Shown here: positions 1 to 64,000 of the stretch, piece by piece
Layout: each line of letters starts with the position of its first letter
How positions within the stretch are numbered: the stretch's first letter is position 1
Assembly (NCBI RefSeq): GCF_900149705.1
Contig: NZ_LT703001.1
Span: 3,094,001-3,158,000 of the forward strand
DNA from: Sphingorhabdus sp. Alg231-15
Lineage (GTDB): Bacteria; Pseudomonadota; Alphaproteobacteria; Sphingomonadales; Sphingomonadaceae
DNA length: 64,000 nucleotides
Reading direction: 5' to 3'
Position numbers and translations under genes: made by a program
Notes under the pieces: model-generated
Database searches by the model: none
Seen by the model: only the letters and a program-made list of their open reading frames with translations
What the model was told of the DNA's origin: nothing

Positions 1-132
1 GAAGGATCGAACGCTATGCGCTTGCCATTGGGTAGCCTCGCTGATTTCCTCAATTGAAGCGCCTTTAGCACGCGCCAATAGCTGTTTGACGCGGTCGGAC
101 TTTGATTGTGGCTTCGTTTTGACTTTGCTCAT
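1..132 (-). CDS. DUF3489 domain protein, partial (C-terminus outside window)
   Basis: The reverse strand opens with ATG at 130-132 and stays open for 44 codons to the window edge. A GGAG box lies 7 bases before the ATG, which supports this start. Residues of the form IEEISEATQWQAHSVRSF match the signature of DUF3489 proteins: a small helix-turn-helix-like region in which a Trp-Gln-x-His-Ser-Val-Arg segment is typical. In alphaproteobacteria such genes often sit beside serine recombinases, but that neighbour would lie outside this window. Function is unknown. Confidence 0.7.
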   Translation of the reverse strand, partial: MSKVKTKPQSKSDRVKQLLARAKGASIEEISEATQWQAHSVRSF

Positions 133-602
133 TGGGGTTCTCCAGTTTGGCACTGGAGGATCCAGCGCTTCCACTGACCCAGGCCGCGGATCGCTGTATA
201 GCGGGCGGCGTTTCGTCACGATTGTCGCGACACGAACAGCAATGCTCAGTTAAGCATCGAAGTCCAGTCGAATAGTCATATTATGGCTGCTTTGCGGCCC
301 AATTTCGGACATTCCAATGGAGTTCGCTTTATCCCGAAAGCGGACATTAGCTAAGGTCGTTTTTAACGACAGCAACTGGGCCGGTGGCAGACGGTCTGGT
401 TCTGGCTGCTTTGGGCGCAAAAGCGGACACCGGTCATCCTCTGCCTAGAAATCTTTCACTGATCTTAGGTCACGACAATCTTCATCTCTGATCGCTGGCA
501 GGTTCATCTCTAGGCGATATACTATTTTGCCGTTGTGTCTCATGTCACAAATTCGACGCTGATCTGACATTACTCTCCAGGTATCTGAACCAAAAAAGAA
601 AT
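133..602. other. Intergenic stretch with degenerate palindromic repeats
   Basis: No gene is seen in this stretch. It holds degraded copies of the repeat family found throughout the window: a right arm at about 331-352 ending AAAGCGGACATTAG, with a weak left arm near 300-330, and a GGGCGCAAAAGCGGACA half-copy near 412-428. The rest is AT-rich sequence without a recognisable signal. Confidence 0.5.
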
Positions 603-1118
603 CTACGCGCCCTTATCCATCAATTCGATCAATCGAAGCATTCGGTCGCCGGCGACATGCACCATATCGAGCAATCGCTCGTCCAGTTCGTCATCCGCAA
701 TGCCGCCCCCTGCGGCCAGTGTGGTTGTCGTGCGCAGACGGTCAGACAAGAAAGTTGCCAGCGCCTTGTAAAAGCGCGCAGCAAAGGACGTATTCTGTTC
801 CAGTTCGCGGGTCAGGGCTTCTCGCGGCACGGCCAGCAGGCGGCATGACTCCGCCGCCACCACATCGGTCTCCGGCGGGCGACTCTCGACAAAAGACATT
901 TCGCCGGCGACATCACCGATGCCAAGTGAGGCAACTGTTGTGCCGTTGCTCAGGCGGACTTCCATTGCGCCCTGCGTTACAAAATAGAGCGCGTTGACTT
1001 TTACACCTGCCCGGATGAGATTGTCTCCGGGACTGGCTTCGACAATCTTACCCAATTTTGAAAGCGCGAGCACATCTTCCTCGGTCAGATCGCCCAAAAT
1101 ATACAAGGATTTTCGCAT
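603..1118 (-). CDS. Cyclic-nucleotide-binding domain protein of the peptide export operon
   Basis: A 171-residue protein made almost entirely of one CAP/cNMP-type beta-roll (residues about 8-120), followed by a helical tail. GDVAGEMSF corresponds to the phosphate-binding cassette (usually GE[LMF]), but the Arg that normally contacts the cyclic nucleotide phosphate is not evident in ESRPPETDVVA, so ligand binding is uncertain. There is no DNA-binding helix-turn-helix. It is the last gene of the operon, 3 bases after the ABC transporter stop, with an AGGA box before the ATG. Such domains accompany NHLM-type exporters as fused or separate subunits, so a role as sensor or regulator of export is likely. 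That role is inferred from context. Confidence 0.75.
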   Translation of the reverse strand: MRKSLYILGDLTEEDVLALSKLGKIVEASPGDNLIRAGVKVNALYFVTQGAMEVRLSNGTTVASLGIGDVAGEMSFVESRPPETDVVAAESCRLLAVPREALTRELEQNTSFAARFYKALATFLSDRLRTTTTLAAGGGIADDELDERLLDMVHVAGDRMLRLIELMDKGA

Positions 1119-1121
1119 ATC

Positions 1122-3647
1122 CTATTCCTCCATCAACTGACGTTTCGCGAGCGAGGCAAAGCTGCCATCCATCGCCATTAACTCTTCATAGCTTCCCTGT
1201 TCGGCAATCTTGCCCTTCTCGAGCACGAAAACCTTGTTGGCATTTTCGATTGTTGAAAGTCGGTGGGCAATGGTTATCCGGGTGACGGCAAGGGCGTCCA
1301 GCGTAGCGGCGATCTGTGCTTGACTGGCATTATCCAACGCGCTGGTGGCCTCGTCGAAAAACAGCAGATTGGGCTGTGACACAAGTGAACGCGCGATCAG
1401 GATGCGTTGCCGTTGACCGCCCGATAGCACCGCTGCGCCCTCCGTAATCGGGGTGTGAATGCCCATCGGGAAATAGTCGAGATCGGACGCCAGTCCGGCA
1501 CTGGCTGCGGCGGCCATACATTGTTCCAGACCCGCGTCATGGGCCCCGCGAATATTGTCGATGATCGAGCCAGCGAAAAGCGAGCTGGATTGCATGACCA
1601 CACCGATTTGCGAGCGTACGCGTGCGGTATCCAGTTCGACTAGGTTTTGGTCATCGTAAAAAATCGAACCTTTGCCCGGTGTTTCAAAGCCGAGCAAAAG
1701 CCTGAGCAAAGTGGATTTCCCCGAACCCGAGCCACCGACGATGGCAACATGCGCACCGACGTCAATATCCAGCGATATACCGGACAGCACCGGTGCCAGT
1801 CCTTCACCATAGGCAAAAGTGACATCTTTCACGCTGATGCCGCCCTGCAATATGCCCGGATCAGCCTTGTTTACTGACAGTTCCACCGGAGCTTGCAATA
1901 TGGGTAGAGCGCGGTCGATCTGCGGCTGGGCTGCATAGAGTTCAATCAGCTGTGAAGAGAGGCTGACAAAGGCCCCCTGGAACGATCCGAAAGCGACAAG
2001 GAACGCGATGAACATGCCTGGTTCCAGTGCATCCTTTGCTAGAATTGCTACTGAGCCAAACAGGATCACCTGGGTCAAAGTTTGCCAACTGTCAGAGGTA
2101 GCCGCAGAATAGCCGGTGATGATCCCGGCACGGCGTTCCAGATCCCGCTCTTGCCCATAAAGGTCTGCCCAGCGCGACAAGGCCCGGTCTTCAGCAGCGG
2201 CAGTGCGGAGTTTCGCAACGGCACTAATCATTTCGAAGCTGACTTCGGCCAGATTACCATCCAGCGCCAATGCTTCGCGAACCAGAGGCATTTGGAGCGC
2301 ACGGGTCACGACTACGATCAGGATGTAGACGGTGATCAACAGAACCGAAATGAAAGCGAGACGGAGATCGTAGAAAGCCAAGACGAAGAAATAGAAGATA
2401 GAAAATACTACCGACAGACCAGCGGACAAGGCGATGGAAAGAATCAGAGACCGCATACCGTCAATCCCTGAGAGCCGCTGGTTGAGATCCCCCGCAGTAT
2501 ATTCGCGGAAGAACGAAGTGGGCAATCTCAGCAAACGATCAAACAGGGCAGTGGCCAGTCGGGAACCGGTTTTCCCCTGAATTCGGCTAACCGCGATGGC
2601 GCGGATTGCTGATAGTGCAAATGTCACCAATGCTGCGAGTACCAATCCGGCTCCGACGCCTATCAGCAAGGCCATCTCTCCAGCGGGTGCCAGATCGCTT
2701 AATATCCATCCGGTAGCAAGCGGGGTTATAATGCCAAGAAAGCCAACCAGGGTTGCCGCCAATGCGATGCTACGAAACTCGTCGAGATTTCCGCGAATAA
2801 CAAATTTGGCCAGCGCCCAGAAGCCGGTAACGTCCTCTGGCAACGGGGCTGACAGAATGTAAGCATGCTGGTTGAAATCGGTTTTGTTATCGGTGTCGAT
2901 TGGCCAGCCGCCTGCGGTCTGGTAACACCCCTTAATCCAAATCGCATTGGCAACCGCTCCGGTCTCTGCAAATTGCAGCAATAATGGTCCCTGATCATGT
3001 TCATACCAGTCCCCGGTCAGGGTAACGGACCGGGAAGACAGCCCAAATTGACGTGCCACAGCCGGCGCATCGTCAAACTCGTGTCCATTTCTAAATGATG
3101 GCGGTGAATCGGAATGAACATCAAGTGCTTTTGCGCAGTTGTGGATCGCCTCTGACAAGGGCTGCGTGGCGGCGATATCGCTTTCATGAACAGTATCAAC
3201 CACCGCCCTGGTTCTGCGTAGGCGCTCCAATTCTTCCGCATCGCGCTGCATCGCCCCTGTCGTAAGCGCTTGCTCCAACGCTTGATTGAAATCAGCAATG
3301 GACAGCGACATTTCCGGATCAATCGTTTCGCCAAGGGACGAAGTCACTAGTGATTTCCATTGTGCTACGGCGTCTTCGCCATCGCGATCCTCCACCTGTT
3401 CCAGTGTGAGCGGTTTCCGGACAATCAGAACAAAATGGGCGTTTGGCGAGGCAGCCGGAAAAATGGCCTCACCATCTTTGACTTGTGATAGAAAATACTG
3501 CCCGGTGGAAGATCGCAGATAAAGTTCCGCCTCTCCTTTAGCAATTTGAAACGGTAAGCCATCGCGATCACAAATCAGCGGCGGTCCAACATCAAAACAC
3601 GGCTTCTGTTTGTGCCCGTCACCAAAGTGAATCATTGCATCACTCAT
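1122..3647 (-). CDS. NHLM-type bacteriocin export ABC transporter, non-peptidase subunit
   Basis: An 841-residue inner-membrane ABC half-transporter. The N-terminal ~285 residues are a poorly conserved cytoplasmic region without C39 Cys/His motifs. An ABC_membrane domain with about six transmembrane segments follows, then an ATPase with Walker A GGSGSGKST near residue 637, signature LSGGQRQR and Walker B LLFFDEATSALD. The ATG at 3645-3647 is chosen because it follows the stop of the peptidase-ABC gene by one base, implying translational coupling; an upstream in-frame start would overlap that gene. Length and architecture match the second ABC protein of NHLM bacteriocin systems. It probably forms a heteromeric exporter with the C39 ABC protein and the HlyD adaptor. 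Confidence 0.88.
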   Translation of the reverse strand: MSDAMIHFGDGHKQKPCFDVGPPLICDRDGLPFQIAKGEAELYLRSSTGQYFLSQVKDGEAIFPAASPNAHFVLIVRKPLTLEQVEDRDGEDAVAQWKSLVTSSLGETIDPEMSLSIADFNQALEQALTTGAMQRDAEELERLRRTRAVVDTVHESDIAATQPLSEAIHNCAKALDVHSDSPPSFRNGHEFDDAPAVARQFGLSSRSVTLTGDWYEHDQGPLLLQFAETGAVANAIWIKGCYQTAGGWPIDTDNKTDFNQHAYILSAPLPEDVTGFWALAKFVIRGNLDEFRSIALAATLVGFLGIITPLATGWILSDLAPAGEMALLIGVGAGLVLAALVTFALSAIRAIAVSRIQGKTGSRLATALFDRLLRLPTSFFREYTAGDLNQRLSGIDGMRSLILSIALSAGLSVVFSIFYFFVLAFYDLRLAFISVLLITVYILIVVVTRALQMPLVREALALDGNLAEVSFEMISAVAKLRTAAAEDRALSRWADLYGQERDLERRAGIITGYSAATSDSWQTLTQVILFGSVAILAKDALEPGMFIAFLVAFGSFQGAFVSLSSQLIELYAAQPQIDRALPILQAPVELSVNKADPGILQGGISVKDVTFAYGEGLAPVLSGISLDIDVGAHVAIVGGSGSGKSTLLRLLLGFETPGKGSIFYDDQNLVELDTARVRSQIGVVMQSSSLFAGSIIDNIRGAHDAGLEQCMAAAASAGLASDLDYFPMGIHTPITEGAAVLSGGQRQRILIARSLVSQPNLLFFDEATSALDNASQAQIAATLDALAVTRITIAHRLSTIENANKVFVLEKGKIAEQGSYEELMAMDGSFASLAKRQLMEE

Positions 3648-3648
3648 C

Positions 3649-5799
3649 TCACGCCTCCAGCAGACGGGCATAGGCACCCTCTTCCTGGAGCAGGCCGCTA
3701 TGCGTTCCGCGTTCGATAATCTGACCGCGGTCTAGGACGATGATTTCATCGCAATCACGAATGGTCGAAAGCCGATGCGCAATCACGATGCAGGTCAACC
3801 CGCGCCGTCGGATTGCCTCCATCACCTCAAATTCGGAAACCGGGTCAAGCGCACTGGTCGCTTCATCCAGGATGATGACTGACGGATTAGTGGCCAGCGC
3901 CCGGGCAATCTCGAGGCGCTGTTTTTCACCCCCTGAGATATTGGTCGCACCGGATGCAATCGGCGCTTCATAACCGCCTGGCCAGGCCATGATCCGGTCG
4001 TGAATCGCAGCGTCTGTCGCGGCCTGAATCATATCCACATCGCCGATGCTCTTGTCCCAAAGCGATAGATTGTCGCGCACTGTGCCGTTGAACAGCATGA
4101 CATCCTGCCGAACGAAGGCAAGCCGGGAAGCCAGCACATGGCGCGGCCATTGTCGCCTCGCCCGTCCGTCAATCTCTATCTGTCCGGCTTGTAGATCGAC
4201 CAACCCGCCGATCATTTTGCCTACCGTTGATTTACCAGATCCGGAGGCCCCAACGAGTGCGATCCGCTGACCTGGCGCGATGTCTATAGAAAGACTATCG
4301 ATCAGTGGTGGATCAAGGGGATTGTAGCCAAAGCTGGCCTCCACCAGCCGCACTGATCCTTTGGGTAACCTATCAATATCAACGATTTCCTCCCCTTCAA
4401 ACGCCGGATCAACCTGCTGGTCCAGTGTATCATCAAGGCGCCCCAGAAATGTGCGCAATTGCTGCAATTCCGAGCCAAAGGAGGCCAGTGCGGTGATCGG
4501 TCCTGAAAAGCTCATCGCCAGTGCCTGATAGGCGACCAGCTCACCTAGAGTGAAATTGCCCTGCATCACCATATAACCGCCGCCAATCAGGGTCGTCAGC
4601 ATGATGAAGGTCGAGAGCAGGGCTGGTACCGGCCCGGTCCATACCTGTACGGCGGTCGCCTCTTGCACGCCATTGATCGTCTTCGCCTGCAGCCCAGTCC
4701 AGCGGGTAAATAGCATATTCTCGCCGCCGGATGCTTTGTAGGTTTCAATATCCTTGAGCCCTGCAATCCGGGCACCCATCAGCTTGCCTTGATCGATTGA
4801 AACCTTGCGGTATTTCTCGGCAATGGTTGCGGTTGTGTAGAGCAAAATGGCGATATTGAGACTGGCAAGGCCAACGATGATCAGTGTCAACGGCACGCTA
4901 AAATAGAGCAAAACGATCAAGTAGAAGATCGCAAGGAGCAGGTTGATCGCCGCCTGAATCATCTGTTCAGATAAGAGGCTCACCAATCCTTCGTTGAGCC
5001 GGACGCGGTCGGCAATCTCACCAGTAAAGCGTTGTTCGAAAAAATTTATTGGCAGCCGGATCATATGCTGGAGTAATTGGAAGCCTGTCCTGCCTTTCAT
5101 CTCGGCGCCCAGCCGGACCAGAGAAATTTCTTGCAATGCGATCAAACCAAATCGAAGCACGGCGGTTATCGTCATTCCTATCAATAGCGGCCACAGCCAG
5201 TCATCAAGCGACCGGACAAGAACATAATCGACAAAGATTTGCGTGAAGAAGGGAATGACAATCCCCGGCACCACCAGAGCCAGGCTGACCAGAAAAATGA
5301 ACAGCAATCCGCCGCGATAGTCTTCGACACGGTTGATTAGTGAGACAAACATGGAAGGTCGGTCATCGCCTCTGACAAAATCTTCCGTTGGCGCGAAGGT
5401 CAGCACTACCCCGGTATAGCCGAGCGCAAATTCCTCCATCGGCTCGGTGCGATGACCCGATGCGGGGTCGTTGATGTAAACTTCACCATCTACAATGCCT
5501 TCGACGACCAGGAAGTGGTTGAAATTGACAAAAGCAATGATCGGGAAATTTAGATCCTCCAGATTTTCTGGTTCAACTTTCAGTCCCTTGCTTTCCAGAT
5601 TATATTTACGCGCAGCTTTTAGAATGTTGGAGGCCTTTGCCCCATCACGCGAAATACCGCATTCCCCGCGCAGTTCTTCCAACGGAACGTAACGATCATA
5701 AGTCCCTAAAATCATAGCCAAAGATGCCGCACCACATTCTGCTGCTTCCATCTGCAGGATGGTAGGCGTTCGTGGGGGTTTCTTTCTGAAAAAGTTCAT
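3649..5799 (-). CDS. NHLM-type peptidase/ABC transporter (C39 bacteriocin-processing exporter)
   Basis: A 716-residue exporter with three modules. An N-terminal C39 peptidase has the catalytic triad visible as Cys22 (AAECGAASLAMI), His95 (FNHFLVVEG) and Asp111 (INDPASG). A transmembrane domain covers about residues 160-440, and an ATPase carries GASGSGKST near residue 513, ISGGEKQR and VIILDEATSALD. C39 domains cleave leader peptides after a double glycine during export, which fits the ten precursors upstream that end their leaders in VTGG, VSGG or AGG. All catalytic residues are present, so it should be active. It lies 9 bases after the HlyD gene in one operon. Confidence 0.93.
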   Translation of the reverse strand: MNFFRKKPPRTPTILQMEAAECGAASLAMILGTYDRYVPLEELRGECGISRDGAKASNILKAARKYNLESKGLKVEPENLEDLNFPIIAFVNFNHFLVVEGIVDGEVYINDPASGHRTEPMEEFALGYTGVVLTFAPTEDFVRGDDRPSMFVSLINRVEDYRGGLLFIFLVSLALVVPGIVIPFFTQIFVDYVLVRSLDDWLWPLLIGMTITAVLRFGLIALQEISLVRLGAEMKGRTGFQLLQHMIRLPINFFEQRFTGEIADRVRLNEGLVSLLSEQMIQAAINLLLAIFYLIVLLYFSVPLTLIIVGLASLNIAILLYTTATIAEKYRKVSIDQGKLMGARIAGLKDIETYKASGGENMLFTRWTGLQAKTINGVQEATAVQVWTGPVPALLSTFIMLTTLIGGGYMVMQGNFTLGELVAYQALAMSFSGPITALASFGSELQQLRTFLGRLDDTLDQQVDPAFEGEEIVDIDRLPKGSVRLVEASFGYNPLDPPLIDSLSIDIAPGQRIALVGASGSGKSTVGKMIGGLVDLQAGQIEIDGRARRQWPRHVLASRLAFVRQDVMLFNGTVRDNLSLWDKSIGDVDMIQAATDAAIHDRIMAWPGGYEAPIASGATNISGGEKQRLEIARALATNPSVIILDEATSALDPVSEFEVMEAIRRRGLTCIVIAHRLSTIRDCDEIIVLDRGQIIERGTHSGLLQEEGAYARLLEA

Positions 5800-5808
5800 C
5801 GGGCCGAC

Positions 5809-7092
5809 TTACTCAGCCCCTGACAAGCTATGACTAATCCGATTGCGCACTCCGGGCAGAACCACATCGATCATGGCTTTTTGTTCGACCACGATCTTAC
5901 CGGCCAACATCGTCCCCTTGGTCACCGGGCGCTCGGGCCCGCTAGAAGATGACCAGCGAAAACCACTGGGATTATTGGTGCGTTCCAGCCGAACCTTGAC
6001 CTCAATCGGCGGGGCGGTGGCGGATAGTTGCTCAACCAGTTGATCATTTTGCAGATATCTCCGCATGGCTTCCCGGCTCGCCGGAAGAGCACCAGCCGTG
6101 ATTACTTCACCTTTGATATGGCCGTACACTTCTTTGGCGGTGGTTGTCGGAACCAATTCTACCACCATACCGGGATCGATGCGTTTTCCTCCATCGGGAG
6201 GGACGAACAGCACCGCGTCAAAGCCGCCCTTTTCGGCAGCCCTGTTGGTACGCGCATCGATTGTCGCGATTGCCTCTCCCGGCGCGAGCACATCGCCCGG
6301 ATTGACTTTCAGTTCCAGTAAGCGGCCTGATTGTGGTGCGCGAATTAATATCTCATCATCGGTCTGGGCGCGCAGCTTTTCCAGCTCGCGGCGTCGTTCC
6401 TGGATCAGCTGGTTGTCCGCCAACCGAGACTGGTCGCGTCCATTACGCCGCTGTGCTGCTGCGACACCAACCTGCAATCGTTCCTGTTCCAGCTTGCGCA
6501 TATCGGCGCGGATGGAATCATTGAGTGCAATCACATTCATCAATTCTTCGCGGGTTGCGGCATTTTGTTCAACTAGCCCACGCAGGTTATTGGCGGTCTC
6601 TTCGCGCGTCACCAATTGACGACGCAACTCGGCCATGCGGGCGTTGACCGATGCCAGTTGACGCGCTTCGGCCCCGCCCAGTCGACCTTCTCCCCGGCGA
6701 AAAACCGATTCAGCAACACCGGCTTTCATCCGCGCATCGCGCAGGGCAGCTTCGGCAATCCGGATATCGCGTTCACGATTATCGCGGGTTAGCCGCGCAA
6801 TCACATCACCCTTCTGTACCTTTTCACCGGGTTCAACGAGTATCGCGTCAACGCGTCCCTGATATTGTACCGCAACTTCGCTCAGTCCGGCGGAATCGAT
6901 CATGATCCCTTGCGCATTGACCTTTATCGGTACACTGGCGACAAAACCCCAGATCACCGCAAATAATATGATCACAGCGGTTACGATCAGAAATAGCCAA
7001 TTGGTGGGCTTTACGAGACGCAATGGTTGATCCAGCCGGTCTGGACTCGCCATCCGGTCGATTGCTTCCTGCCTGAAAATCTGTCTGGCCAT
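5809..7092 (-). CDS. HlyD-family periplasmic adaptor (NHLM bacteriocin secretion protein)
   Basis: A 427-residue membrane fusion protein. A single transmembrane anchor at about residues 30-52 (NWLFLIVTAVIILFAVIWG) follows a basic N-terminus. A lipoyl/barrel half comes next, then a long alpha-hairpin rich in Arg, Glu and Ala (about 100-240), then the second lipoyl half (IRAPQSGRLLELKVNPGDVL) and a beta-barrel. It should bridge the two ABC proteins in the inner membrane to an outer-membrane channel, most simply the NodT-type protein encoded at 10765-12129. The position between the deiminase and C39 ABC genes and the length match the secretion protein of NHLM systems. The ATG start is well placed. 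Confidence 0.9.
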   Translation of the reverse strand: MARQIFRQEAIDRMASPDRLDQPLRLVKPTNWLFLIVTAVIILFAVIWGFVASVPIKVNAQGIMIDSAGLSEVAVQYQGRVDAILVEPGEKVQKGDVIARLTRDNRERDIRIAEAALRDARMKAGVAESVFRRGEGRLGGAEARQLASVNARMAELRRQLVTREETANNLRGLVEQNAATREELMNVIALNDSIRADMRKLEQERLQVGVAAAQRRNGRDQSRLADNQLIQERRRELEKLRAQTDDEILIRAPQSGRLLELKVNPGDVLAPGEAIATIDARTNRAAEKGGFDAVLFVPPDGGKRIDPGMVVELVPTTTAKEVYGHIKGEVITAGALPASREAMRRYLQNDQLVEQLSATAPPIEVKVRLERTNNPSGFRWSSSSGPERPVTKGTMLAGKIVVEQKAMIDVVLPGVRNRISHSLSGAE

Positions 7093-7159
7093 GCGCCTGG
7101 CGCTGCCTCCCCGGTTGGTGCGACCCTACCGTGATAAACCCCTCAATTCCTTGCTGAAT

Positions 7160-8233
7160 TCATCCACGTTTCAGCACATTTGTCAAACAATGCAGTCCTC
7201 CCAAATTTTCCGCAAGCCTTTGCCCGTCCGGAATCATCCGTACTTCATACCCCAAATTTGTCCAAATCTCCCGATTGGCTTCATCAGTTTTTGTCAATTC
7301 AGGCCAGTTATCATGGCCATATTCGGGCATCCACACGATATTTCCCTCGACATCCGAACACTGCACCAAAAGATTGTTCGAACTGGCATAGAACCATATC
7401 CGCATTTGTTCGTCGACATTGTCCATGTAGATCATGGGCAGCGGATTGCGGATGGCATCAAAACCGCGTGCCTTTAAGTCCGCAGCGATAGTATCAAACC
7501 TTTCCGCCAGCGCTAGCGGATGCAGCGGATCATGCAAAATCTGCGCGGCCATAGCCGGATCACCAACCAATATTCGTTCCCGGCCATCTGAACCCGGTCC
7601 GGCCGGGGTCATGAACATATCAATGTGAAAGATCGGCTGCCGGGTTTCCGGCTTGTTATGATAGTGAAAAACTTCCTGCCATTTTTCGTCACCGTGATGG
7701 ACCGAACGGCGCTCTTCAGCCGGACAATCGGGCGCGTCAATAGTGACTATTTCGCGACCGTCTTGCTCCAGCTCCGCTATCACTGCGCTATCAGCGCCGA
7801 CAAAGATATGATTTTCGCTGATCAGGAAATTACCAGCTTCAAACGGTTCTGCGGCATATTCAATAGGCGTCGAACCATGTTCCGCCAAGAGCGCCGGCAA
7901 TCGGTTATCCTCTCGGCGTTCAATCGAGGGTGTTGCCAGCAGCATTTTCTGTTCGTCGGATTTTGCTCCTGCCAGAAACAGGTCACAGGCCCAGCTTGTC
8001 ATGGCTGCATCCCCGGCGTCCAATATGATCATCCGTTCCCGCTGGTTATCTGGAATGTCCCAGTAGTCGATTCCTACCTCTGCTCCCGTTTGCACCAACA
8101 GTGACACAGACGTTTTGGACGGCAAGCTATTGATCAGCGCGCTATAAACAGCCGAAAAAATTTGGGCTTCATGTTCCGGCACGAATAGCAGAACATGCTC
8201 TATTGCGCCGTCGATGCTGTTCAAAAGGTGCAA
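7160..8233 (-). CDS. Peptidyl-arginine/agmatine deiminase superfamily enzyme of the peptide cluster
   Basis: A protein of about 357 residues in the guanidine-modifying superfamily (agmatine deiminase, bacterial PAD, amidinotransferase). Visible motifs are WACDLF at 81-86 (family W-x-R-D), AGNFLISENHIFVG near 133-146 (family GGN...G), HIDMF with His203 and Asp205, and GGLHCLT near the C-terminus with candidate nucleophile Cys349. The Arg of W-x-R-D is replaced by Cys and the first Gly of GGN by Ala, so substrate contacts differ from agmatine deiminases. The best in-frame start is TTG at 8231-8233, 11 bases after the last precursor stop; no good ATG exists. The gene sits between the precursors and the exporter, so peptide arginine deimination before export is the simplest role. 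That role is inference. Confidence 0.72.
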   Translation of the reverse strand: MHLLNSIDGAIEHVLLFVPEHEAQIFSAVYSALINSLPSKTSVSLLVQTGAEVGIDYWDIPDNQRERMIILDAGDAAMTSWACDLFLAGAKSDEQKMLLATPSIERREDNRLPALLAEHGSTPIEYAAEPFEAGNFLISENHIFVGADSAVIAELEQDGREIVTIDAPDCPAEERRSVHHGDEKWQEVFHYHNKPETRQPIFHIDMFMTPAGPGSDGRERILVGDPAMAAQILHDPLHPLALAERFDTIAADLKARGFDAIRNPLPMIYMDNVDEQMRIWFYASSNNLLVQCSDVEGNIVWMPEYGHDNWPELTKTDEANREIWTNLGYEVRMIPDGQRLAENLGGLHCLTNVLKRG

Positions 8234-8244
8234 GACAAAAACCG

Positions 8245-8427
8245 TCAGTTCTGCAAAATCTTTTTGCCTTTGATCACAACATCACGCGATGCTTTCGCTC
8301 CGCCCGTTGTGACACCCTTGCTGTTTCCAACAACGCTGTAGGCACCAAACAGCTCCTCGGTCGCGGCACCACCGGAGACTCGGTCAAGCTGCTTCGCGCT
8401 CAGTTCCTCAGTTTTCTTGTCGGCCAT
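8245..8427 (-). CDS. GG-leader secreted peptide precursor (most distal of the ten)
   Basis: A 60-residue precursor. The leader of about 20 residues has the family pattern, ending KQLDRVSGG. The 40-residue core, AATEELFGAYSVVG and onward to KKILQN, is unlike the other cores and lacks the shared C-terminal block. Its ATG shares one base with the TGA of the preceding precursor (TGATG), so the two are translationally coupled. The core has one Arg. Leader cleavage by the C39 exporter is predicted after GG. Confidence 0.8.
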   Translation of the reverse strand: MADKKTEELSAKQLDRVSGGAATEELFGAYSVVGNSKGVTTGGAKASRDVVIKGKKILQN

Positions 8428-8627
8428 CAGATACCACTCCCGCCGCCTTCTGCGACAACCCGTTTGGCGCGAACGCCGCTATTGGGTTGTGCAGTGCCGT
8501 GTATCTTGGAGCCGGGCTTAGCGGTTTTCACTATGCCACTATTCATTGCCGCACTACCATGGACTCCACCGGAAACTTGATCCAACTCCTCCACGTTCAG
8601 CTCATTTGATAATTTTTTCCCTGTCAT
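8427..8627 (-). CDS. GG-leader secreted peptide precursor with VVA-GGG-I C-terminus
   Basis: A 66-residue precursor. The ATG at 8625-8627 is chosen because it directly precedes the conserved leader (MTGKK...ELDQVSGG) and lies 13 bases after the previous stop; an upstream in-frame ATG would add 30 residues that overlap that gene and lack leader character. The core shares SAAMNSG and VKTAKPGSKIHG with the neighbour at 8641-8844 and ends VRAKRVVAEGGGSGI. The pair looks like a recent duplication that has since diverged near the end. Confidence 0.82.
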   Translation of the reverse strand: MTGKKLSNELNVEELDQVSGGVHGSAAMNSGIVKTAKPGSKIHGTAQPNSGVRAKRVVAEGGGSGI

Positions 8628-8640
8628 AGCTTCGATCTTC

Positions 8641-8844
8641 TCAAATGCCGTTGCCACCGCCTGATGCGACGACTCCTTTACTTTTGCGAATACCAACGTT
8701 GGGTTCTGCGCCGCCATGGATCTTTGAGCCAGGTTTGGCGGTTTTCACAACGCCACTATTCATTGCCGCACTGCCAGCCATGCCGCCAGTCACCTGATCC
8801 AGTTCATCCTCATTAAGCTCTTCGTTTTTTCTATCCGTCACCAT
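8641..8844 (-). CDS. GG-leader secreted peptide precursor with VVA-GGG-I C-terminus
   Basis: A 67-residue precursor. The leader ends EDELDQVTGG. The core starts MAGSAAMNSGVVKTAKPG and ends GIRKSKGVVASGGGNGI. A GGAG box lies 4 bases before the ATG. It is the closest relative of the 8427-8627 peptide. The core is Gly, Lys and Ser rich with no Cys, so disulfides and lanthionine-type rings are excluded. Confidence 0.83.
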   Translation of the reverse strand: MVTDRKNEELNEDELDQVTGGMAGSAAMNSGVVKTAKPGSKIHGGAEPNVGIRKSKGVVASGGGNGI

Positions 8845-8862
8845 GTTTCTCCACTGCGTAGT

Positions 8863-9072
8863 TCAGATTTCGCCATCGCCAGCTTGCGCGACGATTTGCT
8901 TTTTGGATTTGGACAATCCCCTTGTTGCGCGAACAGATGTTCCCTTGGTCGACCCGGACTTTAGATGACTGACTTCCAGATTGGCATAAGCATCATGGGA
9001 ATCAGTCGTTCCTCCGCCGGTCACTTTATCCAGTTCCTGCTCATCGAGCTCTTCGGGTACCTTGCCTGTCAT
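8863..9072 (-). CDS. GG-leader secreted peptide precursor with IVAQ-G-G-I C-terminus
   Basis: A 69-residue precursor. The leader ends EQELDKVTGG. The core contains YANLEVSHLK, shared with the 9588-9824 peptide, then SVRATRG, and ends KKQIVAQAGDGEI, almost the ending of the 9094-9324 peptide. It is therefore a mosaic of two neighbours. AAGGA lies 7 bases before the ATG. There is no Cys. Confidence 0.83.
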   Translation of the reverse strand: MTGKVPEELDEQELDKVTGGGTTDSHDAYANLEVSHLKSGSTKGTSVRATRGLSKSKKQIVAQAGDGEI

Positions 9073-9093
9073 TCCAACGTCCTTTTTCCGAAT

Positions 9094-9324
9094 TCAGATT
9101 TCGCCATTGCCAGATTGCGCAACGATTTGTGCTGGTTGCTTGCCGAACCGCTTGCGATCTGTGCCGGAGGTCAAATTCTTTTCGGTTTCGCCAATATATT
9201 TGCGGCTGCCCTGTTGCCCAACATGAGTCAGCTCATGGCCAAGCAGTTGCTTACCTGCAGCGCCGCCGGTCACTTGGTCAAGTTCCTGCTCGTTCAACTT
9301 GTTGGGGTCTTTCTTGTCATTCAT
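9094..9324 (-). CDS. GG-leader peptide precursor with HELTHVGQQ metal-binding-like motif
   Basis: A 76-residue precursor. The ATG at 9322-9324 has GGAGA six bases upstream and directly precedes the leader MNDKKDPN...ELDQVTGG; longer in-frame versions overlap the upstream precursor. The 55-residue core begins AAGKQLLGHELTHVGQQGS. HELTH has the HExxH form of zinc metallopeptidases and closely resembles the HELTHVVQQ motif of eCIS_core/DUF4157 domains. The peptide is far too short to be a full peptidase. It ends PAQIVAQSGNGEI, the block shared with the 8863-9072 peptide. Confidence 0.83.
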   Translation of the reverse strand: MNDKKDPNKLNEQELDQVTGGAAGKQLLGHELTHVGQQGSRKYIGETEKNLTSGTDRKRFGKQPAQIVAQSGNGEI

Positions 9325-9352
9325 CTTATCTCTCCACATCATAACCAAGTGT

Positions 9353-9571
9353 TCAGCGCTTGGGATCGGTACTTCCGCTCGGAGCAAAACTACGCGTAAT
9401 AGTCTCAGGATTATATTGAGCCGCGTTTGCTCCTTTGGATGTTGCCCCTGAAGTGGTCGTTAACTTGTCGCTGCCTTGCTGAACCGTGTGCGATAGCTCA
9501 TGCTGGACGCCGCCAGTGACCTGATCCAGTTCTTGCTCATTCAGCGCGTCGGAGTTCTTCCGGTCAGTCAT
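9353..9571 (-). CDS. GG-leader peptide precursor with HELSHTVQQ motif
   Basis: A 72-residue precursor. The ATG at 9569-9571 has GGAG seven bases upstream and begins the leader MTDRK...NEQELDQVTGG. The core starts VQHELSHTVQQGSDKL, a second HExxH segment very like the one in the next gene, here right at the predicted new N-terminus after leader cleavage. The remainder is Thr, Ser and Asn rich and ends STDPKR without the shared Gly-rich block. Confidence 0.82.
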   Translation of the reverse strand: MTDRKNSDALNEQELDQVTGGVQHELSHTVQQGSDKLTTTSGATSKGANAAQYNPETITRSFAPSGSTDPKR

Positions 9572-9587
9572 ATTATTGCTCCGCCGA

Positions 9588-9824
9588 TTAGATACTGTTT
9601 CCACCACCGCCGGCAACCACGCCCTTGGTCACACGAATGCCAACTTTGCTGCCAACGCGGATGCCAGCACCTTTGGCTACCCGGCCACCAACTTTGTCGG
9701 CCACACGAATACCTTTCGCACCGGTCAGGCTAGGCTTGATATGGCTCACCTCCAGATTGGCGTGGCCACCGGTCACATGATCCAGTTCGTCTTCGTTCAG
9801 TATTTCGGTTTTCTTGTCAGTCAT
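9588..9824 (-). CDS. GG-leader precursor with tandem Gly-Ile-Arg-Val core repeats
   Basis: A 78-residue precursor. Two in-frame ATGs lie six bases apart; the second (9822-9824) is preferred because GGAGA lies six bases before it. The leader ends EDELDHVTGG. The core opens HANLEVSHIKPSLTGAKG, then runs through a repeat of the form GIRVxxKVG or GRVAKGA, with three GIRV copies, and ends TKGVVAGGGGNSI. It is the most basic and most repetitive core of the set and would carry the most arginines available to the deiminase. Confidence 0.83.
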   Translation of the reverse strand: MTDKKTEILNEDELDHVTGGHANLEVSHIKPSLTGAKGIRVADKVGGRVAKGAGIRVGSKVGIRVTKGVVAGGGGNSI

Positions 9825-9902
9825 TATCATTCTCCGTGAAATCTAAATCGCTTCCACCCAGTTTTCGGTGAGCCTGGGAATATCAGGAAAGTCGCTGCCT
9901 GA

Positions 9903-10115
9903 TTATTCGTCTTCGAACACCCGTTCCATGCCTTTGGGCGTAGGACGCTTAACGCCGCTGTTCGATGCCAAGTTACCCTGTGCCTTGCCTCCATCACTTG
10001 TCCGGGCCGACCCATAAGTAAGCGAAACATGTTCTCGATATTCGTGCTTACCCGCTCCGGCAACCTCATCCAGCTCTGCTTCATTCAGCTCTTCGGTTTG
10101 TTTTTTATCGGTCAT
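9903..10115 (-). CDS. GG-leader-like precursor ending RPTPKGMERVFEDE
   Basis: A 70-residue precursor. The second of two in-frame ATGs is used (GGAGA plus six bases). The leader ends EAELDEVAGAG: the strict double Gly is replaced by GAG, as in the forward-strand precursor at 12461. The core contains HEYREH and finishes with KRPTPKGMERVFEDE, nearly identical to the ending of the 10406-10576 peptide. The 78 bases to the next precursor hold no gene. Confidence 0.78.
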   Translation of the reverse strand: MTDKKQTEELNEAELDEVAGAGKHEYREHVSLTYGSARTSDGGKAQGNLASNSGVKRPTPKGMERVFEDE

Positions 10116-10150
10116 ATCCATTCTCCTGTCCGGCGATATTGGGCTCAGTG

Positions 10151-10345
10151 CTAGAATTTTATTTTCTCGTAGTTGAGCGAGAAGTTTTCGGTTGGAACCG
10201 TGTCAGCCGCACTTGTTGTGTCCTTTTTTCTTGGCGGGCCCGCCTCGCGAACGGACTGAACCGCGGGCAGCAACAACGCAACACCGCCAGTTACCTGATC
10301 CAATTCAGCCTCATTCAATTCTTCTGTTTTTGTTACATCGGTCAT
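10151..10345 (-). CDS. GG-leader secreted peptide precursor with hydrophobic core start
   Basis: A 64-residue precursor. The ATG at 10343-10345 has AGGAG seven bases upstream. The leader ends EAELDQVTGG. The 43-residue core begins VALLLPAVQSVREAGPPRKK, the only hydrophobic core N-terminus in the set, and ends SLNYEKIKF. It shares no block with the others outside the leader. Confidence 0.8.
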   Translation of the reverse strand: MTDVTKTEELNEAELDQVTGGVALLLPAVQSVREAGPPRKKDTTSAADTVPTENFSLNYEKIKF

Positions 10346-10405
10346 TTTCAATCTCCTGATTTCGTTAGTGTCGATCACGTTAGCGTGATCAAACAGGCGG
10401 TCGCG

Positions 10406-10576
10406 TCATTCGTCGTCGAATACCCGTTCCATGCCTTTGGGGGTGGGACGTATGATTTTACCATTTCCCGATTTTTTGATCATTGCTGGTTCGTCTCCCA
10501 TGACGCCACCGACGCCTCCGGCTACTTCATCCAGTTCTTGTTCGTTCAGTTCTTCTTTTTTTGTACGGTCTGTCAT
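10406..10576 (-). CDS. Short GG-leader precursor, first gene of the peptide operon
   Basis: A 56-residue precursor that a length cut-off at 60 would miss. ATG at 10574-10576, TGA at 10406-10408; AAGGA lies eight bases before the ATG. The leader (MTDRTKKEEL...ELDEVAGG) is a clear family member. The core is VGGVMGDEPAMIKKSGNGK followed by IIRPTPKGMERVFDDE, the ending it shares with the 9903-10115 peptide. It is the first gene after the predicted operon promoter. Confidence 0.8.
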   Translation of the reverse strand: MTDRTKKEELNEQELDEVAGGVGGVMGDEPAMIKKSGNGKIIRPTPKGMERVFDDE

Positions 10577-10710
10577 CGCGAAAATCCTTGTCGCTTGTTG
10601 TGTTTGCAGACCCTTTATTGATCAAGTTACCACAAACGCCTGTGTTGCGTCTCACAGCCGCGATTAATTTCTGATCATCGATGTCGTATTTTTCCTAACA
10701 TATTGAAATT

Positions 10711-10738
10711 GTTATAGGATAAAATCGCCAATCAGCAA
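10711..10738 (-). promoter_or_regulatory. Candidate sigma-70-type promoter of the peptide operon
   Basis: On the reverse strand TTGCTG (10738-10733) is followed after 16 bases by TATAAC (10716-10711). It lies about 135 bases before the first precursor ATG, immediately after the terminator of the channel gene. It is the only good pair in this gap. This is prediction from consensus only. Confidence 0.4.
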
Positions 10739-10766
10739 AAATTTGGATGGACGCAGCGCGTCCATC
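10739..10766 (-). terminator. Rho-independent terminator of the outer-membrane channel gene
   Basis: A perfect 9-bp stem, GATGGACGC at 10746-10754 and GCGTCCATC at 10758-10766, has a 3-base loop. On the reverse strand it is followed by CAAATTTTT. The stem begins within the stop codon of the NodT/TolC gene. It implies that the precursors are transcribed from their own promoter rather than by readthrough. Confidence 0.65.
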
Positions 10767-12129
10767 ATTCAAAGCCGCCGCCTAGTGCGAGGTGCAAATC
10801 GACTCGGTTGAACAATCGGTCGCGGCGTGTAGACAGATACGCACTACGGGCGTTGAGAGCGCGTTGCTGTGTTTCCAGCACATTAAAAAACGGTTCAATC
10901 CCAGCGCGATATCTTTTGGTAGAAATATCAAGCGATTGCTCCGCCGCATCCGCCGCCACCAGGAATGCCGCCTCCCGCGCCGCCAGATTGCTATCTATCG
11001 CCAGTGCGGTTTCCACTTCAAACAAAGCCTGTAGCGCAACCTCTGCATAGCGTTCCAAGGCTTCATCTTGTTCACCCTCACGCTGATCCACTTGCGCGCG
11101 TAAACGCCCGCCTTGGAAAATCGGTTGCAACAATTGTCCGGCAATCGACCATATGAAAAAGCCGCCATCAAACAGATTGGCAAAGCTACCCGCCGATGTT
11201 CCCGCTGAGCCACTAAGAGAAAGACTGGGCAGGAATGACCGCTTCGCCGCATCCAACCGGTAACCGGCCGCCGCAAGCTGCAAATCCGCCGCCACAACAT
11301 CTGGTCGCCGCGAGAGTAGTTCAGACGGCAGGCCGGTTACCGGGACCGGTGGCAGTGCGGGTAAGGCATCAGCTAGCTCAATCTGGCCATCGGGATAATC
11401 GCGCAGGATAATCTCCAGCTGCCGGACCAAGCGCTTATAGTCCTCCTGCCGCGCCTCCAGCCCACCGCGCGCGGTCTGCTGGTCGGTGATGACCAGGGTT
11501 TTTGAACTGAGCGGCGATATCCCGGCTTCAACACGCAGATTGAGCTGACGAGTCAGCTCGCCATAGGTTTCGAGCACCCGGCTCGAGAGCGCAATCTGCT
11601 GTTCTGCCTCAATCACCGCGAAATAGGTTCGCACGGTTTGTGCCGCCACCGCTTGCTGCACGGCACGCAGATTTGCAGCAGTGGCCAGAAAGTCCGCACG
11701 GTCGGCCGCATTGAGAGAAGATAAGCGCTCCCAAAGATCCGTCTCCCAACCGACGTTGACTGACAGGTCCAGCGTATGGAGTATCCCTGTGTTGCCCGCA
11801 CCGCCACGACCAACGGCGCCTAGTCCCGCACTGACCTGTGGAAGCAAATCCGCCCGTGAAATCCGCGCCTGCGCCCGCGCTTGCTCCAGCCGCGCCATGG
11901 ATTGACCGATAGAAGGATTTTGCAAGACCCCTTCTTCCACCAGGGTCGTTAAACGGAGATCACCGAAACTTTTCCACCAGCGCGTGTCAATCGCCCCGGA
12001 CTGGTTGGATCCCACGAATTGTGAGGGAATATCGCGAGCCACATCGGAGACAGGTTTGGGAGCAGCCGCACAGGCCGAAACCAAAACCATTGCAATCGCA
12101 CTGGGTATTACCCGAAATTTAGCGCGCAT
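10765..12129 (-). CDS. NodT/TolC-family outer-membrane efflux lipoprotein
   Basis: A protein of about 454 residues. The ATG at 12127-12129 gives a lipoprotein signal peptide (MRAKFRVIPSAIAMVLVSAC) with lipobox VSAC. The mature part has the duplicated outer-membrane-efflux fold: long Ala, Gln, Arg and Leu rich helices, RWWKSFGD near the start, and SRRPDVVAADLQLAAAGYR, typical of NodT channels. It should form the trimeric exit duct for the HlyD/ABC exporter encoded downstream. A GGGAG box lies ten bases upstream of this ATG. NodT proteins also serve RND pumps, but no RND gene is in view, so pairing with the peptide exporter is the best reading. Confidence 0.85.
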   Translation of the reverse strand: MRAKFRVIPSAIAMVLVSACAAAPKPVSDVARDIPSQFVGSNQSGAIDTRWWKSFGDLRLTTLVEEGVLQNPSIGQSMARLEQARAQARISRADLLPQVSAGLGAVGRGGAGNTGILHTLDLSVNVGWETDLWERLSSLNAADRADFLATAANLRAVQQAVAAQTVRTYFAVIEAEQQIALSSRVLETYGELTRQLNLRVEAGISPLSSKTLVITDQQTARGGLEARQEDYKRLVRQLEIILRDYPDGQIELADALPALPPVPVTGLPSELLSRRPDVVAADLQLAAAGYRLDAAKRSFLPSLSLSGSAGTSAGSFANLFDGGFFIWSIAGQLLQPIFQGGRLRAQVDQREGEQDEALERYAEVALQALFEVETALAIDSNLAAREAAFLVAADAAEQSLDISTKRYRAGIEPFFNVLETQQRALNARSAYLSTRRDRLFNRVDLHLALGGGFE

Positions 12130-12460
12130 AACGGCGCATCTCCCACCAAGCACCGCGACCTCTATATTAGTTCATAATCATCCACACCAGATGTGCCAGT
12201 TCAATCTTTAAATGCGGGTTAACCGTGGCGTCAGCTATAGGGATTAGGCAGTCATGACCACTTTAAACACGAAATCGGGCATTGAAATCAAAAATCTGCG
12301 GGATAGAGTCGTTTCGTTCCTATATTTTCGGTATTGCTATCTTCATAGTGCTTTCGGTCGACAAAGCGAAATACGCAGTTGTGATATGCCTCACCTACGG
12401 ATTCGCCAATATACTGCAATGAAGCGACCGTAGGCGATCACAATATCCAGGAGAACGACA
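12130..12460. other. Divergent intergenic region with a possible ORF remnant
   Basis: This lies between the channel gene and the forward-strand precursor. At about 12300-12422 a forward frame reads FRSYIFGIAIFIVLSVDK and continues to ANILQ before TGA, which resembles the end of a small membrane protein. The ATG at 12254 is in another frame, so it may be a frameshifted relic. Promoters for both flanking genes should lie here, but none is clear. Confidence 0.3.
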
Positions 12461-12721
12461 ATGGTTGACAAAAAGGGACCACAAGAGTTGGAAGATCATG
12501 AGCTTGATCAAGTAATCGGCGCAGGTGACAAAGTACCTTATCCTAACACCAGTGACAGTGGTGGAGATGTCAAGGTCTCTGGGAAATCAAAAACTACAGT
12601 TGAAGGCGACGGTCCGAGTAGTGGATCTGGTGTAGCAAAAGGTGGGTCAAAATCGTCGGGAGGTTCCTCCACTTCATCTGGTACAGTGACGGTAGCGAAC
12701 AATCCGACCACCCGCTATTAG
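12461..12721 (+). CDS. Eleventh precursor, divergent, Ser/Gly-rich core
   Basis: An 86-residue protein with AGGAG seven bases before the ATG. The N-terminus MVDKKGPQELEDHELDQVIGAG is recognisably the leader of the reverse-strand precursor family, ending GAG like the peptide at 9903. The core of about 64 residues is dominated by Ser, Gly, Thr and Lys (SKSSGGSSTSSGT) with a single Arg close to the C-terminus (TTRY). It lies on the opposite strand from the cluster and downstream of the divergent region, so it has its own promoter. It probably uses the same exporter in trans (inference). Confidence 0.72.
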   Translation: MVDKKGPQELEDHELDQVIGAGDKVPYPNTSDSGGDVKVSGKSKTTVEGDGPSSGSGVAKGGSKSSGGSSTSSGTVTVANNPTTRY

Positions 12722-12944
12722 CATGTAATCACTCACTGAGGCTCAATATTGCCCCGCACTAAGACGTTTTGGAGTAGATCGATCAGATAGAAAAAATATG
12801 TTGGGTCACACTCAAAAAAGTTCATTCAGAAAAGACTTATAGTACTAATTTTTGCGTTTATTGAGCGTCCGCGATCGGGATAAAGCGGTCTCCATTGGAA
12901 TGTCCGATATTAGGGCGCTTATCGGACCGATATCTTCTGCATTC

Positions 12945-13014
12945 CTAACGTCCGCTTTTGCGCCCTAAGCGGACACTAGCGTTGTGGCCGCAATATCCCG
13001 AAAGCGGACATTAG
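12945..13014. repeat. Composite palindromic repeat (loop types B and A)
   Basis: A type B palindrome (12945-12979, loop TGCGCCC) is followed by a reversed type A half (12987-13014, loop ATCCCG), sharing the arm AAAGCGGACATTAG. A decayed copy lies just upstream near 12866-12892. Its last bases supply the TAA stop of the next gene. Confidence 0.8.
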
Positions 13015-13532
13015 CTAGAGCTCGGCGAAACTGATCGAAATCGATCTATTGCTGCCATCGCTTCTTCCAAGGTTCTATCTGTCGCGGTTAAAGACAGCGC
13101 GATATCTCCACCAGCCAGTCTTTGATTGGCTTTGGCTAACCAAGCTAACAAACCTTGACTTGGAAACATCTCGGGGTTCTGGAGGTGAAGAATGATAAAC
13201 CGTTGCCTCTGATAGCTCCACTCAGTTATATCGCTAATTTCCGCCCATGGGATCATTTGGTCGGACCACTTTTTCCAACGGACACCTGTGGGACTGATCC
13301 GCAACTGCTCGCTTTCATCGAACAGATTCTTTATCCAGGTCACTGTGGAAAAACCGAAAAATACTATGCAGAACCAGCCTATTCCGTTTATCAAAACAGG
13401 TGAATAACGGGTCGACCCTGGAATAGCGCCGAAAGCGCCAATCATCCACATACCAGTAACAACGAAAGCAACCGAAGCCATACTCAGTAAAATGGTTCGT
13501 GAGCGAGAAGCGTGTGCTACAAAATCATCCAT
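13011..13532 (-). CDS. Membrane protein resembling the STM3941 family
   Basis: A 173-residue protein with two transmembrane helices (about 15-35 and 47-68), then a soluble beta-rich domain with KKWSDQMIPWAEISDI, the position typical of PH-like STM3941-type proteins. Function is unknown. The stop codon TAA is the terminal TTA of the palindromic repeat read in reverse, so the repeat abuts or overlaps the reading frame. Family placement is by pattern memory and tentative. Confidence 0.6.
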   Translation of the reverse strand: MDDFVAHASRSRTILLSMASVAFVVTGMWMIGAFGAIPGSTRYSPVLINGIGWFCIVFFGFSTVTWIKNLFDESEQLRISPTGVRWKKWSDQMIPWAEISDITEWSYQRQRFIILHLQNPEMFPSQGLLAWLAKANQRLAGGDIALSLTATDRTLEEAMAAIDRFRSVSPSSS

Positions 13533-13696
13533 TGGCCATCTCTATCTTCTTCTAAATGGGTGTTTTTCCAAAATCAGGAAAATAGTCACGCCAATAGTCG
13601 TCTATTGACGATCTTTGCGAATATGGATTGCGAGCGCTGGCTCCGCCATCCCCAGTTCATGGGATAGGTGATATCCGATCGACAAAATCTGTTTTT

Positions 13697-13766
13697 CTAG
13701 TGTCCGCTTTTGCGCCCATAGCGGACACTAGCGTTGCGGCAGCTTTATCCCGAAAGCGGACATTAG
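13697..13766. repeat. Composite palindromic repeat (B then A)
   Basis: The type B palindrome has arms CTAGTGTCCGCTTT and AGCGGACACTAG around TGCGCCCAT. It is followed by a type A half ending CCCGAAAGCGGACATTAG. It lies between two reverse-strand genes, downstream of 13804-14229. Confidence 0.8.
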
Positions 13767-13803
13767 AATCTTGGCAGATGTACCAATAGGGCTTTCAATA
13801 TTT

Positions 13804-14229
13804 TCAATATCGTTCGAAATCCGATGTGACCGAATGCATCGGGTCGGATTTCAAAAGTTGCTGAAATCCGGTTGCCGTGAACGTTATAATTCCAACAATC
13901 AGTTCAATTTTAAAGTGATACAACTTCATTTTTTTATTTGGAGTAAGGCTTTCATTCTCAATCTCTACACTGACCAAATCGATGCCTTGAAAGTTTTGGA
14001 AGTCCAAGCCGATATTGAGAGCATTTACATTTTCGAATACCAGTTCGGCTTCAGCAATAAGATACCCCTTCGTGCCATGTGCCAACGGCGACTCCAAGAT
14101 ATAGTCTATGTCAAACTTCATTGATCCATGTTTGTTTGGGAAGGCCAAACCGTAGGTGCGGCACTGACTCCATCCAAGTTCACCGATGTCGGCTTGGGTC
14201 CATTTTTTGCCTTTTTTATATCCGCTCAA
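13804..14229 (-). CDS. Hypothetical protein, 141 residues
   Basis: A soluble protein without a family I recognise. It has a Lys-rich start (MSGYKKGKKWTQADIGELGW), then a predicted beta-sandwich-like stretch with alternating hydrophobics (FDIDYILE, AEAELVFENV). It has no signal peptide and no Cys pair. The gene is AT-richer than the operon genes nearby and is bounded by palindromic repeats on both sides, as in the 20-30 kb array. Confidence 0.5.
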   Translation of the reverse strand: MSGYKKGKKWTQADIGELGWSQCRTYGLAFPNKHGSMKFDIDYILESPLAHGTKGYLIAEAELVFENVNALNIGLDFQNFQGIDLVSVEIENESLTPNKKMKLYHFKIELIVGIITFTATGFQQLLKSDPMHSVTSDFERY

Positions 14230-14299
14230 ACTTGATCACTCACTTTATCTATTAAACAAGTTTGCTGTTAACATGGATGGCTGATCTCTTTTGCGTTTT

Positions 14300-14354
14300 C
14301 AGACACTAGCACATGCCAACTCTATTTCTGCAACATCCCGAAAGCGGACATTAG
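14300..14354. repeat. Degenerate palindromic repeat
   Basis: The right half CATCCCGAAAGCGGACATTAG-like is intact at 14334-14354; the left half survives only as CAGACACTAGC. It lies upstream of the 13804-14229 gene. Confidence 0.6.
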
Positions 14355-14527
14355 TGCCCACTCGATGGAACGACTGATTCTGGAGGTGAAAGCGGGCATG
14401 CTAATAAAGCCAGTCCACCTCATCTCAACCGGCGCGGATAATGCTCTGTTGGGGTTGCTGATCGGCTATGATCTTAGAGCCTCGAAAGAGTGGTTCCTTC
14501 ATGTAAGAGGAATCCACTCGCTCATTC

Positions 14528-15415
14528 TTAGGTCTTCTTGGCTGGCATGAGCGCGTCTTTGAAGTCGCCTTCATACAGTTCAATCAGAGCACGATCATCG
14601 TGGTCCCAAGGGTGAAAACCAGGCTTAAAAAAGGAAAGCCAAGCCGGGAAAGCCCGGCGCATCATTCCAGGGCTAAGGGTCAGGTACTTAAACAGGCCCC
14701 AACGTGCCTTCCAACCGGTCACGCCATCCTGAGCAAGTAGATCCAGCGCATCGCGCCAGCGATTGCGGAAGAACCGCACAGTTACTGTGAGCATAATAAG
14801 ACTGCGCAGTTTCCAGCGTCGCCATTTTGACCAATGGCGCGTTGCATGGTTCCAAGTGTCAAAGGCCACGCCCTTGTGCTCGACCTCCTCAACCGCGTGC
14901 CAACGCCACATGGCTCGCACCTCTGGGTCAGCCTTTTCGAAATGTTTGGGGTTGGCAAGAAACTCATTTGCCATGATCGCAGTGTAGTGTTCTAGCGCCA
15001 TAGTCGCGGCCAGATTGACGATAGGGGGATGATCCTTGATCAAACCCAGCATCTTGCGCACCCGTTCATCAATCGTCTCAATGTCATAGCCAGCGTCTTC
15101 GGCGAGCTTGTTGAATGCGATATGCTCGCGAGTATGGTTGATTTCCTGCCGAACAAACGCACGGATCTCCGCCTCAAGCTTAGGGGGAGCGCCCTCGCGG
15201 TGAGCCTTTACAGCTTCAATGAAGAATGCCTCGCCGCGCGGAAAAGTGGCTGAAAGCACGTTGTACCATGCCGTTCCATAAGGATCGCCTGCCCACCACC
15301 GTTTGGGGGTCTTTGCCCTATTGAACCGCTCGTCACGGATCTTGATGTCGAGGTCTCGTGGTGTGTTCCTGCTGCGGGCTACGGCGTTTCGTTCAGCTAT
15401 CGTGGGAGTATTCAT
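14528..15415 (-). CDS. Predicted metal-dependent hydrolase (PF10118 type)
   Basis: About 295 residues from the ATG at 15413-15415. The family is ferritin-like and di-iron. Candidate ligands are E in RQEINHTREH, H in the same segment, E and H in MALEHYTA, and the EEVEHKG segment. Residues about 25-60 carry KRWWAGDPYGTAWYNVLSATFPRGE, strongly typical of this family. It is the last gene of a four-gene reverse-strand operon with an SDR, an acyl-CoA ligase and a nitroreductase, suggesting a catabolic or lipid-modifying pathway. An alternative TTG start nine codons upstream is less likely. Confidence 0.78.
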   Translation of the reverse strand: MNTPTIAERNAVARSRNTPRDLDIKIRDERFNRAKTPKRWWAGDPYGTAWYNVLSATFPRGEAFFIEAVKAHREGAPPKLEAEIRAFVRQEINHTREHIAFNKLAEDAGYDIETIDERVRKMLGLIKDHPPIVNLAATMALEHYTAIMANEFLANPKHFEKADPEVRAMWRWHAVEEVEHKGVAFDTWNHATRHWSKWRRWKLRSLIMLTVTVRFFRNRWRDALDLLAQDGVTGWKARWGLFKYLTLSPGMMRRAFPAWLSFFKPGFHPWDHDDRALIELYEGDFKDALMPAKKT

Positions 15416-15506
15416 CGATTGGTTTCCATTCGAATGTTTCAATCAAACTTTGATCACAGAATTGAGGCTGGCGGTTAGACCGCAACTCGCCTTGGCTTGC
15501 TCCAAT

Positions 15507-16331
15507 CTAAGCTGGGGCCAGCAATGCCCGGGTCGCAGTGTTGAGGACGCCTGTGCCATTAAGATATTGACCGCCATCTGCGATCAACGTGGTGCCCGTC
15601 ACATAGCTGGCGAGTGGCGAAGCAAGGTAGGCCGCCGCGGCACCAATATCTTCAAAAGTGCCGAAACGCCCAGCGGGGATTGTGTCGAGCAATTGCGTTT
15701 TGAGGCTGGGATTAGCGAGGAGGCTGGCCACCCCCTTGGTTCCCTCGACCGGGCCCGGAACGATGCAGTTTGCCCTGATGTTTGCCCGGCCCCACTCAAG
15801 CGCGAGTTGCCGCATGAGCTGATCAACGCCGGCCTTGGCAGCGCCCGCATGCGCCTGAAACTCAAACGGCATGAATGCCTGCGCTGCGGAAATGAAGATG
15901 ATGGAACCTGAGGTCTCAGCAAGCTGAGCATGCGCTGCCTTAGCGGCATGAAAGGAGCCGATAAGGTTAATATCGACTACGGTCTTAAAGGCGTTGGAGG
16001 ACATGGCTTCTGCTGCGCACAGGAAGTTGCCTGCCGCCCCCGCAACCACGACATCGCAAGGTCCCAAAGCCTCCACCGTCCCAGATAAGAAAGCCTCGAC
16101 AGCGGCAAGATCGCGGACGTCCGCTGAATTCGCTACGACTTTTGCGCCCAGCGCTTCGATTTCAGCGCGCGCTGCGTCCAGCTTCTCCTGCGTGCGGCCG
16201 CAGATTGCGATATTCGCGCCAAGGCTCGCAAATGTCTTAGCAATGCCAAGATTGATGCCTGAACCCCCGCCGGTCACTGCGACTGTTTTGCCTTTGAAGA
16301 GTGTCGGAGAGAAAACGTCCGTGATGGTCAT
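15507..16331 (-). CDS. SDR-family oxidoreductase, 2,4-dienoyl-CoA reductase-like
   Basis: 274 residues, Rossmann fold. The cofactor motif is TGGGSGINLGIA at about 20-31, with CGRTQEKLD after beta-2. GAAGN replaces the usual NNAG, and the active-site region is FISAAQAFMPFEFQAHAGAAKAG. The classical Tyr-x-x-x-Lys is altered to H-x-x-x-K, as in peroxisomal-type 2,4-dienoyl-CoA reductases. An IRANCIVPGPVEGT segment follows. Its ATG overlaps the stop of the acyl-CoA ligase by four bases, so the two are coupled. The substrate is probably an acyl-CoA made by that ligase. Confidence 0.8.
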   Translation of the reverse strand: MTITDVFSPTLFKGKTVAVTGGGSGINLGIAKTFASLGANIAICGRTQEKLDAARAEIEALGAKVVANSADVRDLAAVEAFLSGTVEALGPCDVVVAGAAGNFLCAAEAMSSNAFKTVVDINLIGSFHAAKAAHAQLAETSGSIIFISAAQAFMPFEFQAHAGAAKAGVDQLMRQLALEWGRANIRANCIVPGPVEGTKGVASLLANPSLKTQLLDTIPAGRFGTFEDIGAAAAYLASPLASYVTGTTLIADGGQYLNGTGVLNTATRALLAPA

Positions 16332-18241
16332 GTGGGATCCCCATTTTGCAAGTGTGTATTAAGGTTCAGAGCGCTGAGGCCTGATACGGTTTGTTCGGTA
16401 AACTCGGCAAACTCGCCAGCGCTTAGGCCGCGCACCATTATGTCAATCGAACGCGGCGCACCAGGCGCGCTTTCGTGGGCGTTGATATGGAGTTCTGCAT
16501 ATTCCGGGAGCCTGTTGCGCAGCAACTCCCGCGCGGCCGTTGCCGCTGCCAACAAGCGAAGGGTCGGTTTGTAAATCTTGCCAATCGTGGTGAGCGGCAT
16601 GGTCTCCACAATCTCAATCCGAGATGGTGCTGCTGGGCGCTCCGAAACCTCATTGCGAGCAAATTCTTCTAGCTCTTCAACGGTGGCGGATTGGCCGGGG
16701 TTTAGGGTCACATAGGCGATGGGGACTTCGCCCGCGTATGTGTCGGGCTGACCAACCGCGGCGACCATGTTGACGGCCGAGTGGGCGGCCAACGCTTCTT
16801 CGATCAGGCGCGGATCAATATTGTGCCCTGAGCGGATGATGAGGTCTTTGGCGCGACCCTGAAGCCAGACATAACCGTCGTCATCGCGCCAGCCCAGATC
16901 GCCGGTGTCGAGCCAGCCATCTGCATCAACGCGCTCTTCGCCTTCGGCAATGCCTGCCGAGTTCACAAAGGTGGTCGTGGCCACGACATTGGGGCCGCGC
17001 AGAAGGATCTTGCCGACACTGCCCGGTGCAACATCGCGGTGCGGGCCTTCGTCTTCATTTTCGACGATGCGCCCTTCCTGATAGGGGACGAACGGTCCAA
17101 CAGAGCCAGCGCGCTTTTCCCCGCCAGCAGGGTTGCGCGCGCAAAAGGTCGAGGCCTCTGTCATGCCGTAGGTTTCAACGATTTCTGTATCGACAATCGA
17201 GGTGATTGCTTCGATCAGTGCGGGCGACAGGGGAGCAGCCCCGCTCACGATCTGGCGCAAGGACGAAACATCGCTAGTGATGGGAATGTCTTTGAGCACG
17301 CTCAGCACGGTTGGAACAACCGCAGCGCTGGTCACGTGATGGGCCTCAATGATCTTCCAAAAATCGCCGAGCATGAACGGATTGCGGAAGCCTGATGGTC
17401 CGCAAAGCAGGATTGTCGCCCCGCTTGCCAGCGATATCAGCGGCGTCGCGATCCCTGCAATCACATGGTATGATGGCAAGCCGGCAAGCGACACATCACC
17501 AGCGCGGTACCCGCTACCCAGCAGCCCCATACAGGTTGTCGCCAGCTGATTGGCGTGGGTCATCGTAAGCAGCTTGGGCGCAGATGTGGTGCCGCCAGTG
17601 TGAAAGATACCGGCAATGTCAGTGGACACTGGCGGTTCAATATTGACCAGACGTTCTGCCTCACAGCCTTCGATGAAGTCGCGATACAGCTGAGCGCCTT
17701 CTTCTTCGGCATCCAGAGTTACGATGGTGACCGGCTCTGGCAGAGACTGCGCCACCTCGACGGCCTTGGCGTAAATATCGGGGTCCGCTTTGGAGCTGAC
17801 CGTAATGATCGCTTTGACCCGGGCCGCAGTCATAATATTCGTGATATGGCTTGCAGAGAGTAGCGGGTTAACCAGGTTAGCTCGGCCAACAGTGCTTGCC
17901 GCGAGCATGCAGACATAGGTTTCAGGCAGGTTCGGCACCAGAAATCCGACCGCATGATCCCGCGTTACACCTAGGCTCGCAAACGCGTTGGCTGTACGGA
18001 TCACTTGCCTTTTGGTTTCCACAAAACTCAGCTTCACAGGCTCGTCATTTGCTAGCCCGTGTGCGAGGAACGATATGTAAACGGCATCGCCCCAAGTCTC
18101 CGCCGCGCTGCAAACCAATTCGTAGATCGATTGCTCGGATATACGCTCACCAATCGGAACGCTTTCATAGCGCTCTATATCTTTGATCGTGGTGAGCGCT
18201 GCCTTGTCTTGCGCTGACATTTGCGTGAGCGACAATGCCAT
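16328..18241 (-). CDS. Acyl-CoA synthetase (AMP-forming)
   Basis: 637 residues of the ANL superfamily. Motifs seen are IFHTGGTTSAPKLLTMTH (P-loop), VETYGMTEAS (A5), DGWLDTGDLGWRDDDGYVW (A7) and GRAKDLIIRSGHNIDP (A8 hinge); the catalytic Lys lies in GKIYKPTLR near residue 575. It activates a carboxylate to its CoA thioester through an acyl-adenylate; chain length cannot be read from the sequence. It is second in the operon, one base after the nitroreductase stop, and overlaps the SDR start. Confidence 0.88.
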   Translation of the reverse strand: MALSLTQMSAQDKAALTTIKDIERYESVPIGERISEQSIYELVCSAAETWGDAVYISFLAHGLANDEPVKLSFVETKRQVIRTANAFASLGVTRDHAVGFLVPNLPETYVCMLAASTVGRANLVNPLLSASHITNIMTAARVKAIITVSSKADPDIYAKAVEVAQSLPEPVTIVTLDAEEEGAQLYRDFIEGCEAERLVNIEPPVSTDIAGIFHTGGTTSAPKLLTMTHANQLATTCMGLLGSGYRAGDVSLAGLPSYHVIAGIATPLISLASGATILLCGPSGFRNPFMLGDFWKIIEAHHVTSAAVVPTVLSVLKDIPITSDVSSLRQIVSGAAPLSPALIEAITSIVDTEIVETYGMTEASTFCARNPAGGEKRAGSVGPFVPYQEGRIVENEDEGPHRDVAPGSVGKILLRGPNVVATTTFVNSAGIAEGEERVDADGWLDTGDLGWRDDDGYVWLQGRAKDLIIRSGHNIDPRLIEEALAAHSAVNMVAAVGQPDTYAGEVPIAYVTLNPGQSATVEELEEFARNEVSERPAAPSRIEIVETMPLTTIGKIYKPTLRLLAAATAARELLRNRLPEYAELHINAHESAPGAPRSIDIMVRGLSAGEFAEFTEQTVSGLSALNLNTHLQNGDPT

Positions 18242-18242
18242 C

Positions 18243-18926
18243 TCAAAAGCCCCGCAATGTCGCGAAAGATTCGGCCGGCTCGCGGTCAGTGACGAGCGTA
18301 TTTATTGGCGCATCGGGATCAGGATATCCCAGAGCCATCCCACAATAGAGCATATGTGCATCGGGCATCTCGAGGAAACTCGCGGCCGTCTTGTACATAA
18401 CGGACCAGGCCTCCTGAGCACAGGTCGCAAGGCCGTGCTCTTGCGCCAACAGCATGAAGGTTTGCATGAACATGCCCAGATGGGCCCATTGCGGCTGATT
18501 GAAGCTGCGATCAATGGAGAAGAACAGGCCAACAGGCGCGCCAAAGAACTCAAAGTTCTGCGCGAATTGCATCATCCGCCCCATCTTGTTTTCGCGCTCC
18601 ACACCGATAGTCGCGTACATATCCTCGCCGCATTTGAAGCGGCGCGATTTATAGGTCTGGCCCATATCATCGGGGTAGAGCTGATATTCACTGCCTTCAC
18701 CGCGCGGATTGACCGCTAGCGACCGCTTAACTTCCCCCAAGAACGTTTGAAGTTCCTCGCCCGCGAGAGCATGCACATGCCAGGGTTGCAGATTGCTTCC
18801 GGAAGGACTGCGGCCAGCTGCCTCCAACAGCGAGACCAGCACAGATTTGTCTACCGCCTTGTTGAGGAATGCCCGGGTCGAACGCCGTTCGCGCACGATG
18901 TCACTGAGAGTTTTCATTGCTTTCAT
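18243..18926 (-). CDS. Nitroreductase family FMN-dependent oxidoreductase
   Basis: 227 residues. The N-terminal RERRSTRAFLNKAVD is the FMN phosphate-binding start of the family. SPSGSNLQPWHVHAL follows near residue 40, and the C-terminal half has the helical segment with ALGYPDPDAPIN. It acts as a homodimer using NAD(P)H on quinones, nitro groups or, in some branches, enoyl substrates. It is the first gene of the operon and is divergent from the LysR regulator. Confidence 0.85.
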   Translation of the reverse strand: MKAMKTLSDIVRERRSTRAFLNKAVDKSVLVSLLEAAGRSPSGSNLQPWHVHALAGEELQTFLGEVKRSLAVNPRGEGSEYQLYPDDMGQTYKSRRFKCGEDMYATIGVERENKMGRMMQFAQNFEFFGAPVGLFFSIDRSFNQPQWAHLGMFMQTFMLLAQEHGLATCAQEAWSVMYKTAASFLEMPDAHMLYCGMALGYPDPDAPINTLVTDREPAESFATLRGF

Positions 18927-19005
18927 CCATCAAGATTGAGTTCATATAGCATCTATTAAATGGATGGATTGATTTAGAAAGGGATATAATCTATCCGTCA
19001 AATGC
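18927..19005. promoter_or_regulatory. Divergent LysR/operon control region
   Basis: 79 bases between the divergent starts. It contains ATGGATGGAT near 18960-18969 and a forward TATAAT at 18985-18990. No -35 at proper spacing precedes that TATAAT. Such short regions normally hold the LysR binding site for both promoters, so regulation of the nitroreductase operon by the LysR protein is likely. Confidence 0.4.
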
Positions 19006-19899
19006 ATGCATAGCGATCGCCTTATCCTCGCCGAAACTCTGGTTGTGGTTCTGGAAACCGGCAGCTTCACCGATGCTGCAAAAAAGCTTGATGTTAGCCA
19101 GTCTACCGTCAGCCGCAGGATCGCCGCATTGGAGGATCAATTGGGTGGCACTGCGTTGTTTCGCCGCGGCACGCGCTGGATCAGCCCAACAGCCGAAGCG
19201 GAAAGCTACGTTCGCGATGTTCGCAATATTATCGGACAACTGGATGCAGCAGAGGCAAAGATCCACGACCGGGAGCTTGTGCCTAAGGGTCTGCTAAGAG
19301 TGTCGCTGCCACCTGCGATTGGGCGCGCAAAGCTGCTGGCACCCTTGGCGCAGCTGACACTTCGCTATCCAGGGTTGGAAATGAAGATCGACTTGTCGGA
19401 AGAATATGTGGATTTGCGAGAGAACACCGTTGATTTGGCAGTGCGCATTCATCCGCTTGAACAAACGGGAATTGTGGTTGAGAAAATCGGTGAGAGCCGG
19501 ATTGGTACGTATGCCGCTGAAGAATACCTCTCATCTGCGCCAGCGCTCAGTTCACATTCGGACATAGCAGCTCACAAAGTCATCGGTTTAACCTCCCTTT
19601 TTGAAGGTGACCTACAAAACCTGTCTCGCATGCGCCGAAAGGCTTATTCTGAAATTCGCCCTACTATCCTTGTGAATGACCTAGATGCTATCAGGCTCAT
19701 GCTAGCCAAGGGCCTTGGTGTTGGGTTCCTTCCGTATCATCTAGTCGAAGAAGATCTTAAAGCGGGGCGCCTTGTTGAATGCAGCGTTAGCCTCCCAATC
19801 GATGCAATCGAATTGTTTGCGCTTTTCCCGCACGGTTTACGCAGCTCCCCCCGGGTGGCAATGGCACTTGAGGTCTTGCGAAATGCAGTCTCTAGTTGA
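19006..19899 (+). CDS. LysR-family transcriptional regulator
   Basis: 297 residues. The N-terminal winged helix has LVVVLETGSFTDAAKKLDVSQSTVSRRIAALE (residues 9-40; the helix-turn-helix lies in AAKKLDVSQSTVSRRIA). A periplasmic-binding-like effector domain covers about 90-295. It is divergent from the nitroreductase operon and probably activates it in response to a pathway substrate. The start is ATG CAT AGC; a second ATG four bases upstream is out of frame. Confidence 0.88.
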   Translation: MHSDRLILAETLVVVLETGSFTDAAKKLDVSQSTVSRRIAALEDQLGGTALFRRGTRWISPTAEAESYVRDVRNIIGQLDAAEAKIHDRELVPKGLLRVSLPPAIGRAKLLAPLAQLTLRYPGLEMKIDLSEEYVDLRENTVDLAVRIHPLEQTGIVVEKIGESRIGTYAAEEYLSSAPALSSHSDIAAHKVIGLTSLFEGDLQNLSRMRRKAYSEIRPTILVNDLDAIRLMLAKGLGVGFLPYHLVEEDLKAGRLVECSVSLPIDAIELFALFPHGLRSSPRVAMALEVLRNAVSS

Positions 19900-20027
19900 G
19901 ATCGATCCATAGCAACTATGGGTAACTTTCCTAAAGCCAAGCCGGCTTTGGTCGGAACCCCGAATAGCTGAGAAGCGATCGGTGCGTCCGCAATTGGGTC
20001 GAGAGTGGACGGTCGGCTATCGGTTTC

Positions 20028-20097
20028 CTAATGTCCGCTTTTGCGCCCTAAGCAGACACTAGCCTTATGACCGCATTATCCCGAAAGCGGACATTAG
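20028..20097. repeat. Composite palindromic repeat (B then A)
   Basis: Begins CTAATGTCCGCTTTTGCGCC and ends CCCGAAAGCGGACATTAG. It lies between the convergent LysR gene and the Sel1 gene and marks the left edge of the dense repeat array. Confidence 0.85.
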
Positions 20098-20100
20098 AAA

Positions 20101-20940
20101 TCACCATTCACCGCTGCGGAAGTCATTGTCTCGATAATCTGAAATCTTGGCTTCAGCAATTTCGATGTCTTTGATTGTTAGCTGCTTTTCCAACACACCG
20201 ATGTTTTGGTCTGCTTCAGAATATCCGAGCATCTTTGCGACTCTAAACAAGACATATGCTCGAACAGGGTCTTTTTCGACACCTCGCCCGAACAAATAAG
20301 CTGTGCCAAGGTTATAGTAACCTAATGGAAACCGATTGGATGCAGAAGCTTGATAACATGCCAACGCGCTATCAAAGTTTACATCAACCCCGAGTCCTTT
20401 AGTAAAGATGTTACCCAAATTGGATTGGGCATTGGGATGGCCATTTTCCGAGGCCATGGTAAAGTATTCTCGTGCAAGTGTGTAGTCCAGTTCAAGACCG
20501 TCGTGCTTAGTGTAGTACATCAACCCTAGGTTGAACTGGGCGGTTTTCAGCCCTCCTTCGGCGGCTTCACGAAAAAGCTCCGCCGCTTTGAGATTATTTT
20601 TGGTGACGCCCTAGCCTAGCAAGTAGGCTATTCCCAAGTTTTGAACTGCGGTAAGGTTGCCTTGAGTTGCTGCAAGTTCTGACCACTGGCGTGCTACATC
20701 CAAGTCCGCTTCAACGCCATCACCGCGTTGATACATCGCCCCTATGTTTGCTTGTGCTCTATCATGCCCTTGATCAGCTGATTTTTTGTACCAGAACAAA
20801 GCCTTCCGATAATCTAATTTGACACCTTCGCCAAATTCATAGGCTTCCCCTAACAATGATTGAGCTTCAGCTTGCCCGAAAACAGCTCTTATTCGATTAA
20901 TCCAAATGGAAAATGGCAGAATGACAGAACTTGTTTTCAT
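20101..20940 (-). pseudogene. Sel1-repeat protein gene interrupted by an in-frame amber codon
   Basis: Read as one frame this encodes about 279 residues with seven Sel1-like repeats (for example AQANIGAMYQRGDGVEADLD and NLGTAYLFGRGVEKDPVRA). Codon 110 is TAG (20611-20613), inside a repeat that reads YLLG-stop-GVTKNNLKAAEL. The frame is intact on both sides and no base is missing. The two halves could be separate products starting at 20940 and at the ATG at 20523, but the broken repeat shows an ancestral single gene. Sel1 proteins are helical scaffolds. It has no signal peptide. Confidence 0.75.
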
Positions 20941-21011
20941 TCAATAGTGAGTAATTTGTCCAACTAGCAATATCAACAAGATGACAATAAAATTTGATTA
21001 TTGAGGTTTTC

Positions 21012-21046
21012 CTAGCGTCAGCTTTTGCGCCCAAAGCGGACACTAG
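21012..21046. repeat. Type B palindrome at the 3' end of the recombinase gene
   Basis: Arms CTAGCGTCAGCTTT and AAAGCGGACACTAG surround TGCGCCC. The final CTA is the reverse-strand TAG stop of the recombinase. Confidence 0.85.
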
Positions 21047-21669
21047 AGCTCAACACTCTCCGCCAGCGCTAAGGCATCCTCAACTTCTACGCCGAGGTAT
21101 TTAACTGTGCTATCGATCTTTGAATGACCGAGAAGTAGCTGCACGGCTCTTAGGTTTCCAGTCTTTCGATATATCAGGGTGGCTTTGGTCCGCCTCAGTG
21201 AATGAGTGGCGTAAGCTGATCGCGGAAGACTTATCGATGCAAACCACTTCGCTGCAATTCTGGAATATTGCCGCGTCGAAAGATGGTGCGATTTATCCAT
21301 ACGAGAAGGAAACAGCCAATCAAATGGGGACAGATCGGAATGGCCGCACCAAAGCTTGAGTGCGCTTCGCGTTTGTTTGGTAATTTCAAACTGAACTGCA
21401 TTGCCGGTTTTGCGCTGAATGATTTTGGCCCGGCTTTGAAACTCATCGCCGGTGCGAATGTCGCTAACTTTTAAACCGACAAGATCACATCCTCGAAGCT
21501 TGCTATCAATCGCTAGATTAAACAAAGCCAGATCCCGCTTCCGACCCGCAAGTTCCAGACGGACTCTGATCGCCCAAACTTCTTGCTGTTTAAGCGGAGC
21601 CTTCTGGCCGATCAGCTTTCCTTTGTTCCATGGATATTGCTTTTGAGTGTCAGTAGTTTGATTATGCAT
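21043..21669 (-). CDS. Short tyrosine recombinase/integrase
   Basis: A 208-residue, catalytic-domain-only tyrosine recombinase. The conserved set is visible: Arg in DSKLRGCDLVGLKVSD, HSLRRT (H-x-x-R), GHSKIDSTVKYLGVE with the second His and the nucleophilic Tyr near residue 194. It lacks the N-terminal core-binding domain of phage integrases, like FimB/FimE and some small mobile recombinases. It is bracketed by type B palindromes at 21012-21046 and 21736-21770 and sits in the repeat-dense array, so it is a candidate driver of local rearrangement. That role is inference. Confidence 0.82.
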   Translation of the reverse strand: MHNQTTDTQKQYPWNKGKLIGQKAPLKQQEVWAIRVRLELAGRKRDLALFNLAIDSKLRGCDLVGLKVSDIRTGDEFQSRAKIIQRKTGNAVQFEITKQTRSALKLWCGHSDLSPFDWLFPSRMDKSHHLSTRQYSRIAAKWFASISLPRSAYATHSLRRTKATLIYRKTGNLRAVQLLLGHSKIDSTVKYLGVEVEDALALAESVEL

Positions 21670-21735
21670 TTTGATCTCCTCATCGAGAAGGTCAAAGCCT
21701 GTAGAAAGCTAATAATTGGTTTTTGGAACTGCTGG

Positions 21736-21770
21736 CTAGTGTCCGCTTTGGGCGCAAAAGCGGACACTAG
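21736..21770. repeat. Perfect type B palindrome upstream of the recombinase
   Basis: A perfect 14-bp inverted repeat, CTAGTGTCCGCTTT and AAAGCGGACACTAG, around GGGCGCA. It is the cleanest copy in the window. Confidence 0.9.
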
Positions 21771-21871
21771 CTATTGACGTTGATAGGTGGCTGAAGAGCA
21801 AGCAAATGGCAGGTCGCCTATAATAGCTCAAATGTTTGTTTAAGTGCCCAATTTTGATATGTGAGCACTAT

Positions 21872-22816
21872 ATGAGCAAAAATGATGGAAAGCCGTTCGA
21901 AAAACTCACCGCAAGGGTATTTGAGATTCTCACCGCCAAGGATGGAGCGATCGTACAGCGAGACGTTAAGCTAAACGGAGCAGATGGCCCAAGACAGATC
22001 GATGTTCTCGTACGTTCACAAATAGGCGACATTGATATTGTCACAATAATTGAGTGTCGTGACCATAGTAGGAAGCTGGACATAGGACATGTGGATGCTC
22101 TGCATTCAAAGATGCAAGATGTAAGAGCTCAAAAGGCCGTGCTAATTTCTCCAATCGGCTTCTCCAGTATGGCGAAATCGAAGGCCGATCGACTAGGGAT
22201 TTCACTCTGCGAGCTCAGTAGTACAGCCAAAAATGAAAACGGGCTCGAGGTGATTGGAACTGAAGTTCCAATACTCATGAGAGAGGTTTTCAGTCTTTCC
22301 GTCCAATTTTCTGGAGTTGTCGAAACCGCGCAGATCCAAGGCTCAGATTTAGCATTGAATTCTACAGCCAAGGTGCCTGGAGCAGTCGTGAATGGAGTCT
22401 TTTTGGCAGATCGCGTTCATCAAGGATTTTTGAGCGGTGAGCTCTCGCGTGATCGAAATGGACCGAGTTTTCATTGGATTCCTCCAGAAATTTCCAGACC
22501 CTATTTCTGGGGCAATGAGCATGACGACCCAAAAATTCCGATTTCGGAATTTGAATTGAAGATCGATAACAAGGAGCGTTACTATTTCGGATATGCTTCG
22601 CAATTGGACAACAGTGTTATTTTCAAGAATCTGTCTCGGAACTCGCGAAGCCTGATATTCGAGTTATCCGACGTTAGCGATTTACGAGATCAATTTACTC
22701 GGTTGGAAAGTCGTGAAGAAATTCCGATTCCGGAATCTACTATTGAAGTTCAAGGGATAACAGTTCCCGAGTTAAGTATGGCTCAGATGAAAGTATTTGG
22801 AATCAAAAAACAATAG
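21872..22816 (+). CDS. Mrr-like restriction endonuclease-fold protein
   Basis: About 314 residues from the ATG at 21872. The N-terminal ~120 residues have the Mrr_cat pattern: FEKLTARVFEILT, then RQIDVLVRS, then a strand ending TIIECRDHSRKLDIGHVD, where D-x(n)-E-x-R/K marks the nuclease core (Lys replaced by Arg within ECR, another K close by). LISPIGFSSMAKSKADRLGI follows, as in Mrr family proteins. The C-terminal ~190 residues are beta-rich and unrecognised. It may cut modified or foreign DNA as an orphan defence nuclease; no partner methylase or helicase is adjacent. Confidence 0.68.
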   Translation: MSKNDGKPFEKLTARVFEILTAKDGAIVQRDVKLNGADGPRQIDVLVRSQIGDIDIVTIIECRDHSRKLDIGHVDALHSKMQDVRAQKAVLISPIGFSSMAKSKADRLGISLCELSSTAKNENGLEVIGTEVPILMREVFSLSVQFSGVVETAQIQGSDLALNSTAKVPGAVVNGVFLADRVHQGFLSGELSRDRNGPSFHWIPPEISRPYFWGNEHDDPKIPISEFELKIDNKERYYFGYASQLDNSVIFKNLSRNSRSLIFELSDVSDLRDQFTRLESREEIPIPESTIEVQGITVPELSMAQMKVFGIKKQ

Positions 22817-22830
22817 ACGTGCGATTTTCG

Positions 22831-22857
22831 CTTCCGTCCGCTTTCGGGATAAAGCAG
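22831..22857. repeat. Type A repeat, left half only
   Basis: GTCCGCTTTCGGGATAAAGC follows the nuclease stop; the right arm is lost. Confidence 0.65.
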
Positions 22858-22878
22858 AATTCAGATCTGGAGACATCG

Positions 22879-23265
22879 TTGTATAGTAGGACAATCTTTT
22901 TGAGTATTTTTGCTTCACTTCTGGCTTCGTGCGGAATTGAACCAAATCAATTTGATTGCGAAGCAAACTCCAAGCTAGAGCTTAATGGCGATTACGCATT
23001 TAATGGATTGGCAGAATTCAGATCATATGGAATTCATGGGCTGGGCATCATAAACTTGGGCGACTGTTTATTAGATCCGCCGATCCGTGATGTTATTTTT
23101 CCCGATGGAGAATTCGATCAGTCCATGCTGGCTCTTAATGGGCAAGCTTGGAACGAAGACAAAACAATAATAGCAGAAATTGAAGGTGTTATATCCTGTA
23201 AGCCTGACCGATTGTGTGAGGCCATATTGTCAAAAACTGATGATATGAAAATCAAAGACCAATAA
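22879..23265 (+). CDS. Hypothetical lipoprotein, 128 residues
   Basis: TTG at 22879-22881 is chosen as start because GGAG lies exactly six bases before it and the product then begins with a lipoprotein signal peptide (MYSRTIFLSIFASLLASCGI, lipobox LLASC). An upstream ATG would begin inside the palindromic repeat. The mature part has four further Cys and no known domain. It is probably anchored in the outer membrane. Confidence 0.6.
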   Translation: MYSRTIFLSIFASLLASCGIEPNQFDCEANSKLELNGDYAFNGLAEFRSYGIHGLGIINLGDCLLDPPIRDVIFPDGEFDQSMLALNGQAWNEDKTIIAEIEGVISCKPDRLCEAILSKTDDMKIKDQ

Positions 23266-23286
23266 AAATGAGCTGTTGAAACATTT

Positions 23287-23320
23287 CTAATGTCCGCTTT
23301 CGGGATATAGCGGACGCTAG
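23287..23320. repeat. Type A palindrome between convergent genes
   Basis: Arms CTAATGTCCGCTTT and TAGCGGACGCTAG with CGGGAT loop. The final CTA gives the TAG stop of the reverse gene at 23317. Confidence 0.85.
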
Positions 23321-23715
23321 TCTTTGAAAGCGAGATTGGTGACATGTTCAATCGGTAGGTCCAAATGTTTGCACAATCTCAAAGCTAGCGGGACAATCCA
23401 AAACTGAGCATCAGGATCATATGCGGCGGCTGGACGTCCGAAATTGAACAGTGCTTTAGCACAAGCCTCTTCAAAAAATAGCTGTTCGATGGACTGGGTA
23501 TTTTCCGACCTCTCTGCCGCAATTGTCTTATCTCGGACTTCGCTGAAAAGCTCTCGACTCCTTTCTGTGCCAAACTCCTGATCTTCAGCACACTCCAAGA
23601 TTTTAGACATTGTTGATTTGTCATCAACATGATCTTCAAATGCTCTGATTAGCTGCGCAATAAACTGTGATGCATGCATTGAACCGATGTCTCCGTTTTC
23701 TGTCTCAATAGACAC
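23317..23715 (-). CDS. Hypothetical protein, 132 residues
   Basis: A soluble, acidic, helical protein with no recognised domain. The open frame begins with GTG at 23713-23715; an internal ATG at 23679 (MHASQFIAQL) is an alternative start. TAG is supplied by the adjoining repeat. It belongs to the series of lone genes in the 20-30.9 kb array. Confidence 0.5.
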   Translation of the reverse strand: MSIETENGDIGSMHASQFIAQLIRAFEDHVDDKSTMSKILECAEDQEFGTERSRELFSEVRDKTIAAERSENTQSIEQLFFEEACAKALFNFGRPAAAYDPDAQFWIVPLALRLCKHLDLPIEHVTNLAFKD

Positions 23716-23732
23716 ATAACGGAGTTACGATG

Positions 23733-23801
23733 TAATGTCCGCTTTCGGGATAAAGCCGCCATAACGCTAATGTCCGCTATGGGCGCAAAAGCGGACGTTA
23801 G
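23733..23801. repeat. Composite palindromic repeat (A then B)
   Basis: TAATGTCCGCTTTCGGGAT is followed by GCTAATGTCCGCTATGGGCG and AAAAGCGGACGTTAG. It separates two reverse-strand hypothetical genes. Confidence 0.85.
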
Positions 23802-23836
23802 CGAAGACACTAATCGTGTGCCGTCCAACTTGGAAA

Positions 23837-24295
23837 CTAATCCCAATCTCCCTCCGCCCAATTGGTATATGCTTCACGATAGCCATCTAACCAGTGGACA
23901 GCATCTCGTGTGCGTTGGGTGTCTGAGAATATCTCTTTAACAAGTCGACATATCAATTTGAGTTCGCCTTTAACTTGGTCTTGGGCGCCAGCAACAACTT
24001 TTCCATTTCGATCTCGGTCTTTTGGACGATCTTTTTCACCTAAAAACTTAGACCATTGAAAAGTTCCATCTTCCCAATCCAATTTGGCAACGGACTCGCG
24101 CAAACCAATTACAGCACTAATATCGCCGTCTCTGCTATCTCGACCAAAGATTATCTCAAGCAGGTCGGTGTGAAGCTTTGCCTCATCTTTATGGTGAGCT
24201 TCTATCCTAAAAGAATCATAACCAAAAATGTCCTCTAGAGTCTTCTTTTCATTTTCAAGAAGCACTGCAAGGCTAGGTTTACCGAATAATTGCAT
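23837..24295 (-). CDS. Hypothetical protein, 152 residues
   Basis: A charged, soluble, mostly helical protein. It has a central DRPKDRDRNGKVVAGAQ segment and ends YTNWAEGDWD. No signal peptide and no known family. The ATG start is at 24293-24295. It is flanked by composite repeats on both sides. Confidence 0.5.
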   Translation of the reverse strand: MQLFGKPSLAVLLENEKKTLEDIFGYDSFRIEAHHKDEAKLHTDLLEIIFGRDSRDGDISAVIGLRESVAKLDWEDGTFQWSKFLGEKDRPKDRDRNGKVVAGAQDQVKGELKLICRLVKEIFSDTQRTRDAVHWLDGYREAYTNWAEGDWD

Positions 24296-24359
24296 GCGAA
24301 CACCATAGGTTAGTCATTGCGCGATTTCCATAAACTTTCATTCTTTGACAATGCTAATG

Positions 24360-24432
24360 CTAATGTCCGCTTTCGGGATAAAGCAGTCACTAACCGAGTG
24401 TCCCCATTGGGCGCAAAAGCGGACACTGTTAG
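24360..24432. repeat. Composite palindromic repeat (A then B)
   Basis: CTAATGTCCGCTTTCGGGAT, a spacer, then CCATTGGGCGCAAAAGCGGA and CACTGTTAG. It lies in the divergent gap between 24295 and 24511. Confidence 0.8.
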
Positions 24433-24510
24433 TCGGCATAGTTTATGTCGCTTGCATGCTTTTGAAGGATTGTTGTAGCTAGTCTGCAAGGTAATCCAGC
24501 GAGGCAAATA

Positions 24511-25101
24511 ATGCTCATGAGGTCGGTTCTTGTGGCCATTCTAGGAATGGTATCTTTGGCAATGTCGTCATGCACGCAAGACGTTTTAGACCGAGAAGAA
24601 TACCAACGGAAACTATCTGCTTTCGAGGATTCGGATATCCGTATTCGTCGAACGCTTTTTGATACTGGAGATCGGGAAACTTGCGCTATTGAAATTGAAA
24701 TTGACCTCAAGGCAAACGGTAGTGGAAACGTAATTTGGTCACGTCCAATATTTGATCATGATTGGCCTATGACTCCTTGTGTATCCGATGATTCAACAAC
24801 CTTAAAAGAGCTGATTGTTTCACTAGACCAGCACCAACATGGGAGAATACGACGATCTTTGGCAGGGCTCAACTGGCGTGTAGGCTTTGATACATTTGGT
24901 AATACACAGATTGGAAGTCCGATTGGATGTTCATTCCAATATCATCCAGTGAATTCGCACTTTGTCGAATTGAAAAAAAAGACGGGGTTTATGCTTTTTG
25001 AGATCGATCCAAGCTGTGAATCGGTTCAAGTCGCATCTGCACAGCTTTTGATTGACGACGTAATCCGATTGTTGATCGCAAAGAAAAACTTGATTCCATA
25101 A
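24511..25101 (+). CDS. Hypothetical lipoprotein, 196 residues
   Basis: GAGG six bases before the ATG supports this start. The N-terminal signal MLMRSVLVAILGMVSLAMSS is followed by Cys21 (lipobox AMSSC, imperfect). The mature protein is beta-rich with paired Cys and no known domain. It is likely exported and possibly lipid-anchored. It is a lone gene in the array. Confidence 0.55.
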   Translation: MLMRSVLVAILGMVSLAMSSCTQDVLDREEYQRKLSAFEDSDIRIRRTLFDTGDRETCAIEIEIDLKANGSGNVIWSRPIFDHDWPMTPCVSDDSTTLKELIVSLDQHQHGRIRRSLAGLNWRVGFDTFGNTQIGSPIGCSFQYHPVNSHFVELKKKTGFMLFEIDPSCESVQVASAQLLIDDVIRLLIAKKNLIP

Positions 25102-25126
25102 TTTTGTCTGGGCCAGTTTTCGTTAA

Positions 25127-25196
25127 TTAATGTCCGCTTTCGGGATGAAGCAGACCATTGTGGCAATGTGGGCTGACCTTCCGCTTACGCCCCTAG
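25127..25196. repeat. Composite palindromic repeat, decayed
   Basis: The TTAATGTCCGCTTTCGGGAT half is clear; the second half is degraded and ends CCCCTAG. It lies between convergent genes. Confidence 0.65.
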
Positions 25197-25206
25197 ATTC
25201 AGACAG

Positions 25207-25557
25207 TCATTCAGGGAAGCTGCGAACCACTTCAATCTTGCCAACTATCGAAGCATTGAACGCATCGATCTCCTCGGCAGGTATCCAATACTCTTGGTGA
25301 GCCTTTCCACCTGCATCCTGTATCTCGTAGCCATCGAGGTATGCCTTCTCCACCTCAAACTGAGTGACAAAACCTGATCCGCTCGCTCGGACGTTCCAGT
25401 CACGTGCAATCTTGACAGCATACTCTTCAGTCGTAACCGGATAGAATATGGGCTGCTCTGGCAAACGAGGCGGAAATGCTCGCATCCCAGTTTCTCTGAT
25501 GAGTTCTAGTTCTTCTGGGCCGACTGGTCGCCAGAGTTTGATTGTTTCTGTAGCCAT
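25207..25557 (-). CDS. ADP-ribosylation/crystallin J1-type small protein
   Basis: 116 residues from the ATG at 25555-25557. The pattern KLWRPVGPEELELIRETGMRAFPPRLPEQPIFYPV, IARDWNV.ASGSGFVTQFEV and EYWIPAEEIDAFN is one I recognise from small proteins annotated under this name in many bacteria. Despite the name there is no evidence of ADP-ribosylhydrolase activity; the fold resembles small ART-like or DUF4433-like proteins. Function is unknown. An upstream in-frame ATG (25608) is less likely. Confidence 0.62.
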   Translation of the reverse strand: MATETIKLWRPVGPEELELIRETGMRAFPPRLPEQPIFYPVTTEEYAVKIARDWNVRASGSGFVTQFEVEKAYLDGYEIQDAGGKAHQEYWIPAEEIDAFNASIVGKIEVVRSFPE

Positions 25558-25623
25558 TACGCAGACATAATGGAAACTACGCCCTCGTTCCACCCCAGTT
25601 GTTGCCATTCAACTAGGTCAATC

Positions 25624-25684
25624 CTAATGTCCGCTTTCGGGATATAGCAGTCACGTCTGCTTTGGGCGCAAAAGGAGACATTCC
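25624..25684. repeat. Composite palindromic repeat, decayed
   Basis: CTAATGTCCGCTTTCGGGAT, then a spacer and TTTGGGCGCAAAAGGAGACA. It lies between divergent genes. Confidence 0.7.
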
Positions 25685-25726
25685 TGCAGAGTTGCCAACA
25701 GTCGCGAAAGTACTCATAATGTTGAG

Positions 25727-26233
25727 ATGCAAATTCATGCGCTTATTAAGGAACTAAAGTTCGAGTTAAACTCAGCTCTTGCGCGCTATCATAGCAGTCG
25801 CAGACGGGACAAAAAGGCAAGAGCTTGTTTGGATGCAGCATTCTCTTTGTGCGACGATCCACCCCACTACCTCTTGGCTTATGATGCTAAATTGATGTGT
25901 CTGGAAGACCGTCATGAAGAAGCCCGAGACCGTTATAGAGAATGCTTAGCTGCGTTGCCCGAGGTTTTAAATTCTGAAAATGCCTATGTTTCCCTTTTTT
26001 GCAGGCTGAAACTCGGGTTCTACGATCAAAACTGCAGTTACGAGGAACTTGAGGAACTGCGAGAGGAAGCCGTTAAACTTGGCGTTCGTGGGTCGCCTAA
26101 ATATTATCTTCCATTCCCTTCGAAATCATTGCTCATGGAGCACTATGGTAGCCGGATACCTCTAGACCAGACGTTCAAGGTCAAGAACCGGCCGGCCAAA
26201 GCCTCTCGCGTCTATTACGGGGCTAGGCTCTAG
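25727..26233 (+). CDS. Hypothetical TPR-like helical protein, 168 residues
   Basis: All-helical, with paired helices of TPR character (LACLDAAFSLCDDPPHYLLAYDAKLMCLEDRHEEARDRYRECL, residues about 31-75). The C-terminus is basic (VKNRPAKASRVYYGARL). No signal peptide. It may act as a protein-binding scaffold. It is a lone gene between repeats. Confidence 0.5.
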   Translation: MQIHALIKELKFELNSALARYHSSRRRDKKARACLDAAFSLCDDPPHYLLAYDAKLMCLEDRHEEARDRYRECLAALPEVLNSENAYVSLFCRLKLGFYDQNCSYEELEELREEAVKLGVRGSPKYYLPFPSKSLLMEHYGSRIPLDQTFKVKNRPAKASRVYYGARL

Positions 26234-26276
26234 GTCCGTTAACTGTCCAATTGCCGAACGTAAAAGCTACCAAACA

Positions 26277-26343
26277 TGTGTCCGCTTTCGGGATATTGCG
26301 GTCATAAGGCTAATGTCCGCTTTCGGCGCAAAAGCGGACATTG
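26277..26343. repeat. Composite palindromic repeat (A then B)
   Basis: TGTCCGCTTTCGGGATATTG, a spacer, then CTAATGTCCGCTTTCGGCGC and AAAAGCGGACATTG. Confidence 0.8.
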
Positions 26344-26421
26344 AAATTATTTGAGCTATTCTCCCTTTTGAGTAGGGTCTAGATTCAAGAATTGAACCGA
26401 CATTCGGTTCACGAAGAAAAA

Positions 26422-26787
26422 ATGAAAAGTCAAAAAATGAAAGAGAAATCAATCGGCAATATTGAGTTTTGCCAAACTTGGGGAGCAGAGTTTGTTCCAG
26501 TTTCTCTTGACTGCATTGTTGGTCTGGAAAAAGGTTTTGATGGATCAAAATTTCCAATAAATGGTCTGCGTCACGAACCTTTGGAATCTACGTCGGGATG
26601 GTACATATGGGCAGGAGAAACGTTGAGTCAGAAGGATGAATTTTTTGAGCCTGTACATATAAGGCATTTGCAAAAAATCTATCCTACAATTTTGGAATAT
26701 TTAGGACTTGCAGAGGGTTGGCGATTTTTGATTGCACCTGATTATTCAGACGTTTGGTTTGATCCATCGTTGTTAAACTTGGAGTGA
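26422..26787 (+). CDS. Hypothetical protein with GWYIWAGE motif, 121 residues
   Basis: The ATG at 26422 follows a purine-rich stretch (GAAGAAAAA). The protein has a compact pattern, SGWYIWAGE, FFEPVHIRHLQKIYPTILEYLGLAEGWRFLIA and DVWFD. I have seen this pattern in small orphan proteins that often act beside toxins, but I cannot name the family with certainty. An immunity-like role is a guess. It is a lone gene between repeats. Confidence 0.5.
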   Translation: MKSQKMKEKSIGNIEFCQTWGAEFVPVSLDCIVGLEKGFDGSKFPINGLRHEPLESTSGWYIWAGETLSQKDEFFEPVHIRHLQKIYPTILEYLGLAEGWRFLIAPDYSDVWFDPSLLNLE

Positions 26788-26851
26788 CAGCGCAATTAGT
26801 TCCTCAACCGCCGTTTCAATATGTTCCAATAGTTGTATCCATCCGCCAATT

Positions 26852-26886
26852 CTAATGTCCGCTATGGGCGCAAAAGCGGGCGCTAA
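26852..26886. repeat. Type B palindrome
   Basis: CTAATGTCCGCTAT and AAAAGCGGGCGCTAA around GGGCGC. Confidence 0.8.
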
Positions 26887-26939
26887 ACACTGAGAGGTTG
26901 TTGATCTCGGAATCTACTTCTAATAGCTCTTTGGTGAAT

Positions 26940-27431
26940 ATGGTCGAAAGTCATAAAATGTTAGCGCACGGATGTGCCTGGGTTTTTTTTGTACTTTTTG
27001 TGATGCCCATTTCAGTCGAATTTGCGCTACCAACAATCAGCAATTATTTTGGACCTAAGCTTGAAGACTATTGCAAGAAAGAGAATTTGGTCAAAATATA
27101 TAACGCCGAGCTTTATGAACTTCGCCGCAATGAAGTCGAGAATAAGGGAGCTCCAGTCACTCCGGGATGGAAGACCATCATATCCGAGAGAAACGAAGCG
27201 AAGGTGCTATACAATAGCATCAGAACGCGTACCGCGACGCTTTTTTTCAATGATAACAAGGTTGCGCAAACAAGGTTTTATTCTCTGGACCGCGAGAATA
27301 TCATCACTTTGATTGGTTGGGCTCCTCCAAATGGAACTCCATGCAAAATCGCCTCAGATTTCAGATTGAAACATGCGATCATCATCGAAGCCTACGACGA
27401 TTCACGGTTTCCTCCGAAAGAATATAGATAG
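26940..27431 (+). CDS. Hypothetical single-pass membrane protein, 163 residues
   Basis: From the ATG at 26940 the product has one transmembrane segment at about residues 10-33 (CAWVFFVLFVMPISVEFAL), then an extracytoplasmic domain with two Cys and no known family. A TTG 14 codons upstream is an alternative start. It is a lone gene between repeats. Confidence 0.5.
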   Translation: MVESHKMLAHGCAWVFFVLFVMPISVEFALPTISNYFGPKLEDYCKKENLVKIYNAELYELRRNEVENKGAPVTPGWKTIISERNEAKVLYNSIRTRTATLFFNDNKVAQTRFYSLDRENIITLIGWAPPNGTPCKIASDFRLKHAIIIEAYDDSRFPPKEYR

Positions 27432-27455
27432 CAGGCAAACTTTTGCTGACAGTTT

Positions 27456-27490
27456 CTGAATGTCCGCTTTCGGGATATAGCGGACACTGA
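27456..27490. repeat. Type A palindrome
   Basis: CTGAATGTCCGCTTT and ATAGCGGACACTGA around CGGGAT, just after the 27431 stop. Confidence 0.8.
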
Positions 27491-27609
27491 CATTGCTACG
27501 TCAGCGCATATCCGATATTTATCCAAAAATCGTCGAGAGTTAAGGAATAGAACACCGCTGGCAAAATCGCCAAAAAAGGTTGCGATGCGAAAACAAGAAA
27601 GAAATCAAT

Positions 27610-27861
27610 ATGAGTGATGTGAAATTGCTTTCGAGACCAACCAACTATGCTGTTGTGCAGTTACCGGGCCGACAGTTTCCGGGTGTCGTTTTTCAGGGGG
27701 ATAGCTTGAACATATTGATCTGCGAATTGGCCATAATTGCAGCTGAGAAGGACCCTGCCGAAAAATCAGAAAGCTTGGAAAATGTTATGGACAGGCTTCT
27801 AGCAGTTCAGGGGCACTACGAAGCGACATTGGAAGAGGCTGGTATTAAGCTCCCGTACTAA
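27610..27861 (+). CDS. Small conserved protein, DUF6959-like, 83 residues
   Basis: The ATG at 27610 gives MSDVKLLSRPTNYAVVQLPGRQFPGVVFQGDSL, a pattern known from small orphan proteins across bacteria (my recollection is DUF6959; tentative). The middle is helical with DPAEKSESLENVMDRL. It is soluble and of unknown function. An upstream ATG ten codons earlier lacks a ribosome site. Confidence 0.55.
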   Translation: MSDVKLLSRPTNYAVVQLPGRQFPGVVFQGDSLNILICELAIIAAEKDPAEKSESLENVMDRLLAVQGHYEATLEEAGIKLPY

Positions 27862-27891
27862 TAGACTACAAAACCCAGAAAACCGGTAATC

Positions 27892-27925
27892 CTAATGTCC
27901 GCTTTCGGGATATAGCGGAAGCTAG
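27892..27925. repeat. Type A palindrome between convergent genes
   Basis: CTAATGTCCGCTTT and TAGCGGAAGCTAG around CGGGAT. The final CTA is the TAG stop of the reverse gene at 27922. Confidence 0.85.
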
Positions 27926-28737
27926 CATGGAACGAATTGGAAAGCGCTTCCGACTGCACTCGATAGGGTATTGAACACTAGGCTTGTGATACGCGCTGCA
28001 TTCAGCGCAATATCTAACAGGAAGGCACCGATAGCCGCGAGGAAAATAGAATAGCCCCACCCCCAGTAATCGCTGAAAATAATTGTCATCGCCCAGTTCT
28101 GACCAAACACGTACCATAATGCCATCAAGACTGTACTAGCGGTCAACATGAACGAAATAGGAGCGAGATGTGCCGCTGCTTTCCCTTTGAACACTGAGAG
28201 TAAGAACGCAAAAGCAAGCATGATCGCATTGCTACCTGCAAATATTTTCAGATCAGCACGAAGCTCATCCATGACCTTGTCATACTTGCCAACCACTAGT
28301 TGTTCAACTCGCTCCAGTGCGTCGCCATATCGCGCAATCGATGCTTCGTAATATTCACGTACTGCAATACGGGCCTTTTCTCTCCGTTCGCAGTCCAGTT
28401 TGCACTTTGCTGCCAGTACATCTGCAACAAACGCGTCTATGCCGCCATCAAGTTGTTGGCGCATATCATCCAACTTTGATTTTAAGTTAGGTGAAATTTT
28501 TTCCGCTACCGAAGCCACAGTACCAGCCGCAGATGTCAGTTTAGGTTCGGTGAATGATTCACTGACCTTGTCGCTTACTTTTTCTATCGCAAACTCCCGC
28601 GTTCGCTTGTCAAAATCATTAGGAGCAAGATTGATATACAGGAATATCTCTGCAAAAACTGCTGTGCCAATCCCAGTTAGGCAGATATTCACAGTCCGAA
28701 GGGAAGCAAAGTTCATCTGTGCATATGTGGCTTTCAT
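27922..28737 (-). CDS. Hypothetical multi-pass membrane protein, 271 residues
   Basis: One N-terminal transmembrane helix (about 15-36), a long helical extramembrane region of about 130 residues with a Cys pair (AAKCKLDCERREKAR), then three or four C-terminal membrane helices (about 170-250). No family recognised. The stop codon lies inside the adjoining palindrome. It is a lone gene in the array. Confidence 0.5.
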   Translation of the reverse strand: MKATYAQMNFASLRTVNICLTGIGTAVFAEIFLYINLAPNDFDKRTREFAIEKVSDKVSESFTEPKLTSAAGTVASVAEKISPNLKSKLDDMRQQLDGGIDAFVADVLAAKCKLDCERREKARIAVREYYEASIARYGDALERVEQLVVGKYDKVMDELRADLKIFAGSNAIMLAFAFLLSVFKGKAAAHLAPISFMLTASTVLMALWYVFGQNWAMTIIFSDYWGWGYSIFLAAIGAFLLDIALNAARITSLVFNTLSSAVGSAFQFVPC

Positions 28738-28777
28738 TCACTTGTTTTGCAAGAAAGAGCCTTCCACAAGCGTTTTT

Positions 28778-28809
28778 CTAGCGTCCGCTTTCGGGATGTT
28801 GCAGCCGCA
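28778..28809. repeat. Type A repeat, right arm decayed
   Basis: CTAGCGTCCGCTTTCGGGAT is followed by a degraded right arm. It lies in the divergent gap. Confidence 0.65.
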
Positions 28810-28855
28810 GCGGCTAAATACTTGCATTGGATTTGGCGACGAATAGAATGGGGCA

Positions 28856-29239
28856 ATGAAAACAGGGCTGAAATATTGTGAAGAACGGGTGCTCTCTCCA
28901 ATTTCCTGGTATTGCCACCGTGCACCAGATGGAGCTTTTCTGGACAGCACAAGCCCTGAAGAACTCGACCCGCCAATGCCATCAAAAGTACCGGGAAAAG
29001 GTTTTCCTGTTTGGACATTGGAACACCAAGGGCGAGAGCTCTATTTTTCAAGTCATTTTGAAATCAAACAGGTCGTCGATTTGTTAGGGCAAAAGATTTT
29101 GCCGCATAACAAGACACTGACCGAGGGAAGCGGATACTCCAATCAACACTGGTTGTCACGATTGCACAAGTCTTGGATGCCTTGGAAAACAAGACAAAGA
29201 ATGGTTGCCAAGTTAGAAAAACTTTTGCCAGATTCTTAG
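28856..29239 (+). CDS. Hypothetical protein, 127 residues
   Basis: A soluble protein, rich in Trp and His. The start MKTGLKYCEERVLSPISWYCHR follows a GGGGCA stretch. It ends KTRQRMVAKLEKLLPDS with an amphipathic basic helix. No known family. It is a lone gene with repeats on both sides. Confidence 0.5.
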   Translation: MKTGLKYCEERVLSPISWYCHRAPDGAFLDSTSPEELDPPMPSKVPGKGFPVWTLEHQGRELYFSSHFEIKQVVDLLGQKILPHNKTLTEGSGYSNQHWLSRLHKSWMPWKTRQRMVAKLEKLLPDS

Positions 29240-29245
29240 TGCGTT

Positions 29246-29315
29246 CTAATGTCCGCTTTCGGGATAAAGCAGCCACAACGCTAATGTCTGCTTTGGGCGC
29301 AAAAGCGGACATTAG
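29246..29315. repeat. Composite palindromic repeat (A then B), well preserved
   Basis: CTAATGTCCGCTTTCGGGAT, a spacer, then CTAATGTCTGCTTTGGGCGC and AAAAGCGGACATTAG. The outer arms pair over the whole 70 bases, so one long hairpin or two small ones could form. Confidence 0.88.
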
Positions 29316-29376
29316 TTCAAGGCTATTGAAGCTTCTCTCAATTGACAAAACTTTCTTTTAAATTTTATGACGTTTT

Positions 29377-29895
29377 ATGAATTGGAACACCATCAAAACC
29401 ACGCTGGGCTTTCTTGGAACTATGGCTCGCAAATATACCGGCTTTGGTTTGCGCGGGGATGCCACGACGTCAATCTATAACCATCTCCAGATTACGGAAC
29501 GGCTGCACACATCTGGGCAACCGACCGCAAAGCAATTTGTTGCAATCAAGTCAGCGGGATTCTTACGTGTGATCAATTTGGCGCCGACGGGAGTTGAAAA
29601 TGCTTTGCCCGATGAGGCAGCTACGTTGTCTGAACTGGAAATGGATTACACGCATATTCCGGTAGACTTTCAAAATCCAACCCTGAAGGATTTCGAACAA
29701 TTCAGCGATGCAATGGAAGCAGCTGGAGACGAACCCATCTGGGTACATTGCGCCGCCAATATGCGAGTGTCAGCCTTTGTCTATAAATATCGCCGAGACG
29801 TATTGAGGGATGATGAAGCTGATGCTCGAAAAGATATGAGCGTAATTTGGGAACCTTTTGGGATTTGGAAAGACTTTACAAAGAGACACCAGTAA
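29377..29895 (+). CDS. Dual-specificity phosphatase-like protein (BLH/DSP_bac type)
   Basis: 172 residues. The signature WVHCAANMRVSAFVYKYR (residues about 125-142) is the Cys-x5-Arg loop of cysteine phosphatases, with Cys127 and Arg133. RLHTSGQPTAKQFVAIKSAGFLRVINLAP is the usual start of the beta-lactamase-hydrolase-like phosphatase domain. The general acid would come from the VDFQNPTLKD region. The substrate is unknown. It lies 83 bases before the SDR gene in the same direction, possibly co-transcribed. Confidence 0.78.
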   Translation: MNWNTIKTTLGFLGTMARKYTGFGLRGDATTSIYNHLQITERLHTSGQPTAKQFVAIKSAGFLRVINLAPTGVENALPDEAATLSELEMDYTHIPVDFQNPTLKDFEQFSDAMEAAGDEPIWVHCAANMRVSAFVYKYRRDVLRDDEADARKDMSVIWEPFGIWKDFTKRHQ

Positions 29896-29978
29896 CAGGT
29901 TGAAAGTTGATGCCTGCTATCGGGCTAAACAGAGATGCGGAAACCATGTAAGAGCCCGTTGGAAGAAGGAACGAAGAT

Positions 29979-30824
29979 ATGTCAGCATGGATGAAAGCCG
30001 GAAACACCGCTGTGATTACAGGCGGTGCAAGCGGTATCGGATTGGAAGCTGCAGCACGTTATGCCACTGCCGGAATGAATGTTGTGATAGCTGACCGAAA
30101 TGAAGAAACATTGCGGTCTGCTTCAAGTGCATTGGCCAAGATTGCCGGTTCCGGCGACAGCATTCTCGCTCATTCCTGCGATGTATCGGATTTGAATCAG
30201 GTTGAGATCCTGCACGATGTGGCGATGAAACGATTTGGTTCGGTCCACCTCTTGATGAACAATGCTGGCATGGGACTGCCTGTGGGCGCACCATGGGAAG
30301 ATATGGATGCGCTGAAAACTACGATGTCGATAAATCTTGGTGGTGTGATCAACGGCTGTCATGCATTTATTCCAGCAATGCTGGAACACGGTAAAGCGGG
30401 TGCGGTGATCAACACGGGTTCCAAGCAAGGCATAACCCGGCCACCGGGAAACTATGCCTATAATCTATCGAAGGCAGGAATTCTCGCGTACACCGAAAGC
30501 GTCGCTAACGCATTCGTTGAAATTGAAGGGTGCCAACTTGCTGCGCATCTTTTGATTCCAGGCTTTGTCTATACGCCTATGATTTCTGCCCATATTCCCG
30601 AGAAACCAGCGTTCGCTTGGACTGCAGAACAGACAGTCGATTTCATGCTTGAACGGCTCGACGATAATGATTTTTACATTCTCTGCCCTGATGGAGAAGC
30701 AACGAGAAATGTAGATGAAAAACGCATCCAATGGAACGCAGACGATATCATCAAAAACCGCCCGGCGCTATCACGATGGCATCCGGATTATGCAGATCGA
30801 TTTACCACCTACATGGATGATTGA
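29979..30824 (+). CDS. SDR-family oxidoreductase, copy 1
   Basis: 281 residues, classical SDR. Motifs are TGGASGIGLEAA (cofactor, residues 14-25), NNAG at about 91-94, catalytic NTGSKQGITRPPGNYAYNLSKAG with Tyr-x-x-x-Lys near 157-161, and PGFVYTPMISAHIP. ADRN after beta-2 is an Asp that favours NAD over NADP. The C-terminal ~70 residues (VDEKRIQWNADDIIKNRPALSRWHPDY) are specific to a subfamily. A paralogue of equal length, about four fifths identical by eye, lies at 42656-43501. The substrate is unknown. Confidence 0.87.
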   Translation: MSAWMKAGNTAVITGGASGIGLEAAARYATAGMNVVIADRNEETLRSASSALAKIAGSGDSILAHSCDVSDLNQVEILHDVAMKRFGSVHLLMNNAGMGLPVGAPWEDMDALKTTMSINLGGVINGCHAFIPAMLEHGKAGAVINTGSKQGITRPPGNYAYNLSKAGILAYTESVANAFVEIEGCQLAAHLLIPGFVYTPMISAHIPEKPAFAWTAEQTVDFMLERLDDNDFYILCPDGEATRNVDEKRIQWNADDIIKNRPALSRWHPDYADRFTTYMDD

Positions 30825-30858
30825 ACGGGCGGTATCATAAGGCGATCAATGGTCGGAG

Positions 30859-30892
30859 CTGATGTTCGCTTTCGGGATAAAGCGGACATCAG
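30859..30892. repeat. Type A palindrome after SDR copy 1
   Basis: CTGATGTTCGCTTT and AAAGCGGACATCAG around CGGGAT; one mismatch in the arms. It lies 35 bases after the SDR stop and is terminator-like. Confidence 0.82.
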
Positions 30893-30926
30893 CCCACTGA
30901 TATAGCAATTTTTCTCGCACGGGGGG

Positions 30927-31169
30927 TCAAAATCCGAAGCGGCTCAACCAACTTCTTCGCCATGGTTTTCCTTCATGCCAAATCCGATCCACATAGATCA
31001 GATCAAATCCCATCCGCTTGCCTTCGACTGTAACGCGTTTTCCAATCAGCTGTCTTACGCTTCCATTTATATCGAGCATCCAACGCGCACCGCCGTCCAC
31101 TTCCAGCGCATAGCCCAATGGCGCCCGGCGCAATTTCCCGGTTTCTCTGTGAATCGTTCCTTTTGGCAC
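30927..31169 (-). CDS. DUF5818 domain protein
   Basis: An 80-residue small beta-barrel-like protein: GKLRRAPLGYALEVDGGARWMLDI, IGKRVTVEGKRMGFDLIYVDRI. Such proteins are common in Sphingomonadales, often near phage or plasmid genes. Function is unknown. A start further upstream is not supported. Confidence 0.72.
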   Translation of the reverse strand: MPKGTIHRETGKLRRAPLGYALEVDGGARWMLDINGSVRQLIGKRVTVEGKRMGFDLIYVDRIWHEGKPWRRSWLSRFGF

Positions 31170-31476
31170 TTCCTTATCTCCCTGGAAGTCGTCTGCGGTA
31201 CGCCCCCGCTTTCGACTTCACACCTGATCCTTGGTGATCGGGGAGTTAGTAAAACTGATTTAACTCAGCCCCTGTAGCCTTTGGGCCCGAGAGCCTTGGA
31301 CATACGCCACAGGCTCCCCGACCATAAGGACAAGGAGTGCGATACTGGTTTCGGTCAGCATCAACCGGTTAAATCAGGGGTTTACTACGCCCCAACGCCC
31401 TGCGTGCGGGCACCAATGAAGTGTATGGGATAGTCGTGCGCAACAGACAATAGAAAAGCTGACTATTCAGTCTTGT
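31170..31476. other. Intergenic region, no gene seen
   Basis: About 300 bases between two reverse-strand genes. Contains GGTGATCGGGGAGTTAGTAA near 31233 and several GC-rich words, but no open frame, palindrome of the window family or clear promoter. Confidence 0.4.
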
Positions 31477-32382
31477 TCATTCACCATTTTGGCTCACATG
31501 ATGCTCGAGCTCAGCCACGGACCGGAACCCTTTCATCTTCAATAGAGGCTGCATGGCCTTATTGACGATCTGGTATGTCTTACGCCGTGCTTTCTTGTCC
31601 AGATGTGGCTCTGGCAGAAGCTCTGCCTGCCGCATGGCTGTTTCTGCGCGGACACGCAACCTGTGGACCGGAACGGCTAGCAGTTCCACAAACACCCGAT
31701 CCATATCATCTTTCTCTATCTGCCACCGTCGGGGCAGCATATTGTTGAAGATGACCCAAGTCAGATGCGCTGCCAGAACCAATGGATCATCGCCGCGACG
31801 TATTTCTTCGACTAGAGCGTACAGACGATAGTCGCGCTGGTATCTTATGCGCCGGTACCTCGCTACGTCCGATGGATCGACCGGCCCCCTGATCGTCCAT
31901 GTGCGGCGGTGATGATCAAGAATGAAATCATCAGGATGCGGCCATGGATCGTCGGGCTCACAGCCGTCTTTGGCTTTGGCCCAAATCCGCTCTTGCTCCT
32001 CTTTCCATCGTAGCGCAGCCTTGAAATCTTCTTCTTGCCTTTCGCGTTCGTGCAGCTCGCGCAATAGTTCCCGCTGTTCCAGCAGTCTTGCGTGCTTTAA
32101 AACCTCTCGCTGCGCAGCCGAGTTACCCGCCAGCGCGCTTTTCTGCTGCGCCAGCAGGACGGCTTCCAGGACCTTCATGTTCTTGGCGCCACCTGGACCT
32201 TTGAGCGCAATTTCGCGGTCAAGCTGTGCGCGCAGGATTTTATCGATCTCTTCTCCCGCTATCGGTTCTGCTGGAGGTTGCGCCTTCTTGGGCCTGCCAG
32301 CCGGATTGCCCGATTGGCCTTTGCGGAACTGCGTGTAATGCGGTGGTCGACCAAAGCCGATATCATAATCGTCCTTGCTCAT
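31477..32382 (-). CDS. DUF5681 domain protein
   Basis: 301 residues from the ATG at 32380-32382. The N-terminus carries IGFGRPPHYTQFRKGQSGNP and AGRPKK, the DUF5681 signature. The middle is a long charged helix (LLRELHERERQEEDFKAALRWKEEQERIWAKA). Such genes regularly follow ParB-domain DNA methyltransferases in prophage and integrated elements of alphaproteobacteria. Its ATG overlaps the ancestral TGA of the upstream methyltransferase (ATGA), so the pair was translationally coupled before that gene acquired an amber codon. Confidence 0.8.
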   Translation of the reverse strand: MSKDDYDIGFGRPPHYTQFRKGQSGNPAGRPKKAQPPAEPIAGEEIDKILRAQLDREIALKGPGGAKNMKVLEAVLLAQQKSALAGNSAAQREVLKHARLLEQRELLRELHERERQEEDFKAALRWKEEQERIWAKAKDGCEPDDPWPHPDDFILDHHRRTWTIRGPVDPSDVARYRRIRYQRDYRLYALVEEIRRGDDPLVLAAHLTWVIFNNMLPRRWQIEKDDMDRVFVELLAVPVHRLRVRAETAMRQAELLPEPHLDKKARRKTYQIVNKAMQPLLKMKGFRSVAELEHHVSQNGE

Positions 32383-32486
32383 AACGATTCTCCTGCGTGA
32401 GAGGCTTGCTGCGCCCATTCCAGCTCTTCAAAGGGCCGCCCATCTGCAACGCGAACGGCAGGCTTGCCGGTATATTGCTGCCAGCG

Positions 32487-33713
32487 CTAGATAATGGTGT
32501 CGCAATAGAGTGGATCATATTCAATCAGCCGAGCAGTCCTCCCGGTCTTATGCGCCGCAATTAGCGTGGACCCCGATCCACCAAAACAATCGAGAATGAG
32601 CTCGCCCCGCCGGGAACAATCACGAATGGCATCGGCAACGAGAGCTACCGGCTTGACAGTAGGATGCATGGCCCGTTCCTCATCCCGGCTAGCACTCATG
32701 CTGCTGATACCGGCATAGTCCCAGACATTGGTGCGATAACGTCCGCTCTCGCCAAGACCAAAGCTGTTCGTATGAGGAGACGAACCTTTCTTGAACACAA
32801 ATATCAGCTCATGCTTGGAGCGGTAAAAAGTACCCATGCCGCCATTGGTCTTGTTCCACACCACAAGGTTCTTAAGCTCGGCAAAGGCAGCATTGCCCGC
32901 TGCCAGCAGTTCGCTCATGTGTCGCCAGTCCATACAGACATAGGCGATGGAGCCATCGCGCATATGACTGGAGGCATGGCCCAGGGTTGCGGACAGAAAC
33001 GTCGTGAAATCTGCCCGTGTCATCTCGCCGCTGGCAAAGGCAAAGTCCCTGTGCCTGACATTGCCGAGGCCGCAGACATGTCCATCAATTTTGACATTGT
33101 AAGGTGGATCCGTGAACAGCAGATCAGCGCGCTCTGTTCCAAGTAGGCGAGAGAACACATCGTTATCCTGTGCATCACCGCAGATAAGACGGTGGCGTCC
33201 CAGCTGCCAGATATCACCGCCGCTTGTCACGGCACTTGAGGGCAGGGGTGGTATCACATCCTCCGCACTGTCAGCTTTGGCGGGATCCGCCTGATCGACT
33301 TCATCGAGCACTAGATCGATCTCAGCCAAGTCAAAGCCGGTCAACTCAACATCAAACTCCAGATCAATCAGACCCTGCAGTTCGCTGGCCAGCAAATCCT
33401 TGTCCCAGCCGGCATTGAGTGCCAGCTTATTGTCTGCCAAAATATAGGCCCTGCGATCCGCTTCGCTCATATCCGATAGCACTAGGGTCGGGACAGTTTT
33501 GATACCCAGCAGCTTTGCAGCCTCTACTCTGCCGTGACCTGCGATAATCTCTTTGTTATCGCTGACGAGAACCGGATTTGTGAAACCAAAGCGTTCTATG
33601 CTGTCTGCAATTTGCCGGATTTGTTTTTTGGAGTGGGTGCGCGCATTGCGCGCATAGGGGGTAAGCCTATCTATACGGGTATCGGCAACGGCGCGGGTAG
33701 GGCTCTCAAACAT
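32487..33713 (-). CDS. ParB-domain DNA (adenine/cytosine-N4) methyltransferase, truncated by amber codon
   Basis: The 408 residues present hold an N-terminal ParB/sulfiredoxin domain (ITPYARNARTHSKKQ-like start, IIAGHGRVEAAKLLG), then the methylase: catalytic DPPYNVKID near 205 and SAM-binding LDCFGGSGSTLIAAHKTGR near 378-396. Codon 409 is TAG (32487-32489). Beyond it the frame stays open for 35 more residues (RWQQYTGKPAVRVADG, then a stretch ending AGESL) to a TGA at 32379-32381 that overlaps the next start. That tail is what family members carry, so this is a point nonsense mutation, probably from CAG. The core is complete and may still be active. GGAGAACGTTT precedes the ATG. Confidence 0.85.
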   Translation of the reverse strand: MFESPTRAVADTRIDRLTPYARNARTHSKKQIRQIADSIERFGFTNPVLVSDNKEIIAGHGRVEAAKLLGIKTVPTLVLSDMSEADRRAYILADNKLALNAGWDKDLLASELQGLIDLEFDVELTGFDLAEIDLVLDEVDQADPAKADSAEDVIPPLPSSAVTSGGDIWQLGRHRLICGDAQDNDVFSRLLGTERADLLFTDPPYNVKIDGHVCGLGNVRHRDFAFASGEMTRADFTTFLSATLGHASSHMRDGSIAYVCMDWRHMSELLAAGNAAFAELKNLVVWNKTNGGMGTFYRSKHELIFVFKKGSSPHTNSFGLGESGRYRTNVWDYAGISSMSASRDEERAMHPTVKPVALVADAIRDCSRRGELILDCFGGSGSTLIAAHKTGRTARLIEYDPLYCDTII

Positions 33714-34137
33714 AAACGTTCTCCAATCATTTTAAGGTTTTAAAGACGATCGGGTCGTTCATGAGATTGCTCCTCTATCCAATTTACATTGTGTTACATT
33801 TCTAGAATATGGATCATCGATTTTTTGTCAAGAAGAAGTAATCCACAACCGTTAATGGTAAGAAGTTTCTGGAATAGTGCTCTGCAGTCCCGGAATATCC
33901 GGCCCGGTACAGCTTAAATTCCCTGTTATTTGGTAATCATTTCCCTGTTATCGTCGAGCCAGTTCCCTGTTGTTTTTTGGGTGTGGAGCAGCTGTATCGA
34001 GAGCACAATCGGCAGAATTTTGGTGTTTGGAGGGGTGTTGGTGATCAAAAAAGCGGAAGATTAGGGCGATTTTCCCTGTAGAATTCCCTGAAACAGGGAA
34101 AAACTGCGCGAGACCCGTTCTCGAAAGACTGCGTCGC
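33714..34137. repeat. Noncoding region with TTCCCTGTT direct repeats at 22-bp spacing
   Basis: TTCCCTGTT starts at 33919, 33941 and 33963, exactly 22 bases apart. A further TTCCCTGTA lies at 34072, and an inverted pair TTCCCTG/CAGGGAA at 34084-34100. The helical-phase spacing resembles iterons or tandem protein-binding sites. No protein-coding gene is supported here. Confidence 0.6.
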
Positions 34138-34260
34138 GCACCACCCATTTCCCGATTTTCGGCACTCTCCATATTGTGCCTGTGAAAGCACAAATTCACG
34201 CTATTTCTTAGCGGTATAGGCCACACCCTGACTCAGGGTTGACTATCAGAGACCATTTGT
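34138..34260. repeat. Long direct repeat, left copy (about 120 bp)
   Basis: The block from CGATTTTCGGCACTCTCC through TATTGTGCCTGTGAAAGCAC and CCACACCCTGACTCA to CCATTTGTC recurs in the same orientation at 51387-51510 with about ten differences. It has no coding character. Confidence 0.75.
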
Positions 34261-34343
34261 CACGTCCAAACATAGATGATTGGGGGAAGTAGCCTTATCC
34301 GCTAGTTTGTGTTCAGGCGGCAAACCGGAAGATCGCGGTCCGC

Positions 34344-35576
34344 TTACCTGCTGCGAGCACTCTGGAGCCGGTAGGCGCTTGGAGACATTCCAGTCTCCTC
34401 TCGAAACGCCCGGTTGAACGGCCCAATGGACGCAAACCCACAGTCGAGGGCAATCACGAGGATGGAGCTCCCGCTCAGTCCAGGGTCACTTAACATCCTT
34501 TGAGCCTGCTCGACACGGAAGCGATTTATGTAGCGATTGAAATTTGACTGTCCCAACACCTGGGTGATCGCTTTCGAAACGAGATAGTCGTGTTCACCCA
34601 ATTGGGCCGCGACGTCAGCGACCTTAAGGGAAGGCTGGGTATAGACCTCGGGCTTATTCACAAGTTCTTCGACGCGCCTCGCCAATCGTTTGTCTCTGGC
34701 CGTCGGTGATGCTGAAGGTCGCGCCGTTCGATCCGCGACCGGTCTATGCGTCAGGGGATGCCGATGCCTGAACCTCAGTGCCACCAAGGCACCCGCCAAA
34801 GCCGTTAAAGCGGCAATGCTCTGGATTGTCTTTGTGTGAGTGCTAAAATACGATCCCTCATTAGCCCCTTCGACCATGAAAACTGCCACGACAATCAGCG
34901 CGAAATATCCGACTGTAAAGAGCTGTCTAAACCGGCGTTCGGGACCTTTCTGTGTGCCAGGAATGTGGCGCGCGATTTCTGCGAGGGTGACGATTATAAA
35001 AGTTGAGCCAACCATGCCAACGATTTTGTCTGTCATCCGGAGCAAATTCACTTCACCGCCGTGCAGCGCTACTCCAGCGGCGCCTGCAAACTGAAGGGTG
35101 AAAATGAAGAGTACCACCATCAACGGCGCGGCGGAGTCTTCGTGCGATGGTGTGAAAAGAGAGCGTACGAATAGCCAAGCCCAACCGCAGGTTACGCTAC
35201 CGAACAACGCGGCAAGACCAGAAAGAAAACTGGCATCGACGCCGACAGTTCGTGCGTATGAAGACAGCATGGCTGATAGAGCGAACAGCATAAAATACAC
35301 GTTATGGCGTTGCCCAAACGGGTGTTTCTTGGTGAGAGTGGTGACCCATTCCTCAATGGCAGCGCCTAATAACCGAGGCGTCCCAAGAGGCGATAAAGCG
35401 TCAGACTTCAATGGTTCAGACTCCCCGCGCAAAAAACATGCACTGATTTTCGAATTCTCATGCAAATCGATGGTCGATTTCCAAATCGGCGAGACTGTCT
35501 CACGAAACTGCGCAATTTGTCCAGCAGCCTTTTTCTCTAGAGAACGAAACTGATGGAGCGTACCACCAATGTCCAC
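34344..35576 (-). CDS. Membrane-associated AraC-family regulator
   Basis: The C-terminal ~110 residues form an AraC helix-turn-helix pair (LKVADVAAQLGEHDYLVSKAI and SSILVIALDCGFASIGPFNR, then FREETGMSPSAYR). Before it lie six or seven transmembrane helices. The start is uncertain: the frame is open past 35700, but that part is antisense to the divergent DUF2306 gene. GTG at 35574-35576 is the last candidate that barely overlaps that gene; an ATG just before the first membrane helix would give a shorter protein. It probably controls the divergent gene. Confidence 0.72.
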   Translation of the reverse strand: MDIGGTLHQFRSLEKKAAGQIAQFRETVSPIWKSTIDLHENSKISACFLRGESEPLKSDALSPLGTPRLLGAAIEEWVTTLTKKHPFGQRHNVYFMLFALSAMLSSYARTVGVDASFLSGLAALFGSVTCGWAWLFVRSLFTPSHEDSAAPLMVVLFIFTLQFAGAAGVALHGGEVNLLRMTDKIVGMVGSTFIIVTLAEIARHIPGTQKGPERRFRQLFTVGYFALIVVAVFMVEGANEGSYFSTHTKTIQSIAALTALAGALVALRFRHRHPLTHRPVADRTARPSASPTARDKRLARRVEELVNKPEVYTQPSLKVADVAAQLGEHDYLVSKAITQVLGQSNFNRYINRFRVEQAQRMLSDPGLSGSSILVIALDCGFASIGPFNRAFREETGMSPSAYRLQSARSR

Positions 35577-36417
35577 CGCCAATACAGCCCTGACTGATCT
35601 TACCCAATCGCCCCCGTTGGAGACCCAAACTGCGGCTGCCGTAAAATGGCTCAAGCGATCAGGCCAGTTTTGGTATCTCATCGCCTTGGTCGGCCAGATC
35701 GCCTTTGTTGCATTCATAGTCATGTATTACGGCACGCGCACCTTCAGCGGCGATTTCGCAGCGTGGAACGACAAACCTATCGTTGTTGGCCATGTTGAAG
35801 GCGATAACATGGGTAACTTCATGTTTATAACCCATGTGTTTGGTGCCACGATAATTTCCCTTGGTGGAATGCTCCAGCTGCTTCCTTTCATTCGGCACCA
35901 TATGCCAGCGCTTCATAGGTGGATTGGCCGAAGCTTCATGGTGATGGCCCTCTTGATGGCGACGGGCGGAATCATGATGACCTGGCTAAGAGGCGACGTT
36001 GCTAGCTTTGTAGGCGCGGTGGCGATAACAATCGATGGCCTGTTGATTCTCGTATTCGCAATCGTTGCCTGGCGACTTGCGGCATCGCGCCAGATCGATA
36101 AGCACAGCCGCTGGGCCATGCGAACGTTCATGGTCGCTAACGGCGTTTGGTTTTTACGGCTAATGGTGATGGCCTGGTCGATTACCACCGGCGGATGGGG
36201 GTTGGATGGGGGATTGAGCGCGCCGGCTTTTATTGTGATGCAATTCGCCTGTTATCTTGCACCATTGGCTATACTGGAACTGTATTTTTCCGCTCTGGAC
36301 AGTTCATCAGCCCTGAAAATGCGAATGGTTGCTGGCGTCATCGTTGGCTCCACGCTGTTCATGGCCATTGGTGTTTTCGGCGCTCAGTTCTTCATGTGGG
36401 CGCCATTCTATCTTTGA
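35569..36417 (+). CDS. DUF2306 integral membrane protein
   Basis: 282 residues with about seven membrane helices. Conserved features are FITHVFGATIISLGGMLQLLP, HRWIGRSFMVMALLMATGG and DKHSRWAMRTFMVANGVW, in which His residues at membrane borders resemble haem- or metal-ligand positions. Members of DUF2306 are often encoded next to membrane AraC regulators in sphingomonads, as here. Function is unknown; a redox or electron-transfer role is speculative. Confidence 0.8.
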   Translation: MSTANTALTDLTQSPPLETQTAAAVKWLKRSGQFWYLIALVGQIAFVAFIVMYYGTRTFSGDFAAWNDKPIVVGHVEGDNMGNFMFITHVFGATIISLGGMLQLLPFIRHHMPALHRWIGRSFMVMALLMATGGIMMTWLRGDVASFVGAVAITIDGLLILVFAIVAWRLAASRQIDKHSRWAMRTFMVANGVWFLRLMVMAWSITTGGWGLDGGLSAPAFIVMQFACYLAPLAILELYFSALDSSSALKMRMVAGVIVGSTLFMAIGVFGAQFFMWAPFYL

Positions 36418-36530
36418 CGTATTGGCGCTGTCAGACAAACTCCGCATTCTACGGCCCATCACACTTTAGTGGCCGCGGATGGGTGGGAAGTGGAATGGCA
36501 GCTCCAAAAACAACAGCCGCTGCAAAGAAG

Positions 36531-36560
36531 AACGTTCGCTTTCGGGATAAAGCGGAAATT
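36531..36560. repeat. Type A palindrome, partly decayed
   Basis: AACGTTCGCTTT and AAAGCGGAAATT around CGGGAT, between 36417 and the desaturase-like gene. Confidence 0.7.
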
Positions 36561-36647
36561 AAAACCTTTCTCTTTGTAACGTCCATGACATTTCCGCCGA
36601 ACAGCATTGGGTATAGCTTGAATTTTTGAGAGCAGAGCTTTGGCGAA

Positions 36648-37595
36648 GTGATAGTGAATGGTCCCGATATTGCCGGCGAGCAGGTGGAGCGTCATGGTTA
36701 TTGGCGCTTCCTTGTAATTTTCGCAGTACTGCTAAGTGCCGCGGAACTGCTGCTCTATGCTGTCGGATGGATGCAGCAGCGACTTTGGTTTGTCCTACAA
36801 GATATCGAAACTGCGCCGATGGTGGCCACCGTTGTGGTGGCTCTGGTGAATGGTATTTTCACCTTTTTGGCGGTAGTTGGGCTTTTTGTGATTATCGAAT
36901 GGCGGCAATTGCGTTTTTCTGATTTTCGCACCCGATATCGTGATGGTCTGGTCTACAGTTTGACGGCGCTTGGTATTTCCATCTTGGTTCAGGCAGCAGA
37001 GTTTAGTCTGCTGCGATCATCGGGCGTGGAGCCATTATTTGCATCTGATGACCTGGGTCCGGTGCTCACGGTTTTCCCCGTTTTTTATCTCCTGTTGGTC
37101 GGCTTGATGGAATATTGGTTGCACCGTGCGCTCCATCATTATGATATCCTGTGGCGCTTCCATGCCATCCATCATCAAATAGAAAATTTGAACGCCGCCC
37201 GCAGCTATTCGCATTTCGGGCAGGATATCTTGTATATGTTTCTGATCACAACGCCGCTGGTTCTTTTGATCGAAGGGCCGCAGCAGCATATCATGCTGGT
37301 GACGACCTTCTACATCATTTCCAATTATTACATGCATTCCGATGTACCGTCGCTTTCCTTTCCAGCCCCGTTTCGTCATATCATTGCTGACAATGTGTAC
37401 CACCACCAACACCACACCTGTGACGTGCGCCATATTGGCAAAAACTACGCATCCTTCTTTTCGTTTTTTGACCGGATATTTGGTACGCAATATATGCCCG
37501 AAAATGGAGAGTTTCCAAAAACGGGGATCGACGGATATCCGCCTATCACGTCGTTGCGTGATTATATGATACGCCCTTTTGGACCGAAAGCATAG
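36648..37595 (+). CDS. Sterol desaturase/fatty acid hydroxylase family protein
   Basis: 315 residues starting at GTG (36648). Four membrane helices. Di-iron His motifs are HRALHHYD (about 162), HAIHHQIEN (about 178), a His in YMHSD and HHQHH (about 252-258), the eight-His set of the superfamily. It probably hydroxylates or desaturates a lipid using O2. The rhodanese gene follows after nine bases, suggesting co-transcription. Confidence 0.85.
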   Translation: MIVNGPDIAGEQVERHGYWRFLVIFAVLLSAAELLLYAVGWMQQRLWFVLQDIETAPMVATVVVALVNGIFTFLAVVGLFVIIEWRQLRFSDFRTRYRDGLVYSLTALGISILVQAAEFSLLRSSGVEPLFASDDLGPVLTVFPVFYLLLVGLMEYWLHRALHHYDILWRFHAIHHQIENLNAARSYSHFGQDILYMFLITTPLVLLIEGPQQHIMLVTTFYIISNYYMHSDVPSLSFPAPFRHIIADNVYHHQHHTCDVRHIGKNYASFFSFFDRIFGTQYMPENGEFPKTGIDGYPPITSLRDYMIRPFGPKA

Positions 37596-37604
37596 GAGTG
37601 CTGG

Positions 37605-38168
37605 ATGAGTTGGCCGGCCAAATTTTCAATCCTGTTGCTGCTTTGCGGGACGATCACCGCAGCGGGCTTTGTGCTGCTCACCAACAATAGGTCCGGCAAT
37701 AATCCTGGCCTCGCGGGAGTGCATGAGATGATCGAGGAGCAATTTGCAGGGGTCAATCATATCGATGGCCATGACCTGTCAAACCTGCAACAAGAGGGCA
37801 TTCTTCTGGTTGATGTACGGGAGGTGCCGGAATTTGGTGTCAGCCACCTGAAAGACGCAGTTCAGGTCGATCCGGAGATGCCGACGCAAGCTTTTATCGA
37901 GCAATTTTCCAAAATCTCCAATGAGAAGATCGTGATATTCTATTGCTCTGTCGGGCAACGATCGTCCAGCTTTGCTGATCGCGTGCAAAACGCTTTATTA
38001 TCTTCAGGGGCCAAAGCGGCCTATAATCTGGAGGGTGGTATATTCAAATGGCACAATGAACGGCGCCCGCTTTTTGACAATAGCGAGCAGCCAACTCCCT
38101 ATGTGCATCCCTATAATCCGATTTGGGGTCGCATGATCAAAGATCAGGAACACACCAAATACCAGTAA
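37605..38168 (+). CDS. Membrane-anchored rhodanese-like protein
   Basis: 187 residues. An N-terminal anchor lies at about 5-27 (AKFSILLLLCGTITAAGFVLL), then one rhodanese domain: ILLVDVREVPEFGVSHLKDA and the active loop FYCSVGQRSS with Cys near residue 113. The loop CSVGQRS is six residues long, as in sulfurtransferases. It ends with a Pro- and Tyr-rich tail. It is in an operon with the desaturase-like gene and is periplasmic by topology. Confidence 0.82.
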   Translation: MSWPAKFSILLLLCGTITAAGFVLLTNNRSGNNPGLAGVHEMIEEQFAGVNHIDGHDLSNLQQEGILLVDVREVPEFGVSHLKDAVQVDPEMPTQAFIEQFSKISNEKIVIFYCSVGQRSSSFADRVQNALLSSGAKAAYNLEGGIFKWHNERRPLFDNSEQPTPYVHPYNPIWGRMIKDQEHTKYQ

Positions 38169-38469
38169 ATGGACATCATTTGATTCGCCGCATTAACACA
38201 ACCGAGATTAGGCGGTTTTTTGCTGATCCGGGTTCCGGATGACGGGTGAAGAGCATCAATCGAAGATCGCTCATGGATCGAGCTGAACCATATTGGACAT
38301 GTATTTGTGTTCCTTATCGCGGTGTCTGATCAGCACAGGGTTCGATTGAGATCAGCATAGCGTTAGATTATTTTCCTTATTTTCAAACTGATTTGTAACG
38401 AAATGCCATTTCGATCCGAAAACCGCCTGAGGGATTAAAACCTGCAGATTTGATTTTTAGGAGCGTGCT
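38169..38469. other. Intergenic region, no gene seen
   Basis: About 300 bases, AT-rich towards the right. It presumably holds the promoter of the 38470 gene. No palindrome family member and no convincing open frame. Confidence 0.4.
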
Positions 38470-38802
38470 ATGAAAAACCTAAGTTTATTTTTAGCTGCGG
38501 CGGCGGTTGTTGTTTCTGCGCCTGCATGGGCATCGGGCGGCGGCGGTGGCGGCGGATTCAGCGGCGGCGGATTTAGCACACCTCAACCACGTAATCCGCG
38601 TGAAGTGGCGTTCAGCAAAGGAAAAAGAGCGTTCAAAAAGCGCATCACCTGCAAAAAATGCGAATATAGTGGTGGCGTCAATGACAGCAAAACGGCGCGT
38701 GAGGTTGCCGCTAAGGTAAAAGCGGGTGAATACAAACTGAAAACTCGGCAGCGACAGGCCGTGCTGTTTTACATCTCCGAACGGTATAGCATCGTTCCTT
38801 GA
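38470..38802 (+). CDS. Secreted hypothetical protein with Gly-rich start and CxxC
   Basis: 110 residues. The signal peptide MKNLSLFLAAAAVVVSAPAWA is cleaved at AWA-SGG; a Gly-rich linker follows, then a basic domain with KRITCKKCEYSGGV (CxxC, possibly a metal or thiol site; no His follows, so not haem c). AGGAG precedes the ATG. It overlaps the next gene by four bases. Confidence 0.65.
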   Translation: MKNLSLFLAAAAVVVSAPAWASGGGGGGGFSGGGFSTPQPRNPREVAFSKGKRAFKKRITCKKCEYSGGVNDSKTAREVAAKVKAGEYKLKTRQRQAVLFYISERYSIVP

Positions 38803-40820
38803 GACAACAGCCAGTTATCGCTCGTCCCTACGGCATGGGGATGCGCTTTCCCAAATTGTTGACGGTTGGTGCGGCAATTGCCGTGACCGCCGGACTTGTA
38901 TGGTTATCGCAAAGCGATGACAGCGCGGTCCTGCCTTATGTTGCGTTGCTGAGCCTTGGTAGCTTGGCCGTTTTTATCGGCATTTGGCGGTCAACGGCAC
39001 TGTCCGCCAGAATGGTTTTTGGCGTCGCCTTGATCCTTCATTTCCTGGCGATCTTTGGCTTCGCGGCCTTTGAAGATGATTATTTCCGGTTCATTTGGGA
39101 TGGCTGGTGGCTTGTAATATCGGGCACTCCATATGGTGTCGCACCGGCTGAATTTTTTGGACAATCGCTTCCCGATAGCGGTCTTGCATTGACCTTGGAC
39201 GGGATAAATAATCCACATTTGCCAACAATATACGGCCCGACGCTGCAATTCATATTTTCGGCTGCCTATCTCTCCGCCGGCACCGATCCTGTGGGGCTGC
39301 GCATATTTTTTGCGGTCATCAACCTAATACTGGTTGCGTTGCTATTGCGATGGACCAGTCCTGAAAAAGCAGCGCTATATGCTTGGTGCCCGTTAGTATT
39401 GGCCGAAACAATCATCCACATTCACCCCGACGGGGTAATGGCAATGTTGCTGCTCGGGGGCATATTGGTCGCAAGGCGTTATCCAATGGCTGCTGGCCTG
39501 TTCTTCGGGCTTGCTGCGGGTGCTAAGATAGTCGCACTTGCCCTTTGGCCGCTGCTCTTGCGGATGGGCTGGCGGGCGGTGGCATCTGCTATCGCGGCGC
39601 TGACACTGATCTATGGGGTGTTCATCATCCAGGGGCAGGGCGCCGGATTTGATTCAACCGGCGTTTTTGCAAGCGATTGGTATTACAATCCGCTGGGCTT
39701 TTTTCTGCTTGATGCGGTGCTGCCATCTCCAATCGCCCGGGCGAGTGCAGCGTTGATCGGTATCAGCATCATCATGATCCTACATGCCCGTACGCGCAGC
39801 TTAGAGGTTGCACCCATAGCGACCATATTCGGTGCGATATTGCTGTTCGCACCGGCTGTTAACAGTTGGTATCTGTTGTGGATATTGCCGTTTGCCGTGA
39901 AGAGCCCCATGATCTGGCCTTTCGCTGCGACGGTAGCATTGCCGCTTAGCTATCTGACGGGTCTCAACCTTGAAAATCCTGATCTAAGAGATTTTGAGGT
40001 GCATGGATTGGCTTGGATCACGCAGGTCGTCATATTGTTGGCAGCCCTATGTTGGGACTATCTGCGCCATCGCAAAGCCAAACACGCTGGTAAACCAAAA
40101 CCCACTCCCTTTACGCCAATAGAACGTCCCGAAATAGCTGTCATTATTCCCGCCTTGAATGAAGAAGCCTCGATCGGCGACGTGGTTCGCGAGATAAAGG
40201 CACAAAGTTGGCCGGCACCGCCCTGCGTCATAGTCGCCGACAATGGGTCCACGGATGATACCGTCAATCAGGCACGGGCCGCTGGTGCAAAAATTGTCCA
40301 CGAACCAAGCCGCGGCTATGGCGCCGCCTGTTTGGCAGGCATAGCGGCCATTCCGCCCGCTACCAACATCGTGCTGTTCATGGATGGCGATGGTGCCGAT
40401 GTACCGGAGGAAGGGCCGGGCCTCATCGAACCGCTGATCAGCGACAGGGCAGAGCTGGTCATTGGATCCCGTGCACTGGGGCAGAAACAAACGGGCGCGA
40501 TGAGCTTCCCCCAGCAATTCGGGAACTGGCTTGCCACCCGACTGGTCTGGCTGATCTGGGACAAGAGAATGACCGACCTTGGTCCGTATCGCGCCATTCG
40601 TGCCGACGCGTTGGACCGTTTGAATATGTCGGATCGCGATTTTGGATGGACAATTGAGATGCAGGTAAAAGCAGTGCAGCAGGATATGCGTATCGCCGAA
40701 CGTCCCGCCAATTACCGCCGCCGCATCGGTATATCAAAAATATCCGGTACGGTGCGCGGCGTGCTGCTGGCCGGCCACAAGATATTATATGTGATCGGGC
40801 GGGAGGCGTTCTTCCGTTAA
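38799..40820 (+). CDS. Two-domain membrane glycosyltransferase (GT-C-like plus GT2)
   Basis: 673 residues. The N-terminal ~425 residues have about eleven transmembrane segments with DDYFRFIWDG after helix 3, the acidic first-loop motif of polyprenol-phosphate-dependent GT-C enzymes. The C-terminal ~230 residues are a GT2 domain: EIAVIIPALNEEASIGDVVRE, ADNGSTDDT, MDGDGAD (metal-binding DxD) and TDLGPYRAIR. GT2 enzymes of this branch make polyprenyl-phosphate sugars, so the fusion could make and use its own lipid-linked donor (inference). The frame starts at TTG 38799; the ATGs at 38835 and 38841 are alternatives. Confidence 0.8.
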   Translation: MRQQPVIARPYGMGMRFPKLLTVGAAIAVTAGLVWLSQSDDSAVLPYVALLSLGSLAVFIGIWRSTALSARMVFGVALILHFLAIFGFAAFEDDYFRFIWDGWWLVISGTPYGVAPAEFFGQSLPDSGLALTLDGINNPHLPTIYGPTLQFIFSAAYLSAGTDPVGLRIFFAVINLILVALLLRWTSPEKAALYAWCPLVLAETIIHIHPDGVMAMLLLGGILVARRYPMAAGLFFGLAAGAKIVALALWPLLLRMGWRAVASAIAALTLIYGVFIIQGQGAGFDSTGVFASDWYYNPLGFFLLDAVLPSPIARASAALIGISIIMILHARTRSLEVAPIATIFGAILLFAPAVNSWYLLWILPFAVKSPMIWPFAATVALPLSYLTGLNLENPDLRDFEVHGLAWITQVVILLAALCWDYLRHRKAKHAGKPKPTPFTPIERPEIAVIIPALNEEASIGDVVREIKAQSWPAPPCVIVADNGSTDDTVNQARAAGAKIVHEPSRGYGAACLAGIAAIPPATNIVLFMDGDGADVPEEGPGLIEPLISDRAELVIGSRALGQKQTGAMSFPQQFGNWLATRLVWLIWDKRMTDLGPYRAIRADALDRLNMSDRDFGWTIEMQVKAVQQDMRIAERPANYRRRIGISKISGTVRGVLLAGHKILYVIGREAFFR

Positions 40821-41767
40821 GCTTGCGATGCTTTCCGGCGACGGCGGCGGATAACCCATATGATACCGCCGATCACGACCAGAAATATGCCACCAGCCGC
40901 CAACACCAATGCCGGATTTGATCTTATCAACCATATCGGCGAGATGAAGTTGGAATTCTCGGCTGCACCTGGCCCTTTGCTATCATTGAGCCGCCAGTCA
41001 TATTCCAGAAAGGTGATGTCCATATCACCGTCGCTGAGCGCTTCAATATCATCAGCCGACAAACCCAGGCTGTCGGCGTAAAGAGCAAAAAATTCGTCCA
41101 GCGTTTCGGCATCGCGCCAGCCTTGTTCGAAATCATCGCCATACCAGTTGAAGATGCTCGACACCGCCAAATTGCCATTTTCCAGCCGGTTGCGGCTGCG
41201 GTCCCTGAGAAAGCCTTTGGTCATTCTATCCAGTTGTTGGTCTAGCTTGCTGCCAACAAGGGCTTCATTCAGCAAGGCCGGGCAACCAATGCTTGCGCAA
41301 TTCACGCCAAAATGGATGCGCGGGTCATTATACCGCCCGCTGCCACGAATGATATCATGCTCGATATTGTCCAGGGACAATGTTTCACCGAGCAAGGGGA
41401 TAAAAGCCTTCTGCCAAGGCGATTGGGTCAAAGACCCCAGTTCCTTGATGGATGTCAGATCCGGATAGCGCGTGAGAATGAGTTCGACCGTCCAAGCGTT
41501 ATAAGCATTGATCAAGAACGCGAGCTGATCCGCATTTGACCAGCCTTCAAACTCTGTACGACTGACTTCTGACATCGCATCGAGATAGGATTTCAGCGCG
41601 TCACGATCCTCTTGAAATTGCGTATAGTCTACGGTTGAGGAACTGTAATCGGGCGCTATCGCCACATTACTATCCAAAAGACCATTCCAGCTTGAATGGT
41701 CAAAATCTGCCGCGTTTGCGGGTACCGCAAGGAGAAGGGATGTTAGCGTAATCAAGCGATTTTTCAT
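40817..41767 (-). CDS. DUF547 domain protein, membrane anchored
   Basis: 316 residues from the ATG at 41765-41767. A signal peptide (MKNRLITLTSLLLAVPANA) precedes a DUF547 domain with LAFLINAYNAWTVELIL, DPRIHFGVNCASIGCPALL and LDRMTKGFLRDRSRN. The Cys/His/Asn set of the transglutaminase-like fold is visible. The C-terminus has one transmembrane helix and a basic tail (RRRRRKASQA). Function is unknown. It converges with the glycosyltransferase gene and overlaps it by four bases. Confidence 0.8.
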   Translation of the reverse strand: MKNRLITLTSLLLAVPANAADFDHSSWNGLLDSNVAIAPDYSSSTVDYTQFQEDRDALKSYLDAMSEVSRTEFEGWSNADQLAFLINAYNAWTVELILTRYPDLTSIKELGSLTQSPWQKAFIPLLGETLSLDNIEHDIIRGSGRYNDPRIHFGVNCASIGCPALLNEALVGSKLDQQLDRMTKGFLRDRSRNRLENGNLAVSSIFNWYGDDFEQGWRDAETLDEFFALYADSLGLSADDIEALSDGDMDITFLEYDWRLNDSKGPGAAENSNFISPIWLIRSNPALVLAAGGIFLVVIGGIIWVIRRRRRKASQA

Positions 41768-41809
41768 GTCAGACCTTGTCAGATTGATTATGTGATCAGT
41801 TTTAAGCGT

Positions 41810-42458
41810 ATGACCAACATTCGCTCCAAAACCGGCAAGCGTTACAGTGCGCGGCGAAATGGCCACACGCAAAGCGGCGATATGTGGGCACCACTATGTC
41901 ATAGTCTTGCAAACGAGGACGCCTTCGTCATCGCACCGGATTTGCGCGGCATAGCAAGATCATCAAAATCTGATAGCGGCTACTGGAAAGCCGATCTGGC
42001 TGAAGATATTTTTGCAGTTCTGAAATCACTTGATGTTCTGCGGCGACCAATATCAATAGTTGCCCATGATCTGGGCGCAAATTCTTCAAAATATTAAACT
42101 GTCTTGGCATTTTGGTTTTTATGGCAAGCATGCCGAGCGCATGTTGGAAGGGCGGGAAAGAGAGTACTTGGACCAATTTTGGAACGAGTTCTCCGCTAAC
42201 CGAGCGGCCATGACGGAAGATAAACGGAAGCGTTATTCCGAATACTATATGAAACCCGGTGCTTTGCATGGAGCTTTGTCTCATTTTTCGACATTTGAGC
42301 AAGATGCTGAAGACAATTGTGAACTCGCAAAGCGCAAACTGGAGTTACCAATTATCGGCATTGGCGGCAGTCATAGCTTGGCCGGAGCGATTGGTGAACA
42401 TGCTGACAAACTGAGTAAAAATGCAACGAGCGAGATTATTGAGGGTGCCGGCCACTGA
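41810..42458 (+). pseudogene. Decayed alpha/beta hydrolase (epoxide-hydrolase-like)
   Basis: Two frames carry parts of one enzyme. The first has GDMWAPLCHSLANEDAFVIAP and DLRG, then VAHDLGA before a stop near 42097. The second resumes with SWHFGFYGKHAERMLEGRE, FSANRAAMTEDKR and PIIGIGGSHSLAG, ending GAGH then TGA. The segment that should carry the nucleophile neighbourhood and the early cap domain is missing, and the N-terminal HGFPQ region is frameshifted. It is not functional. Confidence 0.75.
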
Positions 42459-42655
42459 TTGATGGAAGAACAACCAAAGATGACGATTTCTGCAATATTG
42501 GCAACAATCACCCCAAAGGCTCGAGATTTATAAATTTCTCATCCAGAATCGAGAATCGAGGCCTCAAAGATAATCACTCGCATGAAAACTACGTGAGAAA
42601 TCGAAAACTTTCTGGCAGGAGCAGGATGAACCTCTGGGCGTATGGGAGAGAAGTT

Positions 42656-43501
42656 ATGACGGCTTGGATAAAGGCGGGGAATACCGCTGTTGTCACTGGT
42701 GGTGCGAGCGGTATTGGATTGGAAGCTTCCAGACGGTATGCAGCCGCCGGAATGAATGTAGTTATTGCCGACCGCAACAAGGAGACACTTGAAACAGCAT
42801 TTAATGAACTGGCCGAGATTGCTGGTTCAAGCGACCGGATCGCATCCCATACCTGCGACGTATCGGATTTGGCCCAAGTTGAGGCCCTCCGGGATGTGAC
42901 GATGGACCGCTTTGGCGCAATCCATTGCCTGATGAACAATGCAGGCATAGGGATGCCTGTTGGTGCGCCTTGGGAAGATATGGAGGCTCTTAAGACAACC
43001 ATGTCGATCAACCTTGGCGGCGTGATCAACGGCTGCCATGCCTTCATTCCAGCAATGCTGGAACATGGCGAACCAGGAGCTGTTATCAACACCGGCTCGA
43101 AACAAGGCATTACCCGGCCACCGGGAAATTACGCCTATAACCTCTCAAAGGCCGGCATTCTTGCTTACACCGAAAGCGTTGCCCATGCCTTTGTTACAAC
43201 AGAAGGTTGCCGATTGACTGCACACCTTTTGGTTCCTGGTTTTGTCTACACACCAATGATCTCCGCGCATATTCCTAAGAAACCACCCTTTGCGTGGACG
43301 GCGGAACAGACGGTTGATTTTATGCTGGAGCGGCTCAACAATGACGACTTCTATGTCATTTGTCCTGACAATGAAGCAACGCGCGAGGTAGATGAAAAGC
43401 GCATAAGATGGAATGCCGATGATATTATTAACAATCGTCCTGCGCTATCACGATGGCATCCTGAATATGAAGAGCAGTTTACGGCTTATATGGATAATTG
43501 A
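42656..43501 (+). CDS. SDR-family oxidoreductase, copy 2
   Basis: 281 residues from the ATG at 42656 (GGGAGAGAAGTT upstream supports it over a start 21 codons earlier). Motifs are the same as in the 29979 copy: TGGASGIGLEAS, NNAG, YAYNLSKAG, PGFVYTPMISAHIP. Near-identical stretches such as INLGGVINGCHAFIPAMLEH show recent common origin. It follows a decayed hydrolase and is followed by a composite palindrome, as copy 1 is followed by a type A palindrome. Confidence 0.87.
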   Translation: MTAWIKAGNTAVVTGGASGIGLEASRRYAAAGMNVVIADRNKETLETAFNELAEIAGSSDRIASHTCDVSDLAQVEALRDVTMDRFGAIHCLMNNAGIGMPVGAPWEDMEALKTTMSINLGGVINGCHAFIPAMLEHGEPGAVINTGSKQGITRPPGNYAYNLSKAGILAYTESVAHAFVTTEGCRLTAHLLVPGFVYTPMISAHIPKKPPFAWTAEQTVDFMLERLNNDDFYVICPDNEATREVDEKRIRWNADDIINNRPALSRWHPEYEEQFTAYMDN

Positions 43502-43535
43502 ATTGTCGGCTTTTTCGAGGGAATAGTGACGGCTG

Positions 43536-43603
43536 CTAATGTCCGCTTTTGGGATATTGCGGACATAACGCTAATGTCTGCTTTGGGCGCAAAAGCGGAC
43601 TCA
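43536..43603. repeat. Composite palindromic repeat after SDR copy 2
   Basis: CTAATGTCCGCTTTTGGGAT, a spacer, then CTAATGTCTGCTTTGGGCGC and AAAAGCGGACTCAGG. It lies 35 bases after the SDR stop. Confidence 0.82.
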
Positions 43604-43774
43604 GGATACTTGTACGTTACGCCTATTGTTGTCCTACAATTAGCTACCTGTCAGCGCGTCAATAACCTAGAAAGGAATTATCTGACGGAAGATCGCCTGA
43701 GGACAGCTCTAATCATCATGCATTGATCTCAACTAACGTGGGCTGTTGGATTGAACCGCTACACTCCCTCGCAA

Positions 43775-43815
43775 ATTGGATAGCGTCGCTTCCCTAAAAA
43801 CGAACGCTATCCAAT
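43775..43815 (-). terminator. Inverted repeat after the autotransporter gene
   Basis: Perfect 12-bp arms, ATTGGATAGCGT (43775-43786) and ACGCTATCCAAT (43804-43815), around a 17-base loop, 38 bases beyond the adhesin stop on the reverse strand. There is no strong T-tract, so it may be a terminator, an mRNA 3' stabiliser or a protein site. Confidence 0.4.
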
Positions 43816-43852
43816 TACCCGGAGAAGGCATAAAAATGTTTTTCGGGCAAGG

Positions 43853-46800
43853 TTAGAATTCTCCCGCTATGCCAAACCGTGCGGCAGTATTTTTGCCACC
43901 CGCAAAAGATACGCCGCCAGTCAGGGCAAACGGATTATCCGTATCTAGGCGATGAGCGACCGAAAAACCGATTGCTACCTCGCCGCGGTAAACAGATCCG
44001 TTCGCGGTATAACTGGTCTTGCCGGGTGTTGAAGGCAAAGGTGCTGTCGTCAGTGCAACGGCAGCTGCGATGCCCCGATTGGTTTTGCGTCGTTCCATCG
44101 ATGCCAGATCAAAAAGCTCGGTGACTTGACCCTCCAGCCCAGTAACTCTGCCCCCGAGATTAACGAGGCCGCCGACATCGAGAGAAGTGGCGCCGAGATT
44201 GCCAGCGGCATCAGTGGTCACGAGACTGAGTGCACCTTCTTGTGCGGCCTGACTGGCTGCTGAAGTAATCCCGGAGATACGGACCGTTCCATTCTCGCCG
44301 CCCAATGCGATCAGGTTATCGCGATCGGCAACAGCACCGGGGCCGATGGCAACAGCGCCATTGCCTATGGCCGAAGCGCCGTTGCCTAGGGCGATGGCCC
44401 CATTGCCATTGGCCACGTTGAGATTGCCAATGGCCACCGCACCTGTTCCGATTGCGTTGTTGTCGGCCCCCAGCGCCACAGCGCCGGTGCCGGTTGCGAA
44501 ATTCGGATCACCAATCGCCACAGCGCCATTGCCGGAAGCGACATTGCTGGAGCCGATAGAGACAGCCTTGCCATTTATTGCCTGCGCGTTCGCACCAATG
44601 GCGACCGACTCTTCGCCGCTCGCTTCGCTGCCTGTGCCGATGGCCAAGGCATCCTGACCGGTGGCGCTGGCGCCTGATCCGCTGCTGTTGCTATCGAAAT
44701 AAGCCAGTTCAGCGCTATTGGCATCGGCCTGAGCCAGCGCCCGGTTGGCATCGGTTTGCGCCTGCATAGCCTCCGTGCGCGCGGTATCTGCGCTGGCCTG
44801 TGCCTTGACCGCATTTTCAAAAGCCTCATCCGCCTTGGCCTGCGCATCAACCACACCCGCCCCGGCCTGATCGGCGGCCAGCTGCGCAGCGCGGGCATCT
44901 GCACGCGCGGTGTCGGCAGTCGTCTGGGCGGTTGCCGCGTTGGCAAAAGCCTCATCCGCACGGGTCTGCGCTGCCGCGGCTTCCGTGCGCGCCTGATCGG
45001 CCGTGGCCTGCGCATTGGTCGCCGCATTTGCCACAGCATTAACCTGTCCGACATTGGCCGCGTCGGTATTTTCGGTTCCCGCCGCAACGTTAGTGATTTG
45101 CCGTTCAGCGCCGGTACTCCCAACCGAAACCGTGTTGTCACGGTCGGCCACAGAAGCTGCGCCCAGCGCTACCGAATTCGCTGCTGTTGCCTGTGCATCA
45201 CTGCCTAACGCAATGGCGTTTTCACCCGACGCCAGAGCGCCATCAGAATCCGGGTCGCCCCCGTCGCCGCCAATCGCTATCGAGCCATTGGCTTCAGCGT
45301 TACTGGAGGTACCGACAGCAATAGTCTGTCTGCCTGACGCGGTGCTTTCAAAACCCATTGCAGTGCTAAAAAGCCCACTGGCTTCACTATCAAAACCGGT
45401 CGCGGTACTGCCATCTCCGCTGGCCTCACTATCGCTTCCTGTAGTCGTGCTGAAGTCGCCCGATGCCTGGCTCCGGGTACCGATAGCTGTACTCCGCTCG
45501 CCAGAGGCAGTGCTGCGAAAGCCATTGGCTGTCGCCCGGAAACCACTGGCCGTACTTTGGAAACCCATAGCGGTACTGTCTTCCCCGATGGCCACTGCGC
45601 CCGAGCCAAAGGCGCTGGCGCTTTCACCCGAAGCCAGTGCGCCGTTGCCAACCGCAGTCGCCTGTTCACCGCTTGCTTGGCTATTGTCACCAATGGCTGT
45701 GGTGCTGCCCGCCGAGGCCACTGCCCCGTCGCCGCATTCAAGTGTGTCAGCAGGATCATCAGCGGTGCCCGGGATACCGTCAGGACCGGGATTGTTGCGA
45801 CAGCCACTTGCGCCCGCCACTGCTATGGAGGCGTTGAGCTGTGCGAGATTGACAGCATCAGTGGCTTGCGTGCCCGCTGCAACATTCACGATCTGCCGCT
45901 CTGCACCCACTGCGCCGACCGACAGGGTTTCCTTACGATCAGCGAAGGAGCCAGCGCCCAATGCGATGGAGTTAAACGCCGTCGCCTGCGCATCATTGCC
46001 GAGGGCTACCGCATCCCCGCCGGAAGCAACTGCACCAAGAGTATCATCGTCCCCACCATCGCTGCCGATCGCTATAGACTGGTCACCGGTGGCATCGCTG
46101 TTTACGCCGATGGCCGTGCTGTTTAGACCGGCTGCGCTGCTACTATTTCCAAGTGCGGTGCTACGGTCACCGGCGGCATCACTGAAAGACCCGATGGCGG
46201 TGCTGCGATCACCGGCGGCATCACTGCTTGATCCGATGGCCGCACTGTTGTCACCGGTGGCGTCACTAAATGAGCCGATGGCGATGCCTTCTACACCGCT
46301 GGCCTCACTGAAATCGCCAATTGCAATGCCCTCTTCACTGCTGGCATTACTGAATGAGCCAATGGCGATCGACTGACGACCCCTGGCCTTACTGAAATCG
46401 CCAATGGCGATGCCCTCTATACCGCTGGCCTCATTGAAATTGCCAATTGCAATGCTGCTTTCACCGCTCGCCTCACTCCTTGTACCGATTGCGGTGCTGC
46501 CTTCACCGCTGGCCTCACTCCTTGTACCGATTGCGGTGCTGTCTTCACCACTGGCCTCACTGCTGGCCCCAAAGGCGCTCGCTTCGTTTGCGCTTGCGAC
46601 GGCATCATTGCCAACAACCGTGCTGTCCCTCGCTGAAGCAACGGCACCGAGAGTATCAGTATCCCCTCCATCCGAGCCTATCGCGATTGATCTTGCACCT
46701 GTGGCCTCACTGTTATTCCCGATGGCCGTGCTGTTTAGACCGCTTGCCGCGCTATTGTCGCCAATTGCGGTGCTGAGAGCCGCTGAGGCCGCTGACCCAT

Positions 46801-48343
46801 CGCCGCATTCCAGCGTACCGGCGGGATCGTCGGCAGTGCCCGGGATACCGTCAGGACCGGGATTGTTGCGACAGCCACTTGCGCCGGCCACTGCGATGGA
46901 GGCATTGAGCTGGCCAAGGTTAACGGCATCGGTATTCTCGGTGCCTGCCGCAACGTTGGTTATCTGCCGCTCACCGCCGACAAAGCCGACCGATAAAGTG
47001 TTGGCGCGATTAGCAATGGATCCAGCGCCCAGCGCCACCGAATTAATCGCCGTTGCCTGTGTTTCATTACCGATCGCAATCGCGCCCCTGGCGGATGCGG
47101 TAGCGGCAAGAGCGCCAATATTGTTGGGATCGTCGCCATCTGCACCAATAGCAATAGACTGGTCACCGCTGGCAACACTTCTTGAACCGATGGCGGTGCT
47201 GCGGTCTCCATTAGCGGTACTGGCGAACCCATTAGCGGTACTGTAAACACCGGTCGCCGCACTGGCATTGCCTAGCGACGTAGAACCAAAAGCGGTAGCT
47301 CGGCTTTCAGAACCTATTGCAGTACTTCGGATTGCGGTTGCATTGCTATCAACACCGTTGGCGGTGCTTAGAAAACCGCTAGCCACACTAACAGTTCCAG
47401 TGGCAGTGCTATCGCCGCCCGTTGCCTCACTAAAAGCCCCACTCGCGGTACTGTTTGCTCCGCTGGCTGTGCTTCTGACCCCGGTGGCAGTGCTTGTATC
47501 GGCGCTAGCTTCACTGGCCGCACCTGTAGCGGTACTATTGAGACCACTGGCGTCGCTGTTAGCACCATTTGCGGTACTATTGAGACCGCTGGCCTCGGCG
47601 TTAGAACCATTTGCGGTGCTGCCAGTGTTGCTAGCCAAGCTGGAGTAGCCAATGGCGGTGCTGTTGATGCCAGTTGCCCGGCTAGAAACGCCCGTAGCGG
47701 TGCTTCGGTCGCCAAGGGCCCGACTGAAAGTTCCGGTCGCAGTGCTACTTTCTCCTCTAGCTGCACTAGTACTACCAGTGGCAGTGCTGTTCGCACCGGT
47801 GGCGTCGCTAGAGGCACCGGTAGCAGTGCTTTGGGAACCACTGGCCTCACTGAAGTTGCCGGACGCGGTGCTGTTGGCACCGCTCGCTTCGCTGAGAGCG
47901 CCAGTGGCCGTGCTGCCCGCACCGCTAGCCTCGCTCTCGCCCCCGATGGCGGTGCTGCGAAAGCCGGATGCCGTGCTTGAAACGCCGACTGCGATTGCGT
48001 TTGATTCACTAGCAGTGCTGCCCTCTCCAACAGCCGTAGCTCCAAATTCAGTCGCCGCGCTGCCAGAGCCAATCGCAACGCCTTGATTGCCGCTTGCCGT
48101 ACTGTTTGCGCCAATCGCAGTGCTATCCCTACCGGCAGCTGATGCTCCAACGCCGCAAGCTAGGCGATCATCAGCTCCAGATGTCGTGGCACCGCCGTCA
48201 TTATCGGTACCCCCATCCACCTCGCCATTATTATTGCGATCGAGCAGGCAGGTTTCCGCCGAAGCAGGGTTGGCGGCGGTCAGCGCCGCGATGCTGGTTG
48301 CGAGTAAAAGACTGCAGCGGATGGTTCTGATTGAAGAGGTCAT
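43853..48343 (-). CDS. Trimeric autotransporter adhesin (YadA-like)
   Basis: 1496 residues from the ATG at 48341-48343. The signal peptide is MTSSIRTIRCSLLLATSIAA and onward to ASA. The head is dozens of 14-residue units of the type STAIGxxSxASGxN (YadA/Hia left-handed roll). Two identical inserts read GCRNNPGPDGIPGTADDPA, a thrombospondin-3-like Ca site, each after a neck-like RQITNVAAGT segment. A coiled-coil stalk of Ala, Gln, Asp and Glu heptads (about 1125-1240) follows, then a second head and the ~75-residue C-terminal anchor ending AGEF with the terminal Phe. The product is displayed on the outer membrane and mediates attachment. It is divergent from a membrane AraC regulator. Confidence 0.92.
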   Translation of the reverse strand: MTSSIRTIRCSLLLATSIAALTAANPASAETCLLDRNNNGEVDGGTDNDGGATTSGADDRLACGVGASAAGRDSTAIGANSTASGNQGVAIGSGSAATEFGATAVGEGSTASESNAIAVGVSSTASGFRSTAIGGESEASGAGSTATGALSEASGANSTASGNFSEASGSQSTATGASSDATGANSTATGSTSAARGESSTATGTFSRALGDRSTATGVSSRATGINSTAIGYSSLASNTGSTANGSNAEASGLNSTANGANSDASGLNSTATGAASEASADTSTATGVRSTASGANSTASGAFSEATGGDSTATGTVSVASGFLSTANGVDSNATAIRSTAIGSESRATAFGSTSLGNASAATGVYSTANGFASTANGDRSTAIGSRSVASGDQSIAIGADGDDPNNIGALAATASARGAIAIGNETQATAINSVALGAGSIANRANTLSVGFVGGERQITNVAAGTENTDAVNLGQLNASIAVAGASGCRNNPGPDGIPGTADDPAGTLECGDGSAASAALSTAIGDNSAASGLNSTAIGNNSEATGARSIAIGSDGGDTDTLGAVASARDSTVVGNDAVASANEASAFGASSEASGEDSTAIGTRSEASGEGSTAIGTRSEASGESSIAIGNFNEASGIEGIAIGDFSKARGRQSIAIGSFSNASSEEGIAIGDFSEASGVEGIAIGSFSDATGDNSAAIGSSSDAAGDRSTAIGSFSDAAGDRSTALGNSSSAAGLNSTAIGVNSDATGDQSIAIGSDGGDDDTLGAVASGGDAVALGNDAQATAFNSIALGAGSFADRKETLSVGAVGAERQIVNVAAGTQATDAVNLAQLNASIAVAGASGCRNNPGPDGIPGTADDPADTLECGDGAVASAGSTTAIGDNSQASGEQATAVGNGALASGESASAFGSGAVAIGEDSTAMGFQSTASGFRATANGFRSTASGERSTAIGTRSQASGDFSTTTGSDSEASGDGSTATGFDSEASGLFSTAMGFESTASGRQTIAVGTSSNAEANGSIAIGGDGGDPDSDGALASGENAIALGSDAQATAANSVALGAASVADRDNTVSVGSTGAERQITNVAAGTENTDAANVGQVNAVANAATNAQATADQARTEAAAAQTRADEAFANAATAQTTADTARADARAAQLAADQAGAGVVDAQAKADEAFENAVKAQASADTARTEAMQAQTDANRALAQADANSAELAYFDSNSSGSGASATGQDALAIGTGSEASGEESVAIGANAQAINGKAVSIGSSNVASGNGAVAIGDPNFATGTGAVALGADNNAIGTGAVAIGNLNVANGNGAIALGNGASAIGNGAVAIGPGAVADRDNLIALGGENGTVRISGITSAASQAAQEGALSLVTTDAAGNLGATSLDVGGLVNLGGRVTGLEGQVTELFDLASMERRKTNRGIAAAVALTTAPLPSTPGKTSYTANGSVYRGEVAIGFSVAHRLDTDNPFALTGGVSFAGGKNTAARFGIAGEF

Positions 48344-48838
48344 GATGCAAATTCCTTGATTGGGGTGAGCGCCATTACGGCGGCTTGGCGGGCGGATCGG
48401 CCCGATAATATTTGTGGGATATCTGGAGCGCTTGGTGGGCACGGGCGAAATGGACGGGACACCGGGGAGCACCCCGCCCATTCCCGCGGGTGCCTACTCA
48501 TGCCCCCTCGACATCGAGCCTCGATGGCTCGAATCTCGGTCGTGCGACAGCGCGTAAAATAGTGACTCATATGGTCCTCCCCGGTGCTTTCAAACCGCCG
48601 GTCTCTGGTCGATAACCGGCGTAGAAATGGAGGCAGCGACGATGACCGGCGCTGGGCCGAGTCCGTCCGTTTGCAATATGCCGTTTCCAGCCATTGCACT
48701 GCCGATCCGTTTCTGAGATGATGTAAACAGCGGTAAAGGGAAGAAAAAAGGGGGCGGGGTCAGATTGTCCGAAATGCATCCAATTTTGTCCGAAATATGG
48801 TGTTGCCGGCCTCAGGGACCAATCAAGACACGCTTCAT
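48344..48838. promoter_or_regulatory. Divergent control region with paired TGTCCGAAAT sites
   Basis: About 495 bases between adhesin and regulator. TGTCCGAAAT occurs at 48766-48775 and again at 48787-48796, 21 bases apart (two helical turns), just upstream of the regulator's preferred start. These are good candidates for a dimeric AraC-type binding site. No gene is supported in the rest. Confidence 0.5.
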
Positions 48839-50641
48839 ATGCAGGCTTTTGAGCGAATCACGGTGACCGGATTTGCACATAAGAGTGGGTTTATTTTGCT
48901 GGCGATGGCGATCAGCTTGATCTGGTCTTCCGAGAGCCGCGCGCAGGCTGGTCATGCAGACTGCATCCGTGGTGGAATTGACCTTAGTGAGAATGATCGG
49001 CCCGCTGCCAACAGTCTGGCAGATTTACCGGACGGACAGTTAAAGCCCCTTGCGGCCAGCTATTTTCTCGATCCAGCGGGAAACATCGGCGCGGACAGCA
49101 TAACAAGCGAGGACTTTACCTTTACGCCTTGCCAAGAGCAATTTGACATTGCGCGAGCCCCAGGGGCCTTGTGGCTGAAATTCACAGCCCGCAACCCCCA
49201 TGCGGATGAAAAAATGTGGGGCATATCCCTCATGGAAACCGTGATGGATGATGTGACCTTGTTTCAGGCGCAAGGCGACACGCTGGTCCAGATAGCAAGA
49301 GACGGCCGGACCATCCCAGCAGCGCAAAGCGACAATGACAGGCTGCAAACATCTGTCTCCTTCCGCATCGAGCCGGGTCAGGAAGAAACTTACTATGTCC
49401 GTGTTTCGGGCACCTATGCGCCATCCGTCACGCCAGTCATCGGATCGGTCAATCTGCTGTCGAACTGGTCAAGCGGGTTTACCGCCATATCGGCGGTGAT
49501 GCTGGGCTTTTGCATCATCATGACGCTATTCAGCCTAATATTGTTCCGGCACATTCATCCGCGTTTTTATCAGTTTTATACCGCCTATCTGATCGGGATG
49601 TTTTTCATGACCTTTCTATTTGACGGGTGGCCGCATGTCCTGTTCGGTTCAACTGTTTCTACACAGCAATGGAAGCCGTTTATCGAATTGGCATCCGGTC
49701 TGGTGATGATCGCCAATATTCAATATTGCCGGATACTTCTGACCATCGACACCGATCCGCAGCAAAGAAAGCAGGCCGTATTTCATTGGCTCACCGGCCT
49801 TGGCGTGATTGGCACTATCTGGGCCATGATCGACCCGTTGGACTGGGGAACCCCGGTTTCGATCTTGCTCATCATCAACCCGTTTGTTCTTCTCTATGTG
49901 TCAGGGCGAAAGATGCTTGATGGAGTGAAACAGGCTGTCCCGGTTTTTGCGTCCTTGTTCGCGCTCAGCATCGGCCTTTTCGCGTCGCTCTATTTTTTCA
50001 AATTTCCAGTCCGGATCACGGAAACCAGCTCAGCCTTTGACCTAATCATGATGCGGCCGATTACGTTGAGTTATACCAGCTCGACGATCGTGGAAGCGAT
50101 ATTCATGATGGTTGCCATCTCCATCATGATCACTGCCATGCAGCGGCAAAGAAACGCCGCCGTGACGGAAGCGATCAAGCTGCGAGATGAGATAGACGTC
50201 TCTCAACAGCAGGATGAACCCGCACAGCCCAACGCGGACGACGCGGGCGATACGCTCAATGCCCTTCTCGCAAGCGGCCTCGACAAGAAACTACTCCAAC
50301 CAGCAGGGCAGGGCTTTTTGGACCGGGCTACCCAATCAGTGATTGATAATGTGAAACAAAAGGGTTTCGGCGCACAAACATTAGCATCGGAATTGGGCAT
50401 CACCGAAAAAACTCTTGGCCGCCGACTCAAAAAATCACAGGGCCTTGCTCCGGCCGCATTCATCCGATCGATCCGCTTAAGCTACGCCCGCGATCTTATC
50501 CTGCTACGTCAGTTCGAAACAGTTGCCGAAATTGCCGACGCTTCGGGGTTCTCAAGCGTTAGCCATTTCGCCAAATTGTACCGACAGGAATTCAAGGAAA
50601 CACCCGGCGAGGCGTTCAAATCACTAAAAGCTATGGTATAA
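48839..50641 (+). CDS. Membrane-anchored AraC regulator with 7TMR-DISM sensor
   Basis: About 600 residues from the ATG at 48839; the first in-frame ATG (48797) overlaps the repeat operator and is less likely. Order: a signal or first helix (FILLAMAISLIWSS), a periplasmic 7TMR-DISMED2-like beta domain (about 50-200, with ALWLKFTARNPHADEKMW), seven transmembrane helices (about 215-435), a short linker and a C-terminal AraC HTH (LASELGITEKTLGRRLKKSQG, VAEIADASGFSSVSHFAKLYRQEF). The DNA-binding domain is thus fused to a ligand sensor in the inner membrane. It probably controls the divergent adhesin gene. Confidence 0.85.
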   Translation: MQAFERITVTGFAHKSGFILLAMAISLIWSSESRAQAGHADCIRGGIDLSENDRPAANSLADLPDGQLKPLAASYFLDPAGNIGADSITSEDFTFTPCQEQFDIARAPGALWLKFTARNPHADEKMWGISLMETVMDDVTLFQAQGDTLVQIARDGRTIPAAQSDNDRLQTSVSFRIEPGQEETYYVRVSGTYAPSVTPVIGSVNLLSNWSSGFTAISAVMLGFCIIMTLFSLILFRHIHPRFYQFYTAYLIGMFFMTFLFDGWPHVLFGSTVSTQQWKPFIELASGLVMIANIQYCRILLTIDTDPQQRKQAVFHWLTGLGVIGTIWAMIDPLDWGTPVSILLIINPFVLLYVSGRKMLDGVKQAVPVFASLFALSIGLFASLYFFKFPVRITETSSAFDLIMMRPITLSYTSSTIVEAIFMMVAISIMITAMQRQRNAAVTEAIKLRDEIDVSQQQDEPAQPNADDAGDTLNALLASGLDKKLLQPAGQGFLDRATQSVIDNVKQKGFGAQTLASELGITEKTLGRRLKKSQGLAPAAFIRSIRLSYARDLILLRQFETVAEIADASGFSSVSHFAKLYRQEFKETPGEAFKSLKAMV

Positions 50642-50763
50642 TTCCTGCCGCGATAATGTCTGAAGCAGAACACCTAGTTTTCATGAGCCGGATATCTAAG
50701 GGATTCCGATGCATTGGTTGAAGATACTCCTGGGTCATTTCATCAAATAATCGGAGCATAGCA

Positions 50764-50792
50764 TAACGTCCGCTTTCGGGATATTACGGACA
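50764..50792. repeat. Type A palindrome, partly decayed
   Basis: AACGTCCGCTTT and ATTACGGACAAA around CGGGAT. Confidence 0.7.
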
Positions 50793-50841
50793 AAATAAAC
50801 ATCGCTTGGAGAAGCATTCTTTCATACTATAAAACCAAAAT

Positions 50842-51114
50842 ATGATCAGCGAAAAACAGTCACTATTGCACCCGCTCGTTAAAGGAACCTTGGTTGTTTT
50901 GGCTGGCATGATTGCTTTAAACATGTTGCTGATACTCTCTGGTCGTGTGGTGCTTGTGGATAGCGCCGTAGTAAGAGCGACCAGCATTGATGACGAATGG
51001 ACTTACATGGAGTGTACGTATTTCACTGGGAAAACGTTTCGTACAGAGGAAATCAATTTGGATGACCCCGAATCTGAATCGCTCGACTGTCCCTTTGTTA
51101 CAAAGCGAATGTAA
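50842..51114 (+). CDS. Hypothetical small membrane protein, 90 residues
   Basis: One transmembrane helix (about 13-34, KGTLVVLAGMIALNMLLILSG), then a short exported tail with two Cys. No known family. It is bounded by type A palindromes on both sides, the same layout as the genes of the 20-30 kb array. Confidence 0.5.
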   Translation: MISEKQSLLHPLVKGTLVVLAGMIALNMLLILSGRVVLVDSAVVRATSIDDEWTYMECTYFTGKTFRTEEINLDDPESESLDCPFVTKRM

Positions 51115-51152
51115 GCTTGAATTACTATCGTTCGTTCGACGCGTGATCCATT

Positions 51153-51185
51153 CAATGTCCGCTTTCGGGATATAGCGGACATTAG
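51153..51185. repeat. Type A palindrome
   Basis: CAATGTCCGCTTT and TAGCGGACATTAG around CGGGATA. It follows the 51114 stop. Confidence 0.85.
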
Positions 51186-51386
51186 CATTGCGACTGCATC
51201 GTCCCGAATTCGACTTTTTGAATGGCAGTTCTTTGAGATCTGCTTAGAGTTTAACAGAATCAATTGACTAAAGGCCCAAATTCTTAACGCAAATTAATAG
51301 GGGCCATATTGGGGGCCACTCTTTAGGCAGGATTCATTATGTACAATAGTATCAAATGCTTAATTGCCAAAAACGAGTCCTCTAAG

Positions 51387-51510
51387 CCACCACGCAGTTC
51401 ACGATTTTCGGTACTCTCCGTATTGTGCCTGTGAAAGCACAAATTCGCGCTATTTCTTAGTGGCATAGGCCACACCCTGACTCAAAGTTGACTATCAGAG
51501 GCCATTTGTC
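51387..51510. repeat. Long direct repeat, right copy (about 120 bp)
   Basis: The same block as 34138-34260, same orientation. It sits in a gene-free gap (51186-51695) and otherwise has no coding sense. Confidence 0.75.
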
Positions 51511-51695
51511 GGTCGCGGAACTGCGCCAATATGGCCGATCGTCTCAGAGGGCCAATTCGTGGCTGTCAGATGCAGATGGTGATTCAGGTTTGAAAAATCA
51601 GGCGAGCCCGAACATTTTCCGCTACCGAAAAGGTTGATAATGTCCGGTATGTTAAATTCACGTATTCTTAAAAAAAACTCGCAATCAGCCCGTTT

Positions 51696-52142
51696 TCAAA
51701 GATACCCTGACACCTGCAAATTGGCTTCTCGAGCCCAGCTGTTCACCACCGACCACTCGTGGGCAGTGGGGTCTCGGTTTGCCAAACCACGGCATTGAAC
51801 AATCATTCCATTGCTATCGACTTCTACGGTCTGACGGCGTTCAAGCTTTTGATCATCGACTCCCACCGCCAAGCTCCAAATAGTGCAATAACCCCGAGCA
51901 CAGGACCAGTGATAGCTAGCTACACAGTGGCGCAGGTCATCGCTTTCAACTTGCAGATCTTTTGCAGACAGGAGCTGCCTTAACACCCATCGTTCGGTTT
52001 TATCGCCGCGGCGTTTTTCAATGACAATGCCGTCGAAAGGAGCTCTTTCATATTGACCGGAAGGTAAGTTTCGCAGCTTTCCAAGGCTTTGATGCCATGC
52101 ATCGACCTGCTTGAGCAGTGTATCTACCGTTCGACCATTCAT
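51696..52142 (-). CDS. PcfJ-domain-like protein, possibly truncated
   Basis: 148 residues from the ATG at 52140-52142. VESDDLRHCVASYHWSCARGYCTIWSL is the core of PcfJ-like proteins, which occur on plasmids and integrated elements. Family members are usually much longer, so the N-terminal part is probably lost. The frame stays open across 52150 into the opposite RTX gene, so the two genes abut at a likely recombination joint. Confidence 0.6.
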   Translation of the reverse strand: MNGRTVDTLLKQVDAWHQSLGKLRNLPSGQYERAPFDGIVIEKRRGDKTERWVLRQLLSAKDLQVESDDLRHCVASYHWSCARGYCTIWSLAVGVDDQKLERRQTVEVDSNGMIVQCRGLANRDPTAHEWSVVNSWAREANLQVSGYL

Positions 52143-52153
52143 CGACAAACTAG

Positions 52154-55100
52154 GTTGCGCGGGAGGATCAGCCGGTTGATTTTGCGATCCCGGACAATGT
52201 TTTTGATGATGTGGATGGTGACACGCTGACCATTACCGCAAGTTTGGCAGATGGGAACGACTTGCCTCTCTGGCTCAATTTCGATGGTTCGCGCTTCACC
52301 GGACAACCTCCACTCGACTTCAATGGGGTCATTCAGATCACGTTGACTGCAAGTGACGGTATCCTTGAGGTGAGCGACAATTTCGCGCTCTCGATCACTC
52401 CTGAAAATGACCCCCCCGTCGTTTTGACACCTTTGTCTGACGTTTCGGCGGCTGAAGATAGCTTCGTGGATATCTTGATTCCCGAGAACACTTTCTTCGA
52501 TGTCGACGGCGATTTTCTCACTTTGACAGCATCGCTGGCTGATGGCTCCGAGCTTCCCGCCTGGTTGAGCTTTGACGGCAGTCGACTGACCGGTATACCT
52601 CCTCAGGATTTCAACGGTGATATCAGTATCGCGATAACGGCCAGCGATGGTTCGCTCGAAATCACTGATATTTTCAATCTGACGATTGATCCGGTGAATG
52701 ATGCGCCAATTGTTCTGACACCAATTTCAGACAAGGCTTCTCCGGAAGATATGATGGTAAATATAGCATTACCAACAAATATCTTTGGTGATGTCGATGG
52801 CGATAGTCTTGCATTGACCGCAAATCTCCAGGATGGATCCGATCTGCCGGTTTGGCTCAGTTTTGATGGTGTTCGTTTTACAGGTGTTCCGCCTCAGGAC
52901 TTCAATGGGGTATTGCGTATCACAGCATCCGCTAGCGATGGCTTGTTGGAAACCAGCAGCACATTCGAACTAGCGATTGAAGCCGTTAACGACGCTCCGG
53001 TTGTGTCGCTTGCATTGGCCGATCAAAATACTGCTGAAGATCAAGCAATAGATATCGTGCTGCCAGAGAACGTTTTCTCCGACGTTGATGGTGATGATCT
53101 TATTGTCTCTGCAAGGCTTGCTGATGGCGCCGCGCTGCCAGCTTGGTTGAATTTTGACGGCTTCCGCTTTACCGGAACTCCGCCTCAGGATTTCAATGGT
53201 ACTTTGGATATCGAAGTTACTGGATCTGACGGCAGTTTGAATGCGACCAGCGTCTTTGCTTTGACTATTGATCCAGTAAATGATGCGCCGGTCCTTCTGA
53301 CACCGATCGCTGATCAAATTGGAACTGAAGATACGGCGATATTGATCGCACTGCCCGACGATATGTTCGCCGATATTGATGGTGATTTGTTATCGGTAAC
53401 GGCAACCCTTGGCGACGGCACGGTGCTTCCCGCTTGGTTGAGTTTTGATGGTGCCCGGTTCATGGGAACGCCGCCGCAGGATTTCAACGGAACGATTGAT
53501 TTGCGAGTGACTGCATCTGACGGAAATCTAACCGTTAGTGATGATCTGCGTTTAACTATTGAAGCGACTAATGATGCGCCTTTGGTCGGTTTGGAACTGG
53601 CCAACACTGGCGTCATCGAAGATCAAGCCTTTGAAGTCACACTACCTGAAAATGCTTTCGTTGATGTTGACGGAGACGCACTCACATTATCGGCTTCTTT
53701 GCTGGACGGATCTCAACTTCCTATTTGGCTAACCTTCAACGGGACATCCTTTACCGGCACGCCGCCTCAGGATTTCAATGGTAGTCTTGAGATCAATGTG
53801 ACCGCAAGTGATGGAATTCTGGAAGCCAGTCAGAGTTTTACTCTGGTGGTCGTGGCAGACAATGATGCTCCTGTTCTTATCACGCCAATTGCTGATCAGA
53901 ATTCCGATGAAGACAGTAGTCTCGAGATCGCATTGCCGGATGGATTATTTGGGAATGTAGACGGGGATGATCTGACGCTTTCAGCACGCCTTGCTGATGG
54001 AAACCCGTTGCCTTCATGGTTGGCATTTGATGGGAGCATATTCTCGGGAACACCTCCTCAGGATTTCAATGGTGAAGTTGAGATCGCAGTCATCGCCAGT
54101 GATGGCGAATTAGAAGTCAGCGATAATTTTACTCTCACAATCAACGCGATTAATGATGCTCCTGTCGTTGATATGGCACCCAGCAACTACGTCGGTCTCG
54201 AAGACTTTGCGATAGATGTCGTGTTACCCGCAGACAGTTTCGCTGATGTCGACGGCGATGTGTTGACACTAAGTGCTACCTTGGCCGATGGGACGGAATT
54301 GCCTAACTGGCTTAGCTTTGATGGATCAAGCTTTACGGGAACGCCGCCTCAAGATTTCAATGGTACGGTAGATATTGATATTGCTGCGACCGATGGCCAA
54401 CTGACTGTCAATCACGCATTCCGCCTCAGCATTGATCCCGTTAATGATGCACCCACATTAGTGTCTCTGGCTGATTTGTCCTCTGACGAAAATCAGGCGT
54501 TTGATATTCCGCTGGCCGCAAGCTCCTTTGCCGATGTTGATGGCGATGCGTTAACATATACGGCGACACTGCTCGGCGGGGATCCTCTGCCGACATGGAT
54601 CAATTTTGATGGGACCCGCTTCACTGGCACAGCTCCTGAAGACTCAAGCGGTGTCTTGGAAATCGAGGTGACCGCAAGCGATGGCGCTTTGAATGCCGCT
54701 GGCAGCTTCATATTTACCATTGATCCTGACAACCAAGCACCAATTGCTGTTGATGACGACATCTTCCTTTCCGAAGGCGGCGATGAGCTGACGATCTTGC
54801 AATCGAGCCTGCTCGACAACGATAGTGATCCCGATGGTGATACGCTGGGCGTAGTATCAGTCACCGACGGAGCTAATGGCACCGTGGGTTTCGATGCTGA
54901 CGGCAACATCGTCTACACACCAAATGCTGGTTTCCAGGGTGACGACAGCTTCACATATACAATCAGCGATGGTGAGCTTACTTCGACCGCCACTGCCCAG
55001 CTGCGCGTCGATGACCCATTTTCTGGCTGGCGTCAGGGTACAGAAGGCAATGACTTCCTGTTTGGCAATTTCTTCCGCGCCAACGAAATTTTTGGACGCG

Positions 55101-57103
55101 ACGGTAGAGATTATATCTTTGGTGGTTTCCGCGCTGATTACCTAGCTGGCGGCGATGGCAATGACCGCGTATTTGGCCTTTTCGGCAATGATCACCTCTG
55201 GGGTAATGGCGGCGACGACAAGCTCTATGGAGGTTTCGGAACCGATACAGCTTATTTCAGCGGCAATAGTGCAGAATATGAACTGCAAACTCAAAATGGT
55301 GGTTTTTATGTTCGTATCCGTGATGAAGAACCTGGCGTAAACGGCGATGACGGCCGTGATCAGTTATACAGTGTCGAACGCCTTGCATTTGCCGATGAGA
55401 CTATTTCGGTCGCCTCACCGATCATCCTTGATCTGGATGGCGATGGTTCTGAATTTGTATCAGCCTCACAGAGCAATGCTTTGTTCGATCTCGATGGAGA
55501 TGGCGTTCTAGATGACACTAGCTGGATTGGTAGTGGGGATGCGTTTCTATTCCTCGACCGCGACGGAGATGGCTTTGTAAGCGGTGTCAATGAAATCAGT
55601 TTCATTGATGACGCGAAAGAGGCCAAATCTGACCTTGATGGCTTAAGAGCTTTTGATAGCAATAGTGATACTATCCTTTCAGCAGATGATGCCCGGTTCT
55701 CTGAATTCGGTGTCTGGCAGGATATTAACACCAATGGCGCAGTGGATGCTGGTGAGACGTTCAAACTGGAAGATGCCGGGATTGTGTCGATTAACCTCAA
55801 TGCAACAGCAACAGAATCTGACTTTACTTTAGGTGACGTTGCGGTCGCTAATCAGGGAACATTCACCAAAGCAGATGGATCTACTGGTGGCTTTGCCGAT
55901 GCTGCTATTACCTTCTTCCAAAAAGGTGTTCCCGAATTACCACTGGTTGGGTTTAGCTCTGAGTCCTTTGGGCGCAAGTCGAAGAAATATCGTCTCTACG
56001 CCCAAAACGGCGAATTGATGATCGGCTCCAAGAAAACCGTCATGGGATCATTGGACAGCGCAACCGTTTTGAACTTCAAGAACCGGGATATCGGATTGCT
56101 AGCGCCCATTGTATTAGATTTGGATGGCGATGGAGTTGAGCTGAGGAGCTACAAGAAGAGTAAGGCCCGTTTTGACATTGATGGAGATGGTTCGCGCGAC
56201 AATACCGGCTGGACAGGAAAAGGTGACGGCTTCCTTGTCATTGATAGAAACAACAATGGCTTGATCGACAATGGCGCTGAACTAAGCTTCCTAACCGAAG
56301 CGCCGGGTGCCAAGAGTGATTTACAAGCGTTGTCGGCGCTTGATAGTAATGGTGATGGCGTCATCTCCAGTCTCGACTTGCGCTTCCGTGAATTGAAAGT
56401 CTGGGTCGATCGCAATGATAATGGCGTAACCGATGCTGGTGAACTCGCCAATTTGAATGATCATCGTATCGCGTCTATCAGCCTGAATGGTCAGGCGACC
56501 AATGACCGCGTCAAAATCGGTAAAAATATTATACTAGCGACTTCTAGCTTTACGCGGACAGATGGGTCGACCGGTGCAGTTGGAGATGCTGTACTGGCCT
56601 TTAAGCCAGCTGGAAGACCGGAATCTCAAGTCCAATATTCGAATGGACCTTTCTCTCTTCAAAACTGGAAACGGGAAGGTTATTTGCAGGCCGCAGCTGA
56701 GATTGAGCCTGATGACGCGCAATTGACCGCGCTCAGGGCAGGCCTGAACAGTTCCACCGCGACAACTGAACAGAGTTTGCGATTTAACGTTCCGCAGGAT
56801 GTGAATGTGTTTGATTATTTTGAGCAAACATCTTCAACGAATACGCGGCAGACTGGTCAGACATCCTCGTCAGAAGTTGCGGCACTAGGCGAGAGCGTTG
56901 TCACTGCTGCAATGGTAGCCAAAGAGTCGATCAGCTCAACCGCCGATGTAGTTTCTAAAGAACCAATAAGAAATATTGATGCAGACTTGTCAAAGTTAGC
57001 ATTGATGACACAGGATATGAACGCATTTGGTACAAAATCAGCTGCAGAGAGCAACTCGGAGCGTCAGAGATCCGCGTCAATACCTGATCTTTTCGCGGCC
57101 TAG
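52154..57103 (+). pseudogene. Large RTX/Ig-like repeat protein, 5' truncated
   Basis: The frame opens after TAG at 52151 in the middle of a repeat (REDQPVDFAIPDNVFDD), so the start is missing; a GTG at 52211 lacks a ribosome site. The remaining ~1640 residues hold nine units of about 93 residues (DVDGDxLTxxASLADG, PPQDFNG, NDAPV: dystroglycan/He_PIG type), one cadherin-like unit (PIAVDDDIF to TATAQLRVDD), RTX nonapeptides (about 965-1010, GGDGND) and two Ca-binding LDLDGDG modules. A Ser-rich tail ends the protein. Intact relatives are type I secreted adhesins. Export would fail only at the N-terminus if no new start is used, since the signal is C-terminal. Confidence 0.75.
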
Positions 57104-57261
57104 CGACAATGGTTCTGAGGCGATTCATTTTTTGACAAGCTGCAGGAGATAGCGGCCCGGCGTAGCCATCGGCCCTGCTGCTTCCGATCCATTAGCGTCC
57201 GCTGCACAAACCGCTTTCCTACCGACCACCTGTGCTGCTAACACCAGTGTCAGGAGAACAG

Positions 57262-58599
57262 ATGGCGCAGGAGAAAGCTTTGGCAGCGACACCAGCCAAC
57301 GAAGAAGAGCGCCGGCTATCTGACGGAAATCCCGTCAGCAAATTCTATGGCTGGAACAACGCGGCGCTTTTGTTCTTCATCCAGTTTGCTGCCTCCGGCT
57401 TTGTCTATTTTGCCTATGCCGCAATTTTCCCGGCGATGGTCGAGGATATGAACTGGAACCGCGGTGATGCGTCCATCGCGCATAGTCTCAGCTTTCTGAT
57501 CTTGGGGTTGAGCTATCCAGTGACCGCCTGGATGATCGGAAAACGGGGCGTAAGATTCACTTTGACAACCGGTCTGGTGCTAATGCTGGCCAGTCTTTTG
57601 ATGACTGTCTTTTTCGTGACCAAAATCTGGCACTGGACCCTGATTTGGGGATTGTTCATGGGAATGGCCAATGCACTGGCCGGACCCCTGTGCGGACAAA
57701 CCGTGGTCATCAACTGGTTCAGCGCCAAACGGGCAACGGTGCTTGGAATCATCCTCACCGGCAATGCGCTCGGAGGTTTTTTTGCGCAGCCAATACTGAT
57801 TCGGGTGATGGAGCTATTTGGCAGCTGGCAATCAGGATGGCTGGTGAGCGCTGCAGCCGTTGTCGGTGCGCTGCTATTGACTCAGTTCATTGTGAATCGA
57901 CCCGGGGATATTGGACAGCACCCCGATAATTTTGATCCGCTTGCGACCCGCGCAGACACACACAAGCCTGCGCCCAAACCGCGCACCTATCGCAGTGATC
58001 GGAACTGGACCGTTCGCGAAGTCTTTCGAACCCGCGCAGTTTATTTCATCATGACCATCAGCGTTACTTATCTGGGCATCGGGACCTTCCTGCTCACCCA
58101 TGGCTCGCTCTACCTATCGGATATCGGCATTTCGAAAATTCAGACCGCCTCTATCGTCAGTGTCTTCATCATTGGTAGCGGGCTGGGCCGCATACCGGCG
58201 GGATGGCTCGGCGACCGTTTCGAACTGCGCTGGTTGATGGCGGCGATGATGGCCGCGATGCTGGCGTCTTTCATTATGTTATGGACTCTTACCAGCCTGG
58301 TCGGCCTTGGCTTTGCCGCCTTCCTGCTCGGGCTGTGTTATGGCGGATTTTTTGCGCTGTCTCCCGCCCTCACCAGCAATTTTTTCGGGCAGGAAAGCTT
58401 TGCGAAAATCAACTCGGTATTTGCGCCGCTGCTTTTGCCCTTCGTCGCGACGGCACCGGCAGGCGCAGGCTATATTTTCGATATATATGGCAGCTATGAC
58501 CTGGCGTTCTTGATAGGTTCGATTCTGTTGGGCCTGTCTCTGATCTCCGCCATTTGTCTGACGCCACCACAACATAAGGCCGCGTCCGAGGGCGCTTAG
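57262..58599 (+). CDS. MFS transporter, monocarboxylate/oxalate-formate type
   Basis: 445 residues from the ATG at 57262 with AGGAG five bases upstream. Twelve membrane helices; FYGWNNAALLFFIQFAASGF at the start and GLGRIPAGWLGDRFELRW between helices 8 and 9 mark the MCT/OFA branch. It probably imports or exports a small carboxylate. It converges with the AI-2E family gene, the stops overlapping by four bases. Confidence 0.82.
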   Translation: MAQEKALAATPANEEERRLSDGNPVSKFYGWNNAALLFFIQFAASGFVYFAYAAIFPAMVEDMNWNRGDASIAHSLSFLILGLSYPVTAWMIGKRGVRFTLTTGLVLMLASLLMTVFFVTKIWHWTLIWGLFMGMANALAGPLCGQTVVINWFSAKRATVLGIILTGNALGGFFAQPILIRVMELFGSWQSGWLVSAAAVVGALLLTQFIVNRPGDIGQHPDNFDPLATRADTHKPAPKPRTYRSDRNWTVREVFRTRAVYFIMTISVTYLGIGTFLLTHGSLYLSDIGISKIQTASIVSVFIIGSGLGRIPAGWLGDRFELRWLMAAMMAAMLASFIMLWTLTSLVGLGFAAFLLGLCYGGFFALSPALTSNFFGQESFAKINSVFAPLLLPFVATAPAGAGYIFDIYGSYDLAFLIGSILLGLSLISAICLTPPQHKAASEGA

Positions 58600-59714
58600 A
58601 CTTTCCCGTCGCTCGACAATAGAGCTGCAATTGGTTTGGTGCCTTTGCGGCCAGCCAATATGATCATCAATATCGTCGTAAACGGCACCGCCAGTATCGC
58701 ACCGGGAATACCCCACAGCGTGCTCCATACGGAAAGCGCCACCAGCACCACCATCGGACTGAGGTTGACCGATTTGCTGAGCATGCGCGGTTCCACAACA
58801 TTGCCGATGATCACCTGCGCTGCCGTCATCAGGCCGGTGGCGATTAACGGTACGGTCAGCGTGCCAAATTGCGCGACTGCGAACAGCGCCGGAAAGGCAA
58901 CACCGACAATCGAACCGATATAGGGAATGTAATTGAGCAGACCGATTATGATCGCCCACAGCGCAGCATATTCGATACCGAGTGTCACCATGATGACCCA
59001 GCAGATTACGCCCAGCATGATGTTGATCAGTGTCTTGGTCGCCAGATAGCTGCCAATATCGTGGTTGATTCGCGCGATCATGTTCATCGTGTCTTTGGAA
59101 TCACTTGCATTACCAAAGGCCCGCTGCACTTTTGCCGGAAAGCCGGTAATCTCGCTGAGCATGAAAGACGCGTAGAGGATGGTAATAAACACAAAACCAC
59201 CAAAACTGGTCAGCGATGACAAGACCGATTGTGCGATCGCCGCGATATCAACTTCGGTCAGCAGCTTGGTGGCAAATTCGCTGACCGCTTTGACGACCGC
59301 GTCGCTGCCGCGATCGATCATCCGGCCGGGCGATGCCATCATATCGGCGACATCGGTCTGGACCGCCGCTGTCTCGGTGGGTGCCGGAAACCAGGTGGCA
59401 AACAAGTTTTCCAGATTGCTCTGATAGGTCGGCAGCGAGGGCACCAGAGTCTGCAAGCTGGCAACCAGCATCCGTGTCATCGCGAACAACAACAGGATTA
59501 CCCCGACCAAGGCCAATGACGAGCGCACCCACATGGGTGAGCGCCCCAGACCAGGGATACGCGCTACGGCCGCGCTGGCAGAATATAATATCTGAAGCAG
59601 GATGATCGCTGTCACGATCGGCAGGATAATATCCTTGCCGACATAGAATAGCCAGCCAATCATGATGGTGATCCCGACCGAGAAAAATATCGTGCTGACG
59701 CGGCCCTGTAACAT
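58596..59714 (-). CDS. AI-2E family permease
   Basis: 372 residues, eight membrane helices in the family arrangement: two or three at each end, a middle amphipathic region and a re-entrant part. GLLNYIPYIGSIVGVAFPALFA and the C-terminal NLSPMVVLVALSVWSTLWGIPGAILAVPF are diagnostic. Members range from autoinducer-2 export to Na+/H+ exchange, so the substrate is open. Confidence 0.87.
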   Translation of the reverse strand: MLQGRVSTIFFSVGITIMIGWLFYVGKDIILPIVTAIILLQILYSASAAVARIPGLGRSPMWVRSSLALVGVILLLFAMTRMLVASLQTLVPSLPTYQSNLENLFATWFPAPTETAAVQTDVADMMASPGRMIDRGSDAVVKAVSEFATKLLTEVDIAAIAQSVLSSLTSFGGFVFITILYASFMLSEITGFPAKVQRAFGNASDSKDTMNMIARINHDIGSYLATKTLINIMLGVICWVIMVTLGIEYAALWAIIIGLLNYIPYIGSIVGVAFPALFAVAQFGTLTVPLIATGLMTAAQVIIGNVVEPRMLSKSVNLSPMVVLVALSVWSTLWGIPGAILAVPFTTILMIILAGRKGTKPIAALLSSDGKV

Positions 59715-59881
59715 TATTCTAGATCACCATATTTTTGTGCTGACAAAAGCTCTTACAACCGGTTGATATACATAAAAATCCACCCTGTCATCCGAACAGT
59801 GCAGCAGCCAGTCCTGTAACATCTGCAAGCAATCGCGACTAGTATCTTGACGGCGCGCACCCTTCTCGGCCAATAGCCGAT

Positions 59882-60547
59882 ATGGCCGACGATATTTCTT
59901 CCCTTCCGCATGACGAACTGAGCCGCCGCGGCCTGCTGTTCGTCCTCTCTTCTCCCTCTGGTGCTGGCAAATCGACGCTCGCACGAATGCTGCTAGAAGC
60001 CGATGATCAGATCGCGATGTCGGTATCGGTGACCACCCGTCCACAGCGCCCCGGTGAAGAACATGGCGAGGACTATTATTTTGTCAGTGGCGAGGAGTTT
60101 GAAGAGATGGTCGCGGATCATTCCTTCCTTGAATATGCCACCGTCTTCGGCAATCGCTATGCAACGCCAGCCGCGCCGGTTCAAAAGAATCTGGAAGATG
60201 GACAGGACGTTCTGTTCGATATTGACTGGCAGGGTACCCAGCAGCTCTATCAACGCGCCGGCGAAGATGTCGTCCGCATCTTCATCCTGCCGCCCTCACT
60301 CGCCGAGTTGCGAGAGCGGCTGGAGGCCCGGGCTACCGACAGCAACGAAATCATCGACAGCCGCATGCAGCGTGCAGCCAGCGAAATCAGCCATTGGGAC
60401 GGCTATGACTATGTCCTGATCAACGACGATCTCGATGCCTGTTTTGCGAAGGTTAAACAAATACTGGCCACCGAACGAATGCGTCGGTCGCGGCAAACAG
60501 GACTAATCGGGTTTGTCCGGGATTTGGTTGCGCAAGAGCGGAGCTAA
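59882..60547 (+). CDS. gmk: Guanylate kinase
   Basis: 221 residues. The P-loop is SSPSGAGKST (about 19-28); the GMP-binding lid has SVTTRPQRPGEEHGEDYYFV and EYATVFGNRYATP; FDIDWQGTQQL follows, and ILPPSLAELRERL ends the core. It converts GMP and ATP to GDP and ADP in nucleotide metabolism and is essential in most bacteria. Length is normal for the family. The downstream convergent gene is eight bases away. Confidence 0.95.
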   Translation: MADDISSLPHDELSRRGLLFVLSSPSGAGKSTLARMLLEADDQIAMSVSVTTRPQRPGEEHGEDYYFVSGEEFEEMVADHSFLEYATVFGNRYATPAAPVQKNLEDGQDVLFDIDWQGTQQLYQRAGEDVVRIFILPPSLAELRERLEARATDSNEIIDSRMQRAASEISHWDGYDYVLINDDLDACFAKVKQILATERMRRSRQTGLIGFVRDLVAQERS

Positions 60548-60554
60548 GCCTTAA

Positions 60555-61235
60555 TCACTTTTCAGTTCGCTTGACATATGTCCCGTCAAATATAGTTGCC
60601 CAGGTTTTTCCGCCATCTGTCGAGCTTTGCCAATGCTGGCGCACATTTTCGACAACCGTGCCATTGCGCTTTGGTGTCCAGGTGATCCGATTAATCGGAG
60701 ATCCGTTAACATAGCCAGGCCAGTTGGCGTTGCTTAGCACCATTTCCCCGCGCGCATTGAGGCCGCCGGCGATGAATAGCGCGGTGCCGTCGGCACCCAT
60801 CCAGGTCTGGTGCCAGCTTTTGCGGACAGCATCATAAAAGCTCATGCTCATTCCGGTATAACCGCCTTGCGTCTTATAGTCTTCGCGAATGACACAGCCG
60901 CCATGCTGCGCACTGATGCTATTGATTCCGGTAGGTGTCTCTTTGCCTGCAGACGTGACATCCCAGACCCCGATCCAGAAATCAAAAGCACGGTGATCGG
61001 CACTCGCACAAGGCGGGGGTGGCTTTTGCGCTGTGGGTGGATTGGCTGCCGCTGATTGCGCAAAGCCAGACGTGGAAAAAACAGGGGATGATGCCAATAA
61101 CGCCGCAAACAAAGCGCAGATTAGGGGTAGGGCGCTTCGGGTATCAGAACCGGGGCTGCCGGGCCGGGAAAAGGAGCATGCCCATGCGGTAGGCAAAAAT
61201 TCCCGAAATACCAATTTACGAACCACGTTTGTCAT
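60555..61235 (-). CDS. Exported DUF1579-like protein
   Basis: 226 residues with a long N-terminus that includes a membrane-type segment ending ASSPVFSTSGFAQSAAANPP (signal peptide). Mature motifs: DHRAFDFWIGVWDVTSAG, SISAQHGGCVIREDYKTQGGYTGMSMSFYD and WHQTWMGADG, typical of small beta-barrel DUF1579-like proteins. It is periplasmic. Function is unknown. Confidence 0.7.
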   Translation of the reverse strand: MTNVVRKLVFREFLPTAWACSFSRPGSPGSDTRSALPLICALFAALLASSPVFSTSGFAQSAAANPPTAQKPPPPCASADHRAFDFWIGVWDVTSAGKETPTGINSISAQHGGCVIREDYKTQGGYTGMSMSFYDAVRKSWHQTWMGADGTALFIAGGLNARGEMVLSNANWPGYVNGSPINRITWTPKRNGTVVENVRQHWQSSTDGGKTWATIFDGTYVKRTEK

Positions 61236-61276
61236 ATGGCACCATCCCCCTTTTTTAAAGCCGCGTGGCGATCCGA

Positions 61277-61450
61277 ATGGGTAACAATCAAAACCGCAAT
61301 GTGGCTCCCCAGCAAATTATGCCAGAGGAGATTATGAAGGCAGTCGCTTTCGACGAAAAGATGATGCGCTTCGACAACCGTTTGGCACTATTGCCAAAAA
61401 AGCGGAAAAAGGGCCGAGGCGGCCACAAAAACATCCGAGAACCGGCATGA
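61277..61450 (+). CDS. Possible small basic protein
   Basis: 57 residues from the ATG at 61277 (GTG at 61265 is an alternative). The tail is Lys/Arg rich (KKRKKGRGGHKN). No family recognised. It may be chance, although no other gene uses this stretch. Confidence 0.3.
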   Translation: MGNNQNRNVAPQQIMPEEIMKAVAFDEKMMRFDNRLALLPKKRKKGRGGHKNIREPA

Positions 61451-61477
61451 GTCACCGTTTCTTAAGGGCTTTACGGC

Positions 61478-63115
61478 ATGGTAAATTTCCGAATTACCAG
61501 CTTTTTCCCGGCTTTTAGATGTGAGAAACGACGCGTGATCAACAGCACGGACAGTAAATGGCTTGTCAGCCGGCTTATTGCCGGTTTTCTGCTGTTTAGT
61601 GCCACCTATGCATTGATCAATCAGCTACCGCTCACCCAGACGATCCTGTATCGCGCGGCGGCCCATGACTATGCCAGTGCCATTTGGGCGGCGCTATCCT
61701 TTGCGCTGCAGGCTATAATCTTGCTGATCGCTACAATAGTGTTGCCGCGCCGCTGGTTTACCGTGCTGGTCATCGCAATGGCGATCTCCGCTGGCGTGAA
61801 TATGGTCTACGGGCAGATTGTCGGCAATATGCTCGATATGCAAAAAACCGGCTGGCTGATGGCCGAAGCACGGCAAGCGGGCGACGCTGCCGGGGAATTT
61901 CTGATGCCTCTGGGCATTGCGCTAGGTAAGCTCATCCTGGCGATGCTTTTGCTGATTGGCGCGCGGAGGATCATGCGTCCTTCAGTGCCGAAATTGGTAC
62001 GGGCATTATCGTCCGGCAAAGGGTCACGCGTCGCGATCCTTATTCTGCTCGCTGTGCCATCTCTGTTATGGCCTTCCCTGAATCTCTATCCGCTGGCGGC
62101 AGAGCGCAATCTCTATAATTTTGCGGCGACCATCTGGACCGCCGATCCACCACCGCCGCGTGCACAAGTCTCGCCAGTGCCGGATAAGAATGGCGGCATC
62201 CGCAAGATCATCTGGCTGATCGATGAGAGTATTTCCTATCCGGCGTTTCAGCAGATCATCCGACCCGATCTGGCGACGACAGCGCTTATCGATTTTGGCG
62301 AGGCCGCATCGATGGGGCATTGCAGCACGCCGTCCAACGTCGCAATGCGATCTGGGGTCAATGTCCGCACCGTCGATAATCGTACAGATCTGCGCCGAAC
62401 TCCCTCCATCTGGGCCTATGCGACCAAAGCAGGTTTTGCGACAAGCATGATCGACGGACAGGTAACCGGCCCGCCGCAAAACCTGTTACAGTCACCGGAA
62501 CGCGCGTTGATAGACAGTTACCAGAATGCCGCCAGCGGCCTGAAAACCGATCTGACCATCGCCCGCTCGATCAACGCCAGCCTCAAGAGCGACGGAAAGC
62601 AGTTTACCTATGCGATCCTGCGCGGCGTGCATTTCCAGTATCAGGATCATTATCCCAAAGGCGCTTTGCCTCAGGGCAGCAGTACGCAGGCACAATATGA
62701 AAAGGCGATTGCCTATTCGAAGAAGGATTTTTTCGCCACTTTACTTGACGGCGTGGATCGCTCTGAGGTCGCAATATTCTACACGTCCGACCATGGTCAA
62801 AATATCGCCGATGGCGTCACACCCCATTGCAGCGGGAGCCCGGTAAAGGCCGAATTTTCAGTCCCGCTTGTCGCCTTTCTGCCGTCGGAAATCGCAGAGA
62901 GCTACAAAACGGAGGAGGGCGGACGCAGTCTCAGCCAGCTATTCCCAACCACGCTCGCGCTGATGGGCTATGATACGGACTATGCAACGGAAAATTATGA
63001 TAATATCCTAAGCACACCGACCGTACGTTATGTCTGGTTCGGTCGTGGTGTCGTGCCCGTAAAGAACGGCGGCGCAATTGATGTGCAGACAGGGCAAGAT
63101 TTCCCCGGCCGATGA
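61478..63115 (+). CDS. Sulfatase-fold membrane enzyme (phosphoethanolamine-transferase-like)
   Basis: 545 residues. About five N-terminal membrane helices (about 30-210), then an alkaline-phosphatase-superfamily domain with KIIWLIDESISY (metal site near 250), ASMGHCSTPSNVAMR with the nucleophile position Ser/Thr near 285-290, and FYTSDHGQNI (DHG metal motif near 430). This layout matches EptA-like transferases of phosphoethanolamine to lipid A or core sugars. Acceptor and donor are not determined by sequence alone. Confidence 0.8.
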   Translation: MVNFRITSFFPAFRCEKRRVINSTDSKWLVSRLIAGFLLFSATYALINQLPLTQTILYRAAAHDYASAIWAALSFALQAIILLIATIVLPRRWFTVLVIAMAISAGVNMVYGQIVGNMLDMQKTGWLMAEARQAGDAAGEFLMPLGIALGKLILAMLLLIGARRIMRPSVPKLVRALSSGKGSRVAILILLAVPSLLWPSLNLYPLAAERNLYNFAATIWTADPPPPRAQVSPVPDKNGGIRKIIWLIDESISYPAFQQIIRPDLATTALIDFGEAASMGHCSTPSNVAMRSGVNVRTVDNRTDLRRTPSIWAYATKAGFATSMIDGQVTGPPQNLLQSPERALIDSYQNAASGLKTDLTIARSINASLKSDGKQFTYAILRGVHFQYQDHYPKGALPQGSSTQAQYEKAIAYSKKDFFATLLDGVDRSEVAIFYTSDHGQNIADGVTPHCSGSPVKAEFSVPLVAFLPSEIAESYKTEEGGRSLSQLFPTTLALMGYDTDYATENYDNILSTPTVRYVWFGRGVVPVKNGGAIDVQTGQDFPGR

Positions 63116-63122
63116 TTTACCT

Positions 63123-64000
63123 TTAGCCTCCAGCCTGCAGGTTCATAAAGGCCACGAAACTGGGATCAGGATATAATATCTTCACCGTCTCGCGGATCAC
63201 CTTCTGACCATTGGCACCATTGGTAAAGATCACGGCGCCGGTTTTGTTGACAGGGTCAAAAAAGCCCAAAGTCCGCTCCCCGATATCACCACCGCCGTGC
63301 ATGACAATCACATTATCCGCCGTATGATAGACATTCCAACCACCGACAAAGCCAAGGCTTTTCGGGCAGACCTCCGCCGCCAAGCGCCCCTCGCCGCAAA
63401 TCTGACCGCCAAGATTTTCCTTGGCCGTCCAATAGGCTTCGTCGGATCTGGCATCCACCGGATTGGCCATCACCCAGGTCAGGAAGCGGGCATAGTCACC
63501 GATGGTAGACCAGACGTCATCCGCCGCATTCCAGTCCTTGCGTACGGTGGCATGGGCATGCTCACCCTTGCGATTGCGCGACATGGCGATCCGTCCGGCA
63601 AACCAGGGTTTTTCTGTAAAGCTGCTTTCGGTCATGCCCGCTGGTTCGAATATCTGCTGGGCGACAAGCGTTTCCAGCGGCAGGTTCATTTTCTTCTCGG
63701 CAAAGCGGGCCATATATTGAAACCCCTCGCCGGAATATCCGAACTTGCTGTCCGGATCATTTTTAAACGTCAGCACATCCTTGGTCTGGTAACGCCAATT
63801 GGGAAAACCCGTGCGATGGACCAGCGCCATCCGCGGAGTCAGAAGCTTGTGCCGGGGATCGGATTTAATATCAGGATCAACCCAACTCCCCGCCATCGGC
63901 TCGTCGAGCGTCAAGGCACCGCTCTTGGCAAGCCGCATCACGGTTTCCGCAACCAGTGGTTTGGTCATTGAAGCGATATTGTAAAGCGTCTTCGCAGACG
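63123..64000 (-). CDS. Serine hydrolase/beta-lactamase family protein, partial (N-terminus outside window)
   Basis: The frame runs to the window edge; KTLYNIASMTKPLVAETV shows the Ser-x-x-Lys motif (SMTK) beyond the internal ATG, so the gene starts outside. KFGYSGEGFQYMARFAEKK carries the Tyr-x-Asn-equivalent region (YSGEG), and VMHGGGDIGERTLGFFD the C-terminal HxG-type motif. It is a penicillin-binding-protein-like esterase or peptidase. Confidence 0.8.
   Translation of the reverse strand, partial: SAKTLYNIASMTKPLVAETVMRLAKSGALTLDEPMAGSWVDPDIKSDPRHKLLTPRMALVHRTGFPNWRYQTKDVLTFKNDPDSKFGYSGEGFQYMARFAEKKMNLPLETLVAQQIFEPAGMTESSFTEKPWFAGRIAMSRNRKGEHAHATVRKDWNAADDVWSTIGDYARFLTWVMANPVDARSDEAYWTAKENLGGQICGEGRLAAEVCPKSLGFVGGWNVYHTADNVIVMHGGGDIGERTLGFFDPVNKTGAVIFTNGANGQKVIRETVKILYPDPSFVAFMNLQAGG

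Follow-up and report, generated by a model that had tools for sequence, protein, structure and literature searches.

Tandem double-glycine peptide precursors with foreign-looking core segments beside an NHLM-type exporter and a deiminase-like enzyme in Sphingorhabdus sp. Alg231-15

The window, a 64,000-nucleotide stretch of the Sphingorhabdus sp. Alg231-15 genome (G000), holds on its minus strand, between 603 and 10576, an operon in which ten double-glycine (GG)-leader precursor genes (W1 to W10) are followed by a gene for a deiminase-like enzyme and by the genes of an NHLM-type exporter (Table 1). Intergenic gaps run from -1 to 78 bases within the array and from -29 to 67 bases from W10 through the cyclic-nucleotide-binding-type gene. 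Every gene named in the original prediction was found here; it made no mention of the TolC/NodT-type gene, which lies 188 bases upstream of W1 on the same strand, of the precursor W11 on the plus strand, or of the foreign motifs in the cores.

Table 1. Genes and precursors at the Alg231-15 locus, in window coordinates.
Feature	Position	Strand	Evidence
TolC/NodT-type outer-membrane channel, 462 aa	10765..12153	-	TIGR01845 260.4 bits (cut-off 210); PF02321
Precursor W1, 56 aa; core end PTPKGMERVFDDE	10406..10576	-	Leader profile E 5.7e-11 (circular); orthologue N1
Precursor W2, 64 aa; core LLLPAVQSVREA (DUF1559-like) and VPTENFSLNYEKIKF (Hcp-like)	10151..10345	-	TIGR01847 16.0 bits (cut-off 15.7)
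Precursor W3, 70 aa; core end PTPKGMERVFEDE	9903..10115	-	Leader reading, leader profile, G1273 comparison
Precursor W4, 78 aa; ANLEVSHIKP module and Arg-rich GIRV repeats	9588..9824	-	TIGR01847 16.1 bits (cut-off 15.7)
Precursor W5, 72 aa; HELSHTVQQ (eCIS_core-like by eye) and QYNPETITRSFAPSG (CIS adaptor-like)	9353..9571	-	Streptomyces eCIS match
Precursor W6, 76 aa; LLGHELTHVGQQ (eCIS_core) and KYIGETEKNL (AAA-like, by eye)	9094..9324	-	PF13699
Precursor W7, 69 aa; ANLEVSHLKS module, VRATRG	8863..9072	-	Leader reading, leader profile, G1273 comparison
Precursor W8, 67 aa	8641..8844	-	TIGR01847 16.3 bits (cut-off 15.7)
Precursor W9, 66 aa; internal ATG picked by leader likeness	8427..8627	-	Leader reading, G1273 comparison
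Precursor W10, 60 aa; TEELFGAY module	8245..8427	-	Leader reading, G1273 comparison
Deiminase-like enzyme, 357 aa; putative catalytic D84, H203, D205, N286/N287, C349	7160..8233	-	Eight-sequence alignment, tblastn intermediates
HlyD-type adaptor (NHLM_micro_HlyD)	5809..7092	-	TIGR03794 261.8 bits (cut-off 156.2)
C39 peptidase-ABC exporter (NHLM_micro_ABC1)	3649..5799	-	TIGR03796 928.8 bits (cut-off 853.3); PF03412
Second ABC subunit (NHLM_micro_ABC2-like)	1122..3677	-	TIGR03797 685.6 bits (below cut-off 709.4)
Cyclic-nucleotide-binding-type protein of bacteriocin transport	603..1118	-	PF00027 59.1 bits (cut-off 27.5); TIGR03896 101.3 bits (below cut-off 161)
Eleventh precursor W11, 86 aa, strand opposite to the array	12461..12721	+	Leader profile E 9.2e-12 (circular); G1273 orthologue

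The assignment of an NHLM-type exporter, already made in that prediction, is supported by the HlyD-type adaptor and the C39 peptidase-ABC protein, which score above the cut-offs of TIGR03794 and TIGR03796, the latter protein carrying the C39 motifs ECGAA, NHFLV and NDPA; TIGR03797 is the best family for the second ABC subunit although its score is below cut-off. The same three transport proteins make up the NHLM/NHLP export cassette as described in passages of PMC2887384, whereas at the Alg231-15 locus both the TIGR03797 and the TIGR03896 scores fall below cut-off. The TolC/NodT-type channel is probably the outer-membrane part of the exporter. Scans of the six larger operon proteins with family profiles and Pfam found no cyclodehydratase, LanM or lasso enzyme.

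The ten leaders share the pattern ...L(N/D/S)xx(E/Q)LDxV(T/S/A)G(G/AG), with the start codons of W2 to W6 and W9 picked by likeness to the remaining leaders. A 27-column leader profile recovers from the G000 genome the ten tandem copies and one at 12461-12538 (E 3.9e-13 to 1.5e-9), matches that are circular because the profile was built from the precursors themselves. The short GG leaders in ten tandem genes nevertheless stand as predicted, the non-circular support being TIGR01847, the double-glycine signal family, whose curated cut-off of 15.7 bits is passed by three of the five precursors scanned (W2, W4 and W8) and missed by W5 (14.8 bits) and W6 (13.7 bits). This NCBIfam scan took in these five of the eleven window precursors, and its matches included no nitrile-hydratase- or Nif11-like leader. 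All eleven window precursors have at least one core Arg, again as predicted, as do 40 of the 43 cores from four genomes, and Cys occurs in one of the 43; core boundaries in these counts are set by pattern, such that the M9 and M10 "cores" keep leader residues and N5 and N6 are short by two or three core residues. Double-glycine precursors outside NHLP/N11P beside such an exporter have a precedent: passages of PMC3140520, which counts 290 precursors in cyanobacteria and places 121 of these in NHLP or N11P, already describe many double-glycine precursors beside C39-ABC, ABC and HlyD genes, many of them outside NHLP/N11P. The deiminase and the CIS/DUF1559 core motifs distinguish the Alg231-15 locus from the clusters in those passages.

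The operon is kept in a sister genome (G1273) and in G362, where it was recognized mostly by ORF order and sequence, so that with G000 it spans three genomes and two genera. TolC-like ORFs occupy the matching place in G1273 (L138 3361-4821) and in G362 (L010 13014-14525), as judged by position and end sequence, and the W11 orthologue lies on another contig of G1273 (L139 3178-3453). G362 has further leader-profile precursors scattered across its genome. Between G000 and G1273 the cores differ by a dN of 0.317 against a dS of 1.21, which suggests that they are translated and constrained; the ratio, about 0.26, is rough because such a dS is near saturation. A fourth genome, G267, has an exporter (TIGR03796 above cut-off; HlyD and second ABC by eye) and three precursors, among them DUF1559-like and eCIS_core-like cores. 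The NHLM search gave 33 further matches at the class level, and in the 20 loci fetched, some ending at contig ends, there was neither a deiminase nor, by pattern and by eye within the fetched stretch, a short-GG-leader precursor. At the order level, five of the 17 matches besides G000 and G362 were fetched and three read; two short contigs (G073 and G036) gave no match in the deiminase profile search, the only search that covered them.

The window enzyme has no direct family match and no Pfam match at E 0.01, and its affiliation was approached through intermediates. In a tblastn search it matched, at E 9e-17, a Vibrio protein whose annotation reads "agmatine deiminase family" and which clears the PF04371 cut-off of 25 bits with a score of 39.5; the G1273 orthologue reaches 16.7 bits (E 0.0047), below that cut-off. 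D84, H203, D205, N286/N287 and C349 are invariant in all eight aligned sequences, the window enzyme included, and this D, H-x-D, N and C set may correspond to the catalytic residues of characterised deiminases. The intermediates tie the enzyme to the Porphyromonas-type peptidylarginine deiminases of the PAD_porph superfamily. The enzyme is most likely a peptidyl-arginine deiminase, and citrullination of core Arg is plausible. Its profile gave 16 weak PDB matches (E 0.37 to 1.7) led by vinculin and unrelated proteins, with the agmatine/peptidyl-arginine deiminases 2cmu and 3hvm behind them at E about 0.8; the Vibrio relative gave one, unrelated, PDB match, viral contigs yielded no relatives, and a structure prediction using one relative had a mean pLDDT of 43.

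An enzyme of this kind might instead leave the peptides alone, acting as an agmatine or free-arginine deiminase or in self-protection, and sit in the operon for another reason. PF04371 also takes in agmatine deiminases, some relatives of the window enzyme occur outside recognised peptide loci, and G267, with its exporter and three precursors with related cores, has no deiminase homologue at E 0.01. Yet in three of the four genomes with such precursors, representing two genera, the gene lies between the precursors and the exporter, and in two other genomes its relatives follow YcaO and TfuA genes (one by annotation, one by eye); we regard this alternative as unlikely. The original prediction of a guanidine-modifying-type enzyme in the operon holds up, but citrullination as the defining modification was overstated. 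Loci with the same cores and no deiminase had been named as evidence against it, and G267 comes close to such a locus, with exporter and related cores and no detectable deiminase. Special conservation of core Arg was also considered and rejected: between G000 and G1273, Arg is conserved at 17 of 24 positions, no more than Lys (38 of 51; all residues, 319 of 534). Among known systems, the citrulassin lasso peptides (PMC12971885), which come with a PAD, resemble the proposed products in being RiPPs with Arg changed to citrulline, but the Alg231-15 locus has a different enzyme and exporter, and its six larger proteins include no recognised lasso enzyme.

To characterize the cores, we ran Pfam on the 43 leader-less sequences at E up to 1. 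eCIS_core matched five cores (best E 3.5e-5), DUF1559 one (3.5e-8) and Tox-PAAR-like one (2.4e-5), followed by weaker matches to FG-GAP (two, 0.015), gp19 (two, 0.016), PG_binding_3 (one, 0.02) and Hcp (one, 0.17); matches outside the foreign-motif reading were DUF4438 (two, 0.048), Peptidase_M60 (one, 0.039) and DNA_binding_1 (one, 0.32). One shuffle per core gave four unrelated families, one match each, with a best E of 0.05. W6 matches PF13699 (eCIS_core) at residues 20-40 (E 1.9e-5, 25.2 bits; gathering score 22) and M13 of G362 is above the DUF1559 cut-off (E 1.1e-7), while M17 (Tox-PAAR-like, E 6.3e-5) and M8 (gp19, E 0.0072) are below theirs. Within the window, W6 is the one precursor with a core above a Pfam cut-off; W2 and W5 are assigned on weaker profiles and by eye, and eight of the eleven have no identified core source. 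The DUF1559-like part of W2 was assigned by likeness to M13, and when its other piece was combined with two related ones in a profile, the top PDB match was Hcp 9qpe (E 0.041). Over 17 residues W5 matches a protein encoded in a Streptomyces eCIS operon, a match that none of 200 shuffles reached, although it is not independent because that record was originally found with the orthologue N5. Smith-Waterman comparison of the 43 cores with one eCIS operon gave five at p ≤0.01 and nine at ≤0.05, against zero and two for reversed proteins; three of the five carry the adaptor module used to find the operon, leaving K2 and W6 as independent. An NLENAWP profile had three entries named phage tail protein, together with All3324, as the best four of its five PDB matches (E 6.8e-4 to 0.37); these proteins are CIS tubes.

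Other searches returned little. The AAA-like profile had no PDB match and the adaptor profile a single unrelated one; Hcp-like and FG-GAP-like pieces searched singly gave nothing relevant; the single W2 and W6 cores gave no and four unrelated PDB matches, respectively; and PHROGs gave one weak family of unknown function for ten precursors. Against plasmids, the Hcp-, FG-GAP- and tube-like pieces had no named match, and the HELTHV-YIGETEKNL piece of G1273 hit four records with E values between 3 and 9, a pair of which carry the annotation DUF4157; this is weak alone. HELTHVxQQ, LLLPAVQxxREA, NLENAWP and YNPET are recognisable across genera in varied combinations, which suggests that the motif itself is kept.

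For one core the origin is visible in the DNA. In G362, the M13 core is a fragment captured from a foreign DUF1559 gene: tblastn finds three planctomycete DUF1559 proteins (E about 1e-5), the DNA shares 76.4% identity with a DUF1559 gene of Planctomyces across 110 bases (E 3e-13), and synonymous recodings reached the real score in one of 500 and none of 500 cases in two runs. The M13 frame stops at a TAG where the planctomycete gene continues. Of the 918 records that this DNA search matched with E values up to 10, five of them read individually, only three planctomycete ones had a query cover of at least 80%, the rest being short and partial. DNA capture is not supported for the other cores: in the recoding test of 12, the real score was reached or exceeded by 18 of 500 recodings for M15, 32 of 500 for M5 and 61 to 441 for the other ten, and neither the G362 array nor K1 matched a source family in blastn searches.

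We also searched the three genomes G000, G362 and G267 for Hcp, DUF1559, eCIS_core and gp19. Although the cores resemble eCIS and planctomycete DUF1559 proteins, the only matches above cut-off in these genomes are the precursors W6 and M13, with W6 alone for eCIS_core and nothing for gp19. Sub-threshold eCIS_core matches exist in ordinary long frames, e.g., a 561-residue frame in G267 (E 0.025), and weak ones in ten of 14 control genomes; the Hcp search missed W2, so short pieces escape it.

Based on these comparisons, the locus would make and export peptides about 35-65 residues long from a multigene family of precursors, whose leader of ~20 residues would be cut after GG or GAG by the C39 domain, as its family predicts, with HlyD and the TolC-type channel completing the path out. 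In three of the four genomes, the PAD_porph-superfamily enzyme may turn core Arg into citrulline before export. Several cores appear to be mosaics of short signature segments from foreign proteins, namely CIS parts (eCIS_core, gp19 tail tube, Hcp, PAAR-like, tube adaptor), planctomycete-type DUF1559 and FG-GAP proteins, a reading with strong profile matches for eCIS_core, DUF1559 and PAAR-like and weaker ones for the others. Once released, the peptides would most likely act on other bacteria as decoy or interface peptides, competing with the copied proteins. Exported, probably deiminated peptides with several foreign-derived cores that act as decoys are our best overall explanation, which we hold tentatively; its fuller form, in which segments of injection machines and surface proteins are captured, recombined, deiminated and exported as decoys or blockers, and the arsenal is renewed by fragment capture, we consider doubtful.

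The peptides could also be ordinary bacteriocins (class II-type) or microcins that carry an Arg modification; the foreign-looking segments would then only supply material for cores that act on membranes or bind receptors, irrespective of their original meaning. The bacteriocin-type leader and exporter speak for this, as do the many cores rich in Gly, Lys and Arg without an identified source and the cores that lack a counterpart in the array of the sister genome; the persistence of the four motifs across genera in different combinations speaks against it, and we judge this account improbable. Less probable still is neutral birth and death, in which leader cassettes gain passing DNA fragments and the exported peptides have no sequence-tied use: the capture in M13 and the scattered precursors of G362 are in its favor, but the core dN/dS, the module sequences shared between genera and the compact operon kept in three genomes argue against it. 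Surface-assembling or signalling peptides, whose strand and helix segments would let them co-assemble on the producer's own surface, are the least probable alternative. In their favor, the proteins behind the tail tube, Hcp and DUF1559 segments self-assemble or resemble pilins, and a TolC-type channel gene adjoins; the segments of eCIS_core, FG-GAP and PAAR-like type are at odds with such a role.

Both the export cassette and the GG leaders belong to known types, but in the open-licence literature we found no report of exported precursors with CIS and planctomycete-type signature motifs in their cores. The enzyme would represent an unnamed branch of the peptidylarginine-deiminase superfamily linked with peptide loci, in this operon as well as next to YcaO-TfuA genes. 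Should the motifs matter, the cores would name their own targets, which would make a peptide family of unknown activity directly testable.

The operon runs from a TolC/NodT-type channel through ten small precursor genes to the deiminase-like enzyme and on to HlyD, C39-ABC, a second ABC and a cNMP-type gene, with an eleventh precursor (W11) outside the array (table). In an NCBIfam profile scan the exporter scored above cut-off for TIGR03794 and TIGR03796, and the scores of operon proteins for TIGR03797 and TIGR03896 stayed under cut-off. Its C39 domain retains the functional motifs around Cys, His and Asp, and the precursor leaders are about 20 residues long; given these exporter and leader families, the precursors would be exported and their leaders removed. 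Between the window's own genome (G000) and its sister genome (G1273), dN and dS were 0.146 and 1.40 for leaders (226 codons) and 0.317 and 1.21 for cores (518 codons), values whose ratios are rough because dS is near saturation; the cores are under constraint, weaker than that on the leaders. Two types of core end recur among the window precursors (table), and like ends occur in G1273 and in G362 (another genome with such precursors).

Coordinates of the operon, of related loci and of neighbouring observations (L numbers, fetched stretches of other loci or genomes)
Feature	Location	Strand	Remarks
Operon, channel to cNMP-type gene	window 12153 to 603	minus	
Enzyme	window 7160-8233	minus	357 residues
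Eleventh precursor, W11	window 12461-12721	opposite to array	
Core end of W4 and W6-W9	window 8427-9824		VVAxGGGxxI or IVAQxGxGEI
Core end of W1 and W3	window 9903-10576		PTPKGMERVF(D/E)DE
Repetitive protein	window 43853-48481		1542 residues; SxASGxxSTAxG-type repeats; YadA-like by eye
YcaO-TfuA-deiminase locus, Rhizobium daejeonense	L009:974-4507		
YcaO-TfuA-deiminase locus, G403	L038:6626-10049		
PAD locus of G000	C1 near 2685396 (L005:4480-9969)		radical SAM, trypsin-like protease, PAD and deiminase paralogue consecutive
Deiminase relative, Aureispira plasmid	L007:7854-14374		Cmr CRISPR module on one side, four TIR-domain genes on the other
Deiminase relative, Paenibacillus polymyxa	L006:7845-10983		adjoins DNA/RNA non-specific endonuclease
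Deiminase relative, Vibrio maritimus	L008:409-5837		near S-type pyocin gene
Precursor M16, G362	L118:3512-5850		GG leader; immediately upstream of radical SAM/SPASM gene; PAAR-like M17 nearby
NHLM-like locus, G070	L032:12971-14314		447-residue protein; short GG-type leader by eye

The core motifs were first spotted by eye and tested afterwards. W6 scored above the Pfam gathering score of eCIS_core; of the G362 precursors, the scattered M13 matched DUF1559 above cut-off (E 1.1e-7), and the scattered M17 (Tox-PAAR-like, E 6.3e-5) and M8 (gp19 tail tube, E 0.0072) fell below. When the 43 leaderless cores from G000, G1273, G362 and G267 (the last from a third genus) were scanned against Pfam at E up to 1, in output that identifies families and not member cores, five matched eCIS_core, two each FG-GAP, gp19 and DUF4438, and one each DUF1559, Tox-PAAR-like, PG_binding_3, Peptidase_M60, Hcp and a DNA-binding family; as a control, a single shuffle of every core yielded, over the whole set, four unrelated families with a best E of 0.05. 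Against the PDB, the top four matches of the two-sequence NLENAWP profile came from three entries that bear the names phage tail protein and All3324, with a Fab chain fifth, and the FSLNYEKIK profile placed an Hcp protein first (E 0.041), with beta-galactosidases next at 1.5. The sole plasmid match of the QYNPETITR module, a weak one (E 8), is a 221-residue protein of a Streptomyces eCIS operon, where it sits between the DUF4157 and baseplate genes; in this operon the DUF4157 protein has IAHELAHVVQ and the ATPase KWVGETSKNV. Modules are reused in varying combinations, several of them assigned by eye: the eCIS_core-like module is paired with an adaptor-like piece in W5, an AAA-like one in W6 and N6 (of G1273) and an FG-GAP-like one in K2 (of G267), and in M5 (of G362) it lies near the C-terminus.

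Searches of G000, G362 and G267 returned zero Hcp matches and M13 as the sole DUF1559 match. The eCIS_core search, run to E 10, returned 11 matches, W6 alone above cut-off; those below include K2, M5 and stretches in longer frames, one in a 561-residue frame of G267 (E 0.025), and weak matches also occur in 10 of 14 control genomes. For gp19, M8 (0.077) and one G000 match (0.456) were both below cut-off. At the DNA level, an alignment of 110 bases between the M13 core and a Planctomyces DUF1559 gene shows 76.4% identity (E 3e-13); with a Singulisphaera DUF1559 gene the identity is 72.7% (E 8e-8). The real score of M13 was reached by 1/500 and 0/500 synonymous recodings, matched for third-position GC, in two runs; the M13 frame stops at a TAG where the planctomycete gene runs on in frame. 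Twelve further cores, each compared with one Streptomyces or one Planctomyces reference, gave little or no DNA-level signal, the real score being reached by 18/500 recodings for M15, 32/500 for M5 and 61 to 441 for the other ten. Together, the profile matches support likeness to foreign families at the protein level in a minority of cores, and the DNA comparisons support capture at the DNA level in one, M13. Such cores may also reflect neutral capture.

The window enzyme had no Pfam or NCBIfam match at E 0.01 and no meaningful PDB sequence match. Six plasmid records matched it by tblastn, two annotated 'agmatine deiminase family'; one of these two, from Vibrio (tblastn E 9e-17), exceeds the PF04371 cut-off of 25 bits with a score of 39.5, and the G1273 orthologue reaches 16.7. 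D84, H203, D205, N286, N287 and C349 are invariant in all eight aligned sequences, the window enzyme among them, a pattern that we take to be that of peptidylarginine deiminases (PADs). Relatives lie downstream of YcaO- and TfuA-like genes in Rhizobium daejeonense (annotated) and G403 (by eye), each locus with an upstream 136-143-residue ORF lacking a Pfam match at E 0.01; these loci are possibly a second RiPP class using the enzyme family. Elsewhere in G000, a 463-residue paralogue directly follows a full-length PAD (PF03068, E 2.1e-126), which also has the PAD middle domain. The Vibrio score, the invariant residues, the YcaO/TfuA-linked relatives and the PAD-adjacent paralogue suggest that the enzyme, given its position and residues, likely deiminates the precursors. 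Among the other relatives (table), that on the Aureispira plasmid is perhaps in a defence setting.

Among the 396 genomes sampled from the order, the enzyme turned up in two, G000 and G362; a profile search of the phylum sample (398 genomes) at E 1e-15 also returned two, G000 and G403. With a leader profile at E 1e-5, precursors were detected in three of the 397 genomes sampled from the family (G000, G1273, G362). G1273 and G362 have the whole operon, with the enzyme in the equivalent position within it, judged mostly by ORF order and sequence, with the G362 C39-ABC assigned by family; the window enzyme is identical to its counterparts there at 265 and 194 of 357 residues. G267 carries the exporter and three precursors (two detected by leader profile, one via its eCIS_core motif) and no enzyme homologue at E 0.01. 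The missing enzyme in G267 means that citrullination, originally proposed as the modification of this peptide class and a likely activity of the enzyme, does not extend to every locus with cores of this kind. G362 and G267 have a MethyTransf_Reg-type methyltransferase next to the locus; the G000 and G1273 stretches examined showed none. Neither the enzyme nor recognisable short GG leaders appeared in 20 fetched stretches drawn from 33 other class-level NHLM matches. The leader-bearing protein of the G070 locus (table) is far longer than window-type precursors.

In the open-licence literature, with relevance judged by title and opening of abstract, we found nothing on exported precursor peptides with core motifs from contractile injection systems, DUF4157 or DUF1559 proteins, and no report joining agmatine deiminase to YcaO and RiPP. 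The peptides may also act as ordinary bacteriocins or assemble at the surface. Our own guess, from what the cores copy, is that the released cores might act as decoys or compete at interfaces.
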